From: Deltaproteobacteria bacterium
Lineage (GTDB): Bacteria; Desulfobacterota; Desulfarculia; Adiutricales; Adiutricaceae
Direction of reading: 5' to 3'
Length of the DNA stretch: 64,000 nucleotides
NCBI GenBank assembly: GCA_031279515.1
Contig: JAITII010000049.1
Span: forward strand, 1-64,000
Part shown: piece by piece, positions 1 to 64,000 of the stretch
Numbering within the stretch: position 1 is the first letter of the stretch
Layout of the letters: every line of letters starts with the position of its first letter
The notes under the pieces: generated by a model
Told to the model about the DNA's origin: nothing
The model's database searches: none
The model's input: the letters and a program-made list of their open reading frames with translations, nothing else
Position numbers and translations under genes: made by a program

Positions 1-275
1 GAAGGATCGAGCGAAGCAGAGGGATTTACTTGATTAAACTGAACAAAAGATAATGAAATTAGGATAAAAAAGATTATCGCAAAAATTTTACATTTGATGT
101 TGCCAAAGACAATAGAGAAAGATCGCATAGAATTATACCAGCAGCAAATCATACTTAATTATATATATTTTTAGATAGAAAACTACCTATAAATATTGAA
201 AAATATGATAAGATAATTATATTATTCTATTAAATAAGCAATATAATACAAATATAATATAAATTATTTAAATTT
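1..275. other. A/T-rich leader stretch, no gene recognised
   Basis: The first 30-60 bases are less A/T-rich and all three plus frames run into stops by position 51, so they could be the 3' tail of a gene that begins before the window. The tail is too short to identify. The rest is almost pure A/T and lies downstream of glmS; I see no convincing hairpin terminator in it. Confidence 0.3.
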
Positions 276-2114
276 TTATTCTACGGTAACGCTCTTGGCC
301 AGATTCCTGGGCTGGTCCACATCCGTGCCTTTGAAGACAGCGGCCTCATAGGCTAAAAGCTGGACTGGGATGGCATAGACAAGAGGAGTTATAAAGGGAT
401 CCACTTGAGGTAAAACGAGGGAACCGGCCAGAGGGGCTTTGATTTTCTCTCTGCCTTTGGCGTCTCCAAAAAAGACCACCTTCCCTCCCCTAGCATGGAC
501 CTCCTCTAGGTTGGAAGCCGTCTTAGAAAAAAGGGAATCAGTGGGAGCCAGAATAATAACGGGCACCTCTTCGTCTACCAGGGCTATAGGACCGTGCTTA
601 ATCTCCCCAGCTGCATAGGCCTCGGCATGGATATAAGAGAGCTCTTTTAGCTTCAAAGCCCCTTCCAGGGCCAAGGGGAAGCTTAAACCGCGCCCCAGGT
701 ATAAAACATTCCGACTAGGGGCAATGACATTTTTGGCTATATCTTCAATTTCTGCCCTCATATTGAGGATCTCGTCCATAATGGCCGGGGTCTCTAAAAG
801 GAGGCGGATAAGGCGATTTTCCTCGGTAGGTGAAAGGAAGCCCCTTCTACTGGCCACATCTATGGCCAGGGACGCTAAGAGGGTAAGCTGCGCGGTAAAG
901 GACTTAGTGGAGGCCACCCCGAACTCCGGGCCTGCCATTGTATGCAGTTTGCCGTCGGATTCTCTGTCTATACTGCTGCCCTTGACATTCACAATGCTTA
1001 AAATATGCTGACCCTTTTCCTTGCAATGCCTTAAGGCAGCCAGGGTGTCGGCGGTCTCCCCGGATTGGGATATGAAGGCCGAGACTCCGCCTTCTACCAA
1101 CACAGGATTTCTGTAACGAAATTCTGAGGCCACTTCTATGTCTACTGGCATCCTGGCCAGGCTCTCCAGCCAGTATTTTCCCACCATAGAGGCATAGTAA
1201 GAGGTGCCACAGGCCACTATATTAAGCCTTGGGGCGTCCTGGAGAGAAAAGGGAAGATCTTCCGGCAGGGTCAATCTACCCACCTTTGGATCTAAGATGG
1301 CCTTGAGGGTGTCTCCTGTAACTTGGGGCTGCTCGTACATCTCCTTTAACATAAAATGCCTAAACCCGCTTTTCCCTAGGTTAAAGCGGAAAATGGGGTC
1401 AAGATTTAGAATTTTCCTAGTGACCTTTTGGCCGGCTAGATTTTTAATGTAGAACTCGCTTCCCTTTACCACAATCCAGTCATCGTCATCCAAATAGCAG
1501 ATTTTTTTGCTCAAAGGGCCTACTGCCATGGCATCCGAGCCGAGGCACACAGTCTCATCTCCGAAACCTACTGCCAAAGGGGAGCCGTGCCGGGCCCCTA
1601 TCAACAAATCCGGATGGCCGGCGAAGAGAAAAACTAGGGCATAGGCGCCTTCCAGGCGTTTTAAAACCGCCAGGGTTGCCTCTTCAGGGCTTAAGCCCTC
1701 CTCTAGCTTCTGACTTAAAAGCCTTACAGCTACTTCGCTATCAGTCTGGCTTTCAAAGGTATGGCCCAATTCCAAGAGTTCAGCCTTAATATCCTGGTAA
1801 TTTTCAATTATACCGTTGTGTATTGCGGCTACTTTTTCTGTAGCATGGGGGTGGGCATTGGCTTCAGTTGCGGCCCCATGGGTGGCCCAGCGGGTATGGC
1901 CTATGGCTGTAACACCAGTTATAGGAGTCTCTTCTAGGCGTTTTTCCAAGATGGCGATTTTTCCAGATGCCCTAAGGCGCTGTATAGAGCCGTTTTCGTC
2001 TAAAACGGCTATACCAGCGGAATCGTAGCCTCTATACTCTAAAAGCTTTAAACCTTGCATTACATCCGGTACCACATTGTTTTTTTTGCCAAGTATCCCT
2101 ATAATGCCACACAT
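276..2114 (-). CDS. glmS: Glutamine--fructose-6-phosphate aminotransferase (isomerizing)
   Basis: Makes glucosamine-6-phosphate from fructose-6-phosphate and glutamine, the first committed cytoplasmic step to UDP-GlcNAc for peptidoglycan and lipid A. The 612-residue product has the usual family length. It begins MCGIIGILG, so Cys2 becomes the N-terminal nucleophile of the class II glutaminase domain (about residues 2-220, with HTRWATHG and HNGIIENY motifs). Two SIS sugar-isomerase domains follow (SQSGETADTLAALR and GRGLSFPLALEGALKLKE), and the chain ends in the canonical DQPRNLAKSVTVE tail. The ATG is fixed by the nucleophile. It is transcribed divergently from cobO across about 120 bp. No ribozyme or riboswitch was recognised upstream. 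Assignment is secure. Confidence 0.97.
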   Translation of the reverse strand: MCGIIGILGKKNNVVPDVMQGLKLLEYRGYDSAGIAVLDENGSIQRLRASGKIAILEKRLEETPITGVTAIGHTRWATHGAATEANAHPHATEKVAAIHNGIIENYQDIKAELLELGHTFESQTDSEVAVRLLSQKLEEGLSPEEATLAVLKRLEGAYALVFLFAGHPDLLIGARHGSPLAVGFGDETVCLGSDAMAVGPLSKKICYLDDDDWIVVKGSEFYIKNLAGQKVTRKILNLDPIFRFNLGKSGFRHFMLKEMYEQPQVTGDTLKAILDPKVGRLTLPEDLPFSLQDAPRLNIVACGTSYYASMVGKYWLESLARMPVDIEVASEFRYRNPVLVEGGVSAFISQSGETADTLAALRHCKEKGQHILSIVNVKGSSIDRESDGKLHTMAGPEFGVASTKSFTAQLTLLASLAIDVASRRGFLSPTEENRLIRLLLETPAIMDEILNMRAEIEDIAKNVIAPSRNVLYLGRGLSFPLALEGALKLKELSYIHAEAYAAGEIKHGPIALVDEEVPVIILAPTDSLFSKTASNLEEVHARGGKVVFFGDAKGREKIKAPLAGSLVLPQVDPFITPLVYAIPVQLLAYEAAVFKGTDVDQPRNLAKSVTVE

Positions 2115-2237
2115 GATATTTTCCTTTATTTAGGAGAATAATGCCGCATATTCGCGGAAAAATGTAAAAATTGACATATGTCCGTTTGTAATTTTGCCCA
2201 AATCTGTTAAAAAAAGCAATGTAAAAAGGGAGGAATT

Positions 2238-2762
2238 TTGACGCGAAAAGGACTGTTAGTGGTCAATACAGGACCAGGCAAGGGTAAAACCACGGCTGCC
2301 TTGGGCATCCTCTTTAGGGCCTTGGGACATGGCCATAAGGCGGCTTTCATCCAATTCATCAAATCGGCCCCCACCGGGGAGTCTAGATTTATGGAAAACT
2401 ATGCCAAGGAGCACCCTGATATTCTGCATTATGCCAGAGTGGGTTTGGGTTTTATCCATGACAACCCCACAGATGAGGACAGGGCAAAGGTAAAAGAGGC
2501 CATGGAACTGGCAACTCGATTGGCTAAGGAAAAAGACCTAATTGTCCTAGACGAGGTAAACATTGCCTTGGACAAGGGACTGCTTAGCATAGAGGACATG
2601 AAAAAGTTCCTAGACGAGCGGCCAGAAGGCCTGAACCTTGTTTTTACCGGCAGAGGCTGCCCTGAAGAGATAATGGAACTGGCAGATACAGTAACCGAGA
2701 TGCATGAGATTAAACACGCATATCATGCAGGCATTCCCGCCAGGAAAGGAGTCGATTTCTAA
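2238..2762 (+). CDS. cobO: Cob(I)alamin / corrinoid adenosyltransferase (CobA/CobO type)
   Basis: Transfers the adenosyl group of ATP to Co(I) corrinoids to form adenosylcobalamin in the cytoplasm. At 174 residues it matches the CobA/CobO/BtuR family. An N-terminal P-loop GPGKGKTT (residues 12-19) fits the unusual ATP orientation of this family. IVLDEVNIALDKGLL forms the Walker-B region, and the end contains the family-typical TGRGCPEEIMELAD and ITEMHEIKHAYHAGI-like segment. The start is TTG, with AAAAAGGGAGG just upstream. The beta-helix gene follows after 6 bp. A corrinoid enzyme fits the C1/methyl chemistry suggested by metV-metF elsewhere in the window. Whether it acts in de novo synthesis or only salvage cannot be told, because no other cob genes are present. 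Confidence 0.92.
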   Translation: MTRKGLLVVNTGPGKGKTTAALGILFRALGHGHKAAFIQFIKSAPTGESRFMENYAKEHPDILHYARVGLGFIHDNPTDEDRAKVKEAMELATRLAKEKDLIVLDEVNIALDKGLLSIEDMKKFLDERPEGLNLVFTGRGCPEEIMELADTVTEMHEIKHAYHAGIPARKGVDF

Positions 2763-2768
2763 ATTACC

Positions 2769-3581
2769 ATGTGGCACAAAGCAACTAACTTTTTTTCGTC
2801 ACTGGAGGACAAAAGGCTCCAGGACTTTTTAGAGAGCTACGATTACGTCTGGGACGCTTTGGACCATATAGAATCATTTATCTCAGATGTAATCGAACCC
2901 AATGTCGCCCCAATCCGAAAACTTCAGGGAGGCTTTGTTCCTATTCCTGTAGCCATATATCAAGGTGTGCCAATTACCTTGGGCATCACTTACGACTATA
3001 GGGATAAAGACCAAAGGTTCCACGTTTTTCATGAAGGAAAGGAACTTTTAGACGCTTCTTTAATCCTCCCTGGAGCTTTTCTAGCCGATGATAACATAGA
3101 GATTGGCGGCGGGGTATTGGTGGAAAGCGGGACCATGATAATAGGTCCCACTATCTTAGGAAAATACACCACCGTGCGTCATTCAGCTTATATCAGAGGT
3201 GGTGTGTTTACGACTTCCAACTCCTTAATAGGTCATTGTACAGAGGCCAAAAATGTTATCATGATGGATGAGGCCAAAGCGGGACATTTTGCTTACTTAG
3301 GAGATAGCATAATAGGAAGTCAAGTTAATTTAGGGGCCGGAACTAAACTCGCTAACCTCAAGATAACCACCCTGCCCTACCATTTCCGTGTGGATGGCAT
3401 AGACCTGGAAGTTAAAAAACGCAAGTTCGGTGCCATATTAGGTGATGGAGTGGCATCTGGCTGCAATTGCGTTACTAACCCTGGGACCCTTATGGGCCAG
3501 AACTGTCGTATTATGCCCAACACCACCGTAAAGGCTGGTTACCATGGGCCAATGTCAGTTATAAGCTCCAAAGTTTTTTAA
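2769..3581 (+). CDS. Left-handed beta-helix (hexapeptide-repeat) protein, GlmU C-terminal-like
   Basis: A 270-residue protein whose second half is a hexapeptide-repeat left-handed beta-helix. Segments such as NSLIGHCTEAKNVIMMDE, AGHFAYLGDSIIGSQVNLGAG and GAILGDGVASGCNCVTNPGT resemble the acetyltransferase half of GlmU. There is no N-terminal nucleotidyltransferase domain: the first 85 residues are a short alpha/beta lead-in. It could be an acyltransferase of nucleotide-sugar metabolism, but substrate and activity are not visible. It sits 6 bp after cobO and has only a distant AGGAAAGGAG inside cobO's end, so translation is probably coupled. The product name UDP-GlcNAc pyrophosphorylase that such proteins often receive would be misleading here. 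Confidence 0.75.
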   Translation: MWHKATNFFSSLEDKRLQDFLESYDYVWDALDHIESFISDVIEPNVAPIRKLQGGFVPIPVAIYQGVPITLGITYDYRDKDQRFHVFHEGKELLDASLILPGAFLADDNIEIGGGVLVESGTMIIGPTILGKYTTVRHSAYIRGGVFTTSNSLIGHCTEAKNVIMMDEAKAGHFAYLGDSIIGSQVNLGAGTKLANLKITTLPYHFRVDGIDLEVKKRKFGAILGDGVASGCNCVTNPGTLMGQNCRIMPNTTVKAGYHGPMSVISSKVF

Positions 3582-3777
3582 AACTTTGGAGCTTTAACTA
3601 TGACCTTATGATTGTATTTGCCAAAAAGTTTATGGCTAAAAACTTCAAGTTTTGCTTGCCAAGATAATAAAAAAAACAGTAGATAATTTATAAAATACGC
3701 ATAAATATTGTGTAGCAATAGTTAAATGATGGTATGCCAAATGGATATGCAATTATCAATAGCAAAATGAGGATTTT

Positions 3778-4866
3778 TTGGGTGAGGTTTACCTTTCAAT
3801 GAAGGAATTAATAAAGAGAATACTCTTTTTTACTATGCGGTTTATGGGGAAAGGGTTTACCAGGTTTTGTTCAAAAATTCCTATTTTGAAGAGGATAGCC
3901 AATACAATTCTGCTTGCTGATGAGATTGAAAAGCAATATTTAAATGATGATATCAGTAAGCTAGGTACAATTTTAGACTATAGCAAATATCCTTCTGTAA
4001 CATTAAATTCACAGGGCAACATCAGCAATGTGGATATCATTTTATCAACTAATGATGAGTTCACTGGCTTAAAGGTGGCGTTAATAGCCCACTTTGATGA
4101 GCAAAGTATAATAGATCCCTATGTTCTTTATTATGCCAAACATTTAAAAATTTTGGGATATTCTATTATACTATGCTCTGAAAATTCTGTGAACCCTAAT
4201 GGTATTTCCGATGGAATCTTTAATGCCATAGTCCAAAGAAAAAATACTGGCTATGACTTTGCCAGTTGGAAGGCGGCATTTACAGCTTTTCCAAGTCTCT
4301 ATAAAGCCAGTGAAATACTTCTAACCAATGACAGCATTTTTGGGCCTATTGGTGATTTAATGCCTCTTTTTGATTCTATGATACCTTTAAAGTGCGATTT
4401 TTGGGGTATTGTAGAATCCAAGTCGATAAGAGCTCACTTGCAGAGCTATTTTCTTGTCTTATATCCTAAATCATTAGAAAATCCTGCTTTTAAAGAATTT
4501 TTGGAGTCTATTGGCACTTCAAAAATATATAAAGATAGCGTCTTTTTGGAAACAATTTTTACCAAATGGTTAACGGAGCACGATTTAAGAGCAGCTGTGC
4601 GATTTCCAGCCAATAATTCTTACTATGACTATGTAAACCCTTCGGTGTATGGAGCTGAAAATTTGCTTAAAACAGGGTATTTCCCTTTCATCAAAAGAAG
4701 GCTTTTGTATAAAAGTAAATATATGTCACCTCCCATTAAAGACTTAACTACCATATTGAGCTCCAAGGGCTATCCAATTGAGCTTATTGTAAATTATGCC
4801 CAGAGATTAAAGCTTCAATTAAGATTTAAACTTCCTAATGGAAATAAAAAGGCGGCTAATGGATAG
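3778..4866 (+). CDS. RgpF-like polysaccharide (rhamnan) biosynthesis protein
   Basis: About 360 residues resembling the rhamnan synthesis protein F family, which acts in assembly of rhamnose-rich surface polysaccharides. Recognisable segments are KVALIAHFDEQSIIDPYVLYY (sugar-nucleotide fold start), VQRKNTGYDFASWKAAF (the family's N-x-G-Y-D-F-x-S-W motif) and ILLTNDSIFGP. Two starts are possible: TTG at 3778 after ATGAGG, or ATG at 3799 with GGTGAGG 11 bases upstream; both are weak. The gene is visibly more A/T-rich than cobO and the gene before it, consistent with horizontal transfer of surface-polysaccharide genes. The stop lies inside the hairpin that terminates the opposing hdr/flx operon. 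A GT2 gene of rhamnosyltransferase type lies far away at 44.9 kb. Confidence 0.75.
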   Translation: MGEVYLSMKELIKRILFFTMRFMGKGFTRFCSKIPILKRIANTILLADEIEKQYLNDDISKLGTILDYSKYPSVTLNSQGNISNVDIILSTNDEFTGLKVALIAHFDEQSIIDPYVLYYAKHLKILGYSIILCSENSVNPNGISDGIFNAIVQRKNTGYDFASWKAAFTAFPSLYKASEILLTNDSIFGPIGDLMPLFDSMIPLKCDFWGIVESKSIRAHLQSYFLVLYPKSLENPAFKEFLESIGTSKIYKDSVFLETIFTKWLTEHDLRAAVRFPANNSYYDYVNPSVYGAENLLKTGYFPFIKRRLLYKSKYMSPPIKDLTTILSSKGYPIELIVNYAQRLKLQLRFKLPNGNKKAANG

Positions 4867-4874
4867 CCGCCTTT
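4848..4874 (-). terminator. Rho-independent terminator of the hdr/flx operon
   Basis: A perfect 10-bp stem (AAAGGCGGCT / AGCCGCCTTT) with a 7-base loop. Read on the minus strand it is followed by TTTTTATTTC, so it is a good terminator for the operon ending at 4917. On the plus strand it overlaps the last codons and stop of the RgpF-like gene and lacks a strong U-tract. Confidence 0.85.
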
Positions 4875-4916
4875 AAATAGTTCTTTATCTGTGTGCCTAT
4901 AGACAGCAAAAATATT

Positions 4917-5756
4917 TTAGTACTCTTTGGGCAGTTGGTTTAACTGGGCCAAAGTGAAAACTGGACCGTCTTTGCAGACATATTCTGGGCCAACATTGCA
5001 GCGTCCACAAATACCTAACCCGCACTTCATCCTGTTTTCCAGGCTCATAATGATACTGTCGGGCGTGTAGCCAGCCTCTTCCAACACCGGTTGGGTGAAC
5101 TTTATCATAATTGGTGGGCCGCAAATAAGCGCTGCTGTATTTTCCGGAGCTGGGCAGACCTCCTTGGTGACAGCGGGAACAAAGCCTACGCGGTAATTCC
5201 AGTCAGGGACTTCACGGTCAATGGTAACAAAGACGTCAATGTCATCGCGCTTATCCCAGGCCATCCACTCATCTTTATATAGGAGAAGCCCTGGCGTTCT
5301 GGCTCCGTAGACAAAGGTTATCTTGCCGTAATTGGGGCGGTTTTCAGGCTCTAAAAGCCAGATGATGGTAGAGCGCAGGGTAGTAACGGCAAAACCACCG
5401 GCTATGATAAGCAGGTTCTTGCCTTGGAGGGTATCTAGGGGATAGGGGTGCCCCAAAGGTCCACGGATGCCCATGATGTCATCCTTTTTCATGTTGTGCA
5501 TGTAAGAGGAGACCTGACCTACCCTGTTCACAGTAAAAAGGACATGGCCTTTTTCTGATGGGGAGGAGGCGATACCAATGGGAATTTCACCCTGCCCAGG
5601 GACGGAAAGCTCAGCGAATTGCCCTGGCATATAGGCAAACTTGTTTTCATCATCTGGGTCTAAGAATTCGAATTTAAAGGTCCGGAGGTTCTTGTCTTCG
5701 GTCTCCACACGGATCTCTGCGATGCGCACCGGATATGGGAGATAGGGATTAAACAC
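4917..5756 (-). CDS. flxA: FlxA-like FAD/NAD(P)H oxidoreductase subunit
   Basis: A 279-residue ferredoxin-reductase-type subunit, expected to be the NAD(P)H entry or exit point of the Hdr/Flx complex. Residues 42-66 hold an FAD-binding segment (MPGQFAELSVPGQ then PIGIASSP). Residues 117-129 (IIAGGFAVTTLRS) stand where the nucleotide-binding loop lies, and CGPP is at 212-215. The C-terminus has the [2Fe-2S] set C245, C250, C253 and C261, followed by KDGP, as in PyrK and sulfite reductase B relatives. The start is GTG at 5756, because AAAGGAGG lies 5 bases upstream and this is 11 bp after the flxB stop. An open frame extends further upstream to 6008, but that part is an antisense-frame artefact over flxB. 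Confidence 0.88.
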   Translation of the reverse strand: MFNPYLPYPVRIAEIRVETEDKNLRTFKFEFLDPDDENKFAYMPGQFAELSVPGQGEIPIGIASSPSEKGHVLFTVNRVGQVSSYMHNMKKDDIMGIRGPLGHPYPLDTLQGKNLLIIAGGFAVTTLRSTIIWLLEPENRPNYGKITFVYGARTPGLLLYKDEWMAWDKRDDIDVFVTIDREVPDWNYRVGFVPAVTKEVCPAPENTAALICGPPIMIKFTQPVLEEAGYTPDSIIMSLENRMKCGLGICGRCNVGPEYVCKDGPVFTLAQLNQLPKEY

Positions 5757-5767
5757 GATTGCCTCCT

Positions 5768-6811
5768 TTACGCCTGTTTTTGCATGTTTAATGTCGACAT
5801 CCTCAGGGCTACTGACCTGATGTCGATGTTCACCGGACACAAAACGACACAGCGCCCGCAGCCAGTGCAACCTCGGTCTCCGTTCTGCTTCATGGGGATG
5901 TACTTCAGTTTGTGCATAAAGCGTTGACGGACCCTTTCGGTTTTTGAGGGACGGGGATTGTGTCCTGTGCCGTGGACAGTAAAGAGCCAACTCATACAGG
6001 TATCCCAATTGCGCATACGCACCCCACCCTCGCTATTTTCCTCATCTTGAATGTCAAAACAATGGCAAGTGGGGCAGATGAAGGTGCAGACTCCGCAGTT
6101 TAGACAGTTCTCAGCTATAGACTGCCACTGGGGATCTTGAAAGAGGTTCAAAAGCCCGCGGTGGTCAATGGGGGAGTAATCATCGGGTATCCCTTGGGCC
6201 TTTATAGCCGCCTCTTCTTGGCTTTTTAGCTCGGAAGAGAGATCCGCCTCCTTTAAGTTGGCTTCAGCTAAGAGCTTGGCGCCTTCGTCGGTTATGGGTT
6301 TGAGGCCCAGACCCTTTTCACTTGGGAAAGCCAGGACATCTAAGCCCGTTGCGCCGTAGGGGCTTCCGCCCATAGCAACGCAGAAACACTGCGGGAAAGG
6401 ATCCTTGCAGGCCAGTCCCACCTTTATCACAGACTCATATTTTCCCTTCCAATAGGGGTCAGTGAAGCGGTCATTTTGGAAGACCTTGTTGGAAACCGAA
6501 AGTCCCTTGGCATCGCAAGGACGGATGCCAAAAACGACCGCAGATTTGGCCTTGTCACCTAAATCTTGGTAGACGTAGGGATGGGGTTTGGAATGATCCT
6601 TCTGGAAGGACATGAGCCATTCCGTCTGGGGGAAAAAGAGGGTCTTGGGTGAAATATGGGTATTGGTGAAGTTTAAAGTCACCTTATCAGGCGTTGTCTC
6701 TGTTATCTGACATTTGTCGCCTACACCCTGGGGTGAGAGAAGTACACGGCCTTTGGAGATGGACTGTAAAAAGTCCTTCAGGGCGTTTTCTTCCACTATA
6801 TATTCTGGCAT
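5768..6811 (-). CDS. flxB: FlxB-like 4Fe-4S dicluster protein
   Basis: A 347-residue iron-sulfur protein related to anaerobic sulfite reductase subunit A and hydrogenase-linked dicluster subunits. FGIRPCDAKGL near residue 100 is a family landmark. Two cluster-binding regions follow: CLNCGVCTFICPTCHC (about 237-252) and CTGCGRCVVLCPVN (about 316-329). It probably relays electrons between the flavin subunit FlxA and the HdrA core in the cytoplasm. The ATG at 6811 has AGGAAGG about 9 bases upstream. The gene lies 13 bp after flxC and 11 bp before flxA. Naming follows the flxABCD convention from sulfate reducers, where FlxD is MvhD-like; the B versus C labels are by best resemblance only. Confidence 0.85.
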   Translation of the reverse strand: MPEYIVEENALKDFLQSISKGRVLLSPQGVGDKCQITETTPDKVTLNFTNTHISPKTLFFPQTEWLMSFQKDHSKPHPYVYQDLGDKAKSAVVFGIRPCDAKGLSVSNKVFQNDRFTDPYWKGKYESVIKVGLACKDPFPQCFCVAMGGSPYGATGLDVLAFPSEKGLGLKPITDEGAKLLAEANLKEADLSSELKSQEEAAIKAQGIPDDYSPIDHRGLLNLFQDPQWQSIAENCLNCGVCTFICPTCHCFDIQDEENSEGGVRMRNWDTCMSWLFTVHGTGHNPRPSKTERVRQRFMHKLKYIPMKQNGDRGCTGCGRCVVLCPVNIDIRSVALRMSTLNMQKQA

Positions 6812-6824
6812 GGATGGGACCTTC

Positions 6825-7778
6825 CTATTTTATGAAGCTGGCTTCGTCGTCGGGCTGAAAAACGGTTAAGGGTGGTTTCTGCTCCCAAGAAAGCCCTGCC
6901 TCGTAGCCCCATTCGTCCATAACTGTTTCTTCAGTGATTCTATTGAATTCCCGAACCTTGATATTTACCGGACAGGCAGTCTCACAGGCTCCGCAAGATG
7001 TGCAGCGTCCTGCGCAGTGGAGTCCGCGCAAAAGATGGAAAGTCAAAGTGTCCATTGGATCGGTGGATTTTCCCAGCCATTGGGGCCTGGTCTCGTCTAC
7101 GAAGCAGACCGGGCAATAGCAGAGTGGGCATGCATTGCGGCAGGCATAGCAACGTAAGCAGTCCTTGATGAGATCCTTAAAATATTCCATACGCTCTTCT
7201 GGGCTTTTAGAGTGCAGCTCTTTAAGATCGGCAAAGTCATCCGCCTGGGCTCCAGGGACCTCGGGTCCCACGAGTTCGTCCGCTGTCTTGGGGGTGCGAT
7301 TGGCGCAGGTGCGGCAATTGCGGCGGAGTACTTCTTCCTTTTTGATCTCAGTGGAAAAATCTGCCCCTTTAAGGGTTATGGTGTCTAGGGTCTCGGAATA
7401 ATCGCGATAGGGCCTTTGTTCCTTGGCGGCTATGAGGTTGTTGTCCACCATACCGGTGCAAGGAACGCCAATTACATAGAGGTTATCCTTGTGGAATTGG
7501 TTTTCAGCAACTTGTCCCACGATACTTCTGGCATCGCAACCCTTGGCTACCACCGCCACCTTGCCAGGCCGGCCTGGGAGGTAGTTTGCAAGGTTGATTC
7601 TGGCGAAATTGCTCCAAATCAGCTGGTCGCAGTCCTCCGGGGTCCTGGCGAAAAAAGGAGCGGTAGAAAGTGGATAAGTGCCTTTCTTGTAACCAATGAC
7701 TACTTCAGCTTTGCCATCAGCAAGGGCCTTTTTCGCTGTTTCACGAATTTTTTGGGTGGTTTCTTCCAGGGAAGGCAT
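6825..7778 (-). CDS. flxC: FlxC-like 4Fe-4S protein with F420-hydrogenase-beta-like N-terminus
   Basis: A 317-residue iron-sulfur protein. The N-terminal half (KVAVVAKGCDARSI and NLYVIGVPCTGMVD) resembles the FrhB/FdhB family of electron-transfer proteins. RNCRTC lies near residue 153. The C-terminal half carries CLRCYACRNACPLCYCPVC and CTSCGACETACPVN, enough for two [4Fe-4S] clusters plus an extra cysteine group. It would be a wire between MvhD/HdrA and FlxAB. The start is ATG at 7778, one base after the mvhD stop, with GGAGGAGG inside the mvhD end as its ribosome-binding site, so translation is coupled. Confidence 0.85.
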   Translation of the reverse strand: MPSLEETTQKIRETAKKALADGKAEVVIGYKKGTYPLSTAPFFARTPEDCDQLIWSNFARINLANYLPGRPGKVAVVAKGCDARSIVGQVAENQFHKDNLYVIGVPCTGMVDNNLIAAKEQRPYRDYSETLDTITLKGADFSTEIKKEEVLRRNCRTCANRTPKTADELVGPEVPGAQADDFADLKELHSKSPEERMEYFKDLIKDCLRCYACRNACPLCYCPVCFVDETRPQWLGKSTDPMDTLTFHLLRGLHCAGRCTSCGACETACPVNIKVREFNRITEETVMDEWGYEAGLSWEQKPPLTVFQPDDEASFIK

Positions 7779-7779
7779 A

Positions 7780-8226
7780 TCAGGCCACCTCCTCCATTCC
7801 CAGTATCAAGGGGGCCTTGCGGAACTTTAGGTTGGGGCCGCAGGCTCTTACGTGCTCAACCACATCCGTTGCCATATGCTGAAATTTGGTGGCCTCAGCT
7901 GAGGAGATCCAGGAAAAGCGCAACCTGTCGGCTTCAAGACCAATGCTGTCTAACATGTAGTGCATGACTATGAACTTCCGACGGGCGTAATAGTTTCCAG
8001 CGATGTAATGGCAATCGCCTGGATGACATCCGCTAACCCACACCCCATCAGCACCCCTCTTAAAGGCCTCCAAAATAAACTTGGGGTTTAGCCTTCCTGT
8101 GCAAGGTAAGCGGACGACTCGGAAATTAGGGGGATATTCGAGTCGGCTTACTCCGGCCAGATCTGCAGCGCCGTAGGTACACCAGTTGCAGAAAAAGGCC
8201 ACTATTTTAGGTTCAAACTCAGACAT
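7780..8226 (-). CDS. mvhD: MvhD/FlxD-type [2Fe-2S] electron-transfer subunit
   Basis: A 148-residue protein of the methyl-viologen-reducing hydrogenase delta subunit family, which docks on HdrA and passes electrons to it. The family cysteines are present: CNWC (C13, C16), CTGR (C42) and CHPGDCHY (C67, C72). The start is ATG at 8226 with AAGAGGT about 5 bases upstream. The open frame can be read to 8313, but that extra part runs through the hairpin at 8291-8312 and matches nothing. No hydrogenase or formate dehydrogenase gene is adjacent, so in this operon the partner is presumably the FlxABC module rather than a hydrogenase. Confidence 0.92.
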   Translation of the reverse strand: MSEFEPKIVAFFCNWCTYGAADLAGVSRLEYPPNFRVVRLPCTGRLNPKFILEAFKRGADGVWVSGCHPGDCHYIAGNYYARRKFIVMHYMLDSIGLEADRLRFSWISSAEATKFQHMATDVVEHVRACGPNLKFRKAPLILGMEEVA

Positions 8227-8290
8227 GTTTACCTCTTGCGACCGGGATATATTGAAATTTGGCCGTTGTGATGGCTCATTTATATTCAAA

Positions 8291-8312
8291 TGGAGGCCCC
8301 GCGGGGCCTCCA
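8291..8312. repeat. Perfect intercistronic palindrome between hdrA and mvhD
   Basis: A 22-base perfect palindrome with 11-bp arms (TGGAGGCCCCG and its complement) lying between the hdrA stop and the mvhD start. There is no U-tract on the minus strand, so it is not a classical terminator. It is more likely an mRNA-stabilising or processing hairpin that separates expression of hdrA from the subunits downstream. Confidence 0.7.
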
Positions 8313-8340
8313 CAATTGGTAGTTAAAACTTAGGGGGGGA

Positions 8341-11300
8341 TTACAATGCAGAGGCGATTTGAGCGAAGAGCCCGGCGTTGGTGAAACCACGTAGGGAGGG
8401 GGCATCGGATCGGCAAGAAGATGCGCAGTTTCCACAGCCTTTGCACAAAGCCTCGTTGACAACGGCTTTGCCCTTGTCATCTAAAGAGATGGCATTGTAG
8501 GGGCAAACCGAGACGCAGACGCCGCAGCCAGAACACTTGTTCTGGTTTATTTCTGCCACAATGCCGCCCACAGTCATCTTGGGCTGGATGAGGACAGTCG
8601 CTGCCCGGGCTGCTGCAGCCTGGGCCTGGGCTATTACTTCCTCCATGGGCTTGGGATAGTGGCAAATACCGGCCATGAAGATGCCATCGGTGGCAAAATC
8701 AACGGGGCGCAGCTTCTGGTGGGCCTCAAAGAACCAGCCGTCCTGATCCAAAGGCACCTTGAACTGCATGGCCAGTTCGCATTCATTGCCGGAGACCATT
8801 GCAGCGGCCAAGACCAAAAAGTCTGGTGAGAGCACAAGGACATGGCCTGATACTGGGTCAAAGGCCTTGATCTTTAAGTGGCCGTCTTCTTCCAAGACCT
8901 CGGGTTTGGCATCCAAGTCGTAGCGCACAAAGATTACGCCCAAACTTCTGGCTTCTTTGTAAAGGTCCTCTTTCTGGGCATAGGTACGGATGTCGCGGTA
9001 TAGGACGAAGATCCTTGCCTCAGGCTTACGCTTTTTGAGTTCTATTGCCGCATGGACCGTGTGGGTGCAGCATACCTTGGAGCAGTAGAGCCTGTCGGGT
9101 TCACGGCTGCCAACACACTGGATGAAAACGTAATTCTTGGCGTCGTTTAAGCGGGGGTCATTGGCTTTTATGAGCTCATCCAATTCCAGTTGGGTAAGGA
9201 CATTGGGGTTTTTTCCGTAGAAATACTCGCTAGGCTTGTGTTCCAAGGCACCTGTTGCGATGATGGTGACCCCGTGTTTTATCTCCTCACCGGTGGACAG
9301 CGTGGAAACAAAGTTTCCTACATATCCGTCAGCCTTATTCACTTGTGAGTTCAAGATGAGGGTGATATTGGGGTCCTCTTCTACCTTTTTCTTTAAGGAT
9401 TCCAGGTATTCTGGAACGCTTTCACCCTTTGGAGTGGAGTGGATACGGTTTGCATTTCCTCCGGTTTTGTCGGATTTTTCCACGATGACCGACTTGAAGC
9501 CCTGGGAAGAAAGGGTTAGAGCCGTATTCAAGCCGGCTACGCCGCCACCAATCACGAGCGCTGTGGGGTCCACATCAATGATGTTTTCCTTTAAAGGAAC
9601 CAAGAGCGCGGCCTTGGCAACCGCCATCTCCGTCATGTCCATGGCCTTGCGGGTAGCCTCTGCCGGATGTCCGGCATGGACCCAGGAGTCATGGTTGCGG
9701 ATATTGGCCATCTCGTAGAGATACTTGTTGAGGCCAGCTGATGCTAAAGTCTCCTGGAACAAAGGTTCGTGGGTCCTGGGGGAACAGGCGGAAACCACGA
9801 TGCGGTTTAAGCGGTACTCCTTTATTAAGGATACCAACTTATCCTGGCTGTCCTGGGAGCAGGCAAAGATGGTGTTTGTGGCGTACTCAACAAAAGGCAA
9901 GGTTTTAGCGAATTCCACCACCTTGGGAACATCTACCACCGAGGCGATGTTGATGCCGCAATGGCAGATAAAAACGCCTATTCTCGGTGGCTCGCCAGAA
10001 ACGTCTACTGGAGCTGGCAGATGGATGACCTTAGTTAGAGTGCTTCTAGCGGAGGTGAGCTTAGTGGTTGACGCGGCAGCCGCTGCGGATGCCTCCATGA
10101 CCGAGGTGGGGATGTCCTTTGGGCCCGTAAACACACCGCACGCATAAAAGCCAGGGCGGGACAGAGCCACGGGGGCGAAAGTGGAGGTCTTGGCGAAGTT
10201 GTAGTGATCCGTTTCCAGCTCTAATTCATCCGAGAGTTTCTTGGTTTCACCCGTAATGACCAGACCGTGGGAGAGGACTGCTACATCGAAAAACTCTTGG
10301 TTGGAAACTCCACCATCGGTAATGTAGTGGATCATCACCCCGTTTTGAGGCTCCGGCTGGACGGTGTGTACGCGGCTGCGGACGAATTTGATACCAGCAG
10401 CCTTGGCTTTTTCGTAGTACCGCTCAAAGTCTTTTCCAAAGGTGCGGATGTCCATATAGAAAATCGTGACATCCAGATTCCCTCCGGCATGCTCTTTCGC
10501 GATGATGGCTTCCTTGATGGCATACATGCAGCAAACGGAGCTGCAGTAGCCATGGTCGGTCCTATTGATATCCCTGGAACCCACGCACTGGAGGAAGGCA
10601 ATTTTTTTGGGGTCTGAGTGATCCGAGGGACGGATAACATGGCCCATGGTGGGACCAGTCGCTCCCAGGTAGCGTTCGAATTCCAAAGCCGTTATGACAT
10701 CTTTGGCATCATAATAGCGATAAGTCTCGAAATCGGAAGGCTTGAAGGGGGCAAATCCTGGGGCCAATATGACCGAGCCCACTTTTAAACTGATATCTTC
10801 GGGTTTATCGTCATAATTGACGGCATCTGCCGGACAGACCTTCTTGCAGTTTCCGCACTTGCCCTTGGTCAAGTAGATGCACTCTTTGGCATCAATACCA
10901 TACTTTAAAGGAACGGCTTGAGCATACTGGACGTAAATAGCTTTGCGAGTATCCAGATTCTCGTTATACTCATTGTTGAGTTTTTTTGGACATTTTTTGG
11001 TGCATTCACCGCAGGCGATGCACTTACTCATATCTATATATCTTGGGTTTTTCCTGGCCTTGACAGTGAAGTTACCTTCCTCGCCCTCGATGGAAAGGAT
11101 GTCCGTTAGAGTCAATAATTCAATATTTATATGGCGTCCAACTTCTACTAATTTAGGCGAGATTATACACATTGAACAGTCATTGGTAGGAAATGTCTTG
11201 TCCAATTGAGACATTCTCCCGCCAATTGCCAGGGATTTTTCTACCAGGTAAACGTAATAGCCTGCATTGGCCAGATCTAGGGAGGCCTGCATTCCAGCGA

Positions 11301-11349
11301 CACCGCCGCCGGCAACTAAGACCGCACCTACTGTATTGTCTGAGGCCAT
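8341..11349 (-). CDS. hdrA: Large HdrA-type FAD/iron-sulfur electron-bifurcating subunit
   Basis: A 1002-residue protein of the heterodisulfide reductase A family, about 1.5 times the methanogen HdrA length because it contains two flavin modules. In order: FAD Rossmann GGGVAG (14-19); CSMC (C58, C61) and a ferredoxin-type set C110, C113, C116, C120; KCGNCKKVCP; an HdrA core with CVGSR and YCSSVCC; a second FAD fold VIGGGVAGLN (about 590); a second CVGSR/YCSKVCC set; and a C-terminal bacterial ferredoxin CSGCGVCVSVCP plus CKGCGNCASSC. HdrA is the known site of flavin-based electron bifurcation between ferredoxin and a higher-potential couple. No hdrB or hdrC lies nearby, so the final acceptor is open. 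First gene of a five-gene minus-strand operon, with a 9-bp inverted repeat upstream. Confidence 0.95.
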   Translation of the reverse strand: MASDNTVGAVLVAGGGVAGMQASLDLANAGYYVYLVEKSLAIGGRMSQLDKTFPTNDCSMCIISPKLVEVGRHINIELLTLTDILSIEGEEGNFTVKARKNPRYIDMSKCIACGECTKKCPKKLNNEYNENLDTRKAIYVQYAQAVPLKYGIDAKECIYLTKGKCGNCKKVCPADAVNYDDKPEDISLKVGSVILAPGFAPFKPSDFETYRYYDAKDVITALEFERYLGATGPTMGHVIRPSDHSDPKKIAFLQCVGSRDINRTDHGYCSSVCCMYAIKEAIIAKEHAGGNLDVTIFYMDIRTFGKDFERYYEKAKAAGIKFVRSRVHTVQPEPQNGVMIHYITDGGVSNQEFFDVAVLSHGLVITGETKKLSDELELETDHYNFAKTSTFAPVALSRPGFYACGVFTGPKDIPTSVMEASAAAAASTTKLTSARSTLTKVIHLPAPVDVSGEPPRIGVFICHCGINIASVVDVPKVVEFAKTLPFVEYATNTIFACSQDSQDKLVSLIKEYRLNRIVVSACSPRTHEPLFQETLASAGLNKYLYEMANIRNHDSWVHAGHPAEATRKAMDMTEMAVAKAALLVPLKENIIDVDPTALVIGGGVAGLNTALTLSSQGFKSVIVEKSDKTGGNANRIHSTPKGESVPEYLESLKKKVEEDPNITLILNSQVNKADGYVGNFVSTLSTGEEIKHGVTIIATGALEHKPSEYFYGKNPNVLTQLELDELIKANDPRLNDAKNYVFIQCVGSREPDRLYCSKVCCTHTVHAAIELKKRKPEARIFVLYRDIRTYAQKEDLYKEARSLGVIFVRYDLDAKPEVLEEDGHLKIKAFDPVSGHVLVLSPDFLVLAAAMVSGNECELAMQFKVPLDQDGWFFEAHQKLRPVDFATDGIFMAGICHYPKPMEEVIAQAQAAAARAATVLIQPKMTVGGIVAEINQNKCSGCGVCVSVCPYNAISLDDKGKAVVNEALCKGCGNCASSCRSDAPSLRGFTNAGLFAQIASAL

Positions 11350-11369
11350 AAGGATCTCCTAATGGATTT

Positions 11370-11390
11370 AAAATGACACATTGTCATTTT
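11370..11390 (-). promoter_or_regulatory. Inverted repeat upstream of hdrA, candidate operator or leader hairpin
   Basis: Perfect 9-bp arms AAAATGACA / TGTCATTTT around CAT, 21-41 bases upstream of the hdrA ATG. Position and symmetry suit a dimeric regulator site overlapping the promoter or 5' leader. It does not match the Rex consensus (TTGTGAA-N4-TTCACAA) or the FNR site. The regulator is unknown. Confidence 0.45.
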
Positions 11391-12297
11391 TATTAGTTTT
11401 ATCAAGTAGTTACGGAAAAGCCCCGAGTATATATACATGATAAAACAACAGTATATAAGGCACTTTATTAAAGAAAGCCAATAATGTCAAGTGTAAAGTT
11501 GGGGAAAGATTTTTGGCCTGAGAAAACTAGGTCTGGATTTTTCCACTTACAATAAACAATTGAAATATCTAAATATTTTTCTTAGAAATTTCATTTGGGA
11601 CAAATAAATTGTAAAAAAATTCTGCCCAATTTGCAACACAATTCTCACTAAAATCCGCAAAAATCACTTTATAAATTTTAGATTAAATAGTATATTTATG
11701 CTTTTTAATATTTGAATATAATATTTATTTTAATAATAATAGTAAATATATTTTTTTAGTATAATTTATATAAATATACAAACTAAAAATTAATTAGCTT
11801 TGGGTAAAATCTAATCCAGTCAACAATAAGTAGAGTTATTTTTTGACACTATACTTTTTGTAGTATAAGAAATTCCCCCAAAAAATTGCTATTTTTGAGG
11901 TGAAACTTTCTGTAAATAAGCATTTTGTCTGACAGGATAGAGGGTTTTCAAGGGTAAGTATTTGCATAAGGTAATAATTTTCTTGTTTGTCTAATATTTT
12001 CTCATTTTTATATTGCGATTAACACGTAAATTAGGGCTTTTGTGGAGAAAATTGTTGACAGTTGCAAATATTAAAAACGACTAAGTATCTGTTTTTACAG
12101 TATTTTTATTTGTTTACCCCTTGCAAATGAGGAAAAATTTAACCTATAATATTGATAGATTTCGAGACCTTAGGGTCCATTCACAAGATATTTTTAGAAT
12201 CTTACTTGGAAAATTATGTCTTAAGTGAGTCAAAATAGGAAAAAATCTACTTTTTTTCTCTAAAAGAGAGATATTTTAATATTTTCTCACCTATTCA

Positions 12298-12327
12298 TTG
12301 ACTTTAAGTATTGCTCTAATGTATCTT
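12298..12327 (+). promoter_or_regulatory. Candidate sigma70 promoter for the HU/IHF-like gene
   Basis: TTGACT (12298-12303) and TATCTT (12322-12327) separated by 18 bp, about 150 bases upstream of the ATG at 12481. In such A/T-rich DNA chance matches are common. Confidence 0.35.
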
Positions 12328-12480
12328 ATACTCAATCGAACCCGATTTTCACTAAATTTACACTTATGCATAGATAAATACTGTATATAGAAAAGTTTTA
12401 TAATTTTTATCTATATCTTGTGGTTGTGGCCCTTATTTGCCATTTCTAAACCTTTTTCTCCTCCATACTAAGGCGAACAA

Positions 12481-12759
12481 ATGAACAAGTCTCAACTTAT
12501 AGACGCGATGACCATTAAGATGGCCATGTCAAGCAGGAACGCTGAAAAAGCTGTAAATGCCTTTTTTGATGGCATTATCCAAGGACTGGTAAAGGATCAC
12601 AGGGTTGAGCTCAGGGGCTTTGGCTCTTTTAGGCTCAAATACTACAAAAGCTATTTGGGGCGTAACCCTAAAAGTGGCTTATCGGTAGAAGTTAAAGCGA
12701 AGAAATTGCCAATATTTAGGCCAGCTAAGCATTTAAAGTTTTTGTTAAATCAAGATTAA
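12481..12759 (+). CDS. HU/IHF-family DNA-binding protein (IHF-beta-like)
   Basis: A 92-residue histone-like protein that would bend and compact DNA as a dimer. MNKSQLIDAM starts the helical dimer body. VELRGFGSFRLKYY and YLGRNPKSG are the beta-arm motifs, and the tip IFRPAKHLKFLL closes the fold. An arm sequence with YKSYLGRNPKSG and a Tyr-rich strand resembles IHF beta more than HU. TAAGGCG lies about 7 bases upstream of the ATG. A second HU-type gene is at 21119. IHF would be a natural partner for the sigma54-type activator encoded at 41.9 kb, but there is no direct evidence for that link. Confidence 0.88.
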   Translation: MNKSQLIDAMTIKMAMSSRNAEKAVNAFFDGIIQGLVKDHRVELRGFGSFRLKYYKSYLGRNPKSGLSVEVKAKKLPIFRPAKHLKFLLNQD

Positions 12760-12850
12760 TAAACTAAACTTTGACAATTTTGACCGTTAAACCTCCTAAA
12801 CCTTTAAAGTTTTAACTCTTCTGGGTCGATAAGTAATTAGCCTTTATTAG

Positions 12851-12865
12851 TTTCCATGATGGAAA
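12851..12865. repeat. Short palindrome ahead of the small Gln-rich gene
   Basis: TTTCCAT-G-ATGGAAA, 7-bp arms around one base, about 26 bases upstream of the ATG at 12892. It could be an operator or a leader element; in this A/T-rich gap its significance is uncertain. Confidence 0.3.
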
Positions 12866-12891
12866 CTCTAACTTCGACCAAGGAGGGTGCC

Positions 12892-13095
12892 ATGCTAGTC
12901 AATAACACGGCAAATAGTCTTCCAGGCTTACTTGTGGCTACCCTGCTAGACGGTCAAAAACAGCAGACGGATCTGGCAATTAAGCAGATCCAAGTCATTG
13001 CCAAGCAACAGCAAGAAATTCAGAAACAGCAGACCACCTTATTGGCAGTCGCTCTTCTGACAGGCATTGGCAGCAAGCTGGATATTGTCGTCTAG
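12892..13095 (+). CDS. Small Gln-rich helical protein of unknown function
   Basis: A 67-residue protein I do not recognise. The middle (LDGQKQQTDLAIKQIQVIAKQ then QQEIQKQQT) is a Gln-rich amphipathic helix suited to coiled-coil pairing, flanked by short hydrophobic segments (LPGLLVATLL and LLAVALLTGIG). The start is ATG at 12892, because AAGGAGG lies exactly 5 bases upstream, one of the best ribosome sites in the window; the frame opens at 12856 but that ATG has no such site. A long hairpin terminator follows at 13151. With its own strong RBS and terminator it is likely a real, well-expressed single gene. It has no predicted signal peptide or metal motif. Confidence 0.7.
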   Translation: MLVNNTANSLPGLLVATLLDGQKQQTDLAIKQIQVIAKQQQEIQKQQTTLLAVALLTGIGSKLDIVV

Positions 13096-13150
13096 CGCAT
13101 TTCCCTAACCAAGGGAGTCCTGGAATTATTTTCCGCCTCCCCTATTAACC

Positions 13151-13201
13151 AAGCCGCCCTGAAATATCCGATCTGAGGGATCTTTCATGGCGGCTTTTTT
13201 T
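13151..13201 (+). terminator. Rho-independent terminator after the small Gln-rich gene
   Basis: Outer stem GCCGCC/GGCGGC, then inner pairings TGAAA/TTTCA and ATCC/GGAT, followed by TTTTTTT. It lies about 55 bases after the stop at 13095. Strong, plus-strand oriented. The remaining sequence to 13426 shows nothing recognisable. Confidence 0.88.
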
Positions 13202-13426
13202 GTGTATATGCTCTACAGACCCTAAAATCAGTGCTTTCTGTGTTATACACTAATTTAAAGAATGGCTCGATAAATCAAAGTGGTCTAATATATCTTTATG
13301 AAACTTAGTTAGTGGTTCTAGGATTCTGTTATTATTAGCAACATGGATTTTATTGTTTTAATGAATTGAGCATTTATTTTGCGAACAATTTTGCTTAATT
13401 TTTTTGTTAGACAAATCACTAGAAAT

Positions 13427-14881
13427 TTAGGTTCTAAACTTTGGAGTGAGTATTGCAAGCGCCATAGCCGCTGCCACAGCTGCATTCAAAGATTCCACCT
13501 CACCTTTCATAGGGATGGAAAGCCTTTTTTCATCGGGAAATAAGTTATCTAAACCTGGGCCTTCCAGACCCATTACCAACCCTAAGGGCATTGATGGATT
13601 AAAGCTGTAGATATCAGTCCCTCTTGCCGATAGAGCGTGGATATAGGGTAGCTTTAGCGTGGCAAGCTCGGCTAAAGACGGTCCCTGGTAAAGTTGGGTT
13701 TGGTAGACGCTTGGACCTGCTACTCGCATGGCTTTGGGGTGGTAAGGATTTGCGGCTTCAGCTAGTAATACCACAAAAGCTCCCATGGCTGCTGCAGTGC
13801 GGATGACGGAACCCACATTCTGAGGATCCTGGAAAGGTACAAAAAGGGTTATGGCATTAAGCTCTAGAGATGGCTCCCAATTTGGAAGCTCGCTCGCTTC
13901 CCCTAAAAGCACTGGTGGGCCAGTACCGAAGACATCTAGCCGGGAAAAAATCTCAGGCCTCAAGAGAAAAATAGGTGTATTTTTTGAAAACTTTAGATGT
14001 TTTAACTCCTCTTCTTTTCTTGCGATGATTCCTCGGATAACATGTGGACATTTGACTAACATGTCTTTAATGATTTTTGGACCAAAGATAAGGGTCTCTC
14101 CACTTTTTTTAATCTGGCGACCCTCTAAAAGTTTTATCCAACCTTTATATCGCGAATTGACAGTAGAGGCAATTTCTGTTATGTTAGATGACGAGTAAAA
14201 CTTAAGGTTTTTATGGTCCGTATCATTGGTGCCAGTCTTTTCAAAGCTTAACAAGTGTCTAGACAGCCCAATGCCTCCCAGTTTGTAAAGGGAATCTTTT
14301 AGAAATGTAAAAGATTTCCACTCCTTAAGCCTCTTTGCTTCCTTAAGCTCGCTTTCCACTTTCCCGCCTTTCATAAGGAACAGTTTTCCCCCTGTGGGGA
14401 GAATGTTTTCAGCTAAGATTATGGTTTTGGCCACAGACTGGAAATCTCGGCTTATAATACTAGTTAGGGGCCGATCAAAATGTATGGTAACTTTGTGCGG
14501 ATACAAAGAAACGTTTGGTAGCCCTAAAAGATTCACCGCCTCTTCTATGAACTTTAGCCTTTTATATCTTGGTTCCGCTAGGATAAACTGCCAATCAGGT
14601 CTTCGAATAGCCATAGGAAGGCCTGGAAAACCAGCACCAGACCCAAGGTCCATTATTATTTCACCTGCTTCAATCAGTTCTGCTGCCAAGGCGCTATCTA
14701 CATAATGCTTATTTATGATGTTCAGACGATCATCAATCCTCGTCAAATCCAGTTCATCTTTATTATTGCGTAAAAGAGTGTCTAAAAGTACAAACTGTCT
14801 TAACTCTTTCTGAGTCAGCTTAATGCCACTTTTTAAAAATTCACTGTGAATGACTTCATCACTTTTGAAATTTTTGCTCAT
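13427..14881 (-). CDS. rsmG: Fusion of RsmG 16S rRNA methyltransferase and SpoU/TrmH-type RNA methyltransferase
   Basis: A 484-residue two-domain protein. Residues 1-210 match RsmG, the 16S rRNA m7G527 methyltransferase: IINKHYVDSAL (51-65), SAM loop IMDLGSGAGFPGLP (76-89) and MKGGKVESEL. Residues 240-484 match the SpoU family of 2'-O-ribose methyltransferases with a trefoil-knot fold: motif 1 NVGSVIRTAAAMGA, motif 2 LVMGLEGPGL and motif 3 LSIPMKGEVESLNAAVA, all intact including the N-x-G-x-x-R arginine. A short linker with an RNA-binding-like region (RQIKKSGETLIFGPKIIKD) resembles the SpoU substrate-binding domain. RsmG is usually a stand-alone protein of about 210 residues. The RNA target of the second half is unknown. 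Divergent from the RluA gene with only 39 bp between. Confidence 0.92.
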   Translation of the reverse strand: MSKNFKSDEVIHSEFLKSGIKLTQKELRQFVLLDTLLRNNKDELDLTRIDDRLNIINKHYVDSALAAELIEAGEIIMDLGSGAGFPGLPMAIRRPDWQFILAEPRYKRLKFIEEAVNLLGLPNVSLYPHKVTIHFDRPLTSIISRDFQSVAKTIILAENILPTGGKLFLMKGGKVESELKEAKRLKEWKSFTFLKDSLYKLGGIGLSRHLLSFEKTGTNDTDHKNLKFYSSSNITEIASTVNSRYKGWIKLLEGRQIKKSGETLIFGPKIIKDMLVKCPHVIRGIIARKEEELKHLKFSKNTPIFLLRPEIFSRLDVFGTGPPVLLGEASELPNWEPSLELNAITLFVPFQDPQNVGSVIRTAAAMGAFVVLLAEAANPYHPKAMRVAGPSVYQTQLYQGPSLAELATLKLPYIHALSARGTDIYSFNPSMPLGLVMGLEGPGLDNLFPDEKRLSIPMKGEVESLNAAVAAAMALAILTPKFRT

Positions 14882-14920
14882 GTCCTATCATTTCTCATGA
14901 AATAACATTTAAAGTATTTT

Positions 14921-15628
14921 ATGTCAGAACCAAAAATAATATATGAAGATAAACAAATGTTGGCAATTGTAAAACCCTCAGGTTGGCTTTCCCAACCGGA
15001 TGGATCTAAGCGTCCAGACATTTTTAACTGGGCAAAGAATTATATCAAAATTAAGTGGGGAAAACCAGGCAATGTCTATCTTGGCCTTTGCCACAGGTTG
15101 GACATGAGCGTGGGAGGTGTTACAGTTTTTGCCAAGACCTCCAAGACGGCTAGTCGCATAAACGTGCAGTTCAGAGAAAGAACCGCCATAAAGAAATATC
15201 TGGCGCTTTGCTTTGGAAATACCTCTAGCAAGATGGGCCATTTAGTTGATCATCTCGTGAGAAACTTCAAGATAACCAATAGGGCGCTTCCCGAGGAAAC
15301 TGGGAAGACTTCTGAACTATTTTGGCAACTAGTGGGAAACAAGCAAGTAATTGGGCCCCTAAAAGATAACGGTGAAGTCCCCATTTGCCTTCTGGATATA
15401 CTTCTTAAGTCTGGATTCAAGCATCAAATAAGGGCGCAATTATCCCTAGCTAGTCTTCCCATCTGGGGTGACACTGCTTATGGGGGCCCTGCCCTCCCGC
15501 CTGGGGAAAAGTCTATTGGCCTTTTTGCTTATGAATTGAGCCTCAATCACCCCATCACCCATGAGCTGATGATTTTTAAAGCCGAAGTTGACTTCAATAT
15601 ATTACCCTGGTCCCTCTGGAAAAAATGA
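14921..15628 (+). CDS. RluA-family RNA pseudouridine synthase
   Basis: A 235-residue protein converting uridine to pseudouridine in rRNA or tRNA. HRLDMSVGGV at residues 58-67 holds the catalytic Asp61; it departs from the usual HRLDxxTSG after the Asp. KHQIRAQLS and WGDTAYGG are the other RluA landmarks. There is no S4 domain at the N-terminus, so it is a short type like RluA/TruC rather than RluD. The start ATG is 39 bp from the start of the divergent RsmG-SpoU gene, so the two rRNA-modifying genes may share a regulatory region. The ribosome-binding site is weak. The target base cannot be assigned. Confidence 0.85.
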   Translation: MSEPKIIYEDKQMLAIVKPSGWLSQPDGSKRPDIFNWAKNYIKIKWGKPGNVYLGLCHRLDMSVGGVTVFAKTSKTASRINVQFRERTAIKKYLALCFGNTSSKMGHLVDHLVRNFKITNRALPEETGKTSELFWQLVGNKQVIGPLKDNGEVPICLLDILLKSGFKHQIRAQLSLASLPIWGDTAYGGPALPPGEKSIGLFAYELSLNHPITHELMIFKAEVDFNILPWSLWKK

Positions 15629-16002
15629 GATCTTTATTCATTCACTATTTAAGCCTTGAGTCTGAGATTTTCTTCAGATGCCAGAAAAATAGCCACGAAA
15701 AAGAGTTTGGCTAATTTAAAGGAGCTCTTAGCAAGCAGAAAAAACTAATCATATTTCATAATATTATATAATTTATTATTAAATTAGAATATTTATATAT
15801 TTTTAGATTATAAAAATGCTTATAATATATAATTACCAAATAATCTAAAACTATCTGAACGATATGCAGGCCCTATTTAAAAAAGGATCCTATCTTTATA
15901 GTGCCATGGAAAAAACAGTTTAGACTTTATGAAGTTGGCCGTTTCCTTCTTATTCTTTGCGCCTCTTCACTAACAGATAATTGAAATTGATAAGGAGCTA
16001 AT
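15629..16002. other. A/T-rich gap, nothing recognised
   Basis: No gene, RNA or strong hairpin is seen. The last bases carry TAAGGAG, the ribosome site of the following gene. Confidence 0.5.
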
Positions 16003-16368
16003 TTGTTTAAGACAATCCTAAACATACCCAGGCGGGCCAAAAACGCCATGTATTACTCCCTTTGCGGCTTAGGAGCTGCGTTTAAGAAAGAGGAAGCTAT
16101 AAAACTTGAGACCATTGCCCTTGTCATTCTCATAGTTGTTATGTGTCTTGTGCCTTGGCCACTTTGGAAAAAGTTCACTTTGGGGGGTGTTTATCTTCTA
16201 ATACCACTTGCGGAACTAATGAATTCCGCCTTGGAAGATGTCTGTGACCTGGTATCTCCAGAGTACAATGAAAAAATCAAGCACGCCAAGGATAAGGCCT
16301 CAGCAGCAGTCCTGATGGCGATGATAATCGGTTGTATCACGCTTACTATCCTAATACTCATAGACTAG
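16003..16368 (+). CDS. dgkA: Diacylglycerol kinase, DgkA family
   Basis: A 121-residue integral inner-membrane protein that phosphorylates diacylglycerol (or undecaprenol in the Gram-positive branch) to recycle lipid. Three membrane helices are visible (about 35-52, 58-75, 100-119). The family signature is intact: E71, N74 and E78 in AELMNSALEDVCD, then HAKDKASAAV with K96, D97 and S100. The start is TTG with TAAGGAG 5 bases upstream. It stands alone between two A/T-rich gaps, convergent with the TPR gene. In Gram-negative bacteria this enzyme usually salvages diacylglycerol made by periplasmic glycan and lipid A decoration. Confidence 0.92.
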   Translation: MFKTILNIPRRAKNAMYYSLCGLGAAFKKEEAIKLETIALVILIVVMCLVPWPLWKKFTLGGVYLLIPLAELMNSALEDVCDLVSPEYNEKIKHAKDKASAAVLMAMIIGCITLTILILID

Positions 16369-16386
16369 GAAGGCGCTTGCAGCTGG

Positions 16387-16926
16387 TTAGTGCTCCTGAG
16401 GTATAGTGATTTGCAGGGTCGTGTCCTGGACTTCAATTGGAAGTCCCTCAGCTTGCATCCTTTTTTTAAGAAGCGAAAGACTGGTATTATAGGATTCCCG
16501 GTTTGGATCCAACTCCACTGCTCGGGTAAAATCAATAAGTGCCTCTGGAAGTCTATTTAACTGAACTAAAACTTGCCCGCGAAAGAAAATGGCCTGGGGG
16601 TAGTTTTCCCACTGATTTAAGGCCCTGGTAAAATCGTAAATGGCCTCTTCCAGCTGACCATTGTCCCTTTTGGCTTCACCTCGTAAAAGATAGCTAACAG
16701 CCCTTTGTTTGGGGAGTAGACCCCTACGTTTTATTATGGAAGTGTAAATTTCAATTGCGAGCTCGTAATCACCCCGTCGTTGGGCTAGATAACCACTTTC
16801 CACAGCAGATATGAGGTCTAGTCGTTCGGTATTTGACTGGGCTTGACAGTTATTATCCAAAAGGATGAGCAAAGCCAAGCTTAGTGTTAGTAGACATATT
16901 ATTAGACGATTTAACATAGGTACCAC
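16387..16926 (-). CDS. Exported TPR-repeat protein
   Basis: A 179-residue protein with an N-terminal hydrophobic signal segment (LNRLIICLLTLSLALLILL, cleavage plausible after CQA). About three tetratricopeptide repeats follow: GYLAQRRGDYELAIEIYTSI, AKRDNGQLEEAIYDFTRAL and VLVQLNRLPEALIDFTRAVELDP. TPRs mediate protein-protein contacts; a periplasmic scaffold role is likely. The start is either GTG at 16926 or ATG at 16917; neither has a clear ribosome site. It ends 18 bp from dgkA in the opposite orientation. No specific function is suggested by neighbours. Confidence 0.75.
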   Translation of the reverse strand: MVPMLNRLIICLLTLSLALLILLDNNCQAQSNTERLDLISAVESGYLAQRRGDYELAIEIYTSIIKRRGLLPKQRAVSYLLRGEAKRDNGQLEEAIYDFTRALNQWENYPQAIFFRGQVLVQLNRLPEALIDFTRAVELDPNRESYNTSLSLLKKRMQAEGLPIEVQDTTLQITIPQEH

Positions 16927-18610
16927 TTGAAAAAACGCATAGTTTTACCCTATTTTAATCGGATTAAAGAAGCTATAACATGAATTTTTGTCGAAATAAG
17001 CCGCAAGAACTAAAAAACGAGTAAAAAATCAAAAAATAGCTAGAAAACATGATTAAAGACACAAAAATGGCTCGAAACAATACTATGAGCGGATGAAAAG
17101 CTTTTAAACCACTCCACTTATTTTATAGAATTATAAGAGGAAAATCTAGTAGAAGTGTAGAGGTTTTAAAAAAACCGTTGCTACCGGTAATTATCCATAA
17201 AATGGAACATTAGCAAATTTATTCCTAGCTTAGTTTTGCTGGCACATCAATATGTTGATTTACTAAAAGGATAGTAGTTATTCATGTCATGAAATTGGAA
17301 AACGACAGCTATAACATGTCCTTGTTGGATTACAGGCTCAGATCCTGAACAAATAATAATAGGAACTTCTTAAAAAGTATGCTTAGGAAGTTAAGGGAAA
17401 AGTTAGGATAAACCTAGGACACATGAGAAAAGATAAATCCTTTAAGCCAAGCACAGTTGAGAAAAATATGCCTGCTCACTCACCTACTAAAATTTCAAAT
17501 GTGCGAATATATTAATCTTGAGAATGATTTTTTTCAGGATATTTTTTTTAATTACATCCTTCAAATTTAAGATTAAAAAGTCTGTGAAACTTACAACTGG
17601 AAGAGGACCTTCAATGCGGAGTTAGTTAACAATTGGGAAAAAATTTTTCATTATCAAGCGCCTACTGGTCAAGCACTCCAGGGAGTTTTCTTTAGCGACT
17701 GACTGAGACCTTTCTCCATAGGCTAACTAACCCTTAGGTGTTTACCTATTAAAGGAATACTGGAAATACGCTCTCATAAAGTATAGCTCTTAAAAGCAAT
17801 TTATTTATGCCCTCTAATTATATCCGAAAATATACTGTGCAAGATGTACTATGCAAGGTTGTATATACCACATTTAGTTCTAAGAGGGGCTTTAGTAGCT
17901 ATGGTTTTGCTAGGTATAGTGAGTTGAAGTCGATAAATCAATTATCGCTTACTAACCAGACTTATGAAGCTCATATTTCTAGAGTATTCCAGCCCGAGAA
18001 ATGACCCATAAAGAAGCAGTGCTTGATGTTTCAGCCAGAAAGGTGTATTATGGTTATGAAAATTTAAACGCTATAGAAAACTATTACACGGGTTATTCTG
18101 TAGTAATTAGTCTTAACCCTTCCCTTTCCCGCCTAAGGCGAGGTTAAAATTTCTAGTTAAGCCAAGGTAATCGTCCATATTCTGGAGGTAAGGCCTATTT
18201 AAAAGATTGATTAGTAAGATTTTGCATGATAACAAGTATTTTTTTTCAAAGAAATATAATATCAGTGTTCCCGTTAGACGTTAATCGTCCAACCCAAAGT
18301 ATGCCATACTTACCCTACAGGAGCGATTTTGAGTCAAGCATACTTAGAAATGTTAAAGGCGTTAATTTAGTACCCTAGGCTCTAGGCTGCAGTCCATCTA
18401 ATGGTGGACTTCATCGCGATTCTGAACTCCGGAAGTAGGGAGACATTTATTTAGACATCAGCTATATGGAATATCTCCGATTAATATGAAAAGTTGTGTA
18501 TACTACAAAAAATACACTAAATAAAAAATGAAAAAGTTTTACTCATAACATTTACGAATGAACATTCTCCAGATATTACTTTACTATCTACTTAATTAGA
18601 GGCTCAATAA
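16927..18610. other. 1.7-kb stretch of apparently decayed sequence
   Basis: No intact gene is recognised. Short coding-like fragments survive: around 17610-17700 the plus strand reads LVNNWEKIFHYQAPTGQAL, loosely like the C-terminal HYNxxRPHxAL region of IS3/IS481-type integrases. Open frames at 17807-18004 and 18001-18147 have good base composition but match no family I know. The stretch is less extreme in A/T than true gaps and looks like eroded mobile or accessory genes. Confidence 0.4.
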
Positions 18611-19489
18611 ATGAAATTTGTCGATGATTTTGTACCATATGAACAAATCTCAAATTTTTCAGAATTAGCTTTAAAGCTGGAGCTTGATCTTGAGATTTCT
18701 TGGTTGCCTGAATATTTAAATATTAGCGCTTGGAGTGAAAATATTCCTATCGCTTTTTGGCTCACAAAAATTCTAAAACCAAATACTTTTGTTGAACTAG
18801 GTACTCATTATGCTGTTTCTTATATGTCATTTTGCCAAGCCGTAAGTAAATTATCTCTTTCGACCAACTGTTTTGCTGTAGACACTTGGAAAGGAGATTC
18901 TCAAGCTGGTTATTATGATTCAAAAGTTTTTGATATTGTAAATAAGTATAATAAACTTCATTATACTCATTTTTCCAAATTACTCCGTAAAACATTTGAT
19001 GAAGCTAGGCTAGACTTTGAAAAAAATTCTATAGATCTGTTGCATATTGATGGGTTGCACACCTATGACGCAGTAAAGCACGATTATGAAACTTGGATTG
19101 ATACTTTATCAGATAAAGGTGTTATTTTATTTCATGATATAAATGTTATAAATGATGAACAAAATTTTGGAGTATGGAAGTTTTGGCAAGAACTTCGAGA
19201 CTCTTTCCCTTCCTTTACTTTACCTATTGGTCCGGGATTAGGAATTTTAGGTGTTGGCAAAAGATTTCCTTCTCCATTACAATTTTTATTTTCCGCCAAA
19301 GGAAACGAAGCACGCAATATTCAATCAATTTTCGGATCTAATGGTTTACTTATTAAATCTATCAATGATTTGATATTAACTAAGCAAAGAGAAGAGAAAC
19401 TGTTAAATTCATTTGCCTGGAAAATATTTAAGTCACTTCGAGCCATAGGCAGATTGCCTAGCCGATTTTTTTCCAAAAAACAACAATAA
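18611..19489 (+). CDS. Class I SAM-dependent methyltransferase (Methyltransf_24-like), surface glycan type
   Basis: A 292-residue protein with a Rossmann methyltransferase core: VELGTHYAVSYMSFCQA (SAM loop, about 61-77), CFAVDTWKGDSQAGYY, IDLLHIDGLHTYDAVKHDY and ILFHDIN. This Methyltransf_24-like type (acidic DGxHxYxxVxxD) is common in O-antigen and capsule clusters, where it may modify sugars. The C-terminal 80 residues are a basic tail of unknown role. Base composition is clearly A/T-rich and the gene stands alone between decayed sequence and tRNA genes, so transfer is likely. The acceptor is unknown. Confidence 0.75.
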   Translation: MKFVDDFVPYEQISNFSELALKLELDLEISWLPEYLNISAWSENIPIAFWLTKILKPNTFVELGTHYAVSYMSFCQAVSKLSLSTNCFAVDTWKGDSQAGYYDSKVFDIVNKYNKLHYTHFSKLLRKTFDEARLDFEKNSIDLLHIDGLHTYDAVKHDYETWIDTLSDKGVILFHDINVINDEQNFGVWKFWQELRDSFPSFTLPIGPGLGILGVGKRFPSPLQFLFSAKGNEARNIQSIFGSNGLLIKSINDLILTKQREEKLLNSFAWKIFKSLRAIGRLPSRFFSKKQQ

Positions 19490-19819
19490 CTGTATGTTTT
19501 ACGCTGAAAAAGTAATCCAAAAGTGAGTCTAGCTCAATCATACCTTTTATACTTCCAGCTTGGTGAAAATTTTATCTTAATTTCATGCTATTTTAGTGTT
19601 TATAGCTTTCTTTTTTTCAAAAAAAATATACATCATATTGAACGAGTAGCCAGATAAGCTAAAACAATATAACTCATCTAGGGTAACAAGCTTTAATAAT
19701 CAGTATGAGAAAGCTCGACACAATATTTAGTTCCAATATAGTTTCTACCAAAATTTCATAGTTTAAATTTTGGTTACATCAGGCAATACTGGTTTTTTTT
19801 CGTTTTGTTAAAAAAATAT
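19490..19819. other. Gap, nothing recognised
   Basis: A/T-rich sequence between the methyltransferase gene and the tRNA pair. I see no gene or strong terminator. Confidence 0.5.
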
Positions 19820-19905
19820 TGGTGCCGAAGATCGGGGTCGAACCGATACGAGAAGATCTCGCGGGTTTTTGAGACCCGTGCGTCTACCAATTCCGCCACT
19901 TCGGC
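19820..19905 (-). tRNA. tRNA-Leu(CAA)
   Basis: Folds as a class II tRNA: acceptor GCCGAAG/CTTCGGC with discriminator A and encoded CCA, anticodon stem CGGGT/ACCCG around CTCAAAA (anticodon CAA), a long variable arm and the T-loop GGTTCGACCCC. 86 nt including CCA. It reads UUG codons. Confidence 0.95.
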
Positions 19906-19968
19906 ACTTAGTTTTACATCAATATTTTTATATGAAATCCGTGTTTGATTCTTGGGGCGGGTGAACCA

Positions 19969-20047
19969 TGGGGTGGATGATGGGGCTCGAACCCACGGCC
20001 TCCAGGGCCACAACCTGGCGCTCTAACCATACTGAGCTACACCCACC
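19969..20047 (-). tRNA. tRNA-His(GTG)
   Basis: Acceptor GTGGGTG/CATCCAC, discriminator C and encoded CCA; the base before position 1 is G, giving the G-1 typical of histidine tRNA. Anticodon stem CCAGG/CCTGG around TTGTGGC (anticodon GTG). It lies about 63 bp upstream of tRNA-Leu on the same strand, probably one transcript. Confidence 0.95.
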
Positions 20048-21118
20048 AGTAAGGATCAAACTAGTATATACACCAATCTCAAGAGTTTTTCAAGCCCTTT
20101 TTATTTCTTGCCTTAGACCTTTATAAGCTTTATAGCAGCCTTAGGTGCAGTTCGAAAAGCATATGATTTTTTGTCATATTTATGCCTTTTTTTCTCTTTA
20201 TGCTCATTATTACCAAAATTTTCTCTATTGTGAATAATCTCTCTAAGCCCTGCTTCAAGCCATTTTTTTACAGCAGCTTTGGGTTTTCCTTTGCTTTACT
20301 TTATACGAACGTTCGTTCGTCTTCCTTTAGCTAGGGTTTATAAATATATTTATTAAAAATAAATGCTTAATAATTTTCTATTTATAATATTTTATATTAT
20401 ATATGCTATTTAAACTCTATTATACATAATTATATATATAATAAGTAAGATTTTGATCCATACGAAAAAAATTTTTTTTTTGCAAATTTTGGCGTACCTT
20501 GGTCTATTTCAACTTTTTTGCTCAACTAAAAACTCAATTGCAAATAAAAACAAGGGATTTGATTATTCGTTCAATTGGCCCATAAAATTTTATTAATGCT
20601 TGACATGACAAGCTTTATAAAAATAGAATGACGCTTATGAGCATTGGCCTTTTGATGATTATTCATTGCTGAATCTTTTTGAAAAATCTTTTTAGAGAAA
20701 ATTGACGAGGATCATGACATTTTCTATTTTATATATTTGCTTCCCTTTCCAATTAATTAGCATTAGTTCTGCATTTATCCTAACTGTTCTGCCTATGGCT
20801 TAAATCAATTTCAGGGAGATTTCCTCCGCTTCTCTTTTTTCGGTATTCTAATATCTTTCAAATTACTCTTTTTAGATAAATTAGAATACTTTTGTATATA
20901 TCATAGTATATGATATATTATATTGTATGCAATCTTAGGACTTTCAAAATTTTTTTTGATGGAGGGTATTACCCCTCGTGGATCATTGTGTGCATTTATT
21001 TGGGCTTACTCATTGAACTCTATCAGCTGTAAAGGGTTTCAATGAGCCGTGTTAAACCGTATGGTATTAACCTTATTTTAACCACTTATGCTAAGTTATT
21101 CTTGGAGGTAAATTTTTT
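20048..21118. other. 1.07-kb gap upstream of the HU gene
   Basis: Apart from the possible remnant at 20113-20295, a 12-bp palindrome ACGAACGTTCGT at 20305-20316 stands out; it resembles TetR-family operators, but no such regulator is encoded here. The rest is A/T-rich and shows no gene. The last 60 bases hold the leader of the HU gene. Confidence 0.4.
20113..20295 (-). pseudogene. Possible remnant of a small basic protein gene
   Basis: A stop-free stretch on the minus strand encodes a Lys-rich peptide (KPKAAVKKWLEAGLREI, then NFGNNEHKEKKRHKYDKKSY and RTAPKAAIKLIKV) but has an in-frame stop and no start codon at its upstream end. It looks protein-like but matches no family I know. It may be the C-terminal part of a broken gene or a chance open stretch. 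Confidence 0.25.
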
Positions 21119-21463
21119 ATGAACCGTAACGACCTTGTAAACGCCGTTGCGCATTCTACAGGCTTGAAGGCACGAGACGCCGATGACGCGATCGTGAGGA
21201 CCTTACACGAGATCATGGTCTCCATAAGCAAACACGAAGGCGTGGCTCTCATGGGCTTTGGTTCCTTCCATGTCAAGAAAAAGTCTGCTAGGGTTGGGCG
21301 AAATCCCCGCACAGGCGAAAACATCGAAATCCCGGCCAAATACAGCATCTCTTTCCGACCCGGCAAGCTGATGAAAGAAATGGCCAACGCATCCCCAAAA
21401 GTGGCCCTCTCCAATTTGGCAGTAGCTAACCCCAATGCCGTAAGAAAAGCTAACAAGACCTAA
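21119..21463 (+). CDS. hup: HU-family DNA-binding protein
   Basis: A 114-residue histone-like protein, slightly longer than the usual 90 because of a 20-residue Ala/Asn/Lys tail. MNRNDLVNAVA starts the dimer body. VALMGFGSFHVKKKSARVGRNPRTGENIEIPAK is the classical HU arm region (residues 42-74) including the Pro that intercalates DNA in the RNPRTG loop. GGAGGT lies 9 bases upstream of the ATG. The extended tail is unusual for HU and could add DNA contacts or protein contacts. It is less A/T-rich than its flanks, as expected for a highly expressed gene. A terminator candidate lies at 21659. Confidence 0.92.
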   Translation: MNRNDLVNAVAHSTGLKARDADDAIVRTLHEIMVSISKHEGVALMGFGSFHVKKKSARVGRNPRTGENIEIPAKYSISFRPGKLMKEMANASPKVALSNLAVANPNAVRKANKT

Positions 21464-21658
21464 GGGTCAAGTTTGCACTTAATTCACCTTGCGAGATAAC
21501 TAGGAGCTTTACTCCAATCACCATGGTAGTATTCACAAACTGATCATATAATAATAGCTATATTATTATATTTTCAGATAATATATATATAATTGTGTTT
21601 ACTGCTTTAATGGTAATAGGCTCCATTATCCTAAATCTCAAGTATTTTTATCCCTTTT

Positions 21659-21707
21659 ACAATGCGACATCGTGATTTTTTGTCACTTTGTCGCATTGTT
21701 TTTTTAT
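21659..21707 (+). terminator. Hairpin terminator about 200 bp after HU
   Basis: Arms ACAATGCGACA / TGTCGCATTGT enclose an inner GTGA/TCAC pairing and are followed by TTTTTTTAT. It probably terminates the HU transcript, which would then have a 3' untranslated region of about 200 bases, or else a separate small RNA between them. Confidence 0.75.
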
Positions 21708-22160
21708 GCTATTTGCCTTTTTCCAACGTGAAAACTTAAAGGCAAATTTATCTCATATTTATGAGAAAACTTTTTCTATCAATTTTCTCAGCTGCAGTTG
21801 AAATACTAAAATTTGTGAGTTGTAAAATGAAATATACAATATATGTTAATTGTACTCTGCTATTAAAAGAATTTTGGATAGAATTTGACAATAAAATTGA
21901 CTAGTGACAATCTTTAATATTTCCCTTTTATCCTAGTAAATTCGAAGATATTGCGTTCTTTTAACTCTCAAGTTGAGTGATACCACAACCTCAATAGCGT
22001 AGCATAGGAAAAGTTACTAAATAATGAAGAAGTTTTTCTCTTTTTGATTTATCTCTCTTATGTTCAGAATACCGCAAAATTACCCAGTTTCTAGCTCTTG
22101 ATTTGGACCCAGATGTTTTAGACTGCCTCGAAACTTCTATCTTTTCATCGTTACAAAAGT
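21708..22160. other. Gap, nothing recognised
   Basis: A/T-rich sequence between the HU terminator and the broken MarR gene. No gene or RNA is apparent on either strand. Confidence 0.45.
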
Positions 22161-22170
22161 TTTTTATTTA

Positions 22171-22226
22171 TTTCTCTTTTTCTCTTTTTCTCTTTTTTTC
22201 TTTTTCTCTTTTTCTCTTTTTTTCTT
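22171..22226. repeat. Polypyrimidine/polypurine simple repeat
   Basis: A run made of TTTTTCTC units and TTTTTTTC spacers; a 24-base block occurs twice in tandem. On the minus strand it reads (AAAGAG)-rich and extends the end of the broken MarR gene into a Lys/Arg/Glu-rich tail. Such tracts change length by slippage. Confidence 0.8.
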
Positions 22227-22614
22227 TGTGACTTCGAGCAGGGCCTTGCGTTGGTTTTTGTCCAGGCTTTTCATAGCCTTGTTTTCCGCGTTCTTGATCT
22301 TCGAGATCCTGCCGACGGCATATTCCAGGCCCCTGTCGGTCAGCTTGATGGTCTTGTACAGTCAAGCTTTCCACCTCGGCTAACTCAACAAGCCCCTGCT
22401 TATAAAACGAAGTTATGATCTGGTTCACCGTCTGCTTCGGAAGAAAGCTCTCGTCGCAGAGGGTCTTCTGCATGCAGCCATCAGGGGTATTTGTAGACAT
22501 TGGTGAGGACGAGAGGCTCCTCTAGGTCATGGCCGATGCTCTTTGAGTATTCCCCGTATTCCTCCACAGTTGGCAGTATTTCTTCACTTGAGCGCTCGTT
22601 TTGGCTCGTGCCAT
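22190..22614 (-). pseudogene. MarR-family transcriptional regulator, frameshifted
   Basis: Three reading frames together give one MarR-type regulator. From the ATG at 22614 (AAAGGAG 8 bases upstream) MARAKTSAQVKKYCQLW reads, then a shift gives EYSKSIGHDLEEPLVLTNVY, another shift gives GCMQKTLCDESFLPKQTVNQ and IITSFYKQGLVEL (the winged-helix recognition region), and a third gives KTIKLTDRGLEYAVGRISKI with NAENKAMKSLDKNQRKALLE. MarR proteins are about 150-residue dimeric repressors of stress or transport genes. With at least three frame changes this copy cannot be made as one protein. The last part runs into the simple repeat at 22171-22226. Confidence 0.8.
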
Positions 22615-22739
22615 GACAGGCTCTCCTTTCTTCAGTCCGAGTAAATTATAGTCCATATATTTACTATTCTCGGGAGGGACTTGTTGTTTGTAAAGGAGAG
22701 CACAGGGAGGGTTACCGTTCACAGCGTCGCCCATTAGGT

Positions 22740-23126
22740 CATTCTGGAACGTAGCACCTAGTTTTTTTCTCGCCTAGCGGGCAAGCAGTTAATGATGCCT
22801 GCTTTGCAGGTATAGATCCTAGGCCTTCGGCCAAGGATGACATTGGGTGAACTGTAAGCTGCGAGAAGGTTATCTGACTTCAGTCTCTGGGAAACGTCCT
22901 TTTTATATTTTGCCTCCAGATTTTGGAACCCATTGGCAAATTTTCAAAATAGTGCCCGTGGCCGTCAAATAATTTGAAAGCCTTTGTAGAAGGCTGAAGT
23001 TTTCCTAATCAATATGTCATTTAGGGGCATTAAAAAACTTCTTTAAGTAAACATGCTCCCGGACATGTGCCGCTTTTTTTAGGTTTGCAAAAAAAACTTA
23101 AAATGCTAGGCATGTATAGGCCATAA
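22740..23126. other. Gap with small hairpins, no gene
   Basis: Several short inverted repeats occur on this 390-bp stretch (for example CCTGC-TTTG-GCAGG-like at about 22799 and GGCCTTCGGCC at about 22832). No gene or known RNA family is recognised. It may be further remains of the accessory locus that held the MarR gene. Confidence 0.35.
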
Positions 23127-23167
23127 AAAAAGCTAAAACCCTGGGTTTATCAGGGTTTTAGCTTTTT
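23127..23167. terminator. Bidirectional rho-independent terminator after tRNA-Ser
   Basis: A perfect 17-bp stem (AAAAAGCTAAAACCCTG and complement) with loop GGTTTAT. U-runs exist on both strands, so it can stop the minus-strand tRNA-Ser transcript and anything arriving from the left. Confidence 0.9.
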
Positions 23168-23210
23168 GAGGATTTATTTTCTAGAGTACAAAATTTAGAA
23201 AAAAAGCTAA

Positions 23211-23299
23211 TGGCGGAGAGAGGGGGATTCGAACCCCCGGTGGGTGTTGCCCACACACGATTTCCAATCGTGCTCCTTAAGCCACTCGGACATCTCTCC
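23211..23299 (-). tRNA. tRNA-Ser(GGA)
   Basis: Class II tRNA of 89 nt with encoded CCA. Acceptor GGAGAGA/TCTCTCC, anticodon stem CACGA/TCGTG around TTGGAAA (anticodon GGA), long variable arm GTGGG...CCCAC, and T-loop GGTTCGAATCC. It reads UCC/UCU codons. It lies 44 bp downstream of the FG-GAP protein gene, on the same strand. Confidence 0.95.
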
Positions 23300-23343
23300 A
23301 GGTTTTGGCATTTATGCCACAGACAACCTAAAAAGTCAATAGA

Positions 23344-24603
23344 TTACTCATCCGAGGTGGAGGCTGGGGTAGCAGTCGGTTCTACATTATAGAGATTATT
23401 GTAAGAGAAGATGATGGAACGGGCATCTTGCAGCATGCCGCTGCCAGGCTCAATCAAAATGCCCACTATGAGGTCTTTTGAGCCATTATTATCAAAATCC
23501 GCCAGCTGGTAGTCTACGGCAGCCCCGGGTAAAAGGTTGGAGCTGGTGAAAAAGGGTATTAAAGAAAGGTTGACGAACTTACGGGCCTCGATGATGCCGG
23601 AATTGAAGGTCCTAAGGTTCCTAAAAACCCTGGTACCGGACTGATTGTTTTTGGCCACTATGAGCTCATTGGAGCCGTCTTGATCGATGTCCGCTATGAT
23701 GATACGGGTGGGGATGTACTCCACGCTACGGCTGCTATCCCCGTAGGGGGTCAATTCTATGTAGTTGATGGCTCCGCCATACTCATCATGGCTCTCCCAG
23801 ACCTTTTCACCTGAAAACTCAGTCAAAAGGAGGTGCTCAGTGGGGAACTTTATGATAGTGGTAAGTCTCATGCGCTCACGGCCCAGCTCACCCACGTTGA
23901 AGTTATAGATATTCACCTGGAAGGGGAGCTCGAAGATCGCTGACAGAGAGATCCTTCCGTTCTCAAAGGAGGCGTAGTGTACCGGGCCATCAAAGGAGCT
24001 GCCAGGGGAAGTGCCTGACCTCTGGGCTACCATTACCCTGCTCCCCTCTTGGCCCACTACCCTCAGGTAGTAGGGAAGAGAGGTCCCTAAGGCCGTTAGG
24101 GTCCTGTCCCCGGTATAGCTTAAGACCAGGGAATTGGCGCTGTGGTTGTCGTCGTTTTCCGCAGAAACTAATATTTCTTTTTTAGCGTCCCCGTTAGTAT
24201 CGTAGAGGTCTATGGCTATACCCCTGGCATTTTTGGGCAGGGAAAAGTTGGCCAGCTGGGTGTATTCGCCGTTGTCAAAGCGGTAGAGATATACGTTGTG
24301 CAAGGTGAGATAGACCATCTCATTCTTGCCATCTTTATCTACATCCCCCACGTCCAGCCCCACTAGCCTTTCTGGGATGTAGCTACTGCGCCAGATGGAG
24401 GCCTCGGCTATCCTCGCCTCTGGGGATATGACAAAGTTGGGGTTTAATGGGGTCTGGGGGTTCACGAGATCGTCTAGGCCCAAAATTGTGTAGTCGGGAT
24501 GCCTTCTTTGCTCTATGGGAGGGGGATCCTCTCCCCAGGCAAAAGGCACGGCGAAAACCAATGCTAAAAGAAAGACAAGAGAGTATATGATGGGGAATTT
24601 CAT
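23344..24603 (-). CDS. Exported FG-GAP/VCBS beta-propeller protein
   Basis: A 419-residue secreted protein with a signal peptide (FPIIYSLVFLLALVFAVPFA). Four Asp-rich calcium-type loops mark integrin-alpha-like propeller blades: GDVDKDGKNEM, YDTNGDAKKEIL, ADIDQDGSNELIV and ADFDNNGSKDLIVG. Such proteins act outside the inner membrane in adhesion or as binding scaffolds. The start is ATG at 24603, with AGGA 9 bases upstream; a TTG at 24612 is too close to that site. It is the last gene of a three-gene operon with a PilZ protein and a pseudo-receiver/TPR protein, which hints at c-di-GMP-linked control of a surface or motility function. No sorting signal is seen at the C-terminus. Confidence 0.82.
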   Translation of the reverse strand: MKFPIIYSLVFLLALVFAVPFAWGEDPPPIEQRRHPDYTILGLDDLVNPQTPLNPNFVISPEARIAEASIWRSSYIPERLVGLDVGDVDKDGKNEMVYLTLHNVYLYRFDNGEYTQLANFSLPKNARGIAIDLYDTNGDAKKEILVSAENDDNHSANSLVLSYTGDRTLTALGTSLPYYLRVVGQEGSRVMVAQRSGTSPGSSFDGPVHYASFENGRISLSAIFELPFQVNIYNFNVGELGRERMRLTTIIKFPTEHLLLTEFSGEKVWESHDEYGGAINYIELTPYGDSSRSVEYIPTRIIIADIDQDGSNELIVAKNNQSGTRVFRNLRTFNSGIIEARKFVNLSLIPFFTSSNLLPGAAVDYQLADFDNNGSKDLIVGILIEPGSGMLQDARSIIFSYNNLYNVEPTATPASTSDE

Positions 24604-24683
24604 GACAGGCAATCCTAGGAGTTGAACCGGATAAAGGGTTCAGGTTGAATATAGAGGATATTTAATATTTGGTATTTGATATC

Positions 24684-25337
24684 TTAAAGCCTCAAGGGAA
24701 TGCTTTCTATTTCGTGTAAAAACTCAGCTAACCTGTCGGTGACAGACACTGGGTTGGACGCTATAAAGGAAAAACCCGTGTAAAATGTGCCCTGCTTCTG
24801 CCGGCTGCTCTTTTTTTCCACCAGAAGTTTATCTATAGTGTTACTCTCATCAAGATACAAGGTCATGTTGAGGGTCTCATTATCGGGGATCTCATCACTG
24901 GAGGCTGTAAGACAGCCGCCCCAGGAAAGATCTAAGATGAGCCCCTTGGTCAAAATGGCTGGGTTATTACCTAGGGTCTCTATGATGACCGGAATATTCA
25001 CAGGGTAGCGCTTATCATTGCGTAAGTTAGAGATCTCCACATTAGAGGGATAAGAGAAGAAGACTAAGGGAAAGGGCCTATAGGTGGACCCCAGAACCTC
25101 ACTATTAAAAGTGAAAAGTTGGCCGTGGGTGATGAAATTCACTGACCAGCGGCTCCCGTCGTCCAATCTAACGGGCATATTATTTATCTTTGGCATGTCA
25201 AAGATCAAGTAACGGTTATGCCTAGCACCTATCAAAATGGTGTTCCATTTGGATTTGGTAGTCTCCATGGCAAGGATTCGTAATCTTAAGCCAGTGACTA
25301 GCACTTCTGGCGGTAGGATGGACTGGGTTTCGCTCAT
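24684..25337 (-). CDS. PilZ-domain protein with YcgR-like N-terminal domain
   Basis: A 217-residue cytoplasmic c-di-GMP receptor. Residues 10-100 look like the YcgR/PilZN beta-barrel that contacts flagellar or pilus machinery. Residues 104-205 are a PilZ domain with both ligand motifs: R106 and R110 in LRNDKRYPV, and D136-x-S138-x-x-G in DLSWGGC. Both are intact, so c-di-GMP binding is likely. The start ATG lies 13 bp after the pseudo-receiver gene. No flagellar genes are in the window, so the effector could be motility, pili or polysaccharide export; the exported FG-GAP protein next to it is a candidate client. Confidence 0.88.
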   Translation of the reverse strand: MSETQSILPPEVLVTGLRLRILAMETTKSKWNTILIGARHNRYLIFDMPKINNMPVRLDDGSRWSVNFITHGQLFTFNSEVLGSTYRPFPLVFFSYPSNVEISNLRNDKRYPVNIPVIIETLGNNPAILTKGLILDLSWGGCLTASSDEIPDNETLNMTLYLDESNTIDKLLVEKKSSRQKQGTFYTGFSFIASNPVSVTDRLAEFLHEIESIPLRL

Positions 25338-25350
25338 AAATGTACAGGTC

Positions 25351-26388
25351 TTAGGTTTTGAGTCTCAAGCCAAGCTCTGTGGCTCTCAGGAGGTCTTTGG
25401 CAGGACCGAAAGACTGGTTTAGGCCTACGGCTTGCCTCAAGCATTCCTGCGCTTGAGGGATTTTGTTTAAATCGATATAGACCCGGGCTAGATTAAAGAG
25501 GATATTCTCGTCATCAGGGTGGACTTTCTTGGCCTTTTCGTAAGCCGCCACCGCATCATTCAACCTACCTTGGTGTCTATAGATTATTCCCAAAGTATTA
25601 TATACATTAGTAGTATTTGGGCGCAAGGTTAAAACGATATTTAGGATCTCCTCAGCCTCGTTTTCCTGGTCCAGGACCATGTGTAGTTCCGCAGCATGCT
25701 CCAGGCATTCCTGGGCCAAGTCTGCCTCTCCCAGCCTTTTGTAGATGATTCCCATCTGTTTGAAGGCCTTTGCGTGCTGGTTATTTATGGTGGTGGCTTT
25801 CCTAAAGTTATCTAAGGCCTCTTCCAGGTTCCCCCTCACCGAGAGTATATAGCCCATGTTGTAATAGACCTCAGCGTTATCCGAGAGCTCTAGGATATCA
25901 TTACAGGTCTGCAGGGCCTCGTCTAATTTACCTGTTTCTATTAATTCATTACATTTTTCATGTAATTGTTCTGCTTTTTCTATCTTTGGATCTAATTCTT
26001 GATATAATGTTTTAAGTACCTTCCTTTTGAAGGTCTCTGGCTCATAGGGAGCCTGCAAGATACTGTCCAGGCCTATCCTTCCTGCTTTGACTACGAAGCG
26101 TTCAATAAAACTCTCGCTATAGACTATCACCATGGTCTTGGTTTCGTCCAATCCCTCCTGCTGCTTTATGAGTGACAAGATGGAAAACCCGGAGATATCC
26201 GGCATGTTCTGGGAAATGATAAGGAGGTCAGGCTTAAAGTTCCTCACCATAGCCAAGGCCTCAGAGCCACTTTCGGCATAGAGGTTTTGGAAAAAGCCCA
26301 TCTCTTGCAAAAGTGAGGCGTTTTTATCCAGCGACTCCAATTCGGAGTCAGCAAGTAAGATCGTAGGTTGACCTTTAGGTGATTTCAA
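25351..26388 (-). CDS. Pseudo-receiver domain plus TPR protein
   Basis: A 345-residue protein. Residues 8-128 have the response-regulator receiver fold, but the phosphorylation apparatus is degenerate: the acceptor Asp position is Ser59 (DLLIISQNMP), the second acidic residue of the pocket is Ser15 (LLADSE), and the conserved Lys before Pro is Ala113 (LQAPYEP). Residues 130-340 contain about five TPRs (ALQTCNDILELSDNAEVYYN, AFKQMGIIYKRLGEADLAQE and NTLGIIYRHQGRLNDAVAAY are clear). It should act as a phosphorylation-independent scaffold. First gene of an operon with the PilZ and FG-GAP genes, 13 and about 80 bp apart. Related receiver-TPR proteins are frequent in Deltaproteobacteria. Confidence 0.85.
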   Translation of the reverse strand: MKSPKGQPTILLADSELESLDKNASLLQEMGFFQNLYAESGSEALAMVRNFKPDLLIISQNMPDISGFSILSLIKQQEGLDETKTMVIVYSESFIERFVVKAGRIGLDSILQAPYEPETFKRKVLKTLYQELDPKIEKAEQLHEKCNELIETGKLDEALQTCNDILELSDNAEVYYNMGYILSVRGNLEEALDNFRKATTINNQHAKAFKQMGIIYKRLGEADLAQECLEHAAELHMVLDQENEAEEILNIVLTLRPNTTNVYNTLGIIYRHQGRLNDAVAAYEKAKKVHPDDENILFNLARVYIDLNKIPQAQECLRQAVGLNQSFGPAKDLLRATELGLRLKT

Positions 26389-26713
26389 GGGAATCCCGCA
26401 TTTAGCTCTAGGGTAGAGCCCGATTTAAGCTTTAACTTTAAAGGCTATTTAGCCTTTCAGCTTTTAGTATACTTTGGTGGCTGGATAAAAAAATTGAGAA
26501 GCCAAGGTGGATAAAAAATAGTCTTGAAAATGTAAAAATTTTGAGTGAAAAATCAAGGGGAGCTGGCCTTCTAGGCCTTGGATGTCAATTTACAATTGGC
26601 AAGGGTAGGGCTAAGAGCCAGATAGCTCTAAAGCTAAAAAGTAAGTGGGTCTGGAGACTGGGGGCTAGAAATATCTTCAGTTAAGGGATTTCTGGTGGGC
26701 GCCTTGAGGCGAA
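26389..26713. other. Gap with short hairpin, no gene
   Basis: Between the pseudo-receiver gene and the leuC end. It holds a hairpin AAAGGCT-ATTT-AGCCTTT at 26440-26457 and a GCGCCT-TG-AGGCG hairpin just after the leuC stop, which may terminate leuC. No coding potential is evident. Confidence 0.4.
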
Positions 26714-28102
26714 TTAGTACCCTACTATCCTTCCGGCTAAGGCACTGGCTGCGGCAATCTCTGGAGAGGCCAAGTGGGTTTTAGAGCCGCGGCCTTGGCG
26801 GCCTTCAAAGTTGCGGTTGGAGGTGGAGACGCAGCGTTTGCCTGGAGGGACTATGTCCGGGTTCATGCCGAGACACATGGAGCAGCCTGGCTCCCGCCAT
26901 TGGCAGCCCGCATCTAGAAAAATCTTATCTAAGCCATCTTTTTCAGCCTCCCTTTTGACAAGCCCGGAGCCAGGAACTACCAAAACCGTAACGCCTTCTT
27001 TTACCTTTTTGCCCTTTAGAATCTTGCTGGCTTCCAGGAGATCCCCGTAGCGGCCATTGGTGCATGAGCCTATGAAGACATAGTCCACTTCTATATCCGA
27101 GATCTTAGTTCCAGGCTTCAGACCCTGGTAAGCCAAGGCATTTTTAGCGGCTTCGAGCTCCTCATCTGTTGAAAAGTCTTTGAGGCTCGGAACAGCAGAA
27201 TCTATAGGGACACTTTGGGCCGGATTTGTCCCCCAGGTGATCCGGGGTTTTAGGCTGCTAATATCAATAGTTATTGTCCTATCAAAGATATAGTCGGGAT
27301 CGCTTGTTAAGGTCTTCCAAAACTCTACTGCTAATTTGAAATCCTCGCCCTGGGGGGCGTAGGGTTTCCCCTCCAGGTAGCTGAAGGTTACCTCGTCGGG
27401 GGCTATAAGTCCTATGCGGGCCCCACATTCGATGGACATATTGGCTATGGTGAGCCGCCCATCCATATCCATAGCCCTAATGGCTTCACCCCTATACTCT
27501 ATGGCGCAACCTGTTGCCCCTGCTACCCCCAGCTTATTTATGACATAGAGTATCAGATCCTTGGCGCTGGCCCGGTCTGGCATCTTTCCTACAATTTCCA
27601 CGGCAAAATTTAGGGGTTTGCGCTGCAGGAGGGTCTGGGTGGCAAGGACATGTTCCACCTCGCTGGTACCAATGCCCATAGCAAGAGCCCCCAAGGCTCC
27701 ATGGGTGGCCGTGTGGCTATCTCCGCAAACAACAGTGTGCCCGGGCAGGATTAGACCCTCTTCAGGCATAGTCACATGGATAACCCCTTGACGGGGGTCA
27801 GTATCCCCAAAAAAGACATGGAGTCCAAATTCACTCTGGTTGCGCTCCAAGGCAGCCAACTGGGCCTCGGCAACTGCATCTTTAAGCGGCCTAGATCTAT
27901 CATCGGTTGGAATGGAGTGATCGATTACCCCGCAAGTTAGATCCGGCCTTCTTACCCTCCTACCTTTAGCCCTTAATGACTCAAAGGCTTGGTTGGAGGT
28001 AACTTCGTGCACAAGATGGCGGTCGATGTAGATAAGATCCGGCATATCCGGTTCGCTGGCAACTAGATGGGTGCTCCAAACTTTATCTAAAAGAGAAGGC
28101 AT
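26714..28102 (-). CDS. leuC: 3-isopropylmalate dehydratase large subunit
   Basis: A 462-residue aconitase-family enzyme that isomerises 2- and 3-isopropylmalate in leucine synthesis, using a [4Fe-4S] cluster. Cluster cysteines lie in FIGSCTNGRYGDL and GCSMCLGMNPD, and the substrate Arg lies in STSNRNFEGRQG. GDSHTATHGALG and GTSEVEHVLATQ are further aconitase motifs. The start is ATG at 28102 (MPSLLDKVWSTHLV), giving normal family length; an open frame continues to 28309 but shows no homology and a weak start. The small subunit gene leuD is not adjacent on either side, which is unusual because the pair is normally together. Homoaconitase or citraconate-type relatives are less likely given the long bacterial LeuC form. 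Confidence 0.93.
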   Translation of the reverse strand: MPSLLDKVWSTHLVASEPDMPDLIYIDRHLVHEVTSNQAFESLRAKGRRVRRPDLTCGVIDHSIPTDDRSRPLKDAVAEAQLAALERNQSEFGLHVFFGDTDPRQGVIHVTMPEEGLILPGHTVVCGDSHTATHGALGALAMGIGTSEVEHVLATQTLLQRKPLNFAVEIVGKMPDRASAKDLILYVINKLGVAGATGCAIEYRGEAIRAMDMDGRLTIANMSIECGARIGLIAPDEVTFSYLEGKPYAPQGEDFKLAVEFWKTLTSDPDYIFDRTITIDISSLKPRITWGTNPAQSVPIDSAVPSLKDFSTDEELEAAKNALAYQGLKPGTKISDIEVDYVFIGSCTNGRYGDLLEASKILKGKKVKEGVTVLVVPGSGLVKREAEKDGLDKIFLDAGCQWREPGCSMCLGMNPDIVPPGKRCVSTSNRNFEGRQGRGSKTHLASPEIAAASALAGRIVGY

Positions 28103-29000
28103 AATATACTTTCTATATAAATTAATATAAATTTGCGAAATTTTAATAAAAATTATCAAACTCCGATAATTTTTTTCTAGTTTATCATTTTTTTTGCCGT
28201 AATGCAAGGAGGCATTTGGCAGCAAGTATGCTAGTAACTTTAGTTTAGAGCTATTAAGTCCCTTTTTGTGCCATCTGCTAATGGCCACCCATAGCCTCTT
28301 ATGAGTCAAGATATAAGGTGGAATTTGGCAAGCTATACAATTTAGAGAGGATATCTGTTAAAATAAGCAGCCTTTTGATAATCATCAAATTTTATTTTTT
28401 TACATATGTTCCCCTCCCCCAGGACCCAAATATAGCTGCCCACCTTTAAGGGCAAAAAAACCCTTTGGAAAACTCATGAAAACACTCTTTTCTACCTATT
28501 TTAGAGCTTATAACTGGCAGTTTGCCGATAATCTTGTAAAAAATTTGGCCTTTCTTGTTTTTAAAAACATAAGCAATAGGTCCTGTAAGCCCCGTATTAA
28601 TCGGCTGTCCTGGGGTATTATATTCATGGTGCCAATGAGCCTTAAAGTTGGAATCCCAAAAATAGCTTCCAATCCTCTAGGCTAAGCTTAAAAACCTCTC
28701 TTATCCCTTCTTTTCGAAGGAGTTTTGTGAAGTAGTTTCTCATAAATTTCATATAATATTATGATATTAGCCTCATTAGCCTAAAAAAGTTGTTTTGCCT
28801 ACAGATTTTTAGCTTAAGTATAACCTTGATCACAAGGTAAAAAGGACCTTTATAACCAGAGATACCGTTCTTTATACTATATACTATTGATATTACATTA
28901 TATTACTACTAAATATTCTATATCTCTTTTTATCTGGAATTCTTTAAGCTTTTTACGTAGTCATCAACCTTTAACATTCTAATTTTTGGAATTTTGTCTC
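28103..29000. other. 0.9-kb gap between leuC and metV
   Basis: Divergent promoter region for leuC and metV, very A/T-rich at both ends. A CTTTAAGGG-CAAAAAAA-CCCTTTGG hairpin-like sequence lies near 28440. An open frame at 28476-28685 encodes nothing recognisable. Confidence 0.45.
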
Positions 29001-29693
29001 ATGATAATAGCCGAGAGAAAACCTATTAGCGAGATAGAGTCTTTTATCCAAGACGCCTCAAAAGTCCTAATCCTTGGCTGTCGGGGTTGCGTTACCGTGT
29101 GTAACGCTGGTGGGACTAAAGAAGTGGAAGTCTTAGCATCCCTCTTGCGCCTTTCCGCCCAAAAAGAAGGGAGAAAAGTAACTATAGATGAGCGTACTCT
29201 AGAGCGCCAATGCGATCCCGAGTATGTAGAGGAGATAAATGGTATCTTAAGCGGCTATGACGTCATCTTAAGCATGGCCTGCTCCATAGGACCCCAGTTT
29301 CTCACAAGGCGCTATCCTCACCAGAGGTTCTATCCTGCCTTAAACACCTCTTTTCTGGGGGGAGCCATGGCACACGGCATTTGGTCTGAGCATTGCCAGG
29401 CCTGTGGGGACTGTATCATCCACAAGTTTGGTGGCATGTGCCCTATCTCCCGCTGTGCCAAAAGCCTCCTTAACGGCCCTTGTGGGGGTTCGGCTGACGG
29501 CTTTTGCGAGATCTCCCGGGATGTTGAATGCGTCTGGCAGCATATTGCCAAGTGGATGATGGAAAATTATGATACAGCTCCCTCCGGCTCCAATGAAGCC
29601 GATAATGCCAGTAACTTTCCCCCCATTAAGGACTGGAGTCGCAACCGAGACGGCGGTCCCCGTAAAATAGTACGGGAAGACCTGACAAAATGA
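29001..29693 (+). CDS. metV: MetV, iron-sulfur/zinc partner of methylenetetrahydrofolate reductase
   Basis: A 230-residue Cys-rich protein that forms a complex with MetF in acetogens and other anaerobes. The N-terminus MIIAERKPISEIE and CRGCVTVCNAGG (C27, C30, C34) are family features. The C-terminal half holds CQACGDC, MCPISRCAKSLLNGPCGG and GFCE, the MTHFR_C-type metal site. The start is taken as ATG at 29001, because homologous proteins begin MI(V/I)A(D/E)RKP; a TTG at 28986 is also open. The stop overlaps the metF ATG by 4 bp, so the two are translationally coupled. MetV carries a cluster that lets MetF take or give electrons to other carriers than NADH. Confidence 0.9.
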   Translation: MIIAERKPISEIESFIQDASKVLILGCRGCVTVCNAGGTKEVEVLASLLRLSAQKEGRKVTIDERTLERQCDPEYVEEINGILSGYDVILSMACSIGPQFLTRRYPHQRFYPALNTSFLGGAMAHGIWSEHCQACGDCIIHKFGGMCPISRCAKSLLNGPCGGSADGFCEISRDVECVWQHIAKWMMENYDTAPSGSNEADNASNFPPIKDWSRNRDGGPRKIVREDLTK

Positions 29694-30631
29694 GTGAAAA
29701 GACGCAAAATTCCAGTAATTTACAAAAGATTTTGGCCGCCGGCCACTTCGCGGTTACCGGAGAATTGGGGCCCCCTCGTTCAGCTGATGGCGGAAATGTT
29801 AAAGAAAAAGCTGGCCATTTATCCGGTTTTGTAGATGCGGTAAATATCACAGACAATCAAACAGCTATAGTGCGCATGTCCTCTATGGCCGCCAGTGCCA
29901 TAGCTCTAAGCTGTGGCTTAGAGCCCATCTATCAGTTGGTCGCTCGCGATCGCAATCGCATAGCCCTACAGTCGGATCTCTTGGGCGCCTATGCCTTGGG
30001 CATTAGAAATGTCCTGGCCTTGACAGGTGACCACCAACGTTTTGGGGATCACCCCCAAGCGAAAAATGTCTATGACCTGGACTCTGTGAGTCTAATTGCC
30101 ACAATCAGAAAGTTGACCGACGAGGGAAAGTTGCTTTCTGGTCATGAAATGCCGCCTGAAGGGCGGCCCCATTTCTTCATAGGGGCTGCCTATAACCCTT
30201 TCGCCGACCCGGAGGAATACAGGGTCTTAAGGGCAGCGAAAAAAATAAAGGCTGGGGCCAATTTTCTTCAGAGTCAGTGCATCTACGATCTAGAAAGATA
30301 TGCCCGCTTCATGAAAAGAGCAGTAGATATGGGTTTGACGGAAAAATGTTATTTTCTGGCAGGTATTACCCCCCTAAAATCCCTGGGTATGGCTAAATAC
30401 ATGCGGGACAAGGTCCCTGGCATCACCATCCCCCCCGAGTACATAAAGCGTCTAGAAGGAGTTCCCCGAGACAAACAGGCTGAAGAGGGCATCCAAATGG
30501 CCTTGGAAGAGATAGAGTTCTTAAGGTCCCTGCCCGGCGTTGCCGGGGTCCACCTCATGTTTGTGGAATGGGAGCATATGGTACCTTCCATTGCCACCCG
30601 GGCGCATCTTGCTCCCAGGCCGGAGTTTTAG
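29690..30631 (+). CDS. metF: 5,10-methylenetetrahydrofolate reductase
   Basis: A 313-residue TIM-barrel flavoprotein that reduces methylene-THF to methyl-THF, either for methionine or for the methyl branch of the Wood-Ljungdahl pathway. The catalytic-Glu region is VTGELGPPRS (residues 22-31), and the FAD/folate segment ALTGDHQRFGDHP is intact. FIGAAYNPF, FLQSQCIYDLERY and YFLAGITPL are further MetF landmarks. It overlaps metV (ATGA). With an Hdr/MvhD-type bifurcating operon and a corrinoid adenosyltransferase in the same window, C1 energy metabolism is a reasonable inference. CO dehydrogenase/acetyl-CoA synthase genes are not here. Confidence 0.95.
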   Translation: MSEKTQNSSNLQKILAAGHFAVTGELGPPRSADGGNVKEKAGHLSGFVDAVNITDNQTAIVRMSSMAASAIALSCGLEPIYQLVARDRNRIALQSDLLGAYALGIRNVLALTGDHQRFGDHPQAKNVYDLDSVSLIATIRKLTDEGKLLSGHEMPPEGRPHFFIGAAYNPFADPEEYRVLRAAKKIKAGANFLQSQCIYDLERYARFMKRAVDMGLTEKCYFLAGITPLKSLGMAKYMRDKVPGITIPPEYIKRLEGVPRDKQAEEGIQMALEEIEFLRSLPGVAGVHLMFVEWEHMVPSIATRAHLAPRPEF

Positions 30632-31036
30632 TCACCAAAAATCCAAGGGATAAACTTTTGCCTTTAAAATGGATAGGCGTCCCCAAAACCAGGGCGCCTT
30701 AAGCAGCTAAAACGCAAAGTAGGAAGGCGATACCACTACACCTGGTAGTTAAAAAAATATAAAACCTATATTTTCATGGCTAAAAGACCGCTCCCCTTCT
30801 TCTACGCTCCTTATGGAGGGTCCTCAATAGCTAAAAGTAAAATCCCCTTTCCTTTGCGGCTCTGCGCGCAAGGTGCTATAATCATTCGGCTTAACGAATT
30901 CAGTTGAGTTTTGCTAGATTTTTGGTTTTTCTTTTTGCCGCTCTATTCTTTTTGTGGCACTTTTTCGGTACCAAGGGACAATTTTAACTGTACCCTAAAA
31001 AGAATCATACTTAACCATTATTAACCTGGAGTTGCA
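30632..31036. other. Gap after metF, hairpin but no gene
   Basis: A strong hairpin (AGGCG-T-CCC ... GGG-CGCCT) lies near 30675-30700, about 45 bases after metF; it has no U-tract, so it is an uncertain terminator. Nothing else is recognised. Confidence 0.4.
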
Positions 31037-31282
31037 ATGTCCGATAACTACCCCAAAACCAGTGCAATTGAAAAAAACTGCCACGACAGCGAATGTACAG
31101 AAAAAATAGCAGGGCTTACAAGCGAGCAGAAAGATCTTTTCAAGAAGTTTACCTATTGCCCATACTGCTCGGAAGAACTTATTTTAATCTGCCAGAACTG
31201 CCGAGAACAACTGGATTCCCCCGATTATCGCTTCTGCCCCTGGTGCGGCGCGCGATTCGTAGAAGATGACGAAGAAAAGTAG
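31037..31282 (+). CDS. Small double zinc-ribbon protein
   Basis: An 81-residue protein with C15/C20 and three CxxC pairs: CPYC (41-44), CQNC (52-55) and CPWC (67-70). The last two pairs with the first form zinc-ribbon knuckles; the C-terminus is acidic. Such proteins usually bind nucleic acid or protein partners, but no function can be assigned. CTGGAG lies 6 bases upstream of the ATG. It is 47 bp upstream of the phosphoglycerate kinase gene on the same strand and may be co-transcribed with it. A second, larger zinc-ribbon protein is at 53.0 kb. Confidence 0.8.
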   Translation: MSDNYPKTSAIEKNCHDSECTEKIAGLTSEQKDLFKKFTYCPYCSEELILICQNCREQLDSPDYRFCPWCGARFVEDDEEK

Positions 31283-31329
31283 CTCATTTTTTTATTAATT
31301 TCCTAGCCAGGAAAACTGGAGAAACTTCT

Positions 31330-32619
31330 ATGAGTAACTTAGATCCCCGCCTTCCCCTCATTCAAAATTTCGATTTAAACGGCAAGACTGTCCTGGCACG
31401 TGTGGATCACAATGTTGTCGAAAAGGGTGAAATAAAAGACCCCTTTCGCATCGACTCCACTTTCGGGCTCATCCATTACATAGCCTCCAAGGGCGGTTTT
31501 CCTATCCTCATGACCCACGTGGGTCGCACCAGGGACAAAAAGACCGGGCATATAAAGACCGGTGACTCCACCTCCGTGGCGCCCATTGTGGAGTACCTGG
31601 AGCGCAAGTTAGCTGGCGGCTTTGTGATCCCCCAACTACCAATAGATCCTGACCTGGGCATCTTGTCTCTGGACATAAATGTCCTTTCCCCCTTGATTGC
31701 AGAGCTAAAAGCCCGCAAGATAGGCGGCATTTATCTGCCCAACACCCGCTGGTTTGCCGGCGAAGAGTCCAAGGACGACAAGACCAAGGCGCTTGCCGCT
31801 GACTTTGCCAAGATTGCCGACATCTTTGTCAACGACGCCTTTGGCTCCTGGCAACCCCACGCCTCCACCTATGACGTGGTCTCCCAGCTCCCATCGGCAG
31901 CGGGTTTTCTCATGCAAAAGGAGCTCATTAACCTGGATCAGGTGTTAAACCCCAAGGCTCCCTTTTTGGGGGTAGTCGCCGGCGCCAAATACGACACCAA
32001 GATAGGTCCATTAATGAAGCTCTACGAGAAGGTGGATTACCTCCTCTTAGGCGGGGTAATCTATAATGCCTTCTTGAGCGCCAAGTACGACGTCACCATA
32101 AATGGCGTGGACGCTGAAGACGTTAAGCTCGCCAAGGACCTGGTGGCTAAAGACAAGGAAACGGGAAAGATCTTAGAGCCTGGGGCCTTAGTGGAATCCG
32201 AGCTCTTAGATAGCCGGGATCCCCAAAAGGTCAAGGTGGTCTATACTAAAGACTTTGCCGCTGGCCAGAAATATCATTACTTCCTGGACGTGGCGCCGGA
32301 ATCCTTCAATGACCCCAAGATAGCCGAGGCCATTTCCTCCTCTAAGACTATCTTTGTAAACGCTGTCATGGGATTTACCCCCAACTTCTTTGAAGGCAGC
32401 CATCGCTTCTACTCAGACGTGGGAAAGAACAAAGAGGCCAGAAAGCTCTTTGGCGGCGGAGATACCCTCCAGGAACTGAAGAACCTCAACCCCGGCACCT
32501 ACATGAAGGCCCTAGACGACCCCAGCTGGTACTTTTTCACTGGAGGCGGCGCGGTTTTAACTGCCATTGAAAGCGGAGCCTACGGGATTAAGCCCGTGGA
32601 AGCCTTACTAAAGAAGTAG
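31330..32619 (+). CDS. pgk: Phosphoglycerate kinase, divergent form
   Basis: A 429-residue glycolytic/gluconeogenic kinase that interconverts 1,3-bisphosphoglycerate and 3-phosphoglycerate. N-lobe: RVDHN (24-28), R40, THVGRT (R66), LPNTRW (R140). C-lobe: AGAKYDTK (K220), FGGGDTLQEL and FTGGGAVLTAIESG. These are recognisable, but several standard residues differ: the usual A-H-R-x-H-(A/S)-S segment reads GSWQPHAST (172-180), so the fourth basic-patch Arg is missing, and many loops are extended against the usual 390-400 residues. Otherwise the active-site Asp/Asn/Arg set is present, so it is probably a functional but far-diverged PGK. There is no gap or tpi gene next to it; the next gene is pncC. 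Confidence 0.85.
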   Translation: MSNLDPRLPLIQNFDLNGKTVLARVDHNVVEKGEIKDPFRIDSTFGLIHYIASKGGFPILMTHVGRTRDKKTGHIKTGDSTSVAPIVEYLERKLAGGFVIPQLPIDPDLGILSLDINVLSPLIAELKARKIGGIYLPNTRWFAGEESKDDKTKALAADFAKIADIFVNDAFGSWQPHASTYDVVSQLPSAAGFLMQKELINLDQVLNPKAPFLGVVAGAKYDTKIGPLMKLYEKVDYLLLGGVIYNAFLSAKYDVTINGVDAEDVKLAKDLVAKDKETGKILEPGALVESELLDSRDPQKVKVVYTKDFAAGQKYHYFLDVAPESFNDPKIAEAISSSKTIFVNAVMGFTPNFFEGSHRFYSDVGKNKEARKLFGGGDTLQELKNLNPGTYMKALDDPSWYFFTGGGAVLTAIESGAYGIKPVEALLKK

Positions 32620-32700
32620 GGTTTTTTAGCCTTGCTTTAATGTTTTAACGAGGTTTTGCCTCTTAGAGCGTATAGAGTTTTAAGTTTTTATTTGAGAGTA

Positions 32701-32740
32701 CCCCCCCTTTTTAGAGCAAATAAGCTCTAAAAAGGGGGGG
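32701..32740. terminator. Perfect C7/G7-rich hairpin after pgk
   Basis: Arms CCCCCCCTTTTTAGAGC and complement (17 bp, no mismatch) with loop AAATAA, 80 bases after the pgk stop. It is followed by GCTTAAAT, not a U-run, so termination would not be classical; it may protect the 3' end or act as a processing site. Confidence 0.6.
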
Positions 32741-32771
32741 GCTTAAATATGGGATCCAAAGGACTTAAGTA

Positions 32772-33293
32772 TTGCCTCAAAACCCACCTATTTTAGAGAG
32801 TCTCACCTTCCCGGCTCCCTATATCTTGCAAAAGGTAGCACCAATAGCCGCTCTCTTAATAAGAGAGAAGCTCACCATTGCAACAGCTGAAAGCTTAACA
32901 TCAGGGCTAATAGCAGCCTCCCTTACCTCTATTGCCGGAAGCTCCGCCTACTTTTTAGCCGGTTTTAACACCTATTCCAATGAATCTAAAGAACGTTTTC
33001 TGGAAGTACCAGAGGAGATCATAGCCCGCTCTGGAGCCGTGAGTAGGCAATGTTCCGAAGCCATGGCTCAAAACGCCAGAAGGCTAGTGGGAGCGGATCT
33101 GGGCTTGTCCTCCACAGGCATTGCCGGCCCCGACGGCGCAACAGCTACCAAACCCGTGGGCCTAGTCTACTTAACTGTAACTGGAGCTAAAAACACCTTT
33201 ACGGAAAGGAATATTTACTCCGGTAGCCGCCATGAGGTGACTATAGCCAGCGTCTTGGGAGCCTTGGAGCTTTTGGAAAAATACCTTGCTTGA
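32772..33293 (+). CDS. pncC: PncC/CinA C-terminal-type nicotinamide-nucleotide amidase
   Basis: A 173-residue stand-alone CinA C-terminal domain, the family that deamidates NMN in the pyridine-nucleotide salvage cycle. ATAESLTSGLIAASLTSIAG holds the catalytic Ser, followed by FNTYSNESKERFL and STGIAGPDGATATKPVGLVY, all in family order and at normal length. The start is TTG with AAAGGA about 9 bases upstream. It follows the pgk hairpin. No CinA COG1058 domain is attached. Ends before a 525-bp gap. Confidence 0.9.
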   Translation: MPQNPPILESLTFPAPYILQKVAPIAALLIREKLTIATAESLTSGLIAASLTSIAGSSAYFLAGFNTYSNESKERFLEVPEEIIARSGAVSRQCSEAMAQNARRLVGADLGLSSTGIAGPDGATATKPVGLVYLTVTGAKNTFTERNIYSGSRHEVTIASVLGALELLEKYLA

Positions 33294-33818
33294 TCTTGGA
33301 GGGCTTATTTTTAGTAATGCTTCTAATACAGTTGCCTACAAGTTACTAGTGGGGTAAAAAAAAGGCTTTTTAGCCTAAAACAGCACTAAGAAGCGGGAAA
33401 AAACCCGAAAAATAGAAAAGCTCTCGTGCAAATTAATGGATTATAGATCTTATTAAGTTACGAGCACAAAAGGGGAAAGGGAAGTTAAAAGTCTTAATTT
33501 TTAGTAAAAACTTAATTAATTATCACCTGCGCAGAAAAAAATCTCAAGATGAAAATAGAAAGGAAAATTATGTAGATGAAATCCTGGCTATACATAGTTA
33601 AGCTTCAAGCTATAAGTAAAAGAAAAAAGATATTGGAAGGTATTTGTACAGGTTCTATATATAGAAACAACTTGATATCAAGATAATACTGAGCTTTTAT
33701 TCCATAATGTTCTATGAGGTGTTGAATAAGTAATATTTAAAAATTTTGATATCTCAAATTTCAATTTTCATTTCTAAACTAGAAATTAAAGTTTTATGAT
33801 TTCAGAGGTAACGATAAA
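33294..33818. other. Gap upstream of the DUF6361 module
   Basis: A/T-rich. It has a small hairpin AGGCT-TTTT-AGCCT at 33363-33376 and probably the promoter of the three-gene module. No gene is seen. Confidence 0.4.
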
Positions 33819-35048
33819 TTGACTTCTAATATTGGGTGGTTGTGCTACGATTTAAAAGAGAAAGAGCGCATCCTTAAAATTCTCGCACTATTCCACGAAA
33901 AGAATACCCGAGATGAACTTGGGCTAGGTTCCATTACTAGCAGTTTTGCCGATCAGCTGTTTCCGGGCACGAGTACTATCCACACTCGTCTTCGCTATAT
34001 GCTCTTTGTGCCATGGATTTATAAAGAGTTGGAAAATGAAGCTGTTCACTTAAAAAAATTTGCAAAAAAGGCTGAAATTGAAGAACGCAATTTGATAGGG
34101 TCTCTTATGGATACCGACGACAGAGCCGGTATTTTTGGAAAAGCAGCAGGCACAGACATAAAACGTTTGCCGAGCAATGTGTATTGGTCAGCCCTTAGAA
34201 CCTGGGGAATATTCAGGTTAAATTGCTCGCAATGGATTTACCACGAAATCATAGACGATATTTATAGGGAAAGAGAAGTTTTAAATGCCCACAGAAAAGG
34301 ATCTAAAAATCAAAAAGATGATATAGATTTTGGATATCAAAAAGATACATGGCATCCAGCCTTGCCACCTATTCCAAAAAACTTTCCTGCTAAAGCGGAG
34401 TTTGCATTAACTGAAGAAGAATCCAATTTCATTTTGGATCGCATTAATGATTCATGCAAAGGTAGCCTTCTTTCATATTTAGCTAATTTGCCTGAGACTG
34501 CTGATTCAGAAACTCCATGGGGACATCCATATTATAGTGAGTTTTCAGATGAGCATAAAGAAATCTTAGCTCATGCTCGGATTTTCTCAGATGTAATGGA
34601 AGGAGCGGCTATATCCTATAACTTCCAGCTTGCCAAATTACGAAACAATAAAGAGCTAGCAAAAGAACACCAAAACTCATTTAAAAAATGGAATAAAGAT
34701 GTTCGAATGAAAACTATCCATGAGATTAATGATTGGTCTTTGGAGCGTTTCTGGCAAATAGCGAGTAATTCCAAACACAGAGTTACTACTTTTACGACTC
34801 ATTTTGTAAATGATTGGATAAGTTTCGTAAAAGATCTAACAAAAGATCTACTTTCAGATCCTGCAGCTCTTGAGTTGGTAAAAAGAAGAGAAATATCACT
34901 CAAAAAAATCAACTCAAGATTTACTAACCAAAAAGCTCTTGAACAGTGGAGCGGATATTCAGGCCTAGGAACATACATTTTCAGGTGGAATAACGTAAAG
35001 GTACTATTAAAAGACTTATTTCAGGGCTTAAATAAAGGAACAATGTAG
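33819..35048 (+). CDS. DUF6361 family protein, putative defence module component
   Basis: A 409-residue protein of the DUF6361 family: SNIGWLCYDLKEKERILKIL at the N-terminus, then NTRDELGLGSITSSFADQLF and PGTSTIHTRLRYMLFVPWIY, which are its hallmark. The function of the family is not known to me; such genes sit beside PLD-like and helicase genes, as here. No catalytic motif is obvious. The start is TTG with AGAGGT about 9 bases upstream; the product then begins like other members. Its stop is immediately followed by the ATG of the PLD-like gene (0 bp). The gene is A/T-rich compared with pgk and pncC, consistent with transfer. Confidence 0.82.
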   Translation: MTSNIGWLCYDLKEKERILKILALFHEKNTRDELGLGSITSSFADQLFPGTSTIHTRLRYMLFVPWIYKELENEAVHLKKFAKKAEIEERNLIGSLMDTDDRAGIFGKAAGTDIKRLPSNVYWSALRTWGIFRLNCSQWIYHEIIDDIYREREVLNAHRKGSKNQKDDIDFGYQKDTWHPALPPIPKNFPAKAEFALTEEESNFILDRINDSCKGSLLSYLANLPETADSETPWGHPYYSEFSDEHKEILAHARIFSDVMEGAAISYNFQLAKLRNNKELAKEHQNSFKKWNKDVRMKTIHEINDWSLERFWQIASNSKHRVTTFTTHFVNDWISFVKDLTKDLLSDPAALELVKRREISLKKINSRFTNQKALEQWSGYSGLGTYIFRWNNVKVLLKDLFQGLNKGTM

Positions 35049-36911
35049 ATGTTAAATCCAAATAAGCCAAACCAATATTCTGAAGCTCTGATACCTCCCT
35101 TCGGTATGGAGTTAGAAGTAGCAGTAGCTACAACCTATTCCATAAACCCAGCTTTTGTGCTGGAAGCCTGCGTTCACTTGTCATCACTATCTGCAAATGA
35201 TAAATATGATATTGACCCTATTGTCATACTTACTGGATTAAGCATCCTTGAAAACAAAATTACCATCTACACTGAACATGGAGAGTCTCAAGTTCCACCT
35301 GTCGCAAAGACAAATCCCCTACTTGCCAACTTGGATAGAATGGTTATTAGTGTGAAAAGAAAAGATGGCGGCATTTTTCATCCAAAAGTGTGGGCGCTAA
35401 AATACGTGGACCCAGATCAAAACGAAAGTGCTTTATATCGCCTATTGATCCTTACAAGAAATATGACATACGATAGGTCATGGGACACTATACTAAAACT
35501 TGATGGGAGAATAAATAGTAAGAAGCAAAATTCAAATAATCCTTTAAATGCTTTTTTTAAAATGCTTCCAAATTTAGCTGAATATTCCATGGAACAGTCT
35601 AGAAAAGAACAAACCTTAAATTTAGCCGACGAGCTTAATTATGTTATTTGGGAACTGCCAGAAAACTATGAGGAAATAAAGTTTTATCTTCCATGGATGC
35701 AAAAATATAAATGGGAGCCTCCTCAATCCAATCATATGCTTGTTATTTCACCCTTTTGTTCAAATTCTGCCTTAGATAAATTAACAAAAAACAACCAAAA
35801 TACAAAAGTCTTAATATCTCGCCCTGAAACATTGATGTCTTTAAACAAAAGTACCCTAAAAAAGTTTAATAAATGTTATCACTTAAATGAATATGCGGAA
35901 ATTGAGGATGGCGAAGATTGCAATGACTCAGAGCAACTTATCGCACATGGCTTGCACACAAAGATGTATTTGTTTGAGACTCAAGTCCGTTCAGAATATA
36001 CCCACTTAGTAATGGGTTCCTCTAACGCAACAACCGCCGGTCTTTCCTATTCTAAAAATGCTGATGAGAACAACATTGAAATATTAGTAGAGCTCACAGG
36101 TAGAAAAGATAAAATAGGAGGAATTAAGGATTTACTTGGAGCAAATGGAATAGGAAATTATCTCCTTCAATTTACAAAATCAGACGATCTTGTTATTGAC
36201 AACGAAGGCTTAGAAGCCGAGAAAATCCTTAAAGAAGCCAAACATCTTTTAGTAGATACAGAACTATCCATTAAATGCAAACCTGGTTCTAGAGAAGGAT
36301 TTTGGGAATTGATATTGCTGGGAAAAATACCGCATCTTGATGGTATTGCAAGTATTTCTGCATGGCCAATAACAGTAAATAATTGTAATGCTGTAATTCT
36401 AAAGGATAGTGAAAAATCAGGTAAAACTAGTCTCGGAGAGTTCTCCTTAGCAAATATAACTGGATACATAGCTTTCGAACTTAAAATCAAATCTTACGAC
36501 GATATTTTAGGAGATAATTACGATAATTCAATAAAATTTTCACGCAATCTTAGCATTACTGGTATTCCAAGTAAGCGCAAATCCGCTATTTTTAATGATA
36601 TAATTAATGATAAACAAAAATTATTTAATCATATTGTCCTATTTCTTGGATTTGATGGGGTAGTATCCAAACTACTTTCAGGAAATAGCTCAAGTGAGTC
36701 TTATAATCGTAGTCACCGATATTCTGAGAGCGATGATTACCCACTGCTTGAAACAATGATTCGCGTGCTTACTAAATCGCCACATAAAATTGCGGCAATC
36801 TCCTCCTCTATTAAAGATCTTGTGCCAACAATTGAAAATTCCATCGTCCCTGAGGATTATCTAAATTTATTATCAATTTTTGAAGAAGCCATAAGTGAGA
36901 TTAATGACTAA
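35049..36911 (+). CDS. Phospholipase D-like phosphodiesterase/nuclease, putative defence effector
   Basis: A 620-residue protein with two HxK half-sites of the PLD superfamily. Site 1: FHPKVWALKY (H111, K113) followed by LLILTRNMTYDRSWD. Site 2: GLHTKMYLFE (H303, K305) followed by VMGSSNATTAGLSY. PLD-type defence proteins usually cut DNA or act as helicase-linked nucleases. The 300 residues after site 2 are unassigned. Start follows the DUF6361 stop with no gap; the helicase ATG overlaps its end by 8 bp. All three are thus one translational unit. The Asp of a classical HKD motif is replaced by less canonical residues in both sites, so activity needs care. Confidence 0.8.
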   Translation: MLNPNKPNQYSEALIPPFGMELEVAVATTYSINPAFVLEACVHLSSLSANDKYDIDPIVILTGLSILENKITIYTEHGESQVPPVAKTNPLLANLDRMVISVKRKDGGIFHPKVWALKYVDPDQNESALYRLLILTRNMTYDRSWDTILKLDGRINSKKQNSNNPLNAFFKMLPNLAEYSMEQSRKEQTLNLADELNYVIWELPENYEEIKFYLPWMQKYKWEPPQSNHMLVISPFCSNSALDKLTKNNQNTKVLISRPETLMSLNKSTLKKFNKCYHLNEYAEIEDGEDCNDSEQLIAHGLHTKMYLFETQVRSEYTHLVMGSSNATTAGLSYSKNADENNIEILVELTGRKDKIGGIKDLLGANGIGNYLLQFTKSDDLVIDNEGLEAEKILKEAKHLLVDTELSIKCKPGSREGFWELILLGKIPHLDGIASISAWPITVNNCNAVILKDSEKSGKTSLGEFSLANITGYIAFELKIKSYDDILGDNYDNSIKFSRNLSITGIPSKRKSAIFNDIINDKQKLFNHIVLFLGFDGVVSKLLSGNSSSESYNRSHRYSESDDYPLLETMIRVLTKSPHKIAAISSSIKDLVPTIENSIVPEDYLNLLSIFEEAISEIND

Positions 36912-39900
36912 AGACCATTATTCAGCTGAAAAAGATTTAAAAGAACTCAAAGACTTCCAGAGGAAGACGGTTGAGTATGTTTTTGATAGGTTATACGGAG
37001 CTAATCCCACCAACCGCTTTTTAGTTGCAGATGAGGTTGGACTTGGAAAAACATTTGTTGCCAAAGGCGTTATCGCCAAATCTTTGGAATACATGCAGGA
37101 CAGAGTAAAGAGATATGATGTGGTTTACATCTGCTCTAATGAGGCAATAGCTAAACAAAACGTAGTCAAACTCAATATATTAGGAAGCAAAGGTTTTTCC
37201 ATATCGACTCGTCTTACCTACCTTATCAGAGATGTAAAAAATCTTACTAACACTGACAACTTAGGCAATTTTATAAGTCTAACTCCTGGTACAGCATTCG
37301 ACCTCCTATCTGGCCACAGTAGCGGTCGTTCTGATGAAAGAGCAATTATCTACCGAGTATTACACAATTTACCCATTTCTGATACCAATGAACTTGAACA
37401 AATACGAAAAGGACTACATAACATATTGCAGGTTTCAGTGGAAAAAGAAAACTGGGACGAACAGACTATAAAATTAAAACAAGACGATCTCGATGAAGAT
37501 CTTTCAAAAGCCTATCAAAAGAGAATTATAAAGAATCAACAATTATTCGAGCTACTAAAAGAAACTTGTGATCGATTTTCACGATATAGAAGCGAAAATA
37601 ATATTTCACTTGAAAATAAGGAATTACGCAATAATCTCATTGGACAACTTAGAACCGAACTGGCTAAAACGAACCTTACAGCTTTAGAACCAGATTTGAT
37701 TATTCTTGATGAGTTTCAACGATTTAAGCATGTTTTGAGTTGTGATGACTATACGTCCATTGTCGCCAATGAGCTCTTTAAGTACAAGAACGTTAAAATA
37801 CTTTTACTTTCTGCTACTCCGTACAAAATGTACACCCTAGATGGGGAGAGCGATTTAGAAGACCACTATGCCGATTTTATGGCAACATTGCAGTTTCTAT
37901 TTGATGACCCTAATAAGCTAGAAGAGATAAAAGATCTTTTGTCCAAATATCGGCTATCACTTCATGCACTAAACAACGCCACTTCAATTGACTTAAATAT
38001 CAAAAATGCCCTTGAAAAAGCTCTTTTGCAAGTCATGTGCCGCACTGAAAGGGTTGTTTCTACAATCGACCGTAATTCGATGCTTGAAGTAAAAGAAAGA
38101 ACGGCCCCTCTTGTGCCCAAAGATCTTGTACATGCCGCTACAGTTCAAAAAGTCGCATCTTTTTTTGAAGCAGGAGATATTATTGAATACTGGAAATCAA
38201 TGCCCTACCTTTTAAATTTCTTGAAAGACTATGATCTTAGAAAAAAGATTGATTCTCAATTGGAATCACCCACAGATGAGCTTATATCTGAGCTTTCTAC
38301 CGCTAAAGAAGAAATATTACGTAAGAAAAAATTAGATAATTATGAGGAAATTGATGGAGCGAATCCTAGAATGCGCTTACTCTTTAAAGACACCTTGGAT
38401 AATGGCATGTGGCAGCTTTTATGGTTACCACCTTCTATGCCATATATGAAACCAAATGGAGTATACAAGGATAAAAAAAATTTAACCAAGATATTGGTCT
38501 TTTCTTCCTGGAATGCTGTTCCCAACGCAATTGCCACCATTTGTTCCTATGAAGCGGAAAGAAGAATGATAGGCGAGACCCAATTATCTCGCAAACAGCT
38601 TCATTCTAAAACATCTCAATTATTAAATTTTAGTATATCTACAGATACTAAACTTCCCACTGGAATGTCCCTTTTGTCTTGGATGTGGCCGTCTAATACT
38701 TTAGCCACCAAAATAGATCCGCTCATTATCGCCCTTAAGCATGGTAAAGAACTTCTTGATATCATAGATATGAAGACAACTATAAAATTTATATGTCAGA
38801 AATTATTGGATAAATTACCTGAAGGCAATACTGGAAGACGTACTGATGACAGATGGTATTGGGCGGCACCCTTTCTTCTTGATGCGAAATATAGCACAAG
38901 AACCGGTAGGAAGATCCCTACAAATTTTATTCAATTTTTTGAAACTATCTCCGATCTTACCGAAAGTACACATATTAAGAAACACCTAGATTTACTGCTA
39001 GAAATAATCAAAGGTACCATAACTTTAGGCCCCAAACCTAAGGATTTAGCTGACCGGCTTTGCGATCTTTCTTTGGCTTCACCTGGGGTGTGTGCCTTGC
39101 GGACTCTAAAGAGACTTGCTAAAGATATAGACCCGTATGATGAAGATCTTTTTATTTCTGCCACTAAAATAGCATGCGGATTTCGCTCTTTTTTTAATTC
39201 ACCCGAAACTATTCACATGCTTCGAAAATCTAAAGATAATTTATTTTTAAACCTTGTAATTCAATATAGCATAGATGGTAATTTTCAAGCCATGCTAGAT
39301 GAATACGTACATAATGTTTGCGGTCATTCAAATATCCACAATACTTCCGCAGAAGAGCTATTTGAATTAATTTCTGAAGACATCTACCAAGTCTTGACAT
39401 TACGAACCTCACGCATTCAAATAGATGAGATAAAAATTTCACGCGACAATTTCAGTATTGATAATTTTAATGCCCAATGCCACTTTGCTCTTCGCTTCAG
39501 TAATATTAAAAATGAAGATAGCCAAACTATAGCTCGCGCTAAATTAGTTCAACTAGCTTTCAATTCACCTTTTCGTCCATTTGTACTTGCCTCAACCTCG
39601 ATAGGCCAAGAAGGATTAGATTTTCATGTTTGGTGTCATGCAGTGATGCACTGGAACCTTCCTTCTAACCCCATTGATCTTGAGCAACGCGAAGGCAGGA
39701 TACAGCGCTTTAAAGGGCATGCCATCAGGAAAAATGTAGCCGAAAAATATGGTCTTTCGGCTTTTCCAACCCCTTATGTTGGAGGAGACCCCTGGGAAAT
39801 TCTCTTTGATATCGCAGCGCAGGATAAAGAATCTGGGCAATCGGATCTTATTCCTTACTGGATCTTCGAAGAAGGCTCTGCCCGAGTGGAACGGCGCGTA

Positions 39901-40071
39901 CCCTTAATTCCTTACAGCAGGGAACTCGACCAATTTAAGCGCCTTAAGCGCTCCTTAACTTTTTACCGGATGGTTTTTGGCCAACCTCGTCAGGAGGATC
40001 TTTTGGCAAGCTTAAGCCATATGACAAAGGATATCTCGTCTATCCTCATTTCTTTGACTCCCCCCGATTAA
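36904..40071 (+). CDS. Large SNF2/SF2 helicase of the DUF6361 module
   Basis: A 1055-residue ATPase. N-lobe: FQRKTVEYVFDRLYG (Q-motif region), Walker A ADEVGLGKTF (K49), Walker B ILDEFQRF (D269-E270) and LLSATPYKM. C-lobe: LASTSIGQEGLDFH (about 898) and motif VI QREGRIQRFKGH (about 927), with intact arginines. Between the lobes is a 500-residue insertion without recognisable domains. This intact set implies ATP-driven translocation. Start is ATG at 36904, overlapping the PLD stop; a GTG at 36895 is also open. I know of no characterised system with exactly this DUF6361-PLD-helicase set; it resembles defence helicase-nuclease pairs such as DISARM in logic only. Confidence 0.85.
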   Translation: MTKDHYSAEKDLKELKDFQRKTVEYVFDRLYGANPTNRFLVADEVGLGKTFVAKGVIAKSLEYMQDRVKRYDVVYICSNEAIAKQNVVKLNILGSKGFSISTRLTYLIRDVKNLTNTDNLGNFISLTPGTAFDLLSGHSSGRSDERAIIYRVLHNLPISDTNELEQIRKGLHNILQVSVEKENWDEQTIKLKQDDLDEDLSKAYQKRIIKNQQLFELLKETCDRFSRYRSENNISLENKELRNNLIGQLRTELAKTNLTALEPDLIILDEFQRFKHVLSCDDYTSIVANELFKYKNVKILLLSATPYKMYTLDGESDLEDHYADFMATLQFLFDDPNKLEEIKDLLSKYRLSLHALNNATSIDLNIKNALEKALLQVMCRTERVVSTIDRNSMLEVKERTAPLVPKDLVHAATVQKVASFFEAGDIIEYWKSMPYLLNFLKDYDLRKKIDSQLESPTDELISELSTAKEEILRKKKLDNYEEIDGANPRMRLLFKDTLDNGMWQLLWLPPSMPYMKPNGVYKDKKNLTKILVFSSWNAVPNAIATICSYEAERRMIGETQLSRKQLHSKTSQLLNFSISTDTKLPTGMSLLSWMWPSNTLATKIDPLIIALKHGKELLDIIDMKTTIKFICQKLLDKLPEGNTGRRTDDRWYWAAPFLLDAKYSTRTGRKIPTNFIQFFETISDLTESTHIKKHLDLLLEIIKGTITLGPKPKDLADRLCDLSLASPGVCALRTLKRLAKDIDPYDEDLFISATKIACGFRSFFNSPETIHMLRKSKDNLFLNLVIQYSIDGNFQAMLDEYVHNVCGHSNIHNTSAEELFELISEDIYQVLTLRTSRIQIDEIKISRDNFSIDNFNAQCHFALRFSNIKNEDSQTIARAKLVQLAFNSPFRPFVLASTSIGQEGLDFHVWCHAVMHWNLPSNPIDLEQREGRIQRFKGHAIRKNVAEKYGLSAFPTPYVGGDPWEILFDIAAQDKESGQSDLIPYWIFEEGSARVERRVPLIPYSRELDQFKRLKRSLTFYRMVFGQPRQEDLLASLSHMTKDISSILISLTPPD

Positions 40072-40669
40072 CTTCACTAGCTATACCTAAACCTTTAATA
40101 TATCTTTCCTCTGGGAAAAAAATACTCTACACCTAAGGGTCTTGTGCTGTTGTTTTTTATGCCCCCATGGTTTTGTGGTGACACAATTAAAATTTGTTAA
40201 AATTTATAAAATTACTTTTAGTTATATATAATTATATTCTACAAACACAATAAAGCTTTCATACGATAATAAATCTCTTTTCTCATCCAGCCTTCTGTAG
40301 CTTTTGTATTAGCACCTTAAAGCTTCTAGTGAAACCTTTTATTATCTTTATCTCGGAGCTAGGGTATTTAAAAAAACTAGCTAAATTAAGGCCCTAGCAA
40401 AGCTCCTAAATTGATTAGGTGCTTTTAGTAACTTAGGCTAATCCAGGCAGCTTGGCTACTTTAAATGACAATTTTAAGCTCCCAACATGCAAGCTGCGAC
40501 AAGCTATTCTAAACTTCCATTTTATTTTCATCATTTTTATTCTGTGGGGGTGTTATACTAAGCTCTAAGCTATATTTACCGCTGAACCCTTTTTCAGGTG
40601 TTTTTTAGCCCTTTTTCACTCAAATACTTTACATCCTATTTAATACCTCACACTATATAGAGATTTTTT
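40072..40669. other. Gap after the helicase gene, nothing recognised
   Basis: A 600-bp A/T-rich stretch. No strong terminator is seen after the helicase gene, and no coding or RNA signal. Confidence 0.45.
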
Positions 40670-41689
40670 ATGAAAGCTGGAATCATAGGTTTTCCTGGTT
40701 CAGGTAGAGATACCGTCTTCCGTGCCCTCACCGCACTCCCCCGGGTGGAGGGTTTAAACGAGCAAAGGCTGGGGGAGGCTTTGGTGGAAGATGCACGCTT
40801 GGATTATCTATCCGGCCTTTTTAACCCCAAAAAACATACCCCGGCAAAACTGGAGCTCTTTAGCGCGAGGCCTTTGGGCCAGAACAAAAATGAGTCCATT
40901 AGGCTTTCTCTGGAAAAGGTGCGGGATTGCGACGTGCTTTTGCTGGTAGTGCGTAATTTTCCTGACCCCTCCCAGAAAACGCAAGCCCCCTTAGAAGAGG
41001 CCGAGGAGATATTGAATGAATTTTTAGTAACTGACTATATTTCTGTGGAAAAGCGTCTGGAGCGCCTGGGGGAAGAAAGAAAGAGGGGCAAAAAAGCTGA
41101 CCCCATTGAAGCCGAACTATTAGACCTGGCCAAGGGGCTGCTGGAAGCCAATACCCCCTTGAGGGGAGAGCCTAAGATTACTTGTGCCCCCTTGCTCAAG
41201 GGCTTTGGGTTCCTGTCGGCTAAACCTTATTTAGTGTTGGTTAATAATCCAGATGATGGAGACGATAGCTTTAAGCTTTCCGCCCCCCTGCCCCAACTAA
41301 GCTTACGGGGCAACCTGGAAGCTGAGATAGCCGCCTTGGAGCCGGAGGAAGCCCCAGAGTTTCTGGCGGACTACGGCTTAAAAGAACCCGGCAGGGCTAG
41401 AGTCATAAAGACGCTCTATGAACTCATGGAACTTATTAGCTTTTTTACAGTGGGCGAAGACGAGTGCCGGGCCTGGACCCTGACTCGGGGTGAAGACGCT
41501 TTAACTGCAGCTGGGAAAATTCATTCAGACATCAAAAAGGGCTTCATTCGCGCAGAGGTGGTGGCTTTCGATGATTTTAAGGCCACAGGCGGCTTTGCCG
41601 AGGCCAAGAAAAAGGGGGTCTTTCGCCTGGAGGGGAAGACCTACAAGGTAATTGATGGCGATATCATCCATTTCCGTTTCAATGTTTAA
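40670..41689 (+). CDS. YchF-like DUF933 protein with degenerate P-loop
   Basis: A 339-residue relative of the universally conserved ATPase YchF (usually about 363 residues). The C-terminal half (LYELMELISFFTVGEDECRA, then IHSDIKKGFIRAEVVAF and EGKTYKVIDGDIIHFRFNV) is the intact YchF/TGS-DUF933 domain. The N-terminal Walker A is altered: GFPGSGRDT (G7-G12, R13, D14) where YchF has GLPNVGKST, so the catalytic Lys and Ser/Thr are gone. NNPDDGD stands where YchF has the NxxE specificity motif. Nucleotide hydrolysis is doubtful. A true YchF may exist elsewhere. YchF binds ribosomes, so an accessory translation role is possible. Isolated gene. Confidence 0.78.
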   Translation: MKAGIIGFPGSGRDTVFRALTALPRVEGLNEQRLGEALVEDARLDYLSGLFNPKKHTPAKLELFSARPLGQNKNESIRLSLEKVRDCDVLLLVVRNFPDPSQKTQAPLEEAEEILNEFLVTDYISVEKRLERLGEERKRGKKADPIEAELLDLAKGLLEANTPLRGEPKITCAPLLKGFGFLSAKPYLVLVNNPDDGDDSFKLSAPLPQLSLRGNLEAEIAALEPEEAPEFLADYGLKEPGRARVIKTLYELMELISFFTVGEDECRAWTLTRGEDALTAAGKIHSDIKKGFIRAEVVAFDDFKATGGFAEAKKKGVFRLEGKTYKVIDGDIIHFRFNV

Positions 41690-41879
41690 AGATAAGTTCT
41701 AGCTTCCCATGGTCCTTTATGGGCTCAGGCTTATAGAGCGCTTAGAAAGAGCCTTGCCTTTTTTATGAGAGGCTTAGCTGTTCTCTTTTGTTTTTTATTT
41801 TTACAAAATCCTACACTTTATGGTATATTAAAATAAAGTACTGTATATGGAGAAACTTTTGTAGGTACGGGGGATAGAC

Positions 41880-43610
41880 TTGGGTAAGATACTTACCATA
41901 GATGACGATTTAAGCTTACGGGAACTTTTAGAGATGATCTTCCGCACGGCTGGACACTTAGTGGATCTGGCAGCCGATGGTGAAGATGGCCTGGAGATGG
42001 CCCTGAAAAACGACTACGATCTCATCGTAAGCGACATAAAGATGCCAGGGATAAGCGGGTTAGATGTCTTAAAGCGCCTAAGGGCGGCAGGCAAGCAGAC
42101 CACCCTCATCTTAATTTCCGCCTATGCCAACGATGAAACTGCCGTGGACGCCATGCGCGCCGGAGCCTATGATTTTATACCTAAGCCCTTTAAGCCCATG
42201 GACCTTTTAACTGCGGCCGATTCGGCCTTGGCACATCACAACTTGGACTTAGAGCGCAAGGCCTTGGCGGACATGGTGCGTCACAACCAGCGTTTCGGGG
42301 GACTTGTAGGGGCCTCCCCTGCCATGCTCCAAGTCTACGACCTTATCAAAAGGGCAGCACAAACCTCTACCAGCATCCTCATAACGGGAGAAAGCGGTAC
42401 CGGGAAAGAACTGGTGGCTCGGGCGGTACATGCCAATTCCTCTAGGGCAGATGGGGCCTTTGTGGCTATAAACTGTGGCGGCATGCCGGAGCAACTGGTG
42501 GAAAGCGAGCTCTTTGGCTACAAAAAAGGGGCCTTTACCGGGGCCTCCACCGATAAATTGGGGCTCATGGCTGTTGCCAATGGCGGGACCATCTTCCTAG
42601 ATGAGTTAGCTGAGCTTACCTTACCAATGCAGGTTAAACTTTTAAGGGTAGTACAAGAGCGCACCTTTAGACCAGTAGGGGGAAATGTGGAACAAGAGGT
42701 GGATTTGCGCTTTATAGCAGCCACCAATAAGAACCTCGAAAACGAGATCATGGCTGGTAGGTTCCGCGAAGACCTCTACTACAGGCTTAATGTCATAAAT
42801 ATCCGCATCCCCCCTCTGCGGGAAAGGGCCATGGATATACCTCTTTTGGCCCACTTTTTCCTGGAAAAATTCTCCACCCAGCAGAAGAAAGATGTGCGTA
42901 AGCTCTCCACCTATGCCTTAGATATTCTTTCCCGCTATCATTTTCCCGGAAATGTGCGGGAATTGGAAAATATTATTGAGAGATCAGTGGCCTTAGAGCA
43001 GTCTAATATAATCCTTCCGGAAAGCTTAAGGCTAGCAGACTTCAAGCGCAGCACACTTCCAGAAAGCTTTACAGCTACATCTTTGCCTCCCCTCCCCTTA
43101 ACACCAGCCACCTTGCCCTCTGGTCCGGATATAACCCCTGTCAATGAGGAAATAGATCCGATCCGCAATGAACTTAAGCTTCCAGTAGGGGGAATTGACG
43201 ATATCTTAACTTCCCTGGAGGGCTATTACCTTTACAATGCCCTCCTTTTTGCCGGTGGTGCCAGAGGGCGGACAGCATCCCTACTTAGCATAAGTCCTTG
43301 GCGCCTACGCACTCGCCTTATTGCCTTTTCCCTAGCGGAATTTAACCCGGTGGAACTTCCCACCATCCCCAAAGACCGCTTTCCCAGGCCCCCAGTTCCG
43401 GAGGAACTGGCACCTATCTGGAGGGGGCGTGACATTGTCTTAGACAATATCCTTTTGGATGTGGAACGCTATTTTATCCAAAAGGCCATGGAAAAGACCA
43501 ATGAAAACAAGACCGAGGCAGCAACCCTCCTGGGTCTTTCTCGCCGTTCTTTCCAACACAGGGTGGACCGTACCAACTACGAGGGGCAAGCGGACAAAGA
43601 AATATCTTAA
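41880..43610 (+). CDS. NtrC-family sigma54-dependent response regulator
   Basis: A 576-residue activator. Receiver 1-120: D8-D10, acceptor D52 in VSDIKMPG, and KPF; this domain is intact. AAA+ domain 140-380: GESGTGKE (Walker A), GAFTGA (sigma54 contact loop), GGTIFLDEL (Walker B) and the FPGNVRELENIIERSV sensor-II region. After a Pro-rich linker two Fis-type helix-turn-helix segments occur, GGARGRTASLLSISPWRLRT (about 475) and ENKTEAATLLGLSRRSFQHR (about 542); one is usual. The start is TTG with GGGGGA 6 bases upstream. Its histidine kinase is not adjacent. The malic-enzyme-like gene follows after 24 bp, so they probably share a transcript. Confidence 0.92.
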   Translation: MGKILTIDDDLSLRELLEMIFRTAGHLVDLAADGEDGLEMALKNDYDLIVSDIKMPGISGLDVLKRLRAAGKQTTLILISAYANDETAVDAMRAGAYDFIPKPFKPMDLLTAADSALAHHNLDLERKALADMVRHNQRFGGLVGASPAMLQVYDLIKRAAQTSTSILITGESGTGKELVARAVHANSSRADGAFVAINCGGMPEQLVESELFGYKKGAFTGASTDKLGLMAVANGGTIFLDELAELTLPMQVKLLRVVQERTFRPVGGNVEQEVDLRFIAATNKNLENEIMAGRFREDLYYRLNVINIRIPPLRERAMDIPLLAHFFLEKFSTQQKKDVRKLSTYALDILSRYHFPGNVRELENIIERSVALEQSNIILPESLRLADFKRSTLPESFTATSLPPLPLTPATLPSGPDITPVNEEIDPIRNELKLPVGGIDDILTSLEGYYLYNALLFAGGARGRTASLLSISPWRLRTRLIAFSLAEFNPVELPTIPKDRFPRPPVPEELAPIWRGRDIVLDNILLDVERYFIQKAMEKTNENKTEAATLLGLSRRSFQHRVDRTNYEGQADKEIS

Positions 43611-43634
43611 GCACTCCCTTAAACGGAAACGTCT

Positions 43635-44786
43635 ATGAACGCACAGCTTTACAAGGTTTTATACGACGGAGAGATAGATCTTGCCTACATTAAAAGTTCC
43701 ATTAGCCTGTGCCGTTCCCTGGCAGAGGATCCTCAACAATTATCGAAGCTTACGAGTCGCTGGAACAGGGTGGCCATCATCTCCGACGGGAGCGGAGTTC
43801 CGGGCATAGGGGACATCGGGCCCTTGCCTGCCCTCCCCTATGTGGAAAAAAAGGCGGCAATCTATAAAAAACTGGCTCAAATTGAGGCCTTTCCCCTGGT
43901 CTTAGACTCCCACAGCATAGACGAGATGGTCCGCACAGTCTCCATCCTGGCCCCCTCCTTTGGGGCTATCAATTTGGAGGCAATAAATGAGCAAAGGTGC
44001 CTTGCTGTCCGCAGTCGCCTCATGGAGGAAAGCGAGCTGCCGGTCTTTCAGGATAACCTGGACGGCATACCCATAGTCTGCTTGGCTGCCCTCTTAAACT
44101 CTTTAAAACTTGTAAATAAGACCTTAGCTGAAGCCAAGATTGTCCTATCCGGCACAGAGGCCGAGGGCATGCCCATGGTGGAGTTTTTAAAAGATGCTGG
44201 GGCAAATGACATCATCGTCTGCGACCGCTCTGGGACCATCCACAAGGGCCGGGCTGGGCCTACCAGTTGGGTAAAAGAAAAGCTAGCTAAAGACACTAAC
44301 CCAAGGCAGGTAAAAGGGAGCCCGGCTAAAGCCCTAGTGGGCGCCGATATCTTTATATCCCTTTCCGGTCCTCCGGTCTTGAACAAAGAGCTCTTAAGCT
44401 CCATGGCCAAAAACCCTATCCTTTTTTACTTAACGGACTGCACCCCTGACCTCTTTTCCCGCCCCAAATGGGACGGGGGGCCCCCCATAATAGCGACTAC
44501 CTGTCCAGTACTCCCTAACCAGCTCACCAACTGCCTGGTCTTCCCCGGGATAATCCGTGGGGCCATAGACGCCAGGGCCAAGGTCATAAATTTTTCAATG
44601 AAGATGGCTGCAGCCCTGTCCTTGGCTCAGATGATAGAGCCAGAAAAATTGGATTATGAGCTTATTATTCCCCAGGTCTTAACCCCTGGCCTTGTCTCCA
44701 CAATGGCGGGGGCAGTCTTTGACGCAGCCGTTAGCTCCGGGGTAAGCCAGATCCCTCTAAATGGCGAAAAAGCTACAAGTAAATAA
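43635..44786 (+). CDS. Malic-enzyme-like protein with altered active site
   Basis: A 383-residue protein of the malic enzyme fold. SDGSGVPGIGDIGPLPALPY, EKKAAIYKKLAQIEAFPLVL (K73 kept), FGAINLEAI, VGADIFISLSGPP and LPNQLTNCLVFPGIIRGAID match the family in order. Key positions differ: consensus INLED becomes INLEA (Ala116 for a metal-ligand Asp), and FHDDQHGTA becomes FQDNLDGIP, so the third acidic ligand is Asn141. These are two of the three metal ligands. Family oxidative decarboxylation of malate with NAD(P) is therefore unlikely without rescue. It may be a paralogue with a new role. It follows the NtrC-type gene by 24 bp. Confidence 0.72.
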   Translation: MNAQLYKVLYDGEIDLAYIKSSISLCRSLAEDPQQLSKLTSRWNRVAIISDGSGVPGIGDIGPLPALPYVEKKAAIYKKLAQIEAFPLVLDSHSIDEMVRTVSILAPSFGAINLEAINEQRCLAVRSRLMEESELPVFQDNLDGIPIVCLAALLNSLKLVNKTLAEAKIVLSGTEAEGMPMVEFLKDAGANDIIVCDRSGTIHKGRAGPTSWVKEKLAKDTNPRQVKGSPAKALVGADIFISLSGPPVLNKELLSSMAKNPILFYLTDCTPDLFSRPKWDGGPPIIATTCPVLPNQLTNCLVFPGIIRGAIDARAKVINFSMKMAAALSLAQMIEPEKLDYELIIPQVLTPGLVSTMAGAVFDAAVSSGVSQIPLNGEKATSK

Positions 44787-44855
44787 CTTTAGGCCCTAGG
44801 CACTGGAATAATTATCCTAGCCCCAAAAAAAGCTAAAGTAAAAGGGAGACAATTT

Positions 44856-45788
44856 TTGGCCGATTTGGAAAATAAAGTAACCATTATGATGGGCACTTAC
44901 AACGGAGCTAAGTTTCTCTTAGAGCAGCTCTTGTCCCTGGAAAGTCAGGAGCATAAAAATTGGGAATTGTTAGTATCCGATGACGGCTCAACAGACGACA
45001 CCCTAAAGCTTTTGCAAAAATTTCAAGATACTTGGCCACAAGGAAAACTCACTATAGTGGATGGCCCCCACAAAGGCTTTTGCCAGAATTTTCTCTCTCT
45101 ACTAGATAGGGCACAGGATAGCGACTACTTTGCCTGGGCAGATCAAGATGATATTTGGTGTCCTTACAAACTTACCCAGAGCATAGAAAAATTGAGGCAT
45201 TACGGAGATACTACCCCTGCTCTCTACTGCTCCCGTACCACTATAGTGGACGAGCACAACAATATTTTGGGTATGTCTCCCTTGCGCTCCACCCCTCCTC
45301 CCAGCTTTTCCAACGCCCTGGTGCAATCCTTAGCCGGAGCCAACACCATGGTCTTCAATCAACCTGCCAGAGAGCTCATAAAGCTAGGGCTGGGGCTTGC
45401 ACCAGTCAGCCATGATTGGTGGGCATATCAGGTGGTAACGGGGGTAGGAGGTCAGCTTATCTATGACCCCAAACCCACCTTACGTTACCGTCAGCATACG
45501 GATAACATCATTGGCTCCAACAAAGGTATTTTTGCTCTTTTGTCACGTATAAGAAAGGCCTGGCAGGGTTCATATAGGGAGATGAACAATAAAAATATCC
45601 TTGCACTGCAAAAAATCTATGATAAACTAACAAATGAAAATAAAAAGACTTTAGACGCCTTTATCAGCCTTCGTAAAGGAATGGGGATCTTTAAGACCTT
45701 CGATCTAGTAAGGAAATTTCAGATCCACAGGCGCTCAAAGTTCCAGCAGTTTGCCCTCTATGTGGGCTTGGTTATTGGTAAGGTATAG
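44856..45788 (+). CDS. GT2-family glycosyltransferase (rhamnosyltransferase type)
   Basis: A 310-residue cytoplasmic glycosyltransferase. MMGTYNGAKFLLEQL, LLVSDDGSTDDTL and YFAWADQDDIWCPYKL are the GT-A nucleotide-sugar and DxD motifs of the RgpB/rhamnosyltransferase branch. CSRTTIVDEHN and SHDWWAYQVV are family features near the acceptor site. It would transfer a deoxyhexose onto a growing surface polysaccharide. The start is TTG with AAAGGGAGA about 7 bases upstream. It is the partner type of the RgpF-like gene at 3778. It ends 32 bp before the type ISP gene but is not obviously related to it. Confidence 0.87.
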   Translation: MADLENKVTIMMGTYNGAKFLLEQLLSLESQEHKNWELLVSDDGSTDDTLKLLQKFQDTWPQGKLTIVDGPHKGFCQNFLSLLDRAQDSDYFAWADQDDIWCPYKLTQSIEKLRHYGDTTPALYCSRTTIVDEHNNILGMSPLRSTPPPSFSNALVQSLAGANTMVFNQPARELIKLGLGLAPVSHDWWAYQVVTGVGGQLIYDPKPTLRYRQHTDNIIGSNKGIFALLSRIRKAWQGSYREMNNKNILALQKIYDKLTNENKKTLDAFISLRKGMGIFKTFDLVRKFQIHRRSKFQQFALYVGLVIGKV

Positions 45789-45820
45789 ACTTTTTAATAT
45801 TTTATAAAAAAAATTTCCCC

Positions 45821-48800
45821 ATGAACTTCAAAGAAATAATAGCTAAACACCTGAGTGAGTCAATGCCCCAAGAGAACAAGGGGGAAGAACCCTTTGTAAA
45901 TCTCATGATCTCTTTTTTAAAGACCGATCCTCAGTATGGGACAATAATCAAGGATGCTTGGGAATGGATAGACTTCCCCTATAAGAAGGACTTAGCTGAC
46001 TCAGAAGTTCCAGGGATAGACATAGTAGTTGAAACAAACGAGGGCTCATTTTGGGCGGTTAGGTGTAAGAATTCCCAGTGGGAAACTTCCTTGAGCATGA
46101 AAAGCTTAGAACACTTTCTTTCCACTTCCAACAAAAAATTTACAGGTCTAGGCGGCGAAAAGAAAAAATTTGAGCTAAGGCTTATTATCTCCAGCACTGA
46201 CAATTGGAGCAAAGAAACTGAAGATGCAATTAGGGGTCTGGACCCTCCTTGCAAATGGATTACCCTAGTTCAGCTGGAAACAGCTCCAGTTGACTGGAGG
46301 AAACTGGATAGCGGGCTCTACGGTCCAATGGCCCGAGCATATAGAAAAAAGCCAAAGACGCACCACGAGGAAGCGGTGGAAGCCTTCCATGAGTACTTTA
46401 AAACAAAAGACAGGGGAAAACTAATTTTACCCCGCTGGACTGGCAAAACCTATACTGCTCTTAAGATTGCTGAAAATGAGATCCACGGTAACGGCCTGGT
46501 AGTCTACTTTGCCCCCTCCATAGCCTCAGTTGGGCAGGCCTTAAAGGAATGGAGAACTGAATCAAGAGCACCACTTTTCTCCATTTGCGTCTACTCCGAT
46601 AATGAGATATCACAAGAATTGACCAAAAGTCAGAAAGATGATTCCTCCTATGTGGACGCTCAATATCTTGGCATTCCTGCCTCTACTTCACCTGAGCTAA
46701 TAGCCTATCAATTAAAATTGGCTAAAAGAAACAACACCGGCCTGCTCTGCGCAATTTTTTCGACTTATGATTCCTTACCCATAGTTGCCAAGGCCATTTC
46801 CGATACTGGAAGCAAAATAGACCTTATTGTCTGTGACGAGGCCCATAGGACTACCGGCGTAATGAAAGCTAAAGATGGAAATAATTTCATTCTGGTCCAT
46901 GACCAGAAATTTCTTCCAGCTAAAAAGCGCCTCTATATGACAGCCACCCCCATAATTTATGGAGAGGAAGTCAGAACAAGGAGAAAAGAGGTTTCAGCTG
47001 TTATCTATTCCATGGACGATCCTGAAATCTACGGGGCTGAAGTTTACCGCATGGACTTTAGTAAGGCTGTTAAACAAAATCTTATTTCTGATTATAAGGT
47101 TTTGCTCTTAATGTTGAAACCAACATCTGTTTTGTCAAAGACTCTGAAAAAAATGAATGAAGATGGCCAAAATAAATTTGAGGAAAACGATCTGGTTAAA
47201 TCCATTGGCTCCATTTTTGCCTTATGTAAGATGGTGTATACGAAAAGTGGTATGTTAAATGATCTTGACCCTGTGGCTATGGAAAGGGCTATGGCTTTTT
47301 GCGAAACCATCAATAATTCTAAAACAGTAGCAGAGATTTTTAAAAAGTTCAAGGACAATGTTTATGATAAATTGGATCCATCTGAAAGGAAAAAATTAGT
47401 AGCTGTTTCAGCTAACCATGTTGATGGTACAATGCCAGCCGCCATTCGGAATGAAAAAATGTCTTGGTTGAATAATGTTCCAATGAAACCGACAAGTTCT
47501 CATATCCTAACTAATGAGCGCTGCCTATCGGAAGTTTGTAACGTCCCAAACTTGGATGCTGTCATATACATGTCACAAACAAACTCTGATATAGAACTAA
47601 TTCAGTCTGTAGGGCTTGTTATGGGCAAGGCTATGGGCAAAAAATATGGCTACATAATAATTCCTGTTGTTGTTCCCACAGATGTTGTCTCTGCAGAAAC
47701 CTTTTGTAATAGTGGTACTTTTCAGGTAGTGTGGGATGTCTTAAACGCCTTAAAGGCTCACGATGACAGTTTTAACGCTAAGATTAACCAAATACGTTTC
47801 AATGAAACTATTCCAACTGACGGCGGATGGCTTTTAATCGACTCTCCTTGTGCTGAAGCTATACAGTTTGTAAGAAATGCAAAATCAAGGCGTCTTTTTA
47901 TACCATCGGTAGATGAAATAAAAGATTACCCAGATTCTATCTATGCTCAGCTGGGAAAAAAAATGGGCAGCCCCCGTCACATGATACCCTGGGCTAAAAG
48001 TGTCGGTAAATTAGTCAAGGATTATATTACTAAATTTCAGTATCTAGTACAAAATCCCGGAAAAGCGCATGATGAGTTTCAAAATTTTTTAAATTTTCTT
48101 AGGGAAAATATTAGTCCAACACTCGATCAAGATGATGCTATCTCCATGTTAGCCCAACATATGGTAATCCATCCTGTATATGAAGCAGTATTTAGCCATT
48201 ATTCTTATTTAAAGAGTAACCCACTATTGCAATCCCTTCAAAGAGTGGCAGATATACTAGAGAAAAATACCCCAGATAGATACAATAAAAATGTTCTCAT
48301 AAAGAGTTCCACAATAGATAAGTTTGTAATTGGGATAGATAATGTTAGAGGCAGGCAGAAAATTATCGAGGAATTATACAATAAGTTTTTTAAAGTGCTC
48401 TTTAAAGATATGGTAGATAAACGCGGCATTGCGTCTACACCAGTAGAGTTAGCAGACTTTATCATTAACTCTGTTTCACAAATTTTACTAAGAGAATTTG
48501 AAAGAAAAATTTCCAGAAAGAATATCCATATCTTCGATCCTTTCACTGGGACAGGCACCTATATAACAAGACTATTGCGATCTGGACTTATAGATAAATC
48601 CATTGAAAGAAAGTATAAAAATGAAATTCATGCCAATGAGATACTTTTGCTTCCTTACTATATAGCTTCAATAAATACTGAAAACACATACCTGTCACTT
48701 ACTAAAAAAGCTAATATATATATACCTTTTGACGGAATTTCCCTAACTGATACCTTTCACGAAATTTCCTTAACTGATACCTCCCAATTGTATGGAATAG

Positions 48801-50719
48801 CTAGTACCATTAAGTTTAGTAATCCGTATTATCCGGTTTGGAAAAATCCTGAAGAAATTACATGGGAGAATAGCTCGCCAATATTCGTAATTTTAGGAAC
48901 TCCTCCTTTCAATATAGGAGAAAAAACTGATAATGATATAGCTCAAAATGTCTCGCATCCTCCACTAGAAAAACGCATCGCAGAAACATATGCATCTACA
49001 TATTCGGATCAAGACACAAAAAATCCTTTATTAGATCCCTATATCAAAGCCTTCAGATGGGCCACTGAAAAAATTGATGAAAATAATCCTGCTGCCGGAA
49101 TTATAGCATTTATAACTAGCGCTGATTGGATAGATGACAATGCTTTGGAGGGCATGCGGAGAAGTTTTGCTAAAGAATTTACTTCAATTTATGTTTTAAA
49201 TTTGCGCGGCAACACCGAAATGACTTCAGATATAAGTCTAAAAAAAGAAGGGAAAAATATTTTTGGCTTATTTTCTAAACGACATATTGCTATTACAATT
49301 TTAGTAAAGAATCCACTAAGAGCAGGTTCATGTCACATTTTTTATTCTGCTGTACCATATTATATGACTAAAAATGATAAACTTGCTTTTCTAAAAAAAT
49401 CTCATGATATCTACAATGATGACTTGCTGTGGAAAGAGATTATACCTAATGAATCAGCTGAATGGAAAATTCAAACAAATTCTCCATGGAATCATTTTAT
49501 ATCAATAGCCGATAAGAAAGAAACTGATACTTTTTTTACCAATGATTATTTTGCTGGCTTAAAAACAGCAGGCGATAGTTTGTTTTATAATTTTTCGAAA
49601 GAAAGCTTACAGGAAAATATTGCAGAGTCTATATCGTTATCTAATGATCAAATGAAGCAATATATAGTAGCAAAAGAAGAAAATCCATCTTTAAAAGTAG
49701 ATAAATTTATTACTAAACCTTCAAAGTTACTAGTAAGTTTTCGCCAAAGAAGATCTGATCTTAAGGATGGTAAATTTTATTCCCTTGATAAAAACTATTT
49801 TTTTAAAGCATTATATAGACCTTTTCAAAAACAAATTTGCTATTTAAACCCTGAACTCAATAAAAGTAAATATTTATCCAATCATATTTTTCCTAAAAAT
49901 CAAGCTCAAAATTTAGTCATTTGTGTTAGCGGACCTAGAAGCACTGGATCATTTTCAACAATAATGACAGATGTAATTCCATCTTTTGATTTGTTGGGGA
50001 ACACTCAATGTTTCCCATTATATTACTTTGAAAAGTTTGAAAACAAGGATATTTATCGGACTAAATCTGCTAAGGTGCATGTGGCATATAAAACCCATAA
50101 GTGTATTACTGATTATATTTTGAACCAGTGTAAATCGAAATACGGTTTGGTGTATCCTCGTATAAATAAGATTGATATATTCTATTATATTTATGGTCTT
50201 TTTCATTCTCCTGAATATACAAGCACTTTTGCTTCAGACTTAACTAAAACGCTACCACAAATTCCCTTAGTTCTAAAAGTCAATGATTTTCGAGAATTTG
50301 TAAAAGCAGGCAAGGCACTTTCCAAACTCCATTTGCAGTATGAGAGTGTACCTCCTTACTCTAAAGTTAAGATTATTTGGGAGAAAAAGACCAATTTAGA
50401 AGTTACGAAAATGTCTTTCGGACATAAACATGGCTCAGTAGATGATAAATCTATCATCATCTACAATTATGACATCAAAATTACTGATATTCCTTTAGAT
50501 GCGTACAACTATGTTATAAACGACAAATCTCCCATTGAATGGGCGATGGAAGGATATCAAGAAACTATAGACAAGAGGACACGCATTACAAACGATCCTA
50601 ACCATTATGCTTTGGAGATTGAAAATCGGCGCTATATTTTGGAGCTAATTTTACGTCTCATTACAGTAAGCCTAGAGACCCAAGATATAGTTAAAAATCT
50701 CCCAAAATTAGACTTCTAA
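45821..50719 (+). CDS. Type ISP-like restriction-modification protein with substituted catalytic motifs
   Basis: A 1632-residue single-chain protein laid out like LlaBIII: nuclease, helicase-like ATPase, N6-adenine methyltransferase and target recognition. Nuclease: PGIDIVV (D67) then WAVRCK, so Arg81 stands for the Gln/Glu of the (E/Q)xK motif. ATPase: LPRWTGKT (203-210) for the usual ACGTGKT; DEAH at 339 and TATP are kept; motif VI QSVGLVMGKA (595-604) lacks both arginines of QxxGRxxR. Methyltransferase: motif I DPFTGTGT (906) is normal, but motif IV is LGTPPF (T1027) for NPP(Y/F). The frame is unbroken, so this is either a recent point-mutated relic or a repurposed protein. A/T-rich, no clear RBS at the ATG. 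Confidence 0.85.
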   Translation: MNFKEIIAKHLSESMPQENKGEEPFVNLMISFLKTDPQYGTIIKDAWEWIDFPYKKDLADSEVPGIDIVVETNEGSFWAVRCKNSQWETSLSMKSLEHFLSTSNKKFTGLGGEKKKFELRLIISSTDNWSKETEDAIRGLDPPCKWITLVQLETAPVDWRKLDSGLYGPMARAYRKKPKTHHEEAVEAFHEYFKTKDRGKLILPRWTGKTYTALKIAENEIHGNGLVVYFAPSIASVGQALKEWRTESRAPLFSICVYSDNEISQELTKSQKDDSSYVDAQYLGIPASTSPELIAYQLKLAKRNNTGLLCAIFSTYDSLPIVAKAISDTGSKIDLIVCDEAHRTTGVMKAKDGNNFILVHDQKFLPAKKRLYMTATPIIYGEEVRTRRKEVSAVIYSMDDPEIYGAEVYRMDFSKAVKQNLISDYKVLLLMLKPTSVLSKTLKKMNEDGQNKFEENDLVKSIGSIFALCKMVYTKSGMLNDLDPVAMERAMAFCETINNSKTVAEIFKKFKDNVYDKLDPSERKKLVAVSANHVDGTMPAAIRNEKMSWLNNVPMKPTSSHILTNERCLSEVCNVPNLDAVIYMSQTNSDIELIQSVGLVMGKAMGKKYGYIIIPVVVPTDVVSAETFCNSGTFQVVWDVLNALKAHDDSFNAKINQIRFNETIPTDGGWLLIDSPCAEAIQFVRNAKSRRLFIPSVDEIKDYPDSIYAQLGKKMGSPRHMIPWAKSVGKLVKDYITKFQYLVQNPGKAHDEFQNFLNFLRENISPTLDQDDAISMLAQHMVIHPVYEAVFSHYSYLKSNPLLQSLQRVADILEKNTPDRYNKNVLIKSSTIDKFVIGIDNVRGRQKIIEELYNKFFKVLFKDMVDKRGIASTPVELADFIINSVSQILLREFERKISRKNIHIFDPFTGTGTYITRLLRSGLIDKSIERKYKNEIHANEILLLPYYIASINTENTYLSLTKKANIYIPFDGISLTDTFHEISLTDTSQLYGIASTIKFSNPYYPVWKNPEEITWENSSPIFVILGTPPFNIGEKTDNDIAQNVSHPPLEKRIAETYASTYSDQDTKNPLLDPYIKAFRWATEKIDENNPAAGIIAFITSADWIDDNALEGMRRSFAKEFTSIYVLNLRGNTEMTSDISLKKEGKNIFGLFSKRHIAITILVKNPLRAGSCHIFYSAVPYYMTKNDKLAFLKKSHDIYNDDLLWKEIIPNESAEWKIQTNSPWNHFISIADKKETDTFFTNDYFAGLKTAGDSLFYNFSKESLQENIAESISLSNDQMKQYIVAKEENPSLKVDKFITKPSKLLVSFRQRRSDLKDGKFYSLDKNYFFKALYRPFQKQICYLNPELNKSKYLSNHIFPKNQAQNLVICVSGPRSTGSFSTIMTDVIPSFDLLGNTQCFPLYYFEKFENKDIYRTKSAKVHVAYKTHKCITDYILNQCKSKYGLVYPRINKIDIFYYIYGLFHSPEYTSTFASDLTKTLPQIPLVLKVNDFREFVKAGKALSKLHLQYESVPPYSKVKIIWEKKTNLEVTKMSFGHKHGSVDDKSIIIYNYDIKITDIPLDAYNYVINDKSPIEWAMEGYQETIDKRTRITNDPNHYALEIENRRYILELILRLITVSLETQDIVKNLPKLDF
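48737..48781 (+). repeat. 27-bp tandem duplication inside the type ISP gene
   Basis: The segment ISLTDT(F)HE is followed immediately by a second ISLTDT, a 9-residue period in the DNA as well, with a few base differences. It lies between motifs I and IV of the methyltransferase and keeps the frame. Confidence 0.6.
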
Positions 50720-51410
50720 CTAGAAAATGCCAAAAAGCCTAGCTACTAATTAATTAAATATATAATAATTATCCTTTAAATCCTAAAATGCTCAGTTTTA
50801 CGCATCTATAGCGTTTTATTATATACATCTACCATATACTGTCTTTGAAATTAGATAATAAGTATTATAAAACTTGCAAATTTTACTTAACAAGCTACCA
50901 AGTAGATGATTTTAGGATCTCAGTAGGCAACATCGAGTGCATTAAATTTCGAAAGTCTTTAAATTTTGCCAATTATATCAGGGGATATAGTTAGATTTAA
51001 TATTTTTATTGCCATTAAATTTGTTAACTACGCTTAATTAACATAATTAATTTTAATTATTTCTTTAATATACAATATACTCTATAAATAACCTTATTTC
51101 CTCGCTAAGTTTCAGACAATTACCCTTAAAAGTTTCCGCCAAGATCTGATCGCCCGTAGTTTAAACAACTGGGCCTGTAGTTTTAATTTTTAGTGAATAT
51201 CTGAGCTGCCCTTTTCACTTTGATTTAATAGAGTTATCACTAGCCAACTAACCCCGTATTAACCTTTAAGCTTTAACATTGCCTCTTTTTTTTAGTGCCC
51301 TACCCAAACTTTGCTAAAATTCTCCTAAAATCCAAGTTAATGCGAAAATATTTTGCCTTTTATAACTATTCATGATATAGTGTACGGTGCTGTTTTGGCA
51401 GCCTATTACC
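50720..51410. other. Gap after the type ISP gene, nothing recognised
   Basis: About 700 bp of A/T-rich DNA without coding potential or a clear terminator for the preceding gene. Confidence 0.45.
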
Positions 51411-51439
51411 TTGACTTTTTTCCAAAGCCCTCATATTTA
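51411..51439 (+). promoter_or_regulatory. Candidate sigma70 promoter of a short leader transcript
   Basis: TTGACT (51411-51416) and TATTTA (51434-51439) with a 17-bp spacer. A transcript from here would run about 140 bases to the terminator at 51562. Confidence 0.4.
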
Positions 51440-51445
51440 GGCGCT

Positions 51446-51586
51446 TTCGGACAAGCTAAGGCCGCCTGAGCCTTGCGACCTCTTACAAATACCTCGAATT
51501 GACGCTTTTAGCTCGTAGCTTAATGGATTTTACTACTAACAAAAAAGAACAAAAGGGATAAGGGCCACTGGTGGCCATTTTTTTTA
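51446..51586 (+). ncRNA. Candidate small RNA or attenuated leader before the DUF711 gene
   Basis: Between the promoter-like sequence at 51411 and the terminator at 51562-51586 lies about 140 bases with no start codon plus RBS. It either makes a small RNA or a terminated leader controlling the DUF711 gene. It does not match 6S, SRP, tmRNA or RNase P features that I can recognise. Confidence 0.3.
51562..51586 (+). terminator. Rho-independent terminator just upstream of the DUF711 start
   Basis: Stem GGCCAC/GTGGCC with loop TG followed by ATTTTTTTT. It ends only 27 bases before the ATG at 51614, so it stops a transcript from upstream or acts as an attenuator. Confidence 0.75.
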
Positions 51587-51613
51587 TATTATGACTGTTT
51601 TAGCGAGCCTTTC

Positions 51614-52984
51614 ATGCTGACAGATAGGGAACTCACGGCGACCCTCGAGATGCTAAAAAATGAGCATCTGGACGTAAGGGCCATCACCTTGGGTCTGTCT
51701 TTAATGGACTGCGCATCTGATGACTTGGGACGCTTTACTGCCAAGATCCTTTCCAAGATCAATGCCCATGCCGAAAATCTAGTAGATACCTGTGATAAGG
51801 TGGCTGAAAAATATGGGATCCCTGTAGTAAATAAACGCCTGGCAGTCTCTCCCATAGCGGCCCTTGCCGGCCCCTTTACTTCTGAGGAGCTGATTCGGGT
51901 AGCCAGGGCCCTGGATAAGGCCGCAAGCGAAGTCGGGGTGGACTTTGTGGGCGGATATAGCGCTTTGGTGGAAAAAGGCTTCACCAAAGGGGACAGCGCC
52001 CTCATTAATTCCATACCCACGGCCCTTTCAGAGACGCAGAGGGTGTGTTCCTCTGTAAATGTGGCCTCCAGCAGGGACGGCATCAACATGGATGCCGTAG
52101 CCTTGATGGGGGAGATCATAAAACAAACGGCTTTTCTCTCAAAAGACTTGGACGGCTTGGCCTGTGCCAAGCTGGTGGTATTTTCCAATATTCCCCCCGA
52201 CATGCCCTTCATGGCCGGGGCCTATTCAGGCTTAGGGGAACCGGATGCTGTGATAAATGTCGGGGTCTCCGGGCCAGGAGTTGTGAAAAAAGCCATTGAC
52301 CGCGCCATGCTTACCGGTGACAAAAGCTTCGGGGATCTCTCGGAAGTAATAAAACGCACTGCCTACAAGGTCACCAGGGTGGGTGAGATCCTGGGCCGTG
52401 AGGTGGCTGGCCTTTTAGGTCTTCCTTTTGGAGTGGTGGATCTCTCCCTAGCTCCGGCACCCCAGGTAGGGGACTCGGTGGGGGAGATCTTTCAATCCTT
52501 TGGCCTTAAGGCCATAGGGGCACCTGGCTCCACTGCCCTTTTGGCCCTTTTAAACGATGCCGTAAAAAAGGGAGGGGCCTTTGCCTCCAGCCATGTGGGG
52601 GGCCTATCGGGGGCTTTCATTCCAGTCTCTGAAGACCTGGGAATAGGTGCGGCTGTAAAAGACGGCTTTTTGGGACTAGAAAAACTAGAGGCCCTCACCT
52701 CAGTTTGTTCTGTAGGTCTAGACATGGTATCTCTGCCTGGTGACACCACCAGCGCCACCTTAGCTGCTATAATCGCCGACGAGATGGCCATAGGGGTAAT
52801 TAATCATAAGACCACAGCCTGCAGGCTGATACCGGTACCAGGCAAGAAGGCCGGAGACAGGGTAAATTACGGGGGCCTTTTGGGACATGCCACCATTATG
52901 GGAGTCGCTGACTATCCGGAGGCAGCATCTTTTATAGCCTTGGGAGGAAGGGTGCCTGCCCCGGTCCACAGCTTAAGAAACTGA
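51614..52984 (+). CDS. DUF711/UPF0210 (PFL family) protein
   Basis: A 456-residue protein of UPF0210, a family of unknown function with a fold like pyruvate formate-lyase. HLDVRAITLGLSLMDCASDD at the N-terminus, VDFVGGYSALVEKGFTKGD, SETQRVCSSVNVASSRDGIN, VFSNIPPDMPFMAGAYSGLG and DMVSLPGDTTSATLAAIIAD are family hallmarks, all in order and at normal length. In many genomes it is preceded by a small ACT-domain protein; none is present here. It lies directly downstream of the terminator at 51562. The following gene is 63 bp away. Confidence 0.9.
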   Translation: MLTDRELTATLEMLKNEHLDVRAITLGLSLMDCASDDLGRFTAKILSKINAHAENLVDTCDKVAEKYGIPVVNKRLAVSPIAALAGPFTSEELIRVARALDKAASEVGVDFVGGYSALVEKGFTKGDSALINSIPTALSETQRVCSSVNVASSRDGINMDAVALMGEIIKQTAFLSKDLDGLACAKLVVFSNIPPDMPFMAGAYSGLGEPDAVINVGVSGPGVVKKAIDRAMLTGDKSFGDLSEVIKRTAYKVTRVGEILGREVAGLLGLPFGVVDLSLAPAPQVGDSVGEIFQSFGLKAIGAPGSTALLALLNDAVKKGGAFASSHVGGLSGAFIPVSEDLGIGAAVKDGFLGLEKLEALTSVCSVGLDMVSLPGDTTSATLAAIIADEMAIGVINHKTTACRLIPVPGKKAGDRVNYGGLLGHATIMGVADYPEAASFIALGGRVPAPVHSLRN

Positions 52985-53047
52985 AAGCTTTGGCTTTTAG
53001 GCGCATAGATTTTTTTAAATACCGGCTTTTTTTAAGGGGAGTAGAAA

Positions 53048-54019
53048 ATGGATTTAATAAGACCCAATGACGACTTAAGGGTTGGAGGAGACGTGGAGTC
53101 CCAATGTACCAAATGCAGAAGGCCCACTACCCACACCATTGTCACCATGGATGGGGAAAAACCCAAAAGGGTGCAATGTCAGTCCTGTAAATCGGAACAT
53201 AATTTCCGTCCGCCTGCGCTAGCTTCCGAATCCGCCAAGGCTAAAGACATGAAACCCACCACGAAAAAGAAGACAACAGCCCCAGCCAAGGTGGAAGCCC
53301 CTAAGGGCGAGGATTTTGAAGATTTGGGCCTAGCCGCTGATCTCATGTCCATTGAGGAAGACGATGGCGTTCCGCCCTTTTCCGTAGAAGGCTTTGACCT
53401 GGACTCGGGTGCCTCTAAGGAAAAGAGCAAAGCCAAGGGGAAGGCAGCTAAAGGCGAGGCAAAAAAAGAGCCTAGGGCCACCACGACAAAGGCGGCCAAG
53501 CCCAAAACAGAGTCTAAGGCCAAGCCCAAAACGGAGACCAAGTCTAAAGCGGAAACCAAGCCGGTAAAAGAGGCCAAGCCCAAAACGGAGACCAAGCCCA
53601 AAGCGGAGGCCAAGCCCAAGGCAGAGCCCAAGCCCAAAGCGGAGGCCAAGCCCAAAACAGAGTCTAAGGCCAAGCCCAAAGCGGAGGCCAAGCCCAAGCC
53701 ACTTAAAGAACCCACGGGGACAAAGGCTACGGCCACTAAGCCAAGGGGTAGTAGGTCGACGTCCAAGGGCGAGCTAAAGGGTCTTCAAGATATTGATGCC
53801 CTGAAAGAATGGGAAGAGAAGAACTCGTCCTTAGACAAAGCCAAGGTGCAGCCCTACGACATTAACCAGAGCTATTTCAAGGGCCAGGCCATAAACCACG
53901 CAACCTTCGGGGTGGGCTTTGTTTCTGAAGTCGTCTATCCCAACAAGATCCAGGTGAAATTTCAGCATTTTTCTAAAAGGCTCATCATGAATGTGCCCCA
54001 ACCCAATTCCAAGGCCTAA
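53048..54019 (+). CDS. Zinc-ribbon protein with Lys/Pro/Ala/Glu repeats and a Tudor-like C-terminus
   Basis: A 323-residue three-part protein. Residues 1-60 carry a zinc ribbon (C20, C23, C44, C47). Residues 125-225 are a low-complexity, highly basic region of about six-residue repeats (KPKAEA, KPKTET, KPKTES), like histone H1 tails. Residues 265-315 form a small beta-domain (YFKGQAINHATFGVGFVSEV then NKIQVKFQHFSKRLIM) resembling the PcrA/UvrD C-terminal RNA-polymerase-binding or CarD-like fold. The combination suggests a DNA- or RNA-polymerase-associated protein. The repeats are near identical in DNA as well. The PHP gene follows after 5 bp. Confidence 0.72.
   Translation: MDLIRPNDDLRVGGDVESQCTKCRRPTTHTIVTMDGEKPKRVQCQSCKSEHNFRPPALASESAKAKDMKPTTKKKTTAPAKVEAPKGEDFEDLGLAADLMSIEEDDGVPPFSVEGFDLDSGASKEKSKAKGKAAKGEAKKEPRATTTKAAKPKTESKAKPKTETKSKAETKPVKEAKPKTETKPKAEAKPKAEPKPKAEAKPKTESKAKPKAEAKPKPLKEPTGTKATATKPRGSRSTSKGELKGLQDIDALKEWEEKNSSLDKAKVQPYDINQSYFKGQAINHATFGVGFVSEVVYPNKIQVKFQHFSKRLIMNVPQPNSKA
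53498..53704 (+). repeat. Tandem coding repeats of about 18 bp
   Basis: Repeated AAGCCCAAAGCGGAGGCC-type units encode KPKAEA and variants (residues 151-219). Copy number is prone to change by recombination or slippage. Confidence 0.85.
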
Positions 54020-54024
54020 ACTGT

Positions 54025-54702
54025 ATGGCAGAGGGCTATATAAAAGTCGTGGATCTCCACACTCATACCCTCTTTTCCGATGGGGAATTGGTTCCAGCGG
54101 AACTTGCCCAAAGGGCAAGGGTCGCAGGATACAGTTACCTGGGGCTCTCGGATCACGCTGATAGCTCCAATTTAGAGTTCTGCGTTTCGGCCTTGGTGCG
54201 TGCCGCAAAAGATCTCTCCAAAGCCTATCCTGGTTTTACGGTTATCCCCGGTATTGAACTTACCCACGTCCCGCCTTCGGATATACCGGAGCTTATTGCC
54301 GCTGCCAGGTCCTTGGGGGCCAAATACGTGGTGGTACATGGGGAGACCCCGGTGGAGCCGGTGGAACCTGGCACTAACTTCGCCTCCATTTCTGGGGGCT
54401 GCGATATTCTGGCGCACCCCGGCTTTCTTACCCAAGAGGAGGCAAAAATAGCTGCCAAAAATGGCGTCTTTTTAGAAATCTCTGCCCGGGGTGGGCACAG
54501 CCTCACCAATGGTTATGTGGTGCAATTGGCCAGAAAAAATGGAGCCAAGATGCTGATAAATTCCGATGCCCATAGCATCGGAGACATTTTAACGCCGGAG
54601 AAACAAAAAAAAGTTGCTCTTGGCGCTGGCCTTAGTGAAAAGGAGTACGAGGAAATCTTAGCCGGGGCATATAAATTTGCTGAAAAACTAGTAAAGGGAT
54701 AA
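54025..54702 (+). CDS. PHP-domain metal-dependent phosphoesterase
   Basis: A 225-residue polymerase-and-histidinol-phosphatase domain enzyme. The metal-binding set is complete: DLHTHTLFSDG (motif I), LSDHAD, PGIELTH, VVHGET, LAHPG and INSDAH. Histidinol-phosphate phosphatase, tRNA/nucleotide phosphatase and other phosphoesters are possible substrates; the sequence does not choose. Start ATG at 54025 is 5 bp after the repeat protein gene, so they are probably co-translated. The product is cytoplasmic, without signal peptide. Confidence 0.88.
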   Translation: MAEGYIKVVDLHTHTLFSDGELVPAELAQRARVAGYSYLGLSDHADSSNLEFCVSALVRAAKDLSKAYPGFTVIPGIELTHVPPSDIPELIAAARSLGAKYVVVHGETPVEPVEPGTNFASISGGCDILAHPGFLTQEEAKIAAKNGVFLEISARGGHSLTNGYVVQLARKNGAKMLINSDAHSIGDILTPEKQKKVALGAGLSEKEYEEILAGAYKFAEKLVKG

Positions 54703-54850
54703 TTTTTCTCTTCTTTTAACTACTGGCTTATTTTTTTCCCCCTAATATAAGGGATTTAGCCAGATTTTTTTTACCCTTTATGGGCGGTATTTTTTATAAT
54801 GCTTTTTGTCCTTTTACTGCCTTAGAAAGGCCCTACAATTGGTGATTTCT

Positions 54851-55714
54851 ATGAAAAAGGGAAACATTATAAAACTAGCATTGCTCTTAGGAGGCCTCTT
54901 TTTCCTTTTCTGGTGGGGCTGGTCGGGCAATTTTATCTTTAATCCCTCTTCCCTTTTTACCTTGACACCTTCTGACGACTACTATGTCTTTAAAGTGGGA
55001 GGCAATGACATGGGCTTTTCCCACAGAGTGGTGGAAGCCCCTTCTAACGATGGCTCCCTTAAAATTACCGAAGATTCCCTTATTAACCTCAATTTAGCTG
55101 GCTTGTCCTACAATTTGAGGGTGCGTTCCAATATGAGCTTTGGACCGGATGGCAGGCCCATTAGTGCGGAATTTACTATACCTGGATTTTCCCTGGCCAA
55201 GGCAGAAGCTAAGCTGGAGGGTGGCAACCTCAACTTTAAGGCCTCTTTAGGTCCCCTGCAAAGAGAAGTAAACCTCCCAGCACCCCCTGAAGGCCCGGTC
55301 CTCATAAGTGGCGTAGTACCCTGGCTTTCGCATCAGGAGATACCTTTGGGTAAAGTCCTCTTAGTTAGCATCTTTGACCCCATGAACATGCGCTTTACGA
55401 CAGGCGAGCTCATGGTAACTGATGATTCCAGGGCTTCCGACGAGGTTCAGGTCTTCAAGGTGACTATTAAGGTCCAAGGCACCGAGACTACCGAGTGGTT
55501 GGATGCCACTGGAAGGCTTTTCCGCCAGCGCATGGACCGCATGGACGCTGGCTTAGATCTTATCCGGGAGGAAGGGGAGATGAAACAAAGGGCTATTTTG
55601 TCCCTCTCCCAAGAGCCTCCGGAATTGGAAGGCCAATTGGCTGAAAAGATGCCTGACCTTTTAAAGGGTCTTATCTTTCAGCTCCCGAGCGATTTCTTTT
55701 CAAATACTAACTAG
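54851..55714 (+). CDS. Membrane-anchored periplasmic protein of unknown function
   Basis: A 287-residue protein with a single N-terminal membrane segment (IIKLALLLGGLFFLFWWGW) and a large soluble part expected in the periplasm. The soluble part contains beta-rich stretches (YYVFKVGGNDMGFSHRVVEA) but no catalytic motif that I recognise. Start taken as ATG at 54851 with GGTGA 5 bases upstream; the frame opens at 54806. It precedes an ABC transporter pair by 169 bp, so it may be a periplasmic component of that exporter. Confidence 0.68.
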   Translation: MKKGNIIKLALLLGGLFFLFWWGWSGNFIFNPSSLFTLTPSDDYYVFKVGGNDMGFSHRVVEAPSNDGSLKITEDSLINLNLAGLSYNLRVRSNMSFGPDGRPISAEFTIPGFSLAKAEAKLEGGNLNFKASLGPLQREVNLPAPPEGPVLISGVVPWLSHQEIPLGKVLLVSIFDPMNMRFTTGELMVTDDSRASDEVQVFKVTIKVQGTETTEWLDATGRLFRQRMDRMDAGLDLIREEGEMKQRAILSLSQEPPELEGQLAEKMPDLLKGLIFQLPSDFFSNTN

Positions 55715-55883
55715 CCACAAGGCGTTTTAGTATGAGCTTGGAATTGGCGGCTCATTGTTTAATGGTAAAGGTTTTTTTTCTGGCCTTTTAGCTAAAAGCC
55801 TAAAACCCTTTTTAGCAGAATAAATTTTGGAGCATGGGGTTTTTACCTTAGATCTACCAATAGATAATCCTTAGGGTGCATAC

Positions 55884-56666
55884 ATGATAAAGCTTTTTAA
55901 TGTAACCAAGAACTACCGCAAGCATACGGCTGTGAGCGATCTTACCCTCACTGTGCCGCAAGGGGAGATTTACGGGTTCTTGGGTCCCAATGGGGCTGGC
56001 AAGACCACCACCATACGCATGGTGGCTGGGGCTCTAGCTCCCAGTTTCGGGAGTATCTTTTTAGGCGGGTTCGACCTTGCCAAAAAACCTAAGGAAGCTA
56101 AAACCCTTTTAGGGTACATTCCAGACAGGCCTTTTCTCTATGAAAAACTCTCGGGTTGGGAGTTTCTAAACTTTACCGCGGACCTCTACAAGGTCCCCCC
56201 CAAGGTGGCGGAAGGCCGGGCCAAAGAGCAGCTGGAGATCTTTGAGCTTTGGGACTGGCGAGATGAGCTCATAGAGAACTATTCCCATGGCATGAAGCAG
56301 AGGCTCATTATGGCCGGCGCCCTCTTACCCGGCCCAAAGATCTTAGTGGTGGACGAGCCCATGGTGGGCTTAGATCCCCGGGGCGCCAAACTAGTGATGG
56401 ATATCTTTAAGCGCTTAGCCCGGGAAGAGAATGTGGCAATATTCATCTCCACCCACACCATGAGCCTAGCTTCCAGGCTCTGCGATCGCATTGGCATCAT
56501 CTCCCACGGGGTTTTGACTGCCGAGGGCACAGAAGAGGAGCTAAAGCATCACTCTGGGGTAAAGGAAGGGGATTTGGAAGACCTTTTCTTAGAGCTCACC
56601 ACCAGAGAAGACGGCAACAACTTAGCCGGCCCCACGGCCCCAAAAGAAGAAAAAGACAAGGGCTAA
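55884..56666 (+). CDS. ABC transporter ATP-binding protein
   Basis: A 260-residue ATPase of an ABC-2-type exporter. Walker A GPNGAGKTTTIRM (residues 34-46), Q-loop LGYIPDRPFLYEKLSG, signature YSHGMKQRLIMAGA (a HGMKQR variant of LSGGQ, frequent in this class) and Walker B ILVVDEPMVGLDP. Partner of the permease 19 bp downstream. Substrate unknown; this class often exports lipids, peptides or antibiotics. Likely an operon with the membrane-anchored protein before it. Confidence 0.92.
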   Translation: MIKLFNVTKNYRKHTAVSDLTLTVPQGEIYGFLGPNGAGKTTTIRMVAGALAPSFGSIFLGGFDLAKKPKEAKTLLGYIPDRPFLYEKLSGWEFLNFTADLYKVPPKVAEGRAKEQLEIFELWDWRDELIENYSHGMKQRLIMAGALLPGPKILVVDEPMVGLDPRGAKLVMDIFKRLAREENVAIFISTHTMSLASRLCDRIGIISHGVLTAEGTEEELKHHSGVKEGDLEDLFLELTTREDGNNLAGPTAPKEEKDKG

Positions 56667-56685
56667 AAGATGCCCCAAAGCTAAT

Positions 56686-58455
56686 ATGAGCGAATATCTA
56701 ACACTTTTAAAACCAGCTCGCCTGGGCTTTAAGAACTATTTAAAGGATCCAGGCCCTGGCGGACATATCAAGATAGTCTCCCTGGCTGTATTTACCCTGG
56801 CCCTGTGGGCGGCCCTCTTCCTTCTTACCAAGCGCATTATCCGCACCTTTTACACGGTAGAGGGTTTTGGCGATATCTTGGCCTACAAGACCTTTGGGCT
56901 CTTGTGGCTTTCTGGGTTTGCGCTTTTAATATTCTCAGCTTTTATCTCCGCCCTCTCCAGCTTTTTCTTAGCCAGAGATCTGCCCCTCTTAATGGCAGCC
57001 CCAGTAGATAGGGAAAGTGTATTCTGGGCCCGTTCCACCCAGTCCCTTTTCTCCAGTTCCTGGATGCCTATTGCCTTCTTGCTGCCGGTCTTTATGGCCT
57101 ACGGCTATTTTTTCAATGCCGCCCTTCTTTACTATGTCCTTTTAATACCTACCATGCTGGCCATGGTCTTAATTGCCAGTTTCATAAGCCAGACCATAGT
57201 CATAATCCTGGTAAACCTCCTTCCTGCCCGCAGGACCAAGGACGTTGTTTCCATCTTAGGTCTTTTGGCCTTTGTGGCATTGTATTTGGTCTTTAGGTTA
57301 CTGCGCCCTGAGCAGCTTGTAAACCCAGAAAACTTTAGGTCCATAGCCGGATACCTGGCTTCCCTCCAGACCCCCACTTCCCCCATGCTTCCCACCACCT
57401 GGGCCTCGGATCTCCTGTGGCCCTTTCTGGGCGGCAGAAGCATGGACTTTAAAGCCATCTACTTTATCCTTATGTGGGTCATGGCTTTGGTTACGGGTCT
57501 TATCTCCTCCTATTGCGCCCATTTTCTCTACTGGCAGGGCTTTAACAAAAGCCAGGAGGGTGCAGGAAGGCAGAAGGCGGGAGGATTATTAAATATCTTT
57601 GCCTATCTCTTTCGTTTCATCAAGAACCCTGAGTGCCGGGCTATAGCGGTAAAGGATTTCAAGATATTTTTCCGCGATCACACCCAGTGGTCCCAGCTCT
57701 TTTTGCTGGGGGCACTTATGATTATCTACCTGTATAACTTTTCAGTCTTAAACTTAAAGCGTTATCCCCTTCAGGCCTTTTTCTTGGAAAACACCTTGGC
57801 CTTTTTAAATGTAGGACTGGTGGGTTTGGTATCGGCTACGCTATCTTTGCGCTTTGCCTTTCCCTCCATCTCAGCTGAGGGCTATTCCTACTGGATAATC
57901 CGCTCTTCACCCATGTCGGTTAAAGACTTTATCAAGGAAAAGCTTGTGTTTTGGCTGGTCCCCATCATGTTTGTGGCCCTGGTTTTAACCTATCTCACCA
58001 ACATGTTTTTGGACGCCGCCCCGGTCATGGCCACCACCGCCTTTGTGCTTACTTGTCTTCTTACACCCGGGCTCTGCGCCTTAGGCGTTGGCCTAGGCTC
58101 CCGTTTTCCCCGCTTCGAGACCGAAAATCTAGCCCAGGTGCCCACTGGTTACGGAGGGCTCATATTTATGGTTTCGGCGTCCCTTTCACTTTTGCTTATC
58201 ATAGGCCTATCTTCCTGGCCTGTGGTGCGCTATTTGCGCATTAGAAGGGGGATGTCCCACTTTGGTCTTTTGGAAGGGATACTTATTCCTATCATGGCAG
58301 TCCTGGTCTTGGGCCTCATTTGGCAGCTTTGGTCCAAACCCTTAAAGATAGGAAGAGAGGCCTTAGAGATCTACGATGAAGAGACAAGAAGCATGGACGA
58401 AGATACCCGCGAAGCCTTATCGGATTTAAGGCCTAAGCGACAAAAAAAGGCCTAA
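56686..58455 (+). CDS. ABC transporter permease (ABC-2-like exporter)
   Basis: A 589-residue inner-membrane protein with about 12 hydrophobic segments, for example IVSLAVFTLALWAALFLL and FWLVPIMFVALVLTYL. It is roughly double the size of a classical ABC-2 permease, so it likely represents both halves fused. It lies 19 bp after the ATPase gene. The C-terminus is acidic and basic-mixed (IYDEETRSMDEDTREALS). No substrate clue. A hairpin GGCCTAAA/TTTAGGCC straddles its stop. Confidence 0.86.
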   Translation: MSEYLTLLKPARLGFKNYLKDPGPGGHIKIVSLAVFTLALWAALFLLTKRIIRTFYTVEGFGDILAYKTFGLLWLSGFALLIFSAFISALSSFFLARDLPLLMAAPVDRESVFWARSTQSLFSSSWMPIAFLLPVFMAYGYFFNAALLYYVLLIPTMLAMVLIASFISQTIVIILVNLLPARRTKDVVSILGLLAFVALYLVFRLLRPEQLVNPENFRSIAGYLASLQTPTSPMLPTTWASDLLWPFLGGRSMDFKAIYFILMWVMALVTGLISSYCAHFLYWQGFNKSQEGAGRQKAGGLLNIFAYLFRFIKNPECRAIAVKDFKIFFRDHTQWSQLFLLGALMIIYLYNFSVLNLKRYPLQAFFLENTLAFLNVGLVGLVSATLSLRFAFPSISAEGYSYWIIRSSPMSVKDFIKEKLVFWLVPIMFVALVLTYLTNMFLDAAPVMATTAFVLTCLLTPGLCALGVGLGSRFPRFETENLAQVPTGYGGLIFMVSASLSLLLIIGLSSWPVVRYLRIRRGMSHFGLLEGILIPIMAVLVLGLIWQLWSKPLKIGREALEIYDEETRSMDEDTREALSDLRPKRQKKA

Positions 58456-58467
58456 ATGCTTTTAGGC
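58448..58467 (+). terminator. Hairpin overlapping the permease stop codon
   Basis: Arms GGCCTAAA / TTTAGGCC with loop TGCT, followed by AAAATTATT. It begins inside the last codons and has only a weak U-tract, so terminator strength is uncertain. Confidence 0.5.
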
Positions 58468-58597
58468 CAAAATTATTAGGCTCTCTAAAATTATTAAATT
58501 TTTTCTAGAGGCCTAAAAAAGCAAATTATCAGCCCTTCCCTTGGATATTAAACATTTCCAGGCGGCTCTAATATTATTAGTTTTCTAAATTACTGAC

Positions 58598-58633
58598 TTA
58601 TAACCTAAATTCCGTGATTTTTTTGTTACCTAC
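58598..58633. repeat. Left terminal inverted repeat of the IS
   Basis: Begins TTATAACCTAAATTCCG and ends GTTACCTAC. Pairs with the right repeat (61051-61086) with six mismatches. Confidence 0.85.
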
Positions 58634-58784
58634 ATAGATAATTTTGATAAATTATACATAATTATACCGAGCAAGCTTTGACAATTACACCAAACAAAAT
58701 TCTCTCCATGTTCAGTCTCATCAGCAGAACCAAATTGACCAATAAGTCCAATAAGTTTAGAGTGGATAAGAATAAACAACTTAA

Positions 58785-60833
58785 TTATGCTAATAGTTTG
58801 GTATTGGAATCTGGATAATTGATGTCAAATAGATCAAAGATATTCTTTTGAAATTCAGATAAAGGATTTAGAACTGAATCATCTTTTATAATTGTCAATT
58901 TTAGCGATTTAAATTTTCCCAGTAATTTTTGTATTGAATATTTAGTATAGAGTTGGTGTTTGGACATTAATCTATCAAGATGTGATAATAAAATTTGTGC
59001 TAAAAAACAAATAAATTCCTTGTTTGCCATTCTTTCACTTGTATGCACTCTGATGTGTCTCAAATCTAAAGCCGATTTAAATCTCTGAAATCCTTTTTCA
59101 ACAACATCTTTTGCTCTGTAGATCTCAAGTGCTTCTATTTTGTTTATGTTGTCATTGCCTATAATAATCATTCGAGCAGAATCGAAAAGCGTTTTTTCTA
59201 CAACAGTATGATTAATTTGGATAGTATAGTGGCCTGAAGAATTGTAATTTGAGCGTTTGATAAATTTAAAATATATTTTATATTTCTTATTAATTTCACA
59301 AAATTTTTCGATATTCCCATTATACGTATCATAAAATTCTGTTATTAACTGATGTAAATCTCTATATAAGTTTTGTTTTTTTTGGTTATACATATCTTCA
59401 TTATAATAAAGGTATGTGTTCAAATATTGTTTATTATTCCACTGGTATTTTAGGAATTTGCCATAAATAAGCGAATTACCACAAACAAAATTATATTTAC
59501 CCTTGGTTATATCATTTGCATGAGCATGATAAAATTTTGAAAATTGTGCTTTAATTGGTACTGAAAAAAGGAATTTTACATTTGTAAAATTTGTCACTAA
59601 ATCATCAATATTACTTTTACTATAAAACCATTTGTCTCCAACAATATTAAATGAAGAGTTTGATAAAAATGATATTTTTTTAAGTGTGGATATTAAGGTA
59701 ACTACATCAGTGATGCTACCTGGAAAATGTGTATAGTAGATTGGAAGACCTGACTTTTGACCAAATAATAAACAAAAATTAATTTGCGGCAATTGGGGAT
59801 CCTCTTTGCTCTTTCCGTATTCTACATCTTCGATTAGCTCAGAGAAAGAAGATATTGAAGTGATATCCAACGCTACATATTCTTTTTCTTTTCTTTTTTC
59901 TAACCATTTTTCAAAAAAATTAATTTTGTCTGTTTCTGAAATCTTTTGTAACAATATACTTAAACTTTGAGAACTCATAATTGATGATGGTACAAAATCA
60001 AAATTATCATCTATCCATTCTTCACAATGCATTAATGGCTTGCCTGTAGAAACTAGATAATAAAGTAATGGTAATATTTGGTTATGCAGGAGTGGAAACA
60101 CATTCATAATTATCTGAGTGAGACCAACTTGTTTTGAAAGTTGATCTAGTAAATATGTCGTTCCAAAATTAATTTGTTTTAATTTTTTAATATCATTGCG
60201 ACTAAAAATTATTTCATCATCTTGACCATAATTGAATTCATAATTATTAGTATATTTTTCATTAGAGTTACCATTTTTCTTAGCTCCATTTACCGAGTGA
60301 TTAGAATTAATAATATCATTTCCTATTTGGTCAGGGAATTTAGATTTGTCCATTTCACTATCGAGACTATCACCAGAAGTAGATAAATTTGCCTTATCGC
60401 TAGTACCATCAACGCCTTCTACATCTGAAGGGTCTACGTTGTCTCCTTTGGATATTGAATCAGAAAAATCAGCATTTAGCTCATTTTCTATTTTATTTTG
60501 TTCAATAATTTGACTATTGGTTTGAGATAAGGCAATATTAGGAGATGCGTTTAAAGCTGACAATTTGTCACTTTCAATATCGCTATAAATATTCGCCCCT
60601 TTTTTTAATCCTAACCTTGATTCAATTTCTGCGATATGTGTTACTATATCAATGTTAGATGACAGTAGAAGATTAAGATATTTTTTGTTGAGAATAATTT
60701 TACCCGTAAAATCATCTATTTTGCCAATAACAGTCTTTTTATTGTCTGGCTTTCCTGTAGTTTTATTACGAAAAGAAACAGAGCGGGAGATATATTTCGT
60801 ACCATTTACTTCTCTTTTTAGGTAACAAGCCAT
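58785..60833 (-). CDS. IS1634-family DDE transposase
   Basis: A 682-residue transposase. N-terminus: KREVNGTKYISRSVSF and KKTVIGKIDDFTGKI, the IS1634 opening. DDE site: VALDITSISSF (first Asp), IVGDKWFYSK (second Asp) and RAKDVVEKGFQRFKSALDLR (Glu). Residues about 100-215 are a Ser/Asp/Asn-rich low-complexity insert that is unusual for the family. The frame is intact and the catalytic triad present, so it may be active. ATG at 60833. Lies wholly within the terminal repeats. Confidence 0.9.
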   Translation of the reverse strand: MACYLKREVNGTKYISRSVSFRNKTTGKPDNKKTVIGKIDDFTGKIILNKKYLNLLLSSNIDIVTHIAEIESRLGLKKGANIYSDIESDKLSALNASPNIALSQTNSQIIEQNKIENELNADFSDSISKGDNVDPSDVEGVDGTSDKANLSTSGDSLDSEMDKSKFPDQIGNDIINSNHSVNGAKKNGNSNEKYTNNYEFNYGQDDEIIFSRNDIKKLKQINFGTTYLLDQLSKQVGLTQIIMNVFPLLHNQILPLLYYLVSTGKPLMHCEEWIDDNFDFVPSSIMSSQSLSILLQKISETDKINFFEKWLEKRKEKEYVALDITSISSFSELIEDVEYGKSKEDPQLPQINFCLLFGQKSGLPIYYTHFPGSITDVVTLISTLKKISFLSNSSFNIVGDKWFYSKSNIDDLVTNFTNVKFLFSVPIKAQFSKFYHAHANDITKGKYNFVCGNSLIYGKFLKYQWNNKQYLNTYLYYNEDMYNQKKQNLYRDLHQLITEFYDTYNGNIEKFCEINKKYKIYFKFIKRSNYNSSGHYTIQINHTVVEKTLFDSARMIIIGNDNINKIEALEIYRAKDVVEKGFQRFKSALDLRHIRVHTSERMANKEFICFLAQILLSHLDRLMSKHQLYTKYSIQKLLGKFKSLKLTIIKDDSVLNPLSEFQKNIFDLFDINYPDSNTKLLA

Positions 60834-61050
60834 TTTTCACCCCTTAATAATGATAGGTAGCAGAACTTCTTACCTACTTAAATGATTATACCATAAATAA
60901 GAGGCTATGCCAAGTAAAAATTGATAAGAAATTAATCTTTTTTTAAATAAATATTAATTTTTAGAGAATATAATTAATCTAAGAAATGTATATAATGTAT
61001 AATTATTTTTATTTATTCCTTATATCATCTATTGTAGCGTTTAGAATCTT

Positions 61051-61086
61051 GTAGGTAACAAAAATGGAACGGATTTCAGGTTATAA
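61051..61086. repeat. Right terminal inverted repeat of the IS
   Basis: Begins GTAGGTAACAAAAATGG and ends CAGGTTATAA; the complement of the left repeat with six mismatches. Together they set the IS ends. Confidence 0.85.
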
Positions 61087-61179
61087 ACATTTTTCTGGCT
61101 TTTTATTGGCTCTTGTCAGCGGAGCGTCTATAAAATAGATCCTAAGACCTTTTTTGGGCCCCCAAGCTAAACTTATATT

Positions 61180-62415
61180 TCAAGGCCGTTTAGCCGCTTC
61201 TTCAAAGGCATGACGTTTTTTAGGCCAGACGAAAAAGTAAGAGTAGAAGAGAATATAGAGCCCCATGGATATGGCAGCAGCTAAAAAGACATAGGTATAA
61301 TCACCAAAAATTTGTGCCACAGAGCCTAGTATAAAGCTACCAGATCCGCTTCCCAGGTCAAAGCAGACGTAAAATGTCACAGCGCTTATGGTTCTTTTTG
61401 CCGAGGGCACAGAGGAGAGGGTGAGGGTCTGGATGGAGGGAAAAGTAGCACCTATCCCTAGCCCATAGAGGATGGAGGCCAGAAAATATGCGAAGTGAGA
61501 TCCTCCTGTAGCTGCCTTCACTAAAAGGAGAAAGGAAATAATTAGGGTGGCGGCAGCCAGTGGTATGACCGCCATGTGTCCGTGACGGTCGTAGAGTTTC
61601 CCGGAAAAAACCCTGGAAAATAAGGTGCCTATTGTCGAAGTGAGAAAAAAGAGGGCCGCTGATGGGAGATGCTCATTAGAGGCATAAACTGCCATATATG
61701 TCGTAACCGAAGAGACGGCCACCCCATAAAAAATGGCGAGTGCGGCGGGAGCTATGGGTCGCCAGTCCAGATGCCATCTACGAGGAGCTTCGGGTTTTTT
61801 AGCTTCTTGGTAGGCAAAAAGGTTCTTATTGGGGATCAAGAGGGTTATGGCGGCGGACAGCATGCCAAAACCCGCCATGACGGTAAACATGAATTCAAAA
61901 CCGAACTCATTGGCCAAAAATAGCCCCAAAAGGGGCCCTATAGCCATGGACACCGTGTTCCCTAGGCCAATATAGCCAAGGCCTTCAGCCATGCGTTTGG
62001 GAGGGATTATTTGTGCCACCATGGATAGTATCAGGGTGGAGGTCACACCGAATCCTGCCCCCTCTAAGATCCTTGCCGCCATATAGGATGGCATGGCTTT
62101 TATGAGGAAAAAAAACAGGGTTCCTATAGATAGGACGATTAAACCCCCGCGCACCACCCGGACAGCCCCGAAGTGTTTGGCAAGAGGCACTGAAAGGAGC
62201 CGGGTAGCTATGGAAGCTACTACGAAAGAGCCTACAATCAGGCCGATTTCACTACCTGAACACCCGTTCTGGCTCAAGTACACAGACAGGGTGGAAAGAA
62301 GCATGTAGAAGCCCATAAAGTTGAAGAGATTCAAAAAGACAAAGGTCAAATAGCCCTTGGTCCACAAGGCGTCTTCGTTTGGGGCTTTGGGTTTATTATC
62401 TACTTTACTGGCCAT
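61180..62415 (-). CDS. MFS transporter
   Basis: A 411-residue major-facilitator protein with 12 membrane helices. The loop 2-3 motif is recognisable (LLSVPLAKHFGAVRVVRGG), and GAGFGVTSTLILSM and YGLGIGATFPSIQTL are typical helix motifs. It resembles the drug/sugar-efflux branch (YfcJ/Bcr-like) but no substrate can be set. The end of the gene lies 94 bp from the IS. No linked regulator. Confidence 0.87.
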   Translation of the reverse strand: MASKVDNKPKAPNEDALWTKGYLTFVFLNLFNFMGFYMLLSTLSVYLSQNGCSGSEIGLIVGSFVVASIATRLLSVPLAKHFGAVRVVRGGLIVLSIGTLFFFLIKAMPSYMAARILEGAGFGVTSTLILSMVAQIIPPKRMAEGLGYIGLGNTVSMAIGPLLGLFLANEFGFEFMFTVMAGFGMLSAAITLLIPNKNLFAYQEAKKPEAPRRWHLDWRPIAPAALAIFYGVAVSSVTTYMAVYASNEHLPSAALFFLTSTIGTLFSRVFSGKLYDRHGHMAVIPLAAATLIISFLLLVKAATGGSHFAYFLASILYGLGIGATFPSIQTLTLSSVPSAKRTISAVTFYVCFDLGSGSGSFILGSVAQIFGDYTYVFLAAAISMGLYILFYSYFFVWPKKRHAFEEAAKRP

Positions 62416-63227
62416 GGAGTTTTAATTATCTCTATTAGAGCTTTTTAAATACAATTTTCCAGCTAAAAGCCATATCTTTATCGCGCTCTTGGCAAAAAGC
62501 TATGTAAGATCCTACAAATGCCCTGGCTTTACCCTTTGGCAAGATTCTTGGCAAAAATGACCTACCTCTAAAAGAGGGTTTTGGGTCAACTTAGAAAATT
62601 TATTATAGCACATTGCTTTGGCTTGACAAAAAGCAAGGTATATCCCTATATCCCTAGTACGAAAACTTGATGTTTTTAGCCTTTTAAAGGACAAATTTTC
62701 TAGCAAAATTAGCTAAAAGCTTGCATTTAAACACATTTGAGCCTCTTTAGGCTCCTCTGTCAAAAAAGAAAATGCGCTAAATGGTTTCAGCTGTGTATTA
62801 TAAATTCACGGGAAATATTATAGAGAGGAAATACTTAGCGGTAGTTTTTAGGCCTAGCAATTAGCTACAAAAAGGGAAAAGGCCCGGGCTTTGCATTTAG
62901 CAACTATTTTTATATTATTATAGGTAAAAATTATATAATAATGAATAAAAATCTATTATAATAATGATTTAAATAATATTAAATCTTATGTTTTCCTTAG
63001 ATTAATTAGCCAGGGGCTTTAGCCTTTGCTAGAGAAAATCTTGAAGAAATATAGATGCCCTCTGAGACTCACTTAAAGGGGGCAAAAATTTCATCACAGA
63101 AATTATAATACACCATAATTTGTACTAATCTCAAAAAGCACAACGAAAAGTGGTCTATATTTTGCTATGAGGTCTTCGAGGCCGGAAAAAAGTCAATAAA
63201 TGCTTCGGCCCTTAATGGAGGCCTTTT
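62416..63227. other. 0.8-kb gap, no gene
   Basis: A/T-rich, with a short hairpin GAGCCT-CTTT-AGGCTC at 62739-62754. No RNA or CDS recognised. The last 20 bases hold GGAGG, the ribosome site of the following gene. Confidence 0.45.
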
Positions 63228-64000
63228 ATGACAAAGAAACTAAGCTTTCAAAACATAGCAAAAATACTTCCCCTTGTAGCTATATTCTTCTTCTTATCAG
63301 CTACTACCCTTGCCGCAGGACCCAATGTCCTGGACGTGAAAGCCCTTATGGAATTGGGGCTAACTGATGATACTATTGAAGACCTCATGAAGGCTTCCCT
63401 TACTCCCAGGGCAAGACCTCCTTTGCATGCCGATTTTATTACCACCCTGGCCAGCTACGGAGGCAACCCTTTGACCCGAGCTTATTTGGATTTGGACATG
63501 AGCACGGCACACTTAAAGATAGCCCCTGTAACCCCAGTACAGGTTAGTAGGATGATAGCCCGCAAGGTGGATACTTTAGAGATAATTTCTACTATTAAAG
63601 CCGCCCAAATTGATAGAGAGCTTCCTCCCTCCGCGGGAAATACTGGTGGTATTGAAGAGTCGGACATCTTAGGTGATTATAACAATACGGGCATTGTGGC
63701 GGCTGGCGCCGGGGCCGGGGCTGGGGCAATGGCCTTAAGAGACGGAGCCAATGATTCTATTGCCATGGGGAACGGGGCGACTAATCCAGGTGCTGGTACC
63801 CAATTTGCCCAGGGCAGTAACTCTATCCCAGAGGACATGACCTTCAGAGATGATTCTGATGAAGCTTTTAATAATAGCTCCCATAAGGGATCACAAGCTA
63901 GCCCACAATTGGCGGCACCCACTGAGCTGCCCCTTAGTAGCACGAGAGAAGGCGCCATGGCTGCAGGAGTTACAGGTACTATGGCACTTGAAATGGCAGG
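63228..64000 (+). CDS. Exported Gly/Ala-rich protein, 3' end beyond the window
   Basis: A partial gene with at least 257 codons and no stop before the window ends. Start is ATG at 63228 with GGAGG 7 bases upstream. Residues 1-32 are a clear signal peptide (KILPLVAIFFFLSATTLAA). After a helical region (VLDVKALMELGLTDDTIEDL) the sequence turns into a low-complexity, Gly/Ala/Ser/Thr-rich part (GIVAAGAGAGAGAMALRDGA). This looks like an exported, possibly cell-surface protein. No domain family recognised. Confidence 0.72.
   Translation, partial: MTKKLSFQNIAKILPLVAIFFFLSATTLAAGPNVLDVKALMELGLTDDTIEDLMKASLTPRARPPLHADFITTLASYGGNPLTRAYLDLDMSTAHLKIAPVTPVQVSRMIARKVDTLEIISTIKAAQIDRELPPSAGNTGGIEESDILGDYNNTGIVAAGAGAGAGAMALRDGANDSIAMGNGATNPGAGTQFAQGSNSIPEDMTFRDDSDEAFNNSSHKGSQASPQLAAPTELPLSSTREGAMAAGVTGTMALEMA

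What the first reader, a model, noticed from the sequence alone, without database searches (positions are those of the whole stretch)
45821..50719. Type ISP restriction-modification protein with all three catalytic modules altered but the frame intact
By eye alignment with the LlaBIII-type architecture: nuclease (E/Q)xK reads RxK (R81-K83); Walker A keeps TGKT but loses the flanking ACG (PRW); motif VI loses both Arg (L599, G602); methyltransferase motif IV NPPY reads TPPF (T1027). DEAH, TATP and methyltransferase motif I remain. Four separate hallmark losses in a 1632-codon gene without a single frameshift or stop suggests either recent relaxed selection by point mutation or repurposing, for example as a decoy or DNA-binding protein.
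Basis: partly seen in the sequence, partly recalled or inferred. Interest (0 to 1): 0.72.

Follow-up and report, generated by a model that had tools for sequence, protein, structure and literature searches.

The report
Catalytically dead, frame-intact restriction enzyme paralogue
This gene makes a full-length relative of a phage-fighting restriction enzyme that has lost its cutting, motor and DNA-marking residues; the genome shows it is not simply rotting like an ordinary dead gene, so the cell probably still uses the inert protein for something.

Summary
Window 45821-50719 (+) is a 1632-codon type ISP homologue (five-domain architecture, closest solved relative LlaBIII) with hallmark residues lost in all three catalytic modules and no stop or frameshift. 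These residues are not normal for its subfamily: about 50 relatives from the same bacterial family, including two paralogues in the same genome, keep them. Two other open, full-length copies are dead in the same sense: C82 in the same genome (different lesions) and one in another genus.

The damage is not confined to catalysis: 46 of 254 near-invariant columns are gone, hallmark columns no more often than others. Free drift to that point should leave about 22 stops (minimum 9 in 300 simulations); there are none. A true ISP pseudogene in the same genome, equally diverged at DNA level, has deletions, frameshifts and stops. Branch omega is about 1, against 0.12-0.32 for the intact sister, yet residual constraint persists. 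"Recent relaxed selection" is therefore unlikely; a retained non-catalytic protein is favoured. Its role is inferred: perhaps a static DNA-bound collision partner for the active ISP paralogues, as published for ATPase-dead LlaGI, or a decoy. No domain stands out as protected, which limits confidence.

The parts
45821..50719 (+). type ISP-derived gene, 1632 codons, open frame
45920..46312 (+). Mrr-type nuclease domain (Mrr_cat_2, residues 34-164)
46061..46069 (+). R81-C82-K83 in place of the family's Q-C-K; catalytic D67 (46019-46021) retained
46427..46450 (+). Walker A, LPRWTGKT in place of LPCGTGKT (C205R, G206W)
46835..46846 (+). helicase motif II, DEAH, retained
46940..46951 (+). helicase motif III, TATP, retained
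47513..47545 (+). motif V, G572V and D574N (SEGVD reads SEVCN)
47603..47626 (+). motif VI, R599L and R602G (QSVGRVMR reads QSVGLVMG)
47990..48289 (+). ISP coupler domain (residues 724-823)
48536..48559 (+). methyltransferase motif I DPFTGTGT, retained (also in L002; DPFAGTGT in L044)
48899..48910 (+). methyltransferase motif IV TPPF in place of NPPY (N1027T = LlaGI N1018; T also in L002 and L044)
49217..49219 (+). E1133, equivalent of LlaGI R1119 in recognition loop III (R in 32 of 36 intact copies)
   Evidence: numbering after PMC4872093
49547..50647 (+). C-terminal specificity domain (Type_ISP_C)

Best explanation
A retained pseudoenzyme. The gene arose by duplication of a working type ISP restriction-modification enzyme within this lineage. 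Shown here: residues needed for nuclease, ATP-driven translocation and adenine methylation are lost; the whole protein evolves at about the neutral missense rate; yet truncation is selected against, and residual constraint on conserved columns and on the kind of replacement remains. Inferred: the full-length product folds and acts by binding rather than catalysis. The most concrete version is a static, site-bound partner. An active ISP paralogue in the same cell starts from an unmethylated site on foreign DNA, translocates, and is triggered to nick when it runs into the immobile, DNA-bound protein. Such a partner has no motor, nuclease or methylation of its own, so it would be harmless on host DNA, where the active enzyme's start sites are methylated.
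For: Family alignment: about 50 relatives keep the residues that this gene lost.

No stops, where neutral simulation expects 22.5 (minimum 9 of 300 runs); the same holds for the second dead paralogue L002 (expected 19.5, minimum 8) and the distant L044 (expected 8.6, minimum 2).

In-genome control: the ISP remnant on contig C120 is 77% identical in DNA to intact L003 over its matching pieces (the window gene is 76%) but is reduced to fragments with deletions and stops.

Codon model: omega on this branch is 0.99-1.33. Fixing it at 0.2 costs 2dlnL 71-84; fixing it at 1 costs 0.7-1.2. Partitioned by conservation: conserved columns 0.50-0.52, variable 1.55-1.62; intact L003 0.03-0.08 and 0.18-0.35; L002 conserved 0.37-0.47, below 1 (2dlnL 5.6-21).

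Replacements at conserved columns are more conservative than single-step neutral change (0 of 2000 runs for the window gene at the 0.8 threshold, 1 of 2000 at 0.93).

Active partners are probably present: L003 and L005 have intact motifs as far as assembled. Published: ATPase-dead or nuclease-dead LlaGI bound at its site raises nicking by a colliding LlaBIII (PMC4666363); ATPase-dead LlaBIII hit by a translocating enzyme allows nicks but no double-strand break (PMC7049714).
Against: omega of the two dead paralogues against each other is uniform along the gene (0.47-0.64 per 160 codons): no domain, DNA recognition included, stands out as protected in the window gene. A recognition-loop arginine is E1133 here. 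No ribosome-binding site is visible upstream, though the intact copies L003 and L005 lack one too. Some intact paralogue pairs in another genus also show fairly high omega (0.35-0.39), so part of the fast missense change may be normal for this family. The conserved-column omega of the window gene is below 1 with only 2dlnL 2.9-3.0. The active copies are cut by contig ends, so their catalytic halves beyond residue 463 were not seen. No expression data.
Confidence: 0.5

Rival explanations
1. Pseudogene decaying under relaxed selection whose frame is still open by luck or because decay is young.
For: Lesions are spread over all modules at the same rate as other invariant columns (8/33 hallmark against 65/323 other, p=0.65); omega is near 1; AT-rich composition (GC 0.36).
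Against: Zero stops against about 22 expected; the same for two further dead copies. True ISP decay in the same genome (C120) and in related genomes brings stops, frameshifts and deletions, sometimes with hardly any missense loss (L094: frame broken near residue 325-334 but 2 of 211 invariant columns lost). Conserved columns still change more slowly and more conservatively.
Confidence: 0.2
2. Decoy for phage anti-restriction proteins: the dead copies look like the active enzymes to phage inhibitors and soak them up, and diverge fast in an arms race.
For: Rapid whole-protein divergence with omega above 1 (1.55-1.62) at variable columns of the window gene, two divergent dead copies beside motif-intact ones, and retention of overall architecture.
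Against: omega above 1 is not significant (2dlnL 2.7-3.8); no inhibitor is known for these enzymes here; no phage-borne relative of this protein was found in the one viral scan run.
Confidence: 0.12
3. Still an active enzyme of altered chemistry, for example an SAM-binding or DNA-binding protein with a different reaction.
For: Methyltransferase motif I, motif X 'TP', DEAH, TATP, D67 and the GKT of Walker A are kept; motif I is kept in all three dead copies and all three carry the same N to T change in motif IV.
Against: Motif VI arginines, motif V glycine and the Walker A glycine are gone, and the second copy lost a different set (K83R, DEVH, TAIP, VRRIMS, STLPY). A shared new activity would be expected to conserve a common set.
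Confidence: 0.08
4. Silent cassette that donates sequence, for example specificity, to the active copies by recombination.
For: Several copies in one genome, with the assembly breaking inside two or three of them.
Against: No long shared tracts: the longest identical run between the window gene and L003 is 24 nt, with L002 19 nt, against 64 nt between the intact L003 and L005. A silent donor needs no open frame.
Confidence: 0.05
5. Assembly, binning or consensus artefact.
For: The genome is a draft of 148 contigs with 3.3% estimated contamination.
Against: The three copies of this genome form one clade with 100/100 support; the window's DUF711 gene is closest to a same-genus genome, 74% at DNA level, with omega 0.06. 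Errors would add stops and frameshifts, not remove them.
Confidence: 0.03

Closest known systems
LlaBIII and LlaGI (type ISP restriction-modification enzymes, PDB 4xqk, 5ffj)
   Same: Same five-domain single-chain architecture, aligned over nearly the whole length; catalytic D78 equivalent and methyltransferase motif I kept.
   Different: Nuclease QxK, Walker A glycine, motif V, motif VI and methyltransferase motif IV residues are lost; no activity expected.
Intact ISP paralogues of the same genome (L003, L005, and the 3' end L004)
   Same: Sister copies in one 100/100 clade with the window gene; 61-64% protein identity to it (L003, L004).
   Different: L003 and L005 keep all motifs seen and evolve slowly (L003 terminal branch 0.086 against 0.6; omega 0.12-0.32 against about 1).
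METTL14-type pseudo-methyltransferases (general knowledge, not tested here)
   Same: A methyltransferase-fold protein that lost its motif IV chemistry but is kept for binding.
   Different: Eukaryotic RNA system; here a whole restriction enzyme with three dead modules.
Walker A-dead LlaGI as static roadblock (PMC4666363)
   Same: A motor-dead ISP enzyme bound at its site that triggers nicking by a colliding active enzyme: the behaviour proposed here.
   Different: That was a laboratory mutant of an otherwise intact enzyme; DNA binding by the window protein is untested.

Membership tests
type ISP restriction-modification enzymes | single polypeptide with Mrr-type nuclease, SF2 helicase-like ATPase, coupler, methyltransferase and specificity domain | tested here: met
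   Pfam domains in order; LlaBIII alignment over residues 23-1631
type ISP restriction-modification enzymes | nuclease active site D ... (Q/E)xK | tested here: not met
   D67 kept, Q81R
type ISP restriction-modification enzymes | SF2 motifs I, II, III, V, VI | tested here: not met
   II and III kept; I (G206W), V (G572V, D574N) and VI (R599L, R602G) lost
type ISP restriction-modification enzymes | gamma-class adenine methyltransferase motifs: X (TP), I (DPFTGTG), IV (NPPY) | tested here: not met
   X and I kept, IV reads TPPF; N in 34 of 34 intact copies
type ISP restriction-modification enzymes | site-specific methylation and ATP-dependent cleavage | not testable with these tools
   needs methylome data and biochemistry
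neutrally decaying pseudogene | no selection against stops, frameshifts or changes at conserved columns | tested here: not met
pseudoenzyme retained by selection | catalytic residues lost while frame and residual structural constraint persist | tested here: met
   (residual constraint moderate: 2dlnL about 3 for the window gene alone, 5.6-21 for L002)
pseudoenzyme retained by selection | demonstrated non-catalytic role | not testable with these tools
   no expression or binding data

The most novel reading that the evidence does not exclude
A natural 'hammer and anvil' restriction system: inert, DNA-bound ISP paralogues act as fixed collision partners (or decoys) for the active ISP enzymes of the same cell, and dead but selected ISP copies have arisen at least twice in this bacterial family.
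Probability: 0.18. Interest if true: 0.75.

Novelty: new variant of a known kind. Interest (0 to 1): 0.52.

Why it matters
Inactive restriction genes are usually written off as pseudogenes. Here intact, dead-but-open and truly decayed copies of one restriction enzyme sit in a single genome, which gives an internal yardstick for telling a retained pseudoenzyme from a dying gene. If the inert copies work with or protect the active ones, counting only catalytically complete genes would misjudge a cell's restriction repertoire.

Tried and rejected
Residues normal for the subfamily: rejected by alignment. Selective removal of catalysis only: rejected, since other invariant columns are lost at the same rate. 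Gene conversion with active copies: no tracts. Shared mobile flanks: only short upstream matches of 27 and 66 nt between flanks. Phage-borne relatives: none in the one viral scan run. Genome-wide loss of constraint: rejected, since DUF711 has omega 0.06 against the same-genus genome, with dS near saturation, and the intact paralogue L003 has 0.12-0.32. A specially protected specificity domain: fewer conserved columns are lost there in L044 and somewhat fewer in the others, but pairwise omega of the window gene and L002 is uniform, so it is not claimed. Organism name: the single genome-contig scan found only one distant hit, so the genome stays anonymous. Structure prediction was not run: the protein exceeds 1200 aa, and a model driven by intact homologues would not tell the hypotheses apart.

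Full report
What is there. The window encodes, at 45821-50719 on the + strand, a 1632-residue protein with the complete domain order of a type ISP restriction-modification enzyme: Mrr-type nuclease, ResIII helicase-like ATPase, ISP coupler, methyltransferase and Type_ISP_C specificity domain. It aligns with LlaBIII (4xqk) over nearly its whole length at E 9.7e-238, and PADLOC names it a restriction enzyme-methyltransferase with 1463 bits. There is one addition: motif V is lost as well.

Relatives. ISP genes occur in 29 of 37 genomes of the window's bacterial family, usually in several copies and often cut by contig ends. The window's own genome holds the window copy (C4), a second full-length copy (C82, L002), the start of an intact copy (C144, L003, 463 codons), the start of another (C112, L005), an ISP 3' end (C130, L004) and a decayed remnant (C120). 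In the alignment nearly all relatives keep every hallmark. Three full-length open copies do not: the window copy, C82, and L044 from another genus. C82 has its own lesions (K83R, DEVH, TAIP, G598R and R602S, STLPY). In the full-length tree the two own-genome dead copies are sisters and L044 lies elsewhere, so there are at least two origins. With L003 included, the three own copies form a 100/100 clade; whether the two dead ones share a dead ancestor is unresolved.

How far decayed. Of 254 near-invariant columns the window copy lost 46, C82 40 and L044 68; intact full-length members of the family mostly lost 0-4. Hallmark columns were not hit more than the others (8/33 against 65/323, p 0.65). 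So the loss is general and not a targeted removal of catalysis. N1027, the first residue of NPPY, is T in all three dead copies. That may be descent for two of them and chance for the third, and I do not build on it.

Why it is not an ordinary pseudogene. Under neutral drift to 46 lost columns, simulation gives 22.5 in-frame stops on average and never fewer than 9 in 300 runs; the corresponding figures are 19.5 and 8 for C82, and 8.6 and 2 for L044. All three have none, and no frameshift. The C120 remnant is the internal control: at 77% DNA identity to L003 over its matching pieces (window gene 76%) it survives only as fragments with deletions and the stops CD*AH, KL**SA and NI*QPP. Other decayed copies in the family also carry stops. 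L094, from another family of the phylum, has a broken frame but almost no missense loss.

Selection. On the N-terminal 455 codons, omega of the window branch is 0.99-1.33 depending on topology and base frequencies, far from 0.2 (2dlnL 71-84) and not distinguishable from 1. C82 is at 0.56-0.83 and intact L003 at 0.12-0.32. Splitting columns by conservation gives the window branch 0.50-0.52 (conserved) and 1.55-1.62 (variable), C82 0.37-0.47 and 0.76-0.96, and L003 0.03-0.08 and 0.18-0.35. Replacements at conserved columns are more conservative than neutral single-step change, though less so than in intact members. The two dead copies compared with each other have omega 0.53, uniform along the gene, whereas the intact pair L010-L034 at similar synonymous distance has 0.15. 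A caution: intact paralogues of genome G027 reach 0.35-0.39, so fast missense change is partly a habit of this family; the conserved-column result is the cleaner signal. Genome-wide constraint is normal where checked: DUF711 has omega 0.06 against the same-genus genome, with dS near saturation.

Mechanism. Shown: catalytic residues lost, frame and some structure still selected. Inferred: a binding role. Published work gives a concrete precedent. LlaGI with a dead Walker A or nuclease, sitting at its site, raises nicking by a colliding LlaBIII (PMC4666363). ATPase-dead LlaBIII hit by a translocating enzyme yields nicks but no double-strand break (PMC7049714). An inert paralogue beside active ones could thus be a fixed anvil; a decoy for anti-restriction proteins is the main alternative. 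Against both, no domain, including DNA recognition, is specially protected in the window copy, and a recognition-loop arginine is glutamate here.

Position. By descent this is a type ISP protein; by function it fails three defining features, so it should not be filed as an active member. I found no paper describing dead but retained ISP paralogues in the open library searched, which does not prove that none exists.

Noticed in passing
window 40670-41689 (+): The genome's only YchF-type protein (PF06071 search) has a P-loop reading GFPGSGRDT in place of the usual GxxxxGKST. All seven family members whose N-terminus was read have SGRD or SGRE, while relatives from sister families have GKS or GKT: an apparent family-wide loss of the P-loop lysine in a near-universal ATPase.
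   Followed up: partly
window 33819-40071 (+): Three-gene set matching PADLOC ZacA, ZacB and ZacC over their full lengths; the helicase motifs of the third gene look intact (VGLGKT, SATP, REGRIQR).
   Followed up: partly
L108 (G000:C120), about 1309-1837: Decayed ISP remnant in the same genome, with start codon, internal deletions and stops; used as control.
   Followed up: yes
L044 / L077 (G011:C181, 2699-7456): A third dead but open ISP copy with GC 0.71 and GC3 0.91, far above the other ISP copies of that genome (0.47-0.50 for their loci).
   Followed up: partly
L001, L002, L003, L005 upstream of the start codon: The last 13-14 bases before the start codon (AAAAGATTTCCCC-like) are shared by all four own-genome copies, dead ones included, with no Shine-Dalgarno sequence.
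   Followed up: no
window 51563-51584 (+): A terminator-like hairpin with T-run ends about 30 bases before the DUF711 start codon; possible attenuator or the end of the upstream unit.
   Followed up: no
L078 (G000:C82), 1494-8378: The second dead ISP copy lies beside a run of nitrogenase-like component genes and a cysteine synthase-like gene (recognised by eye from the translations, not searched).
   Followed up: no
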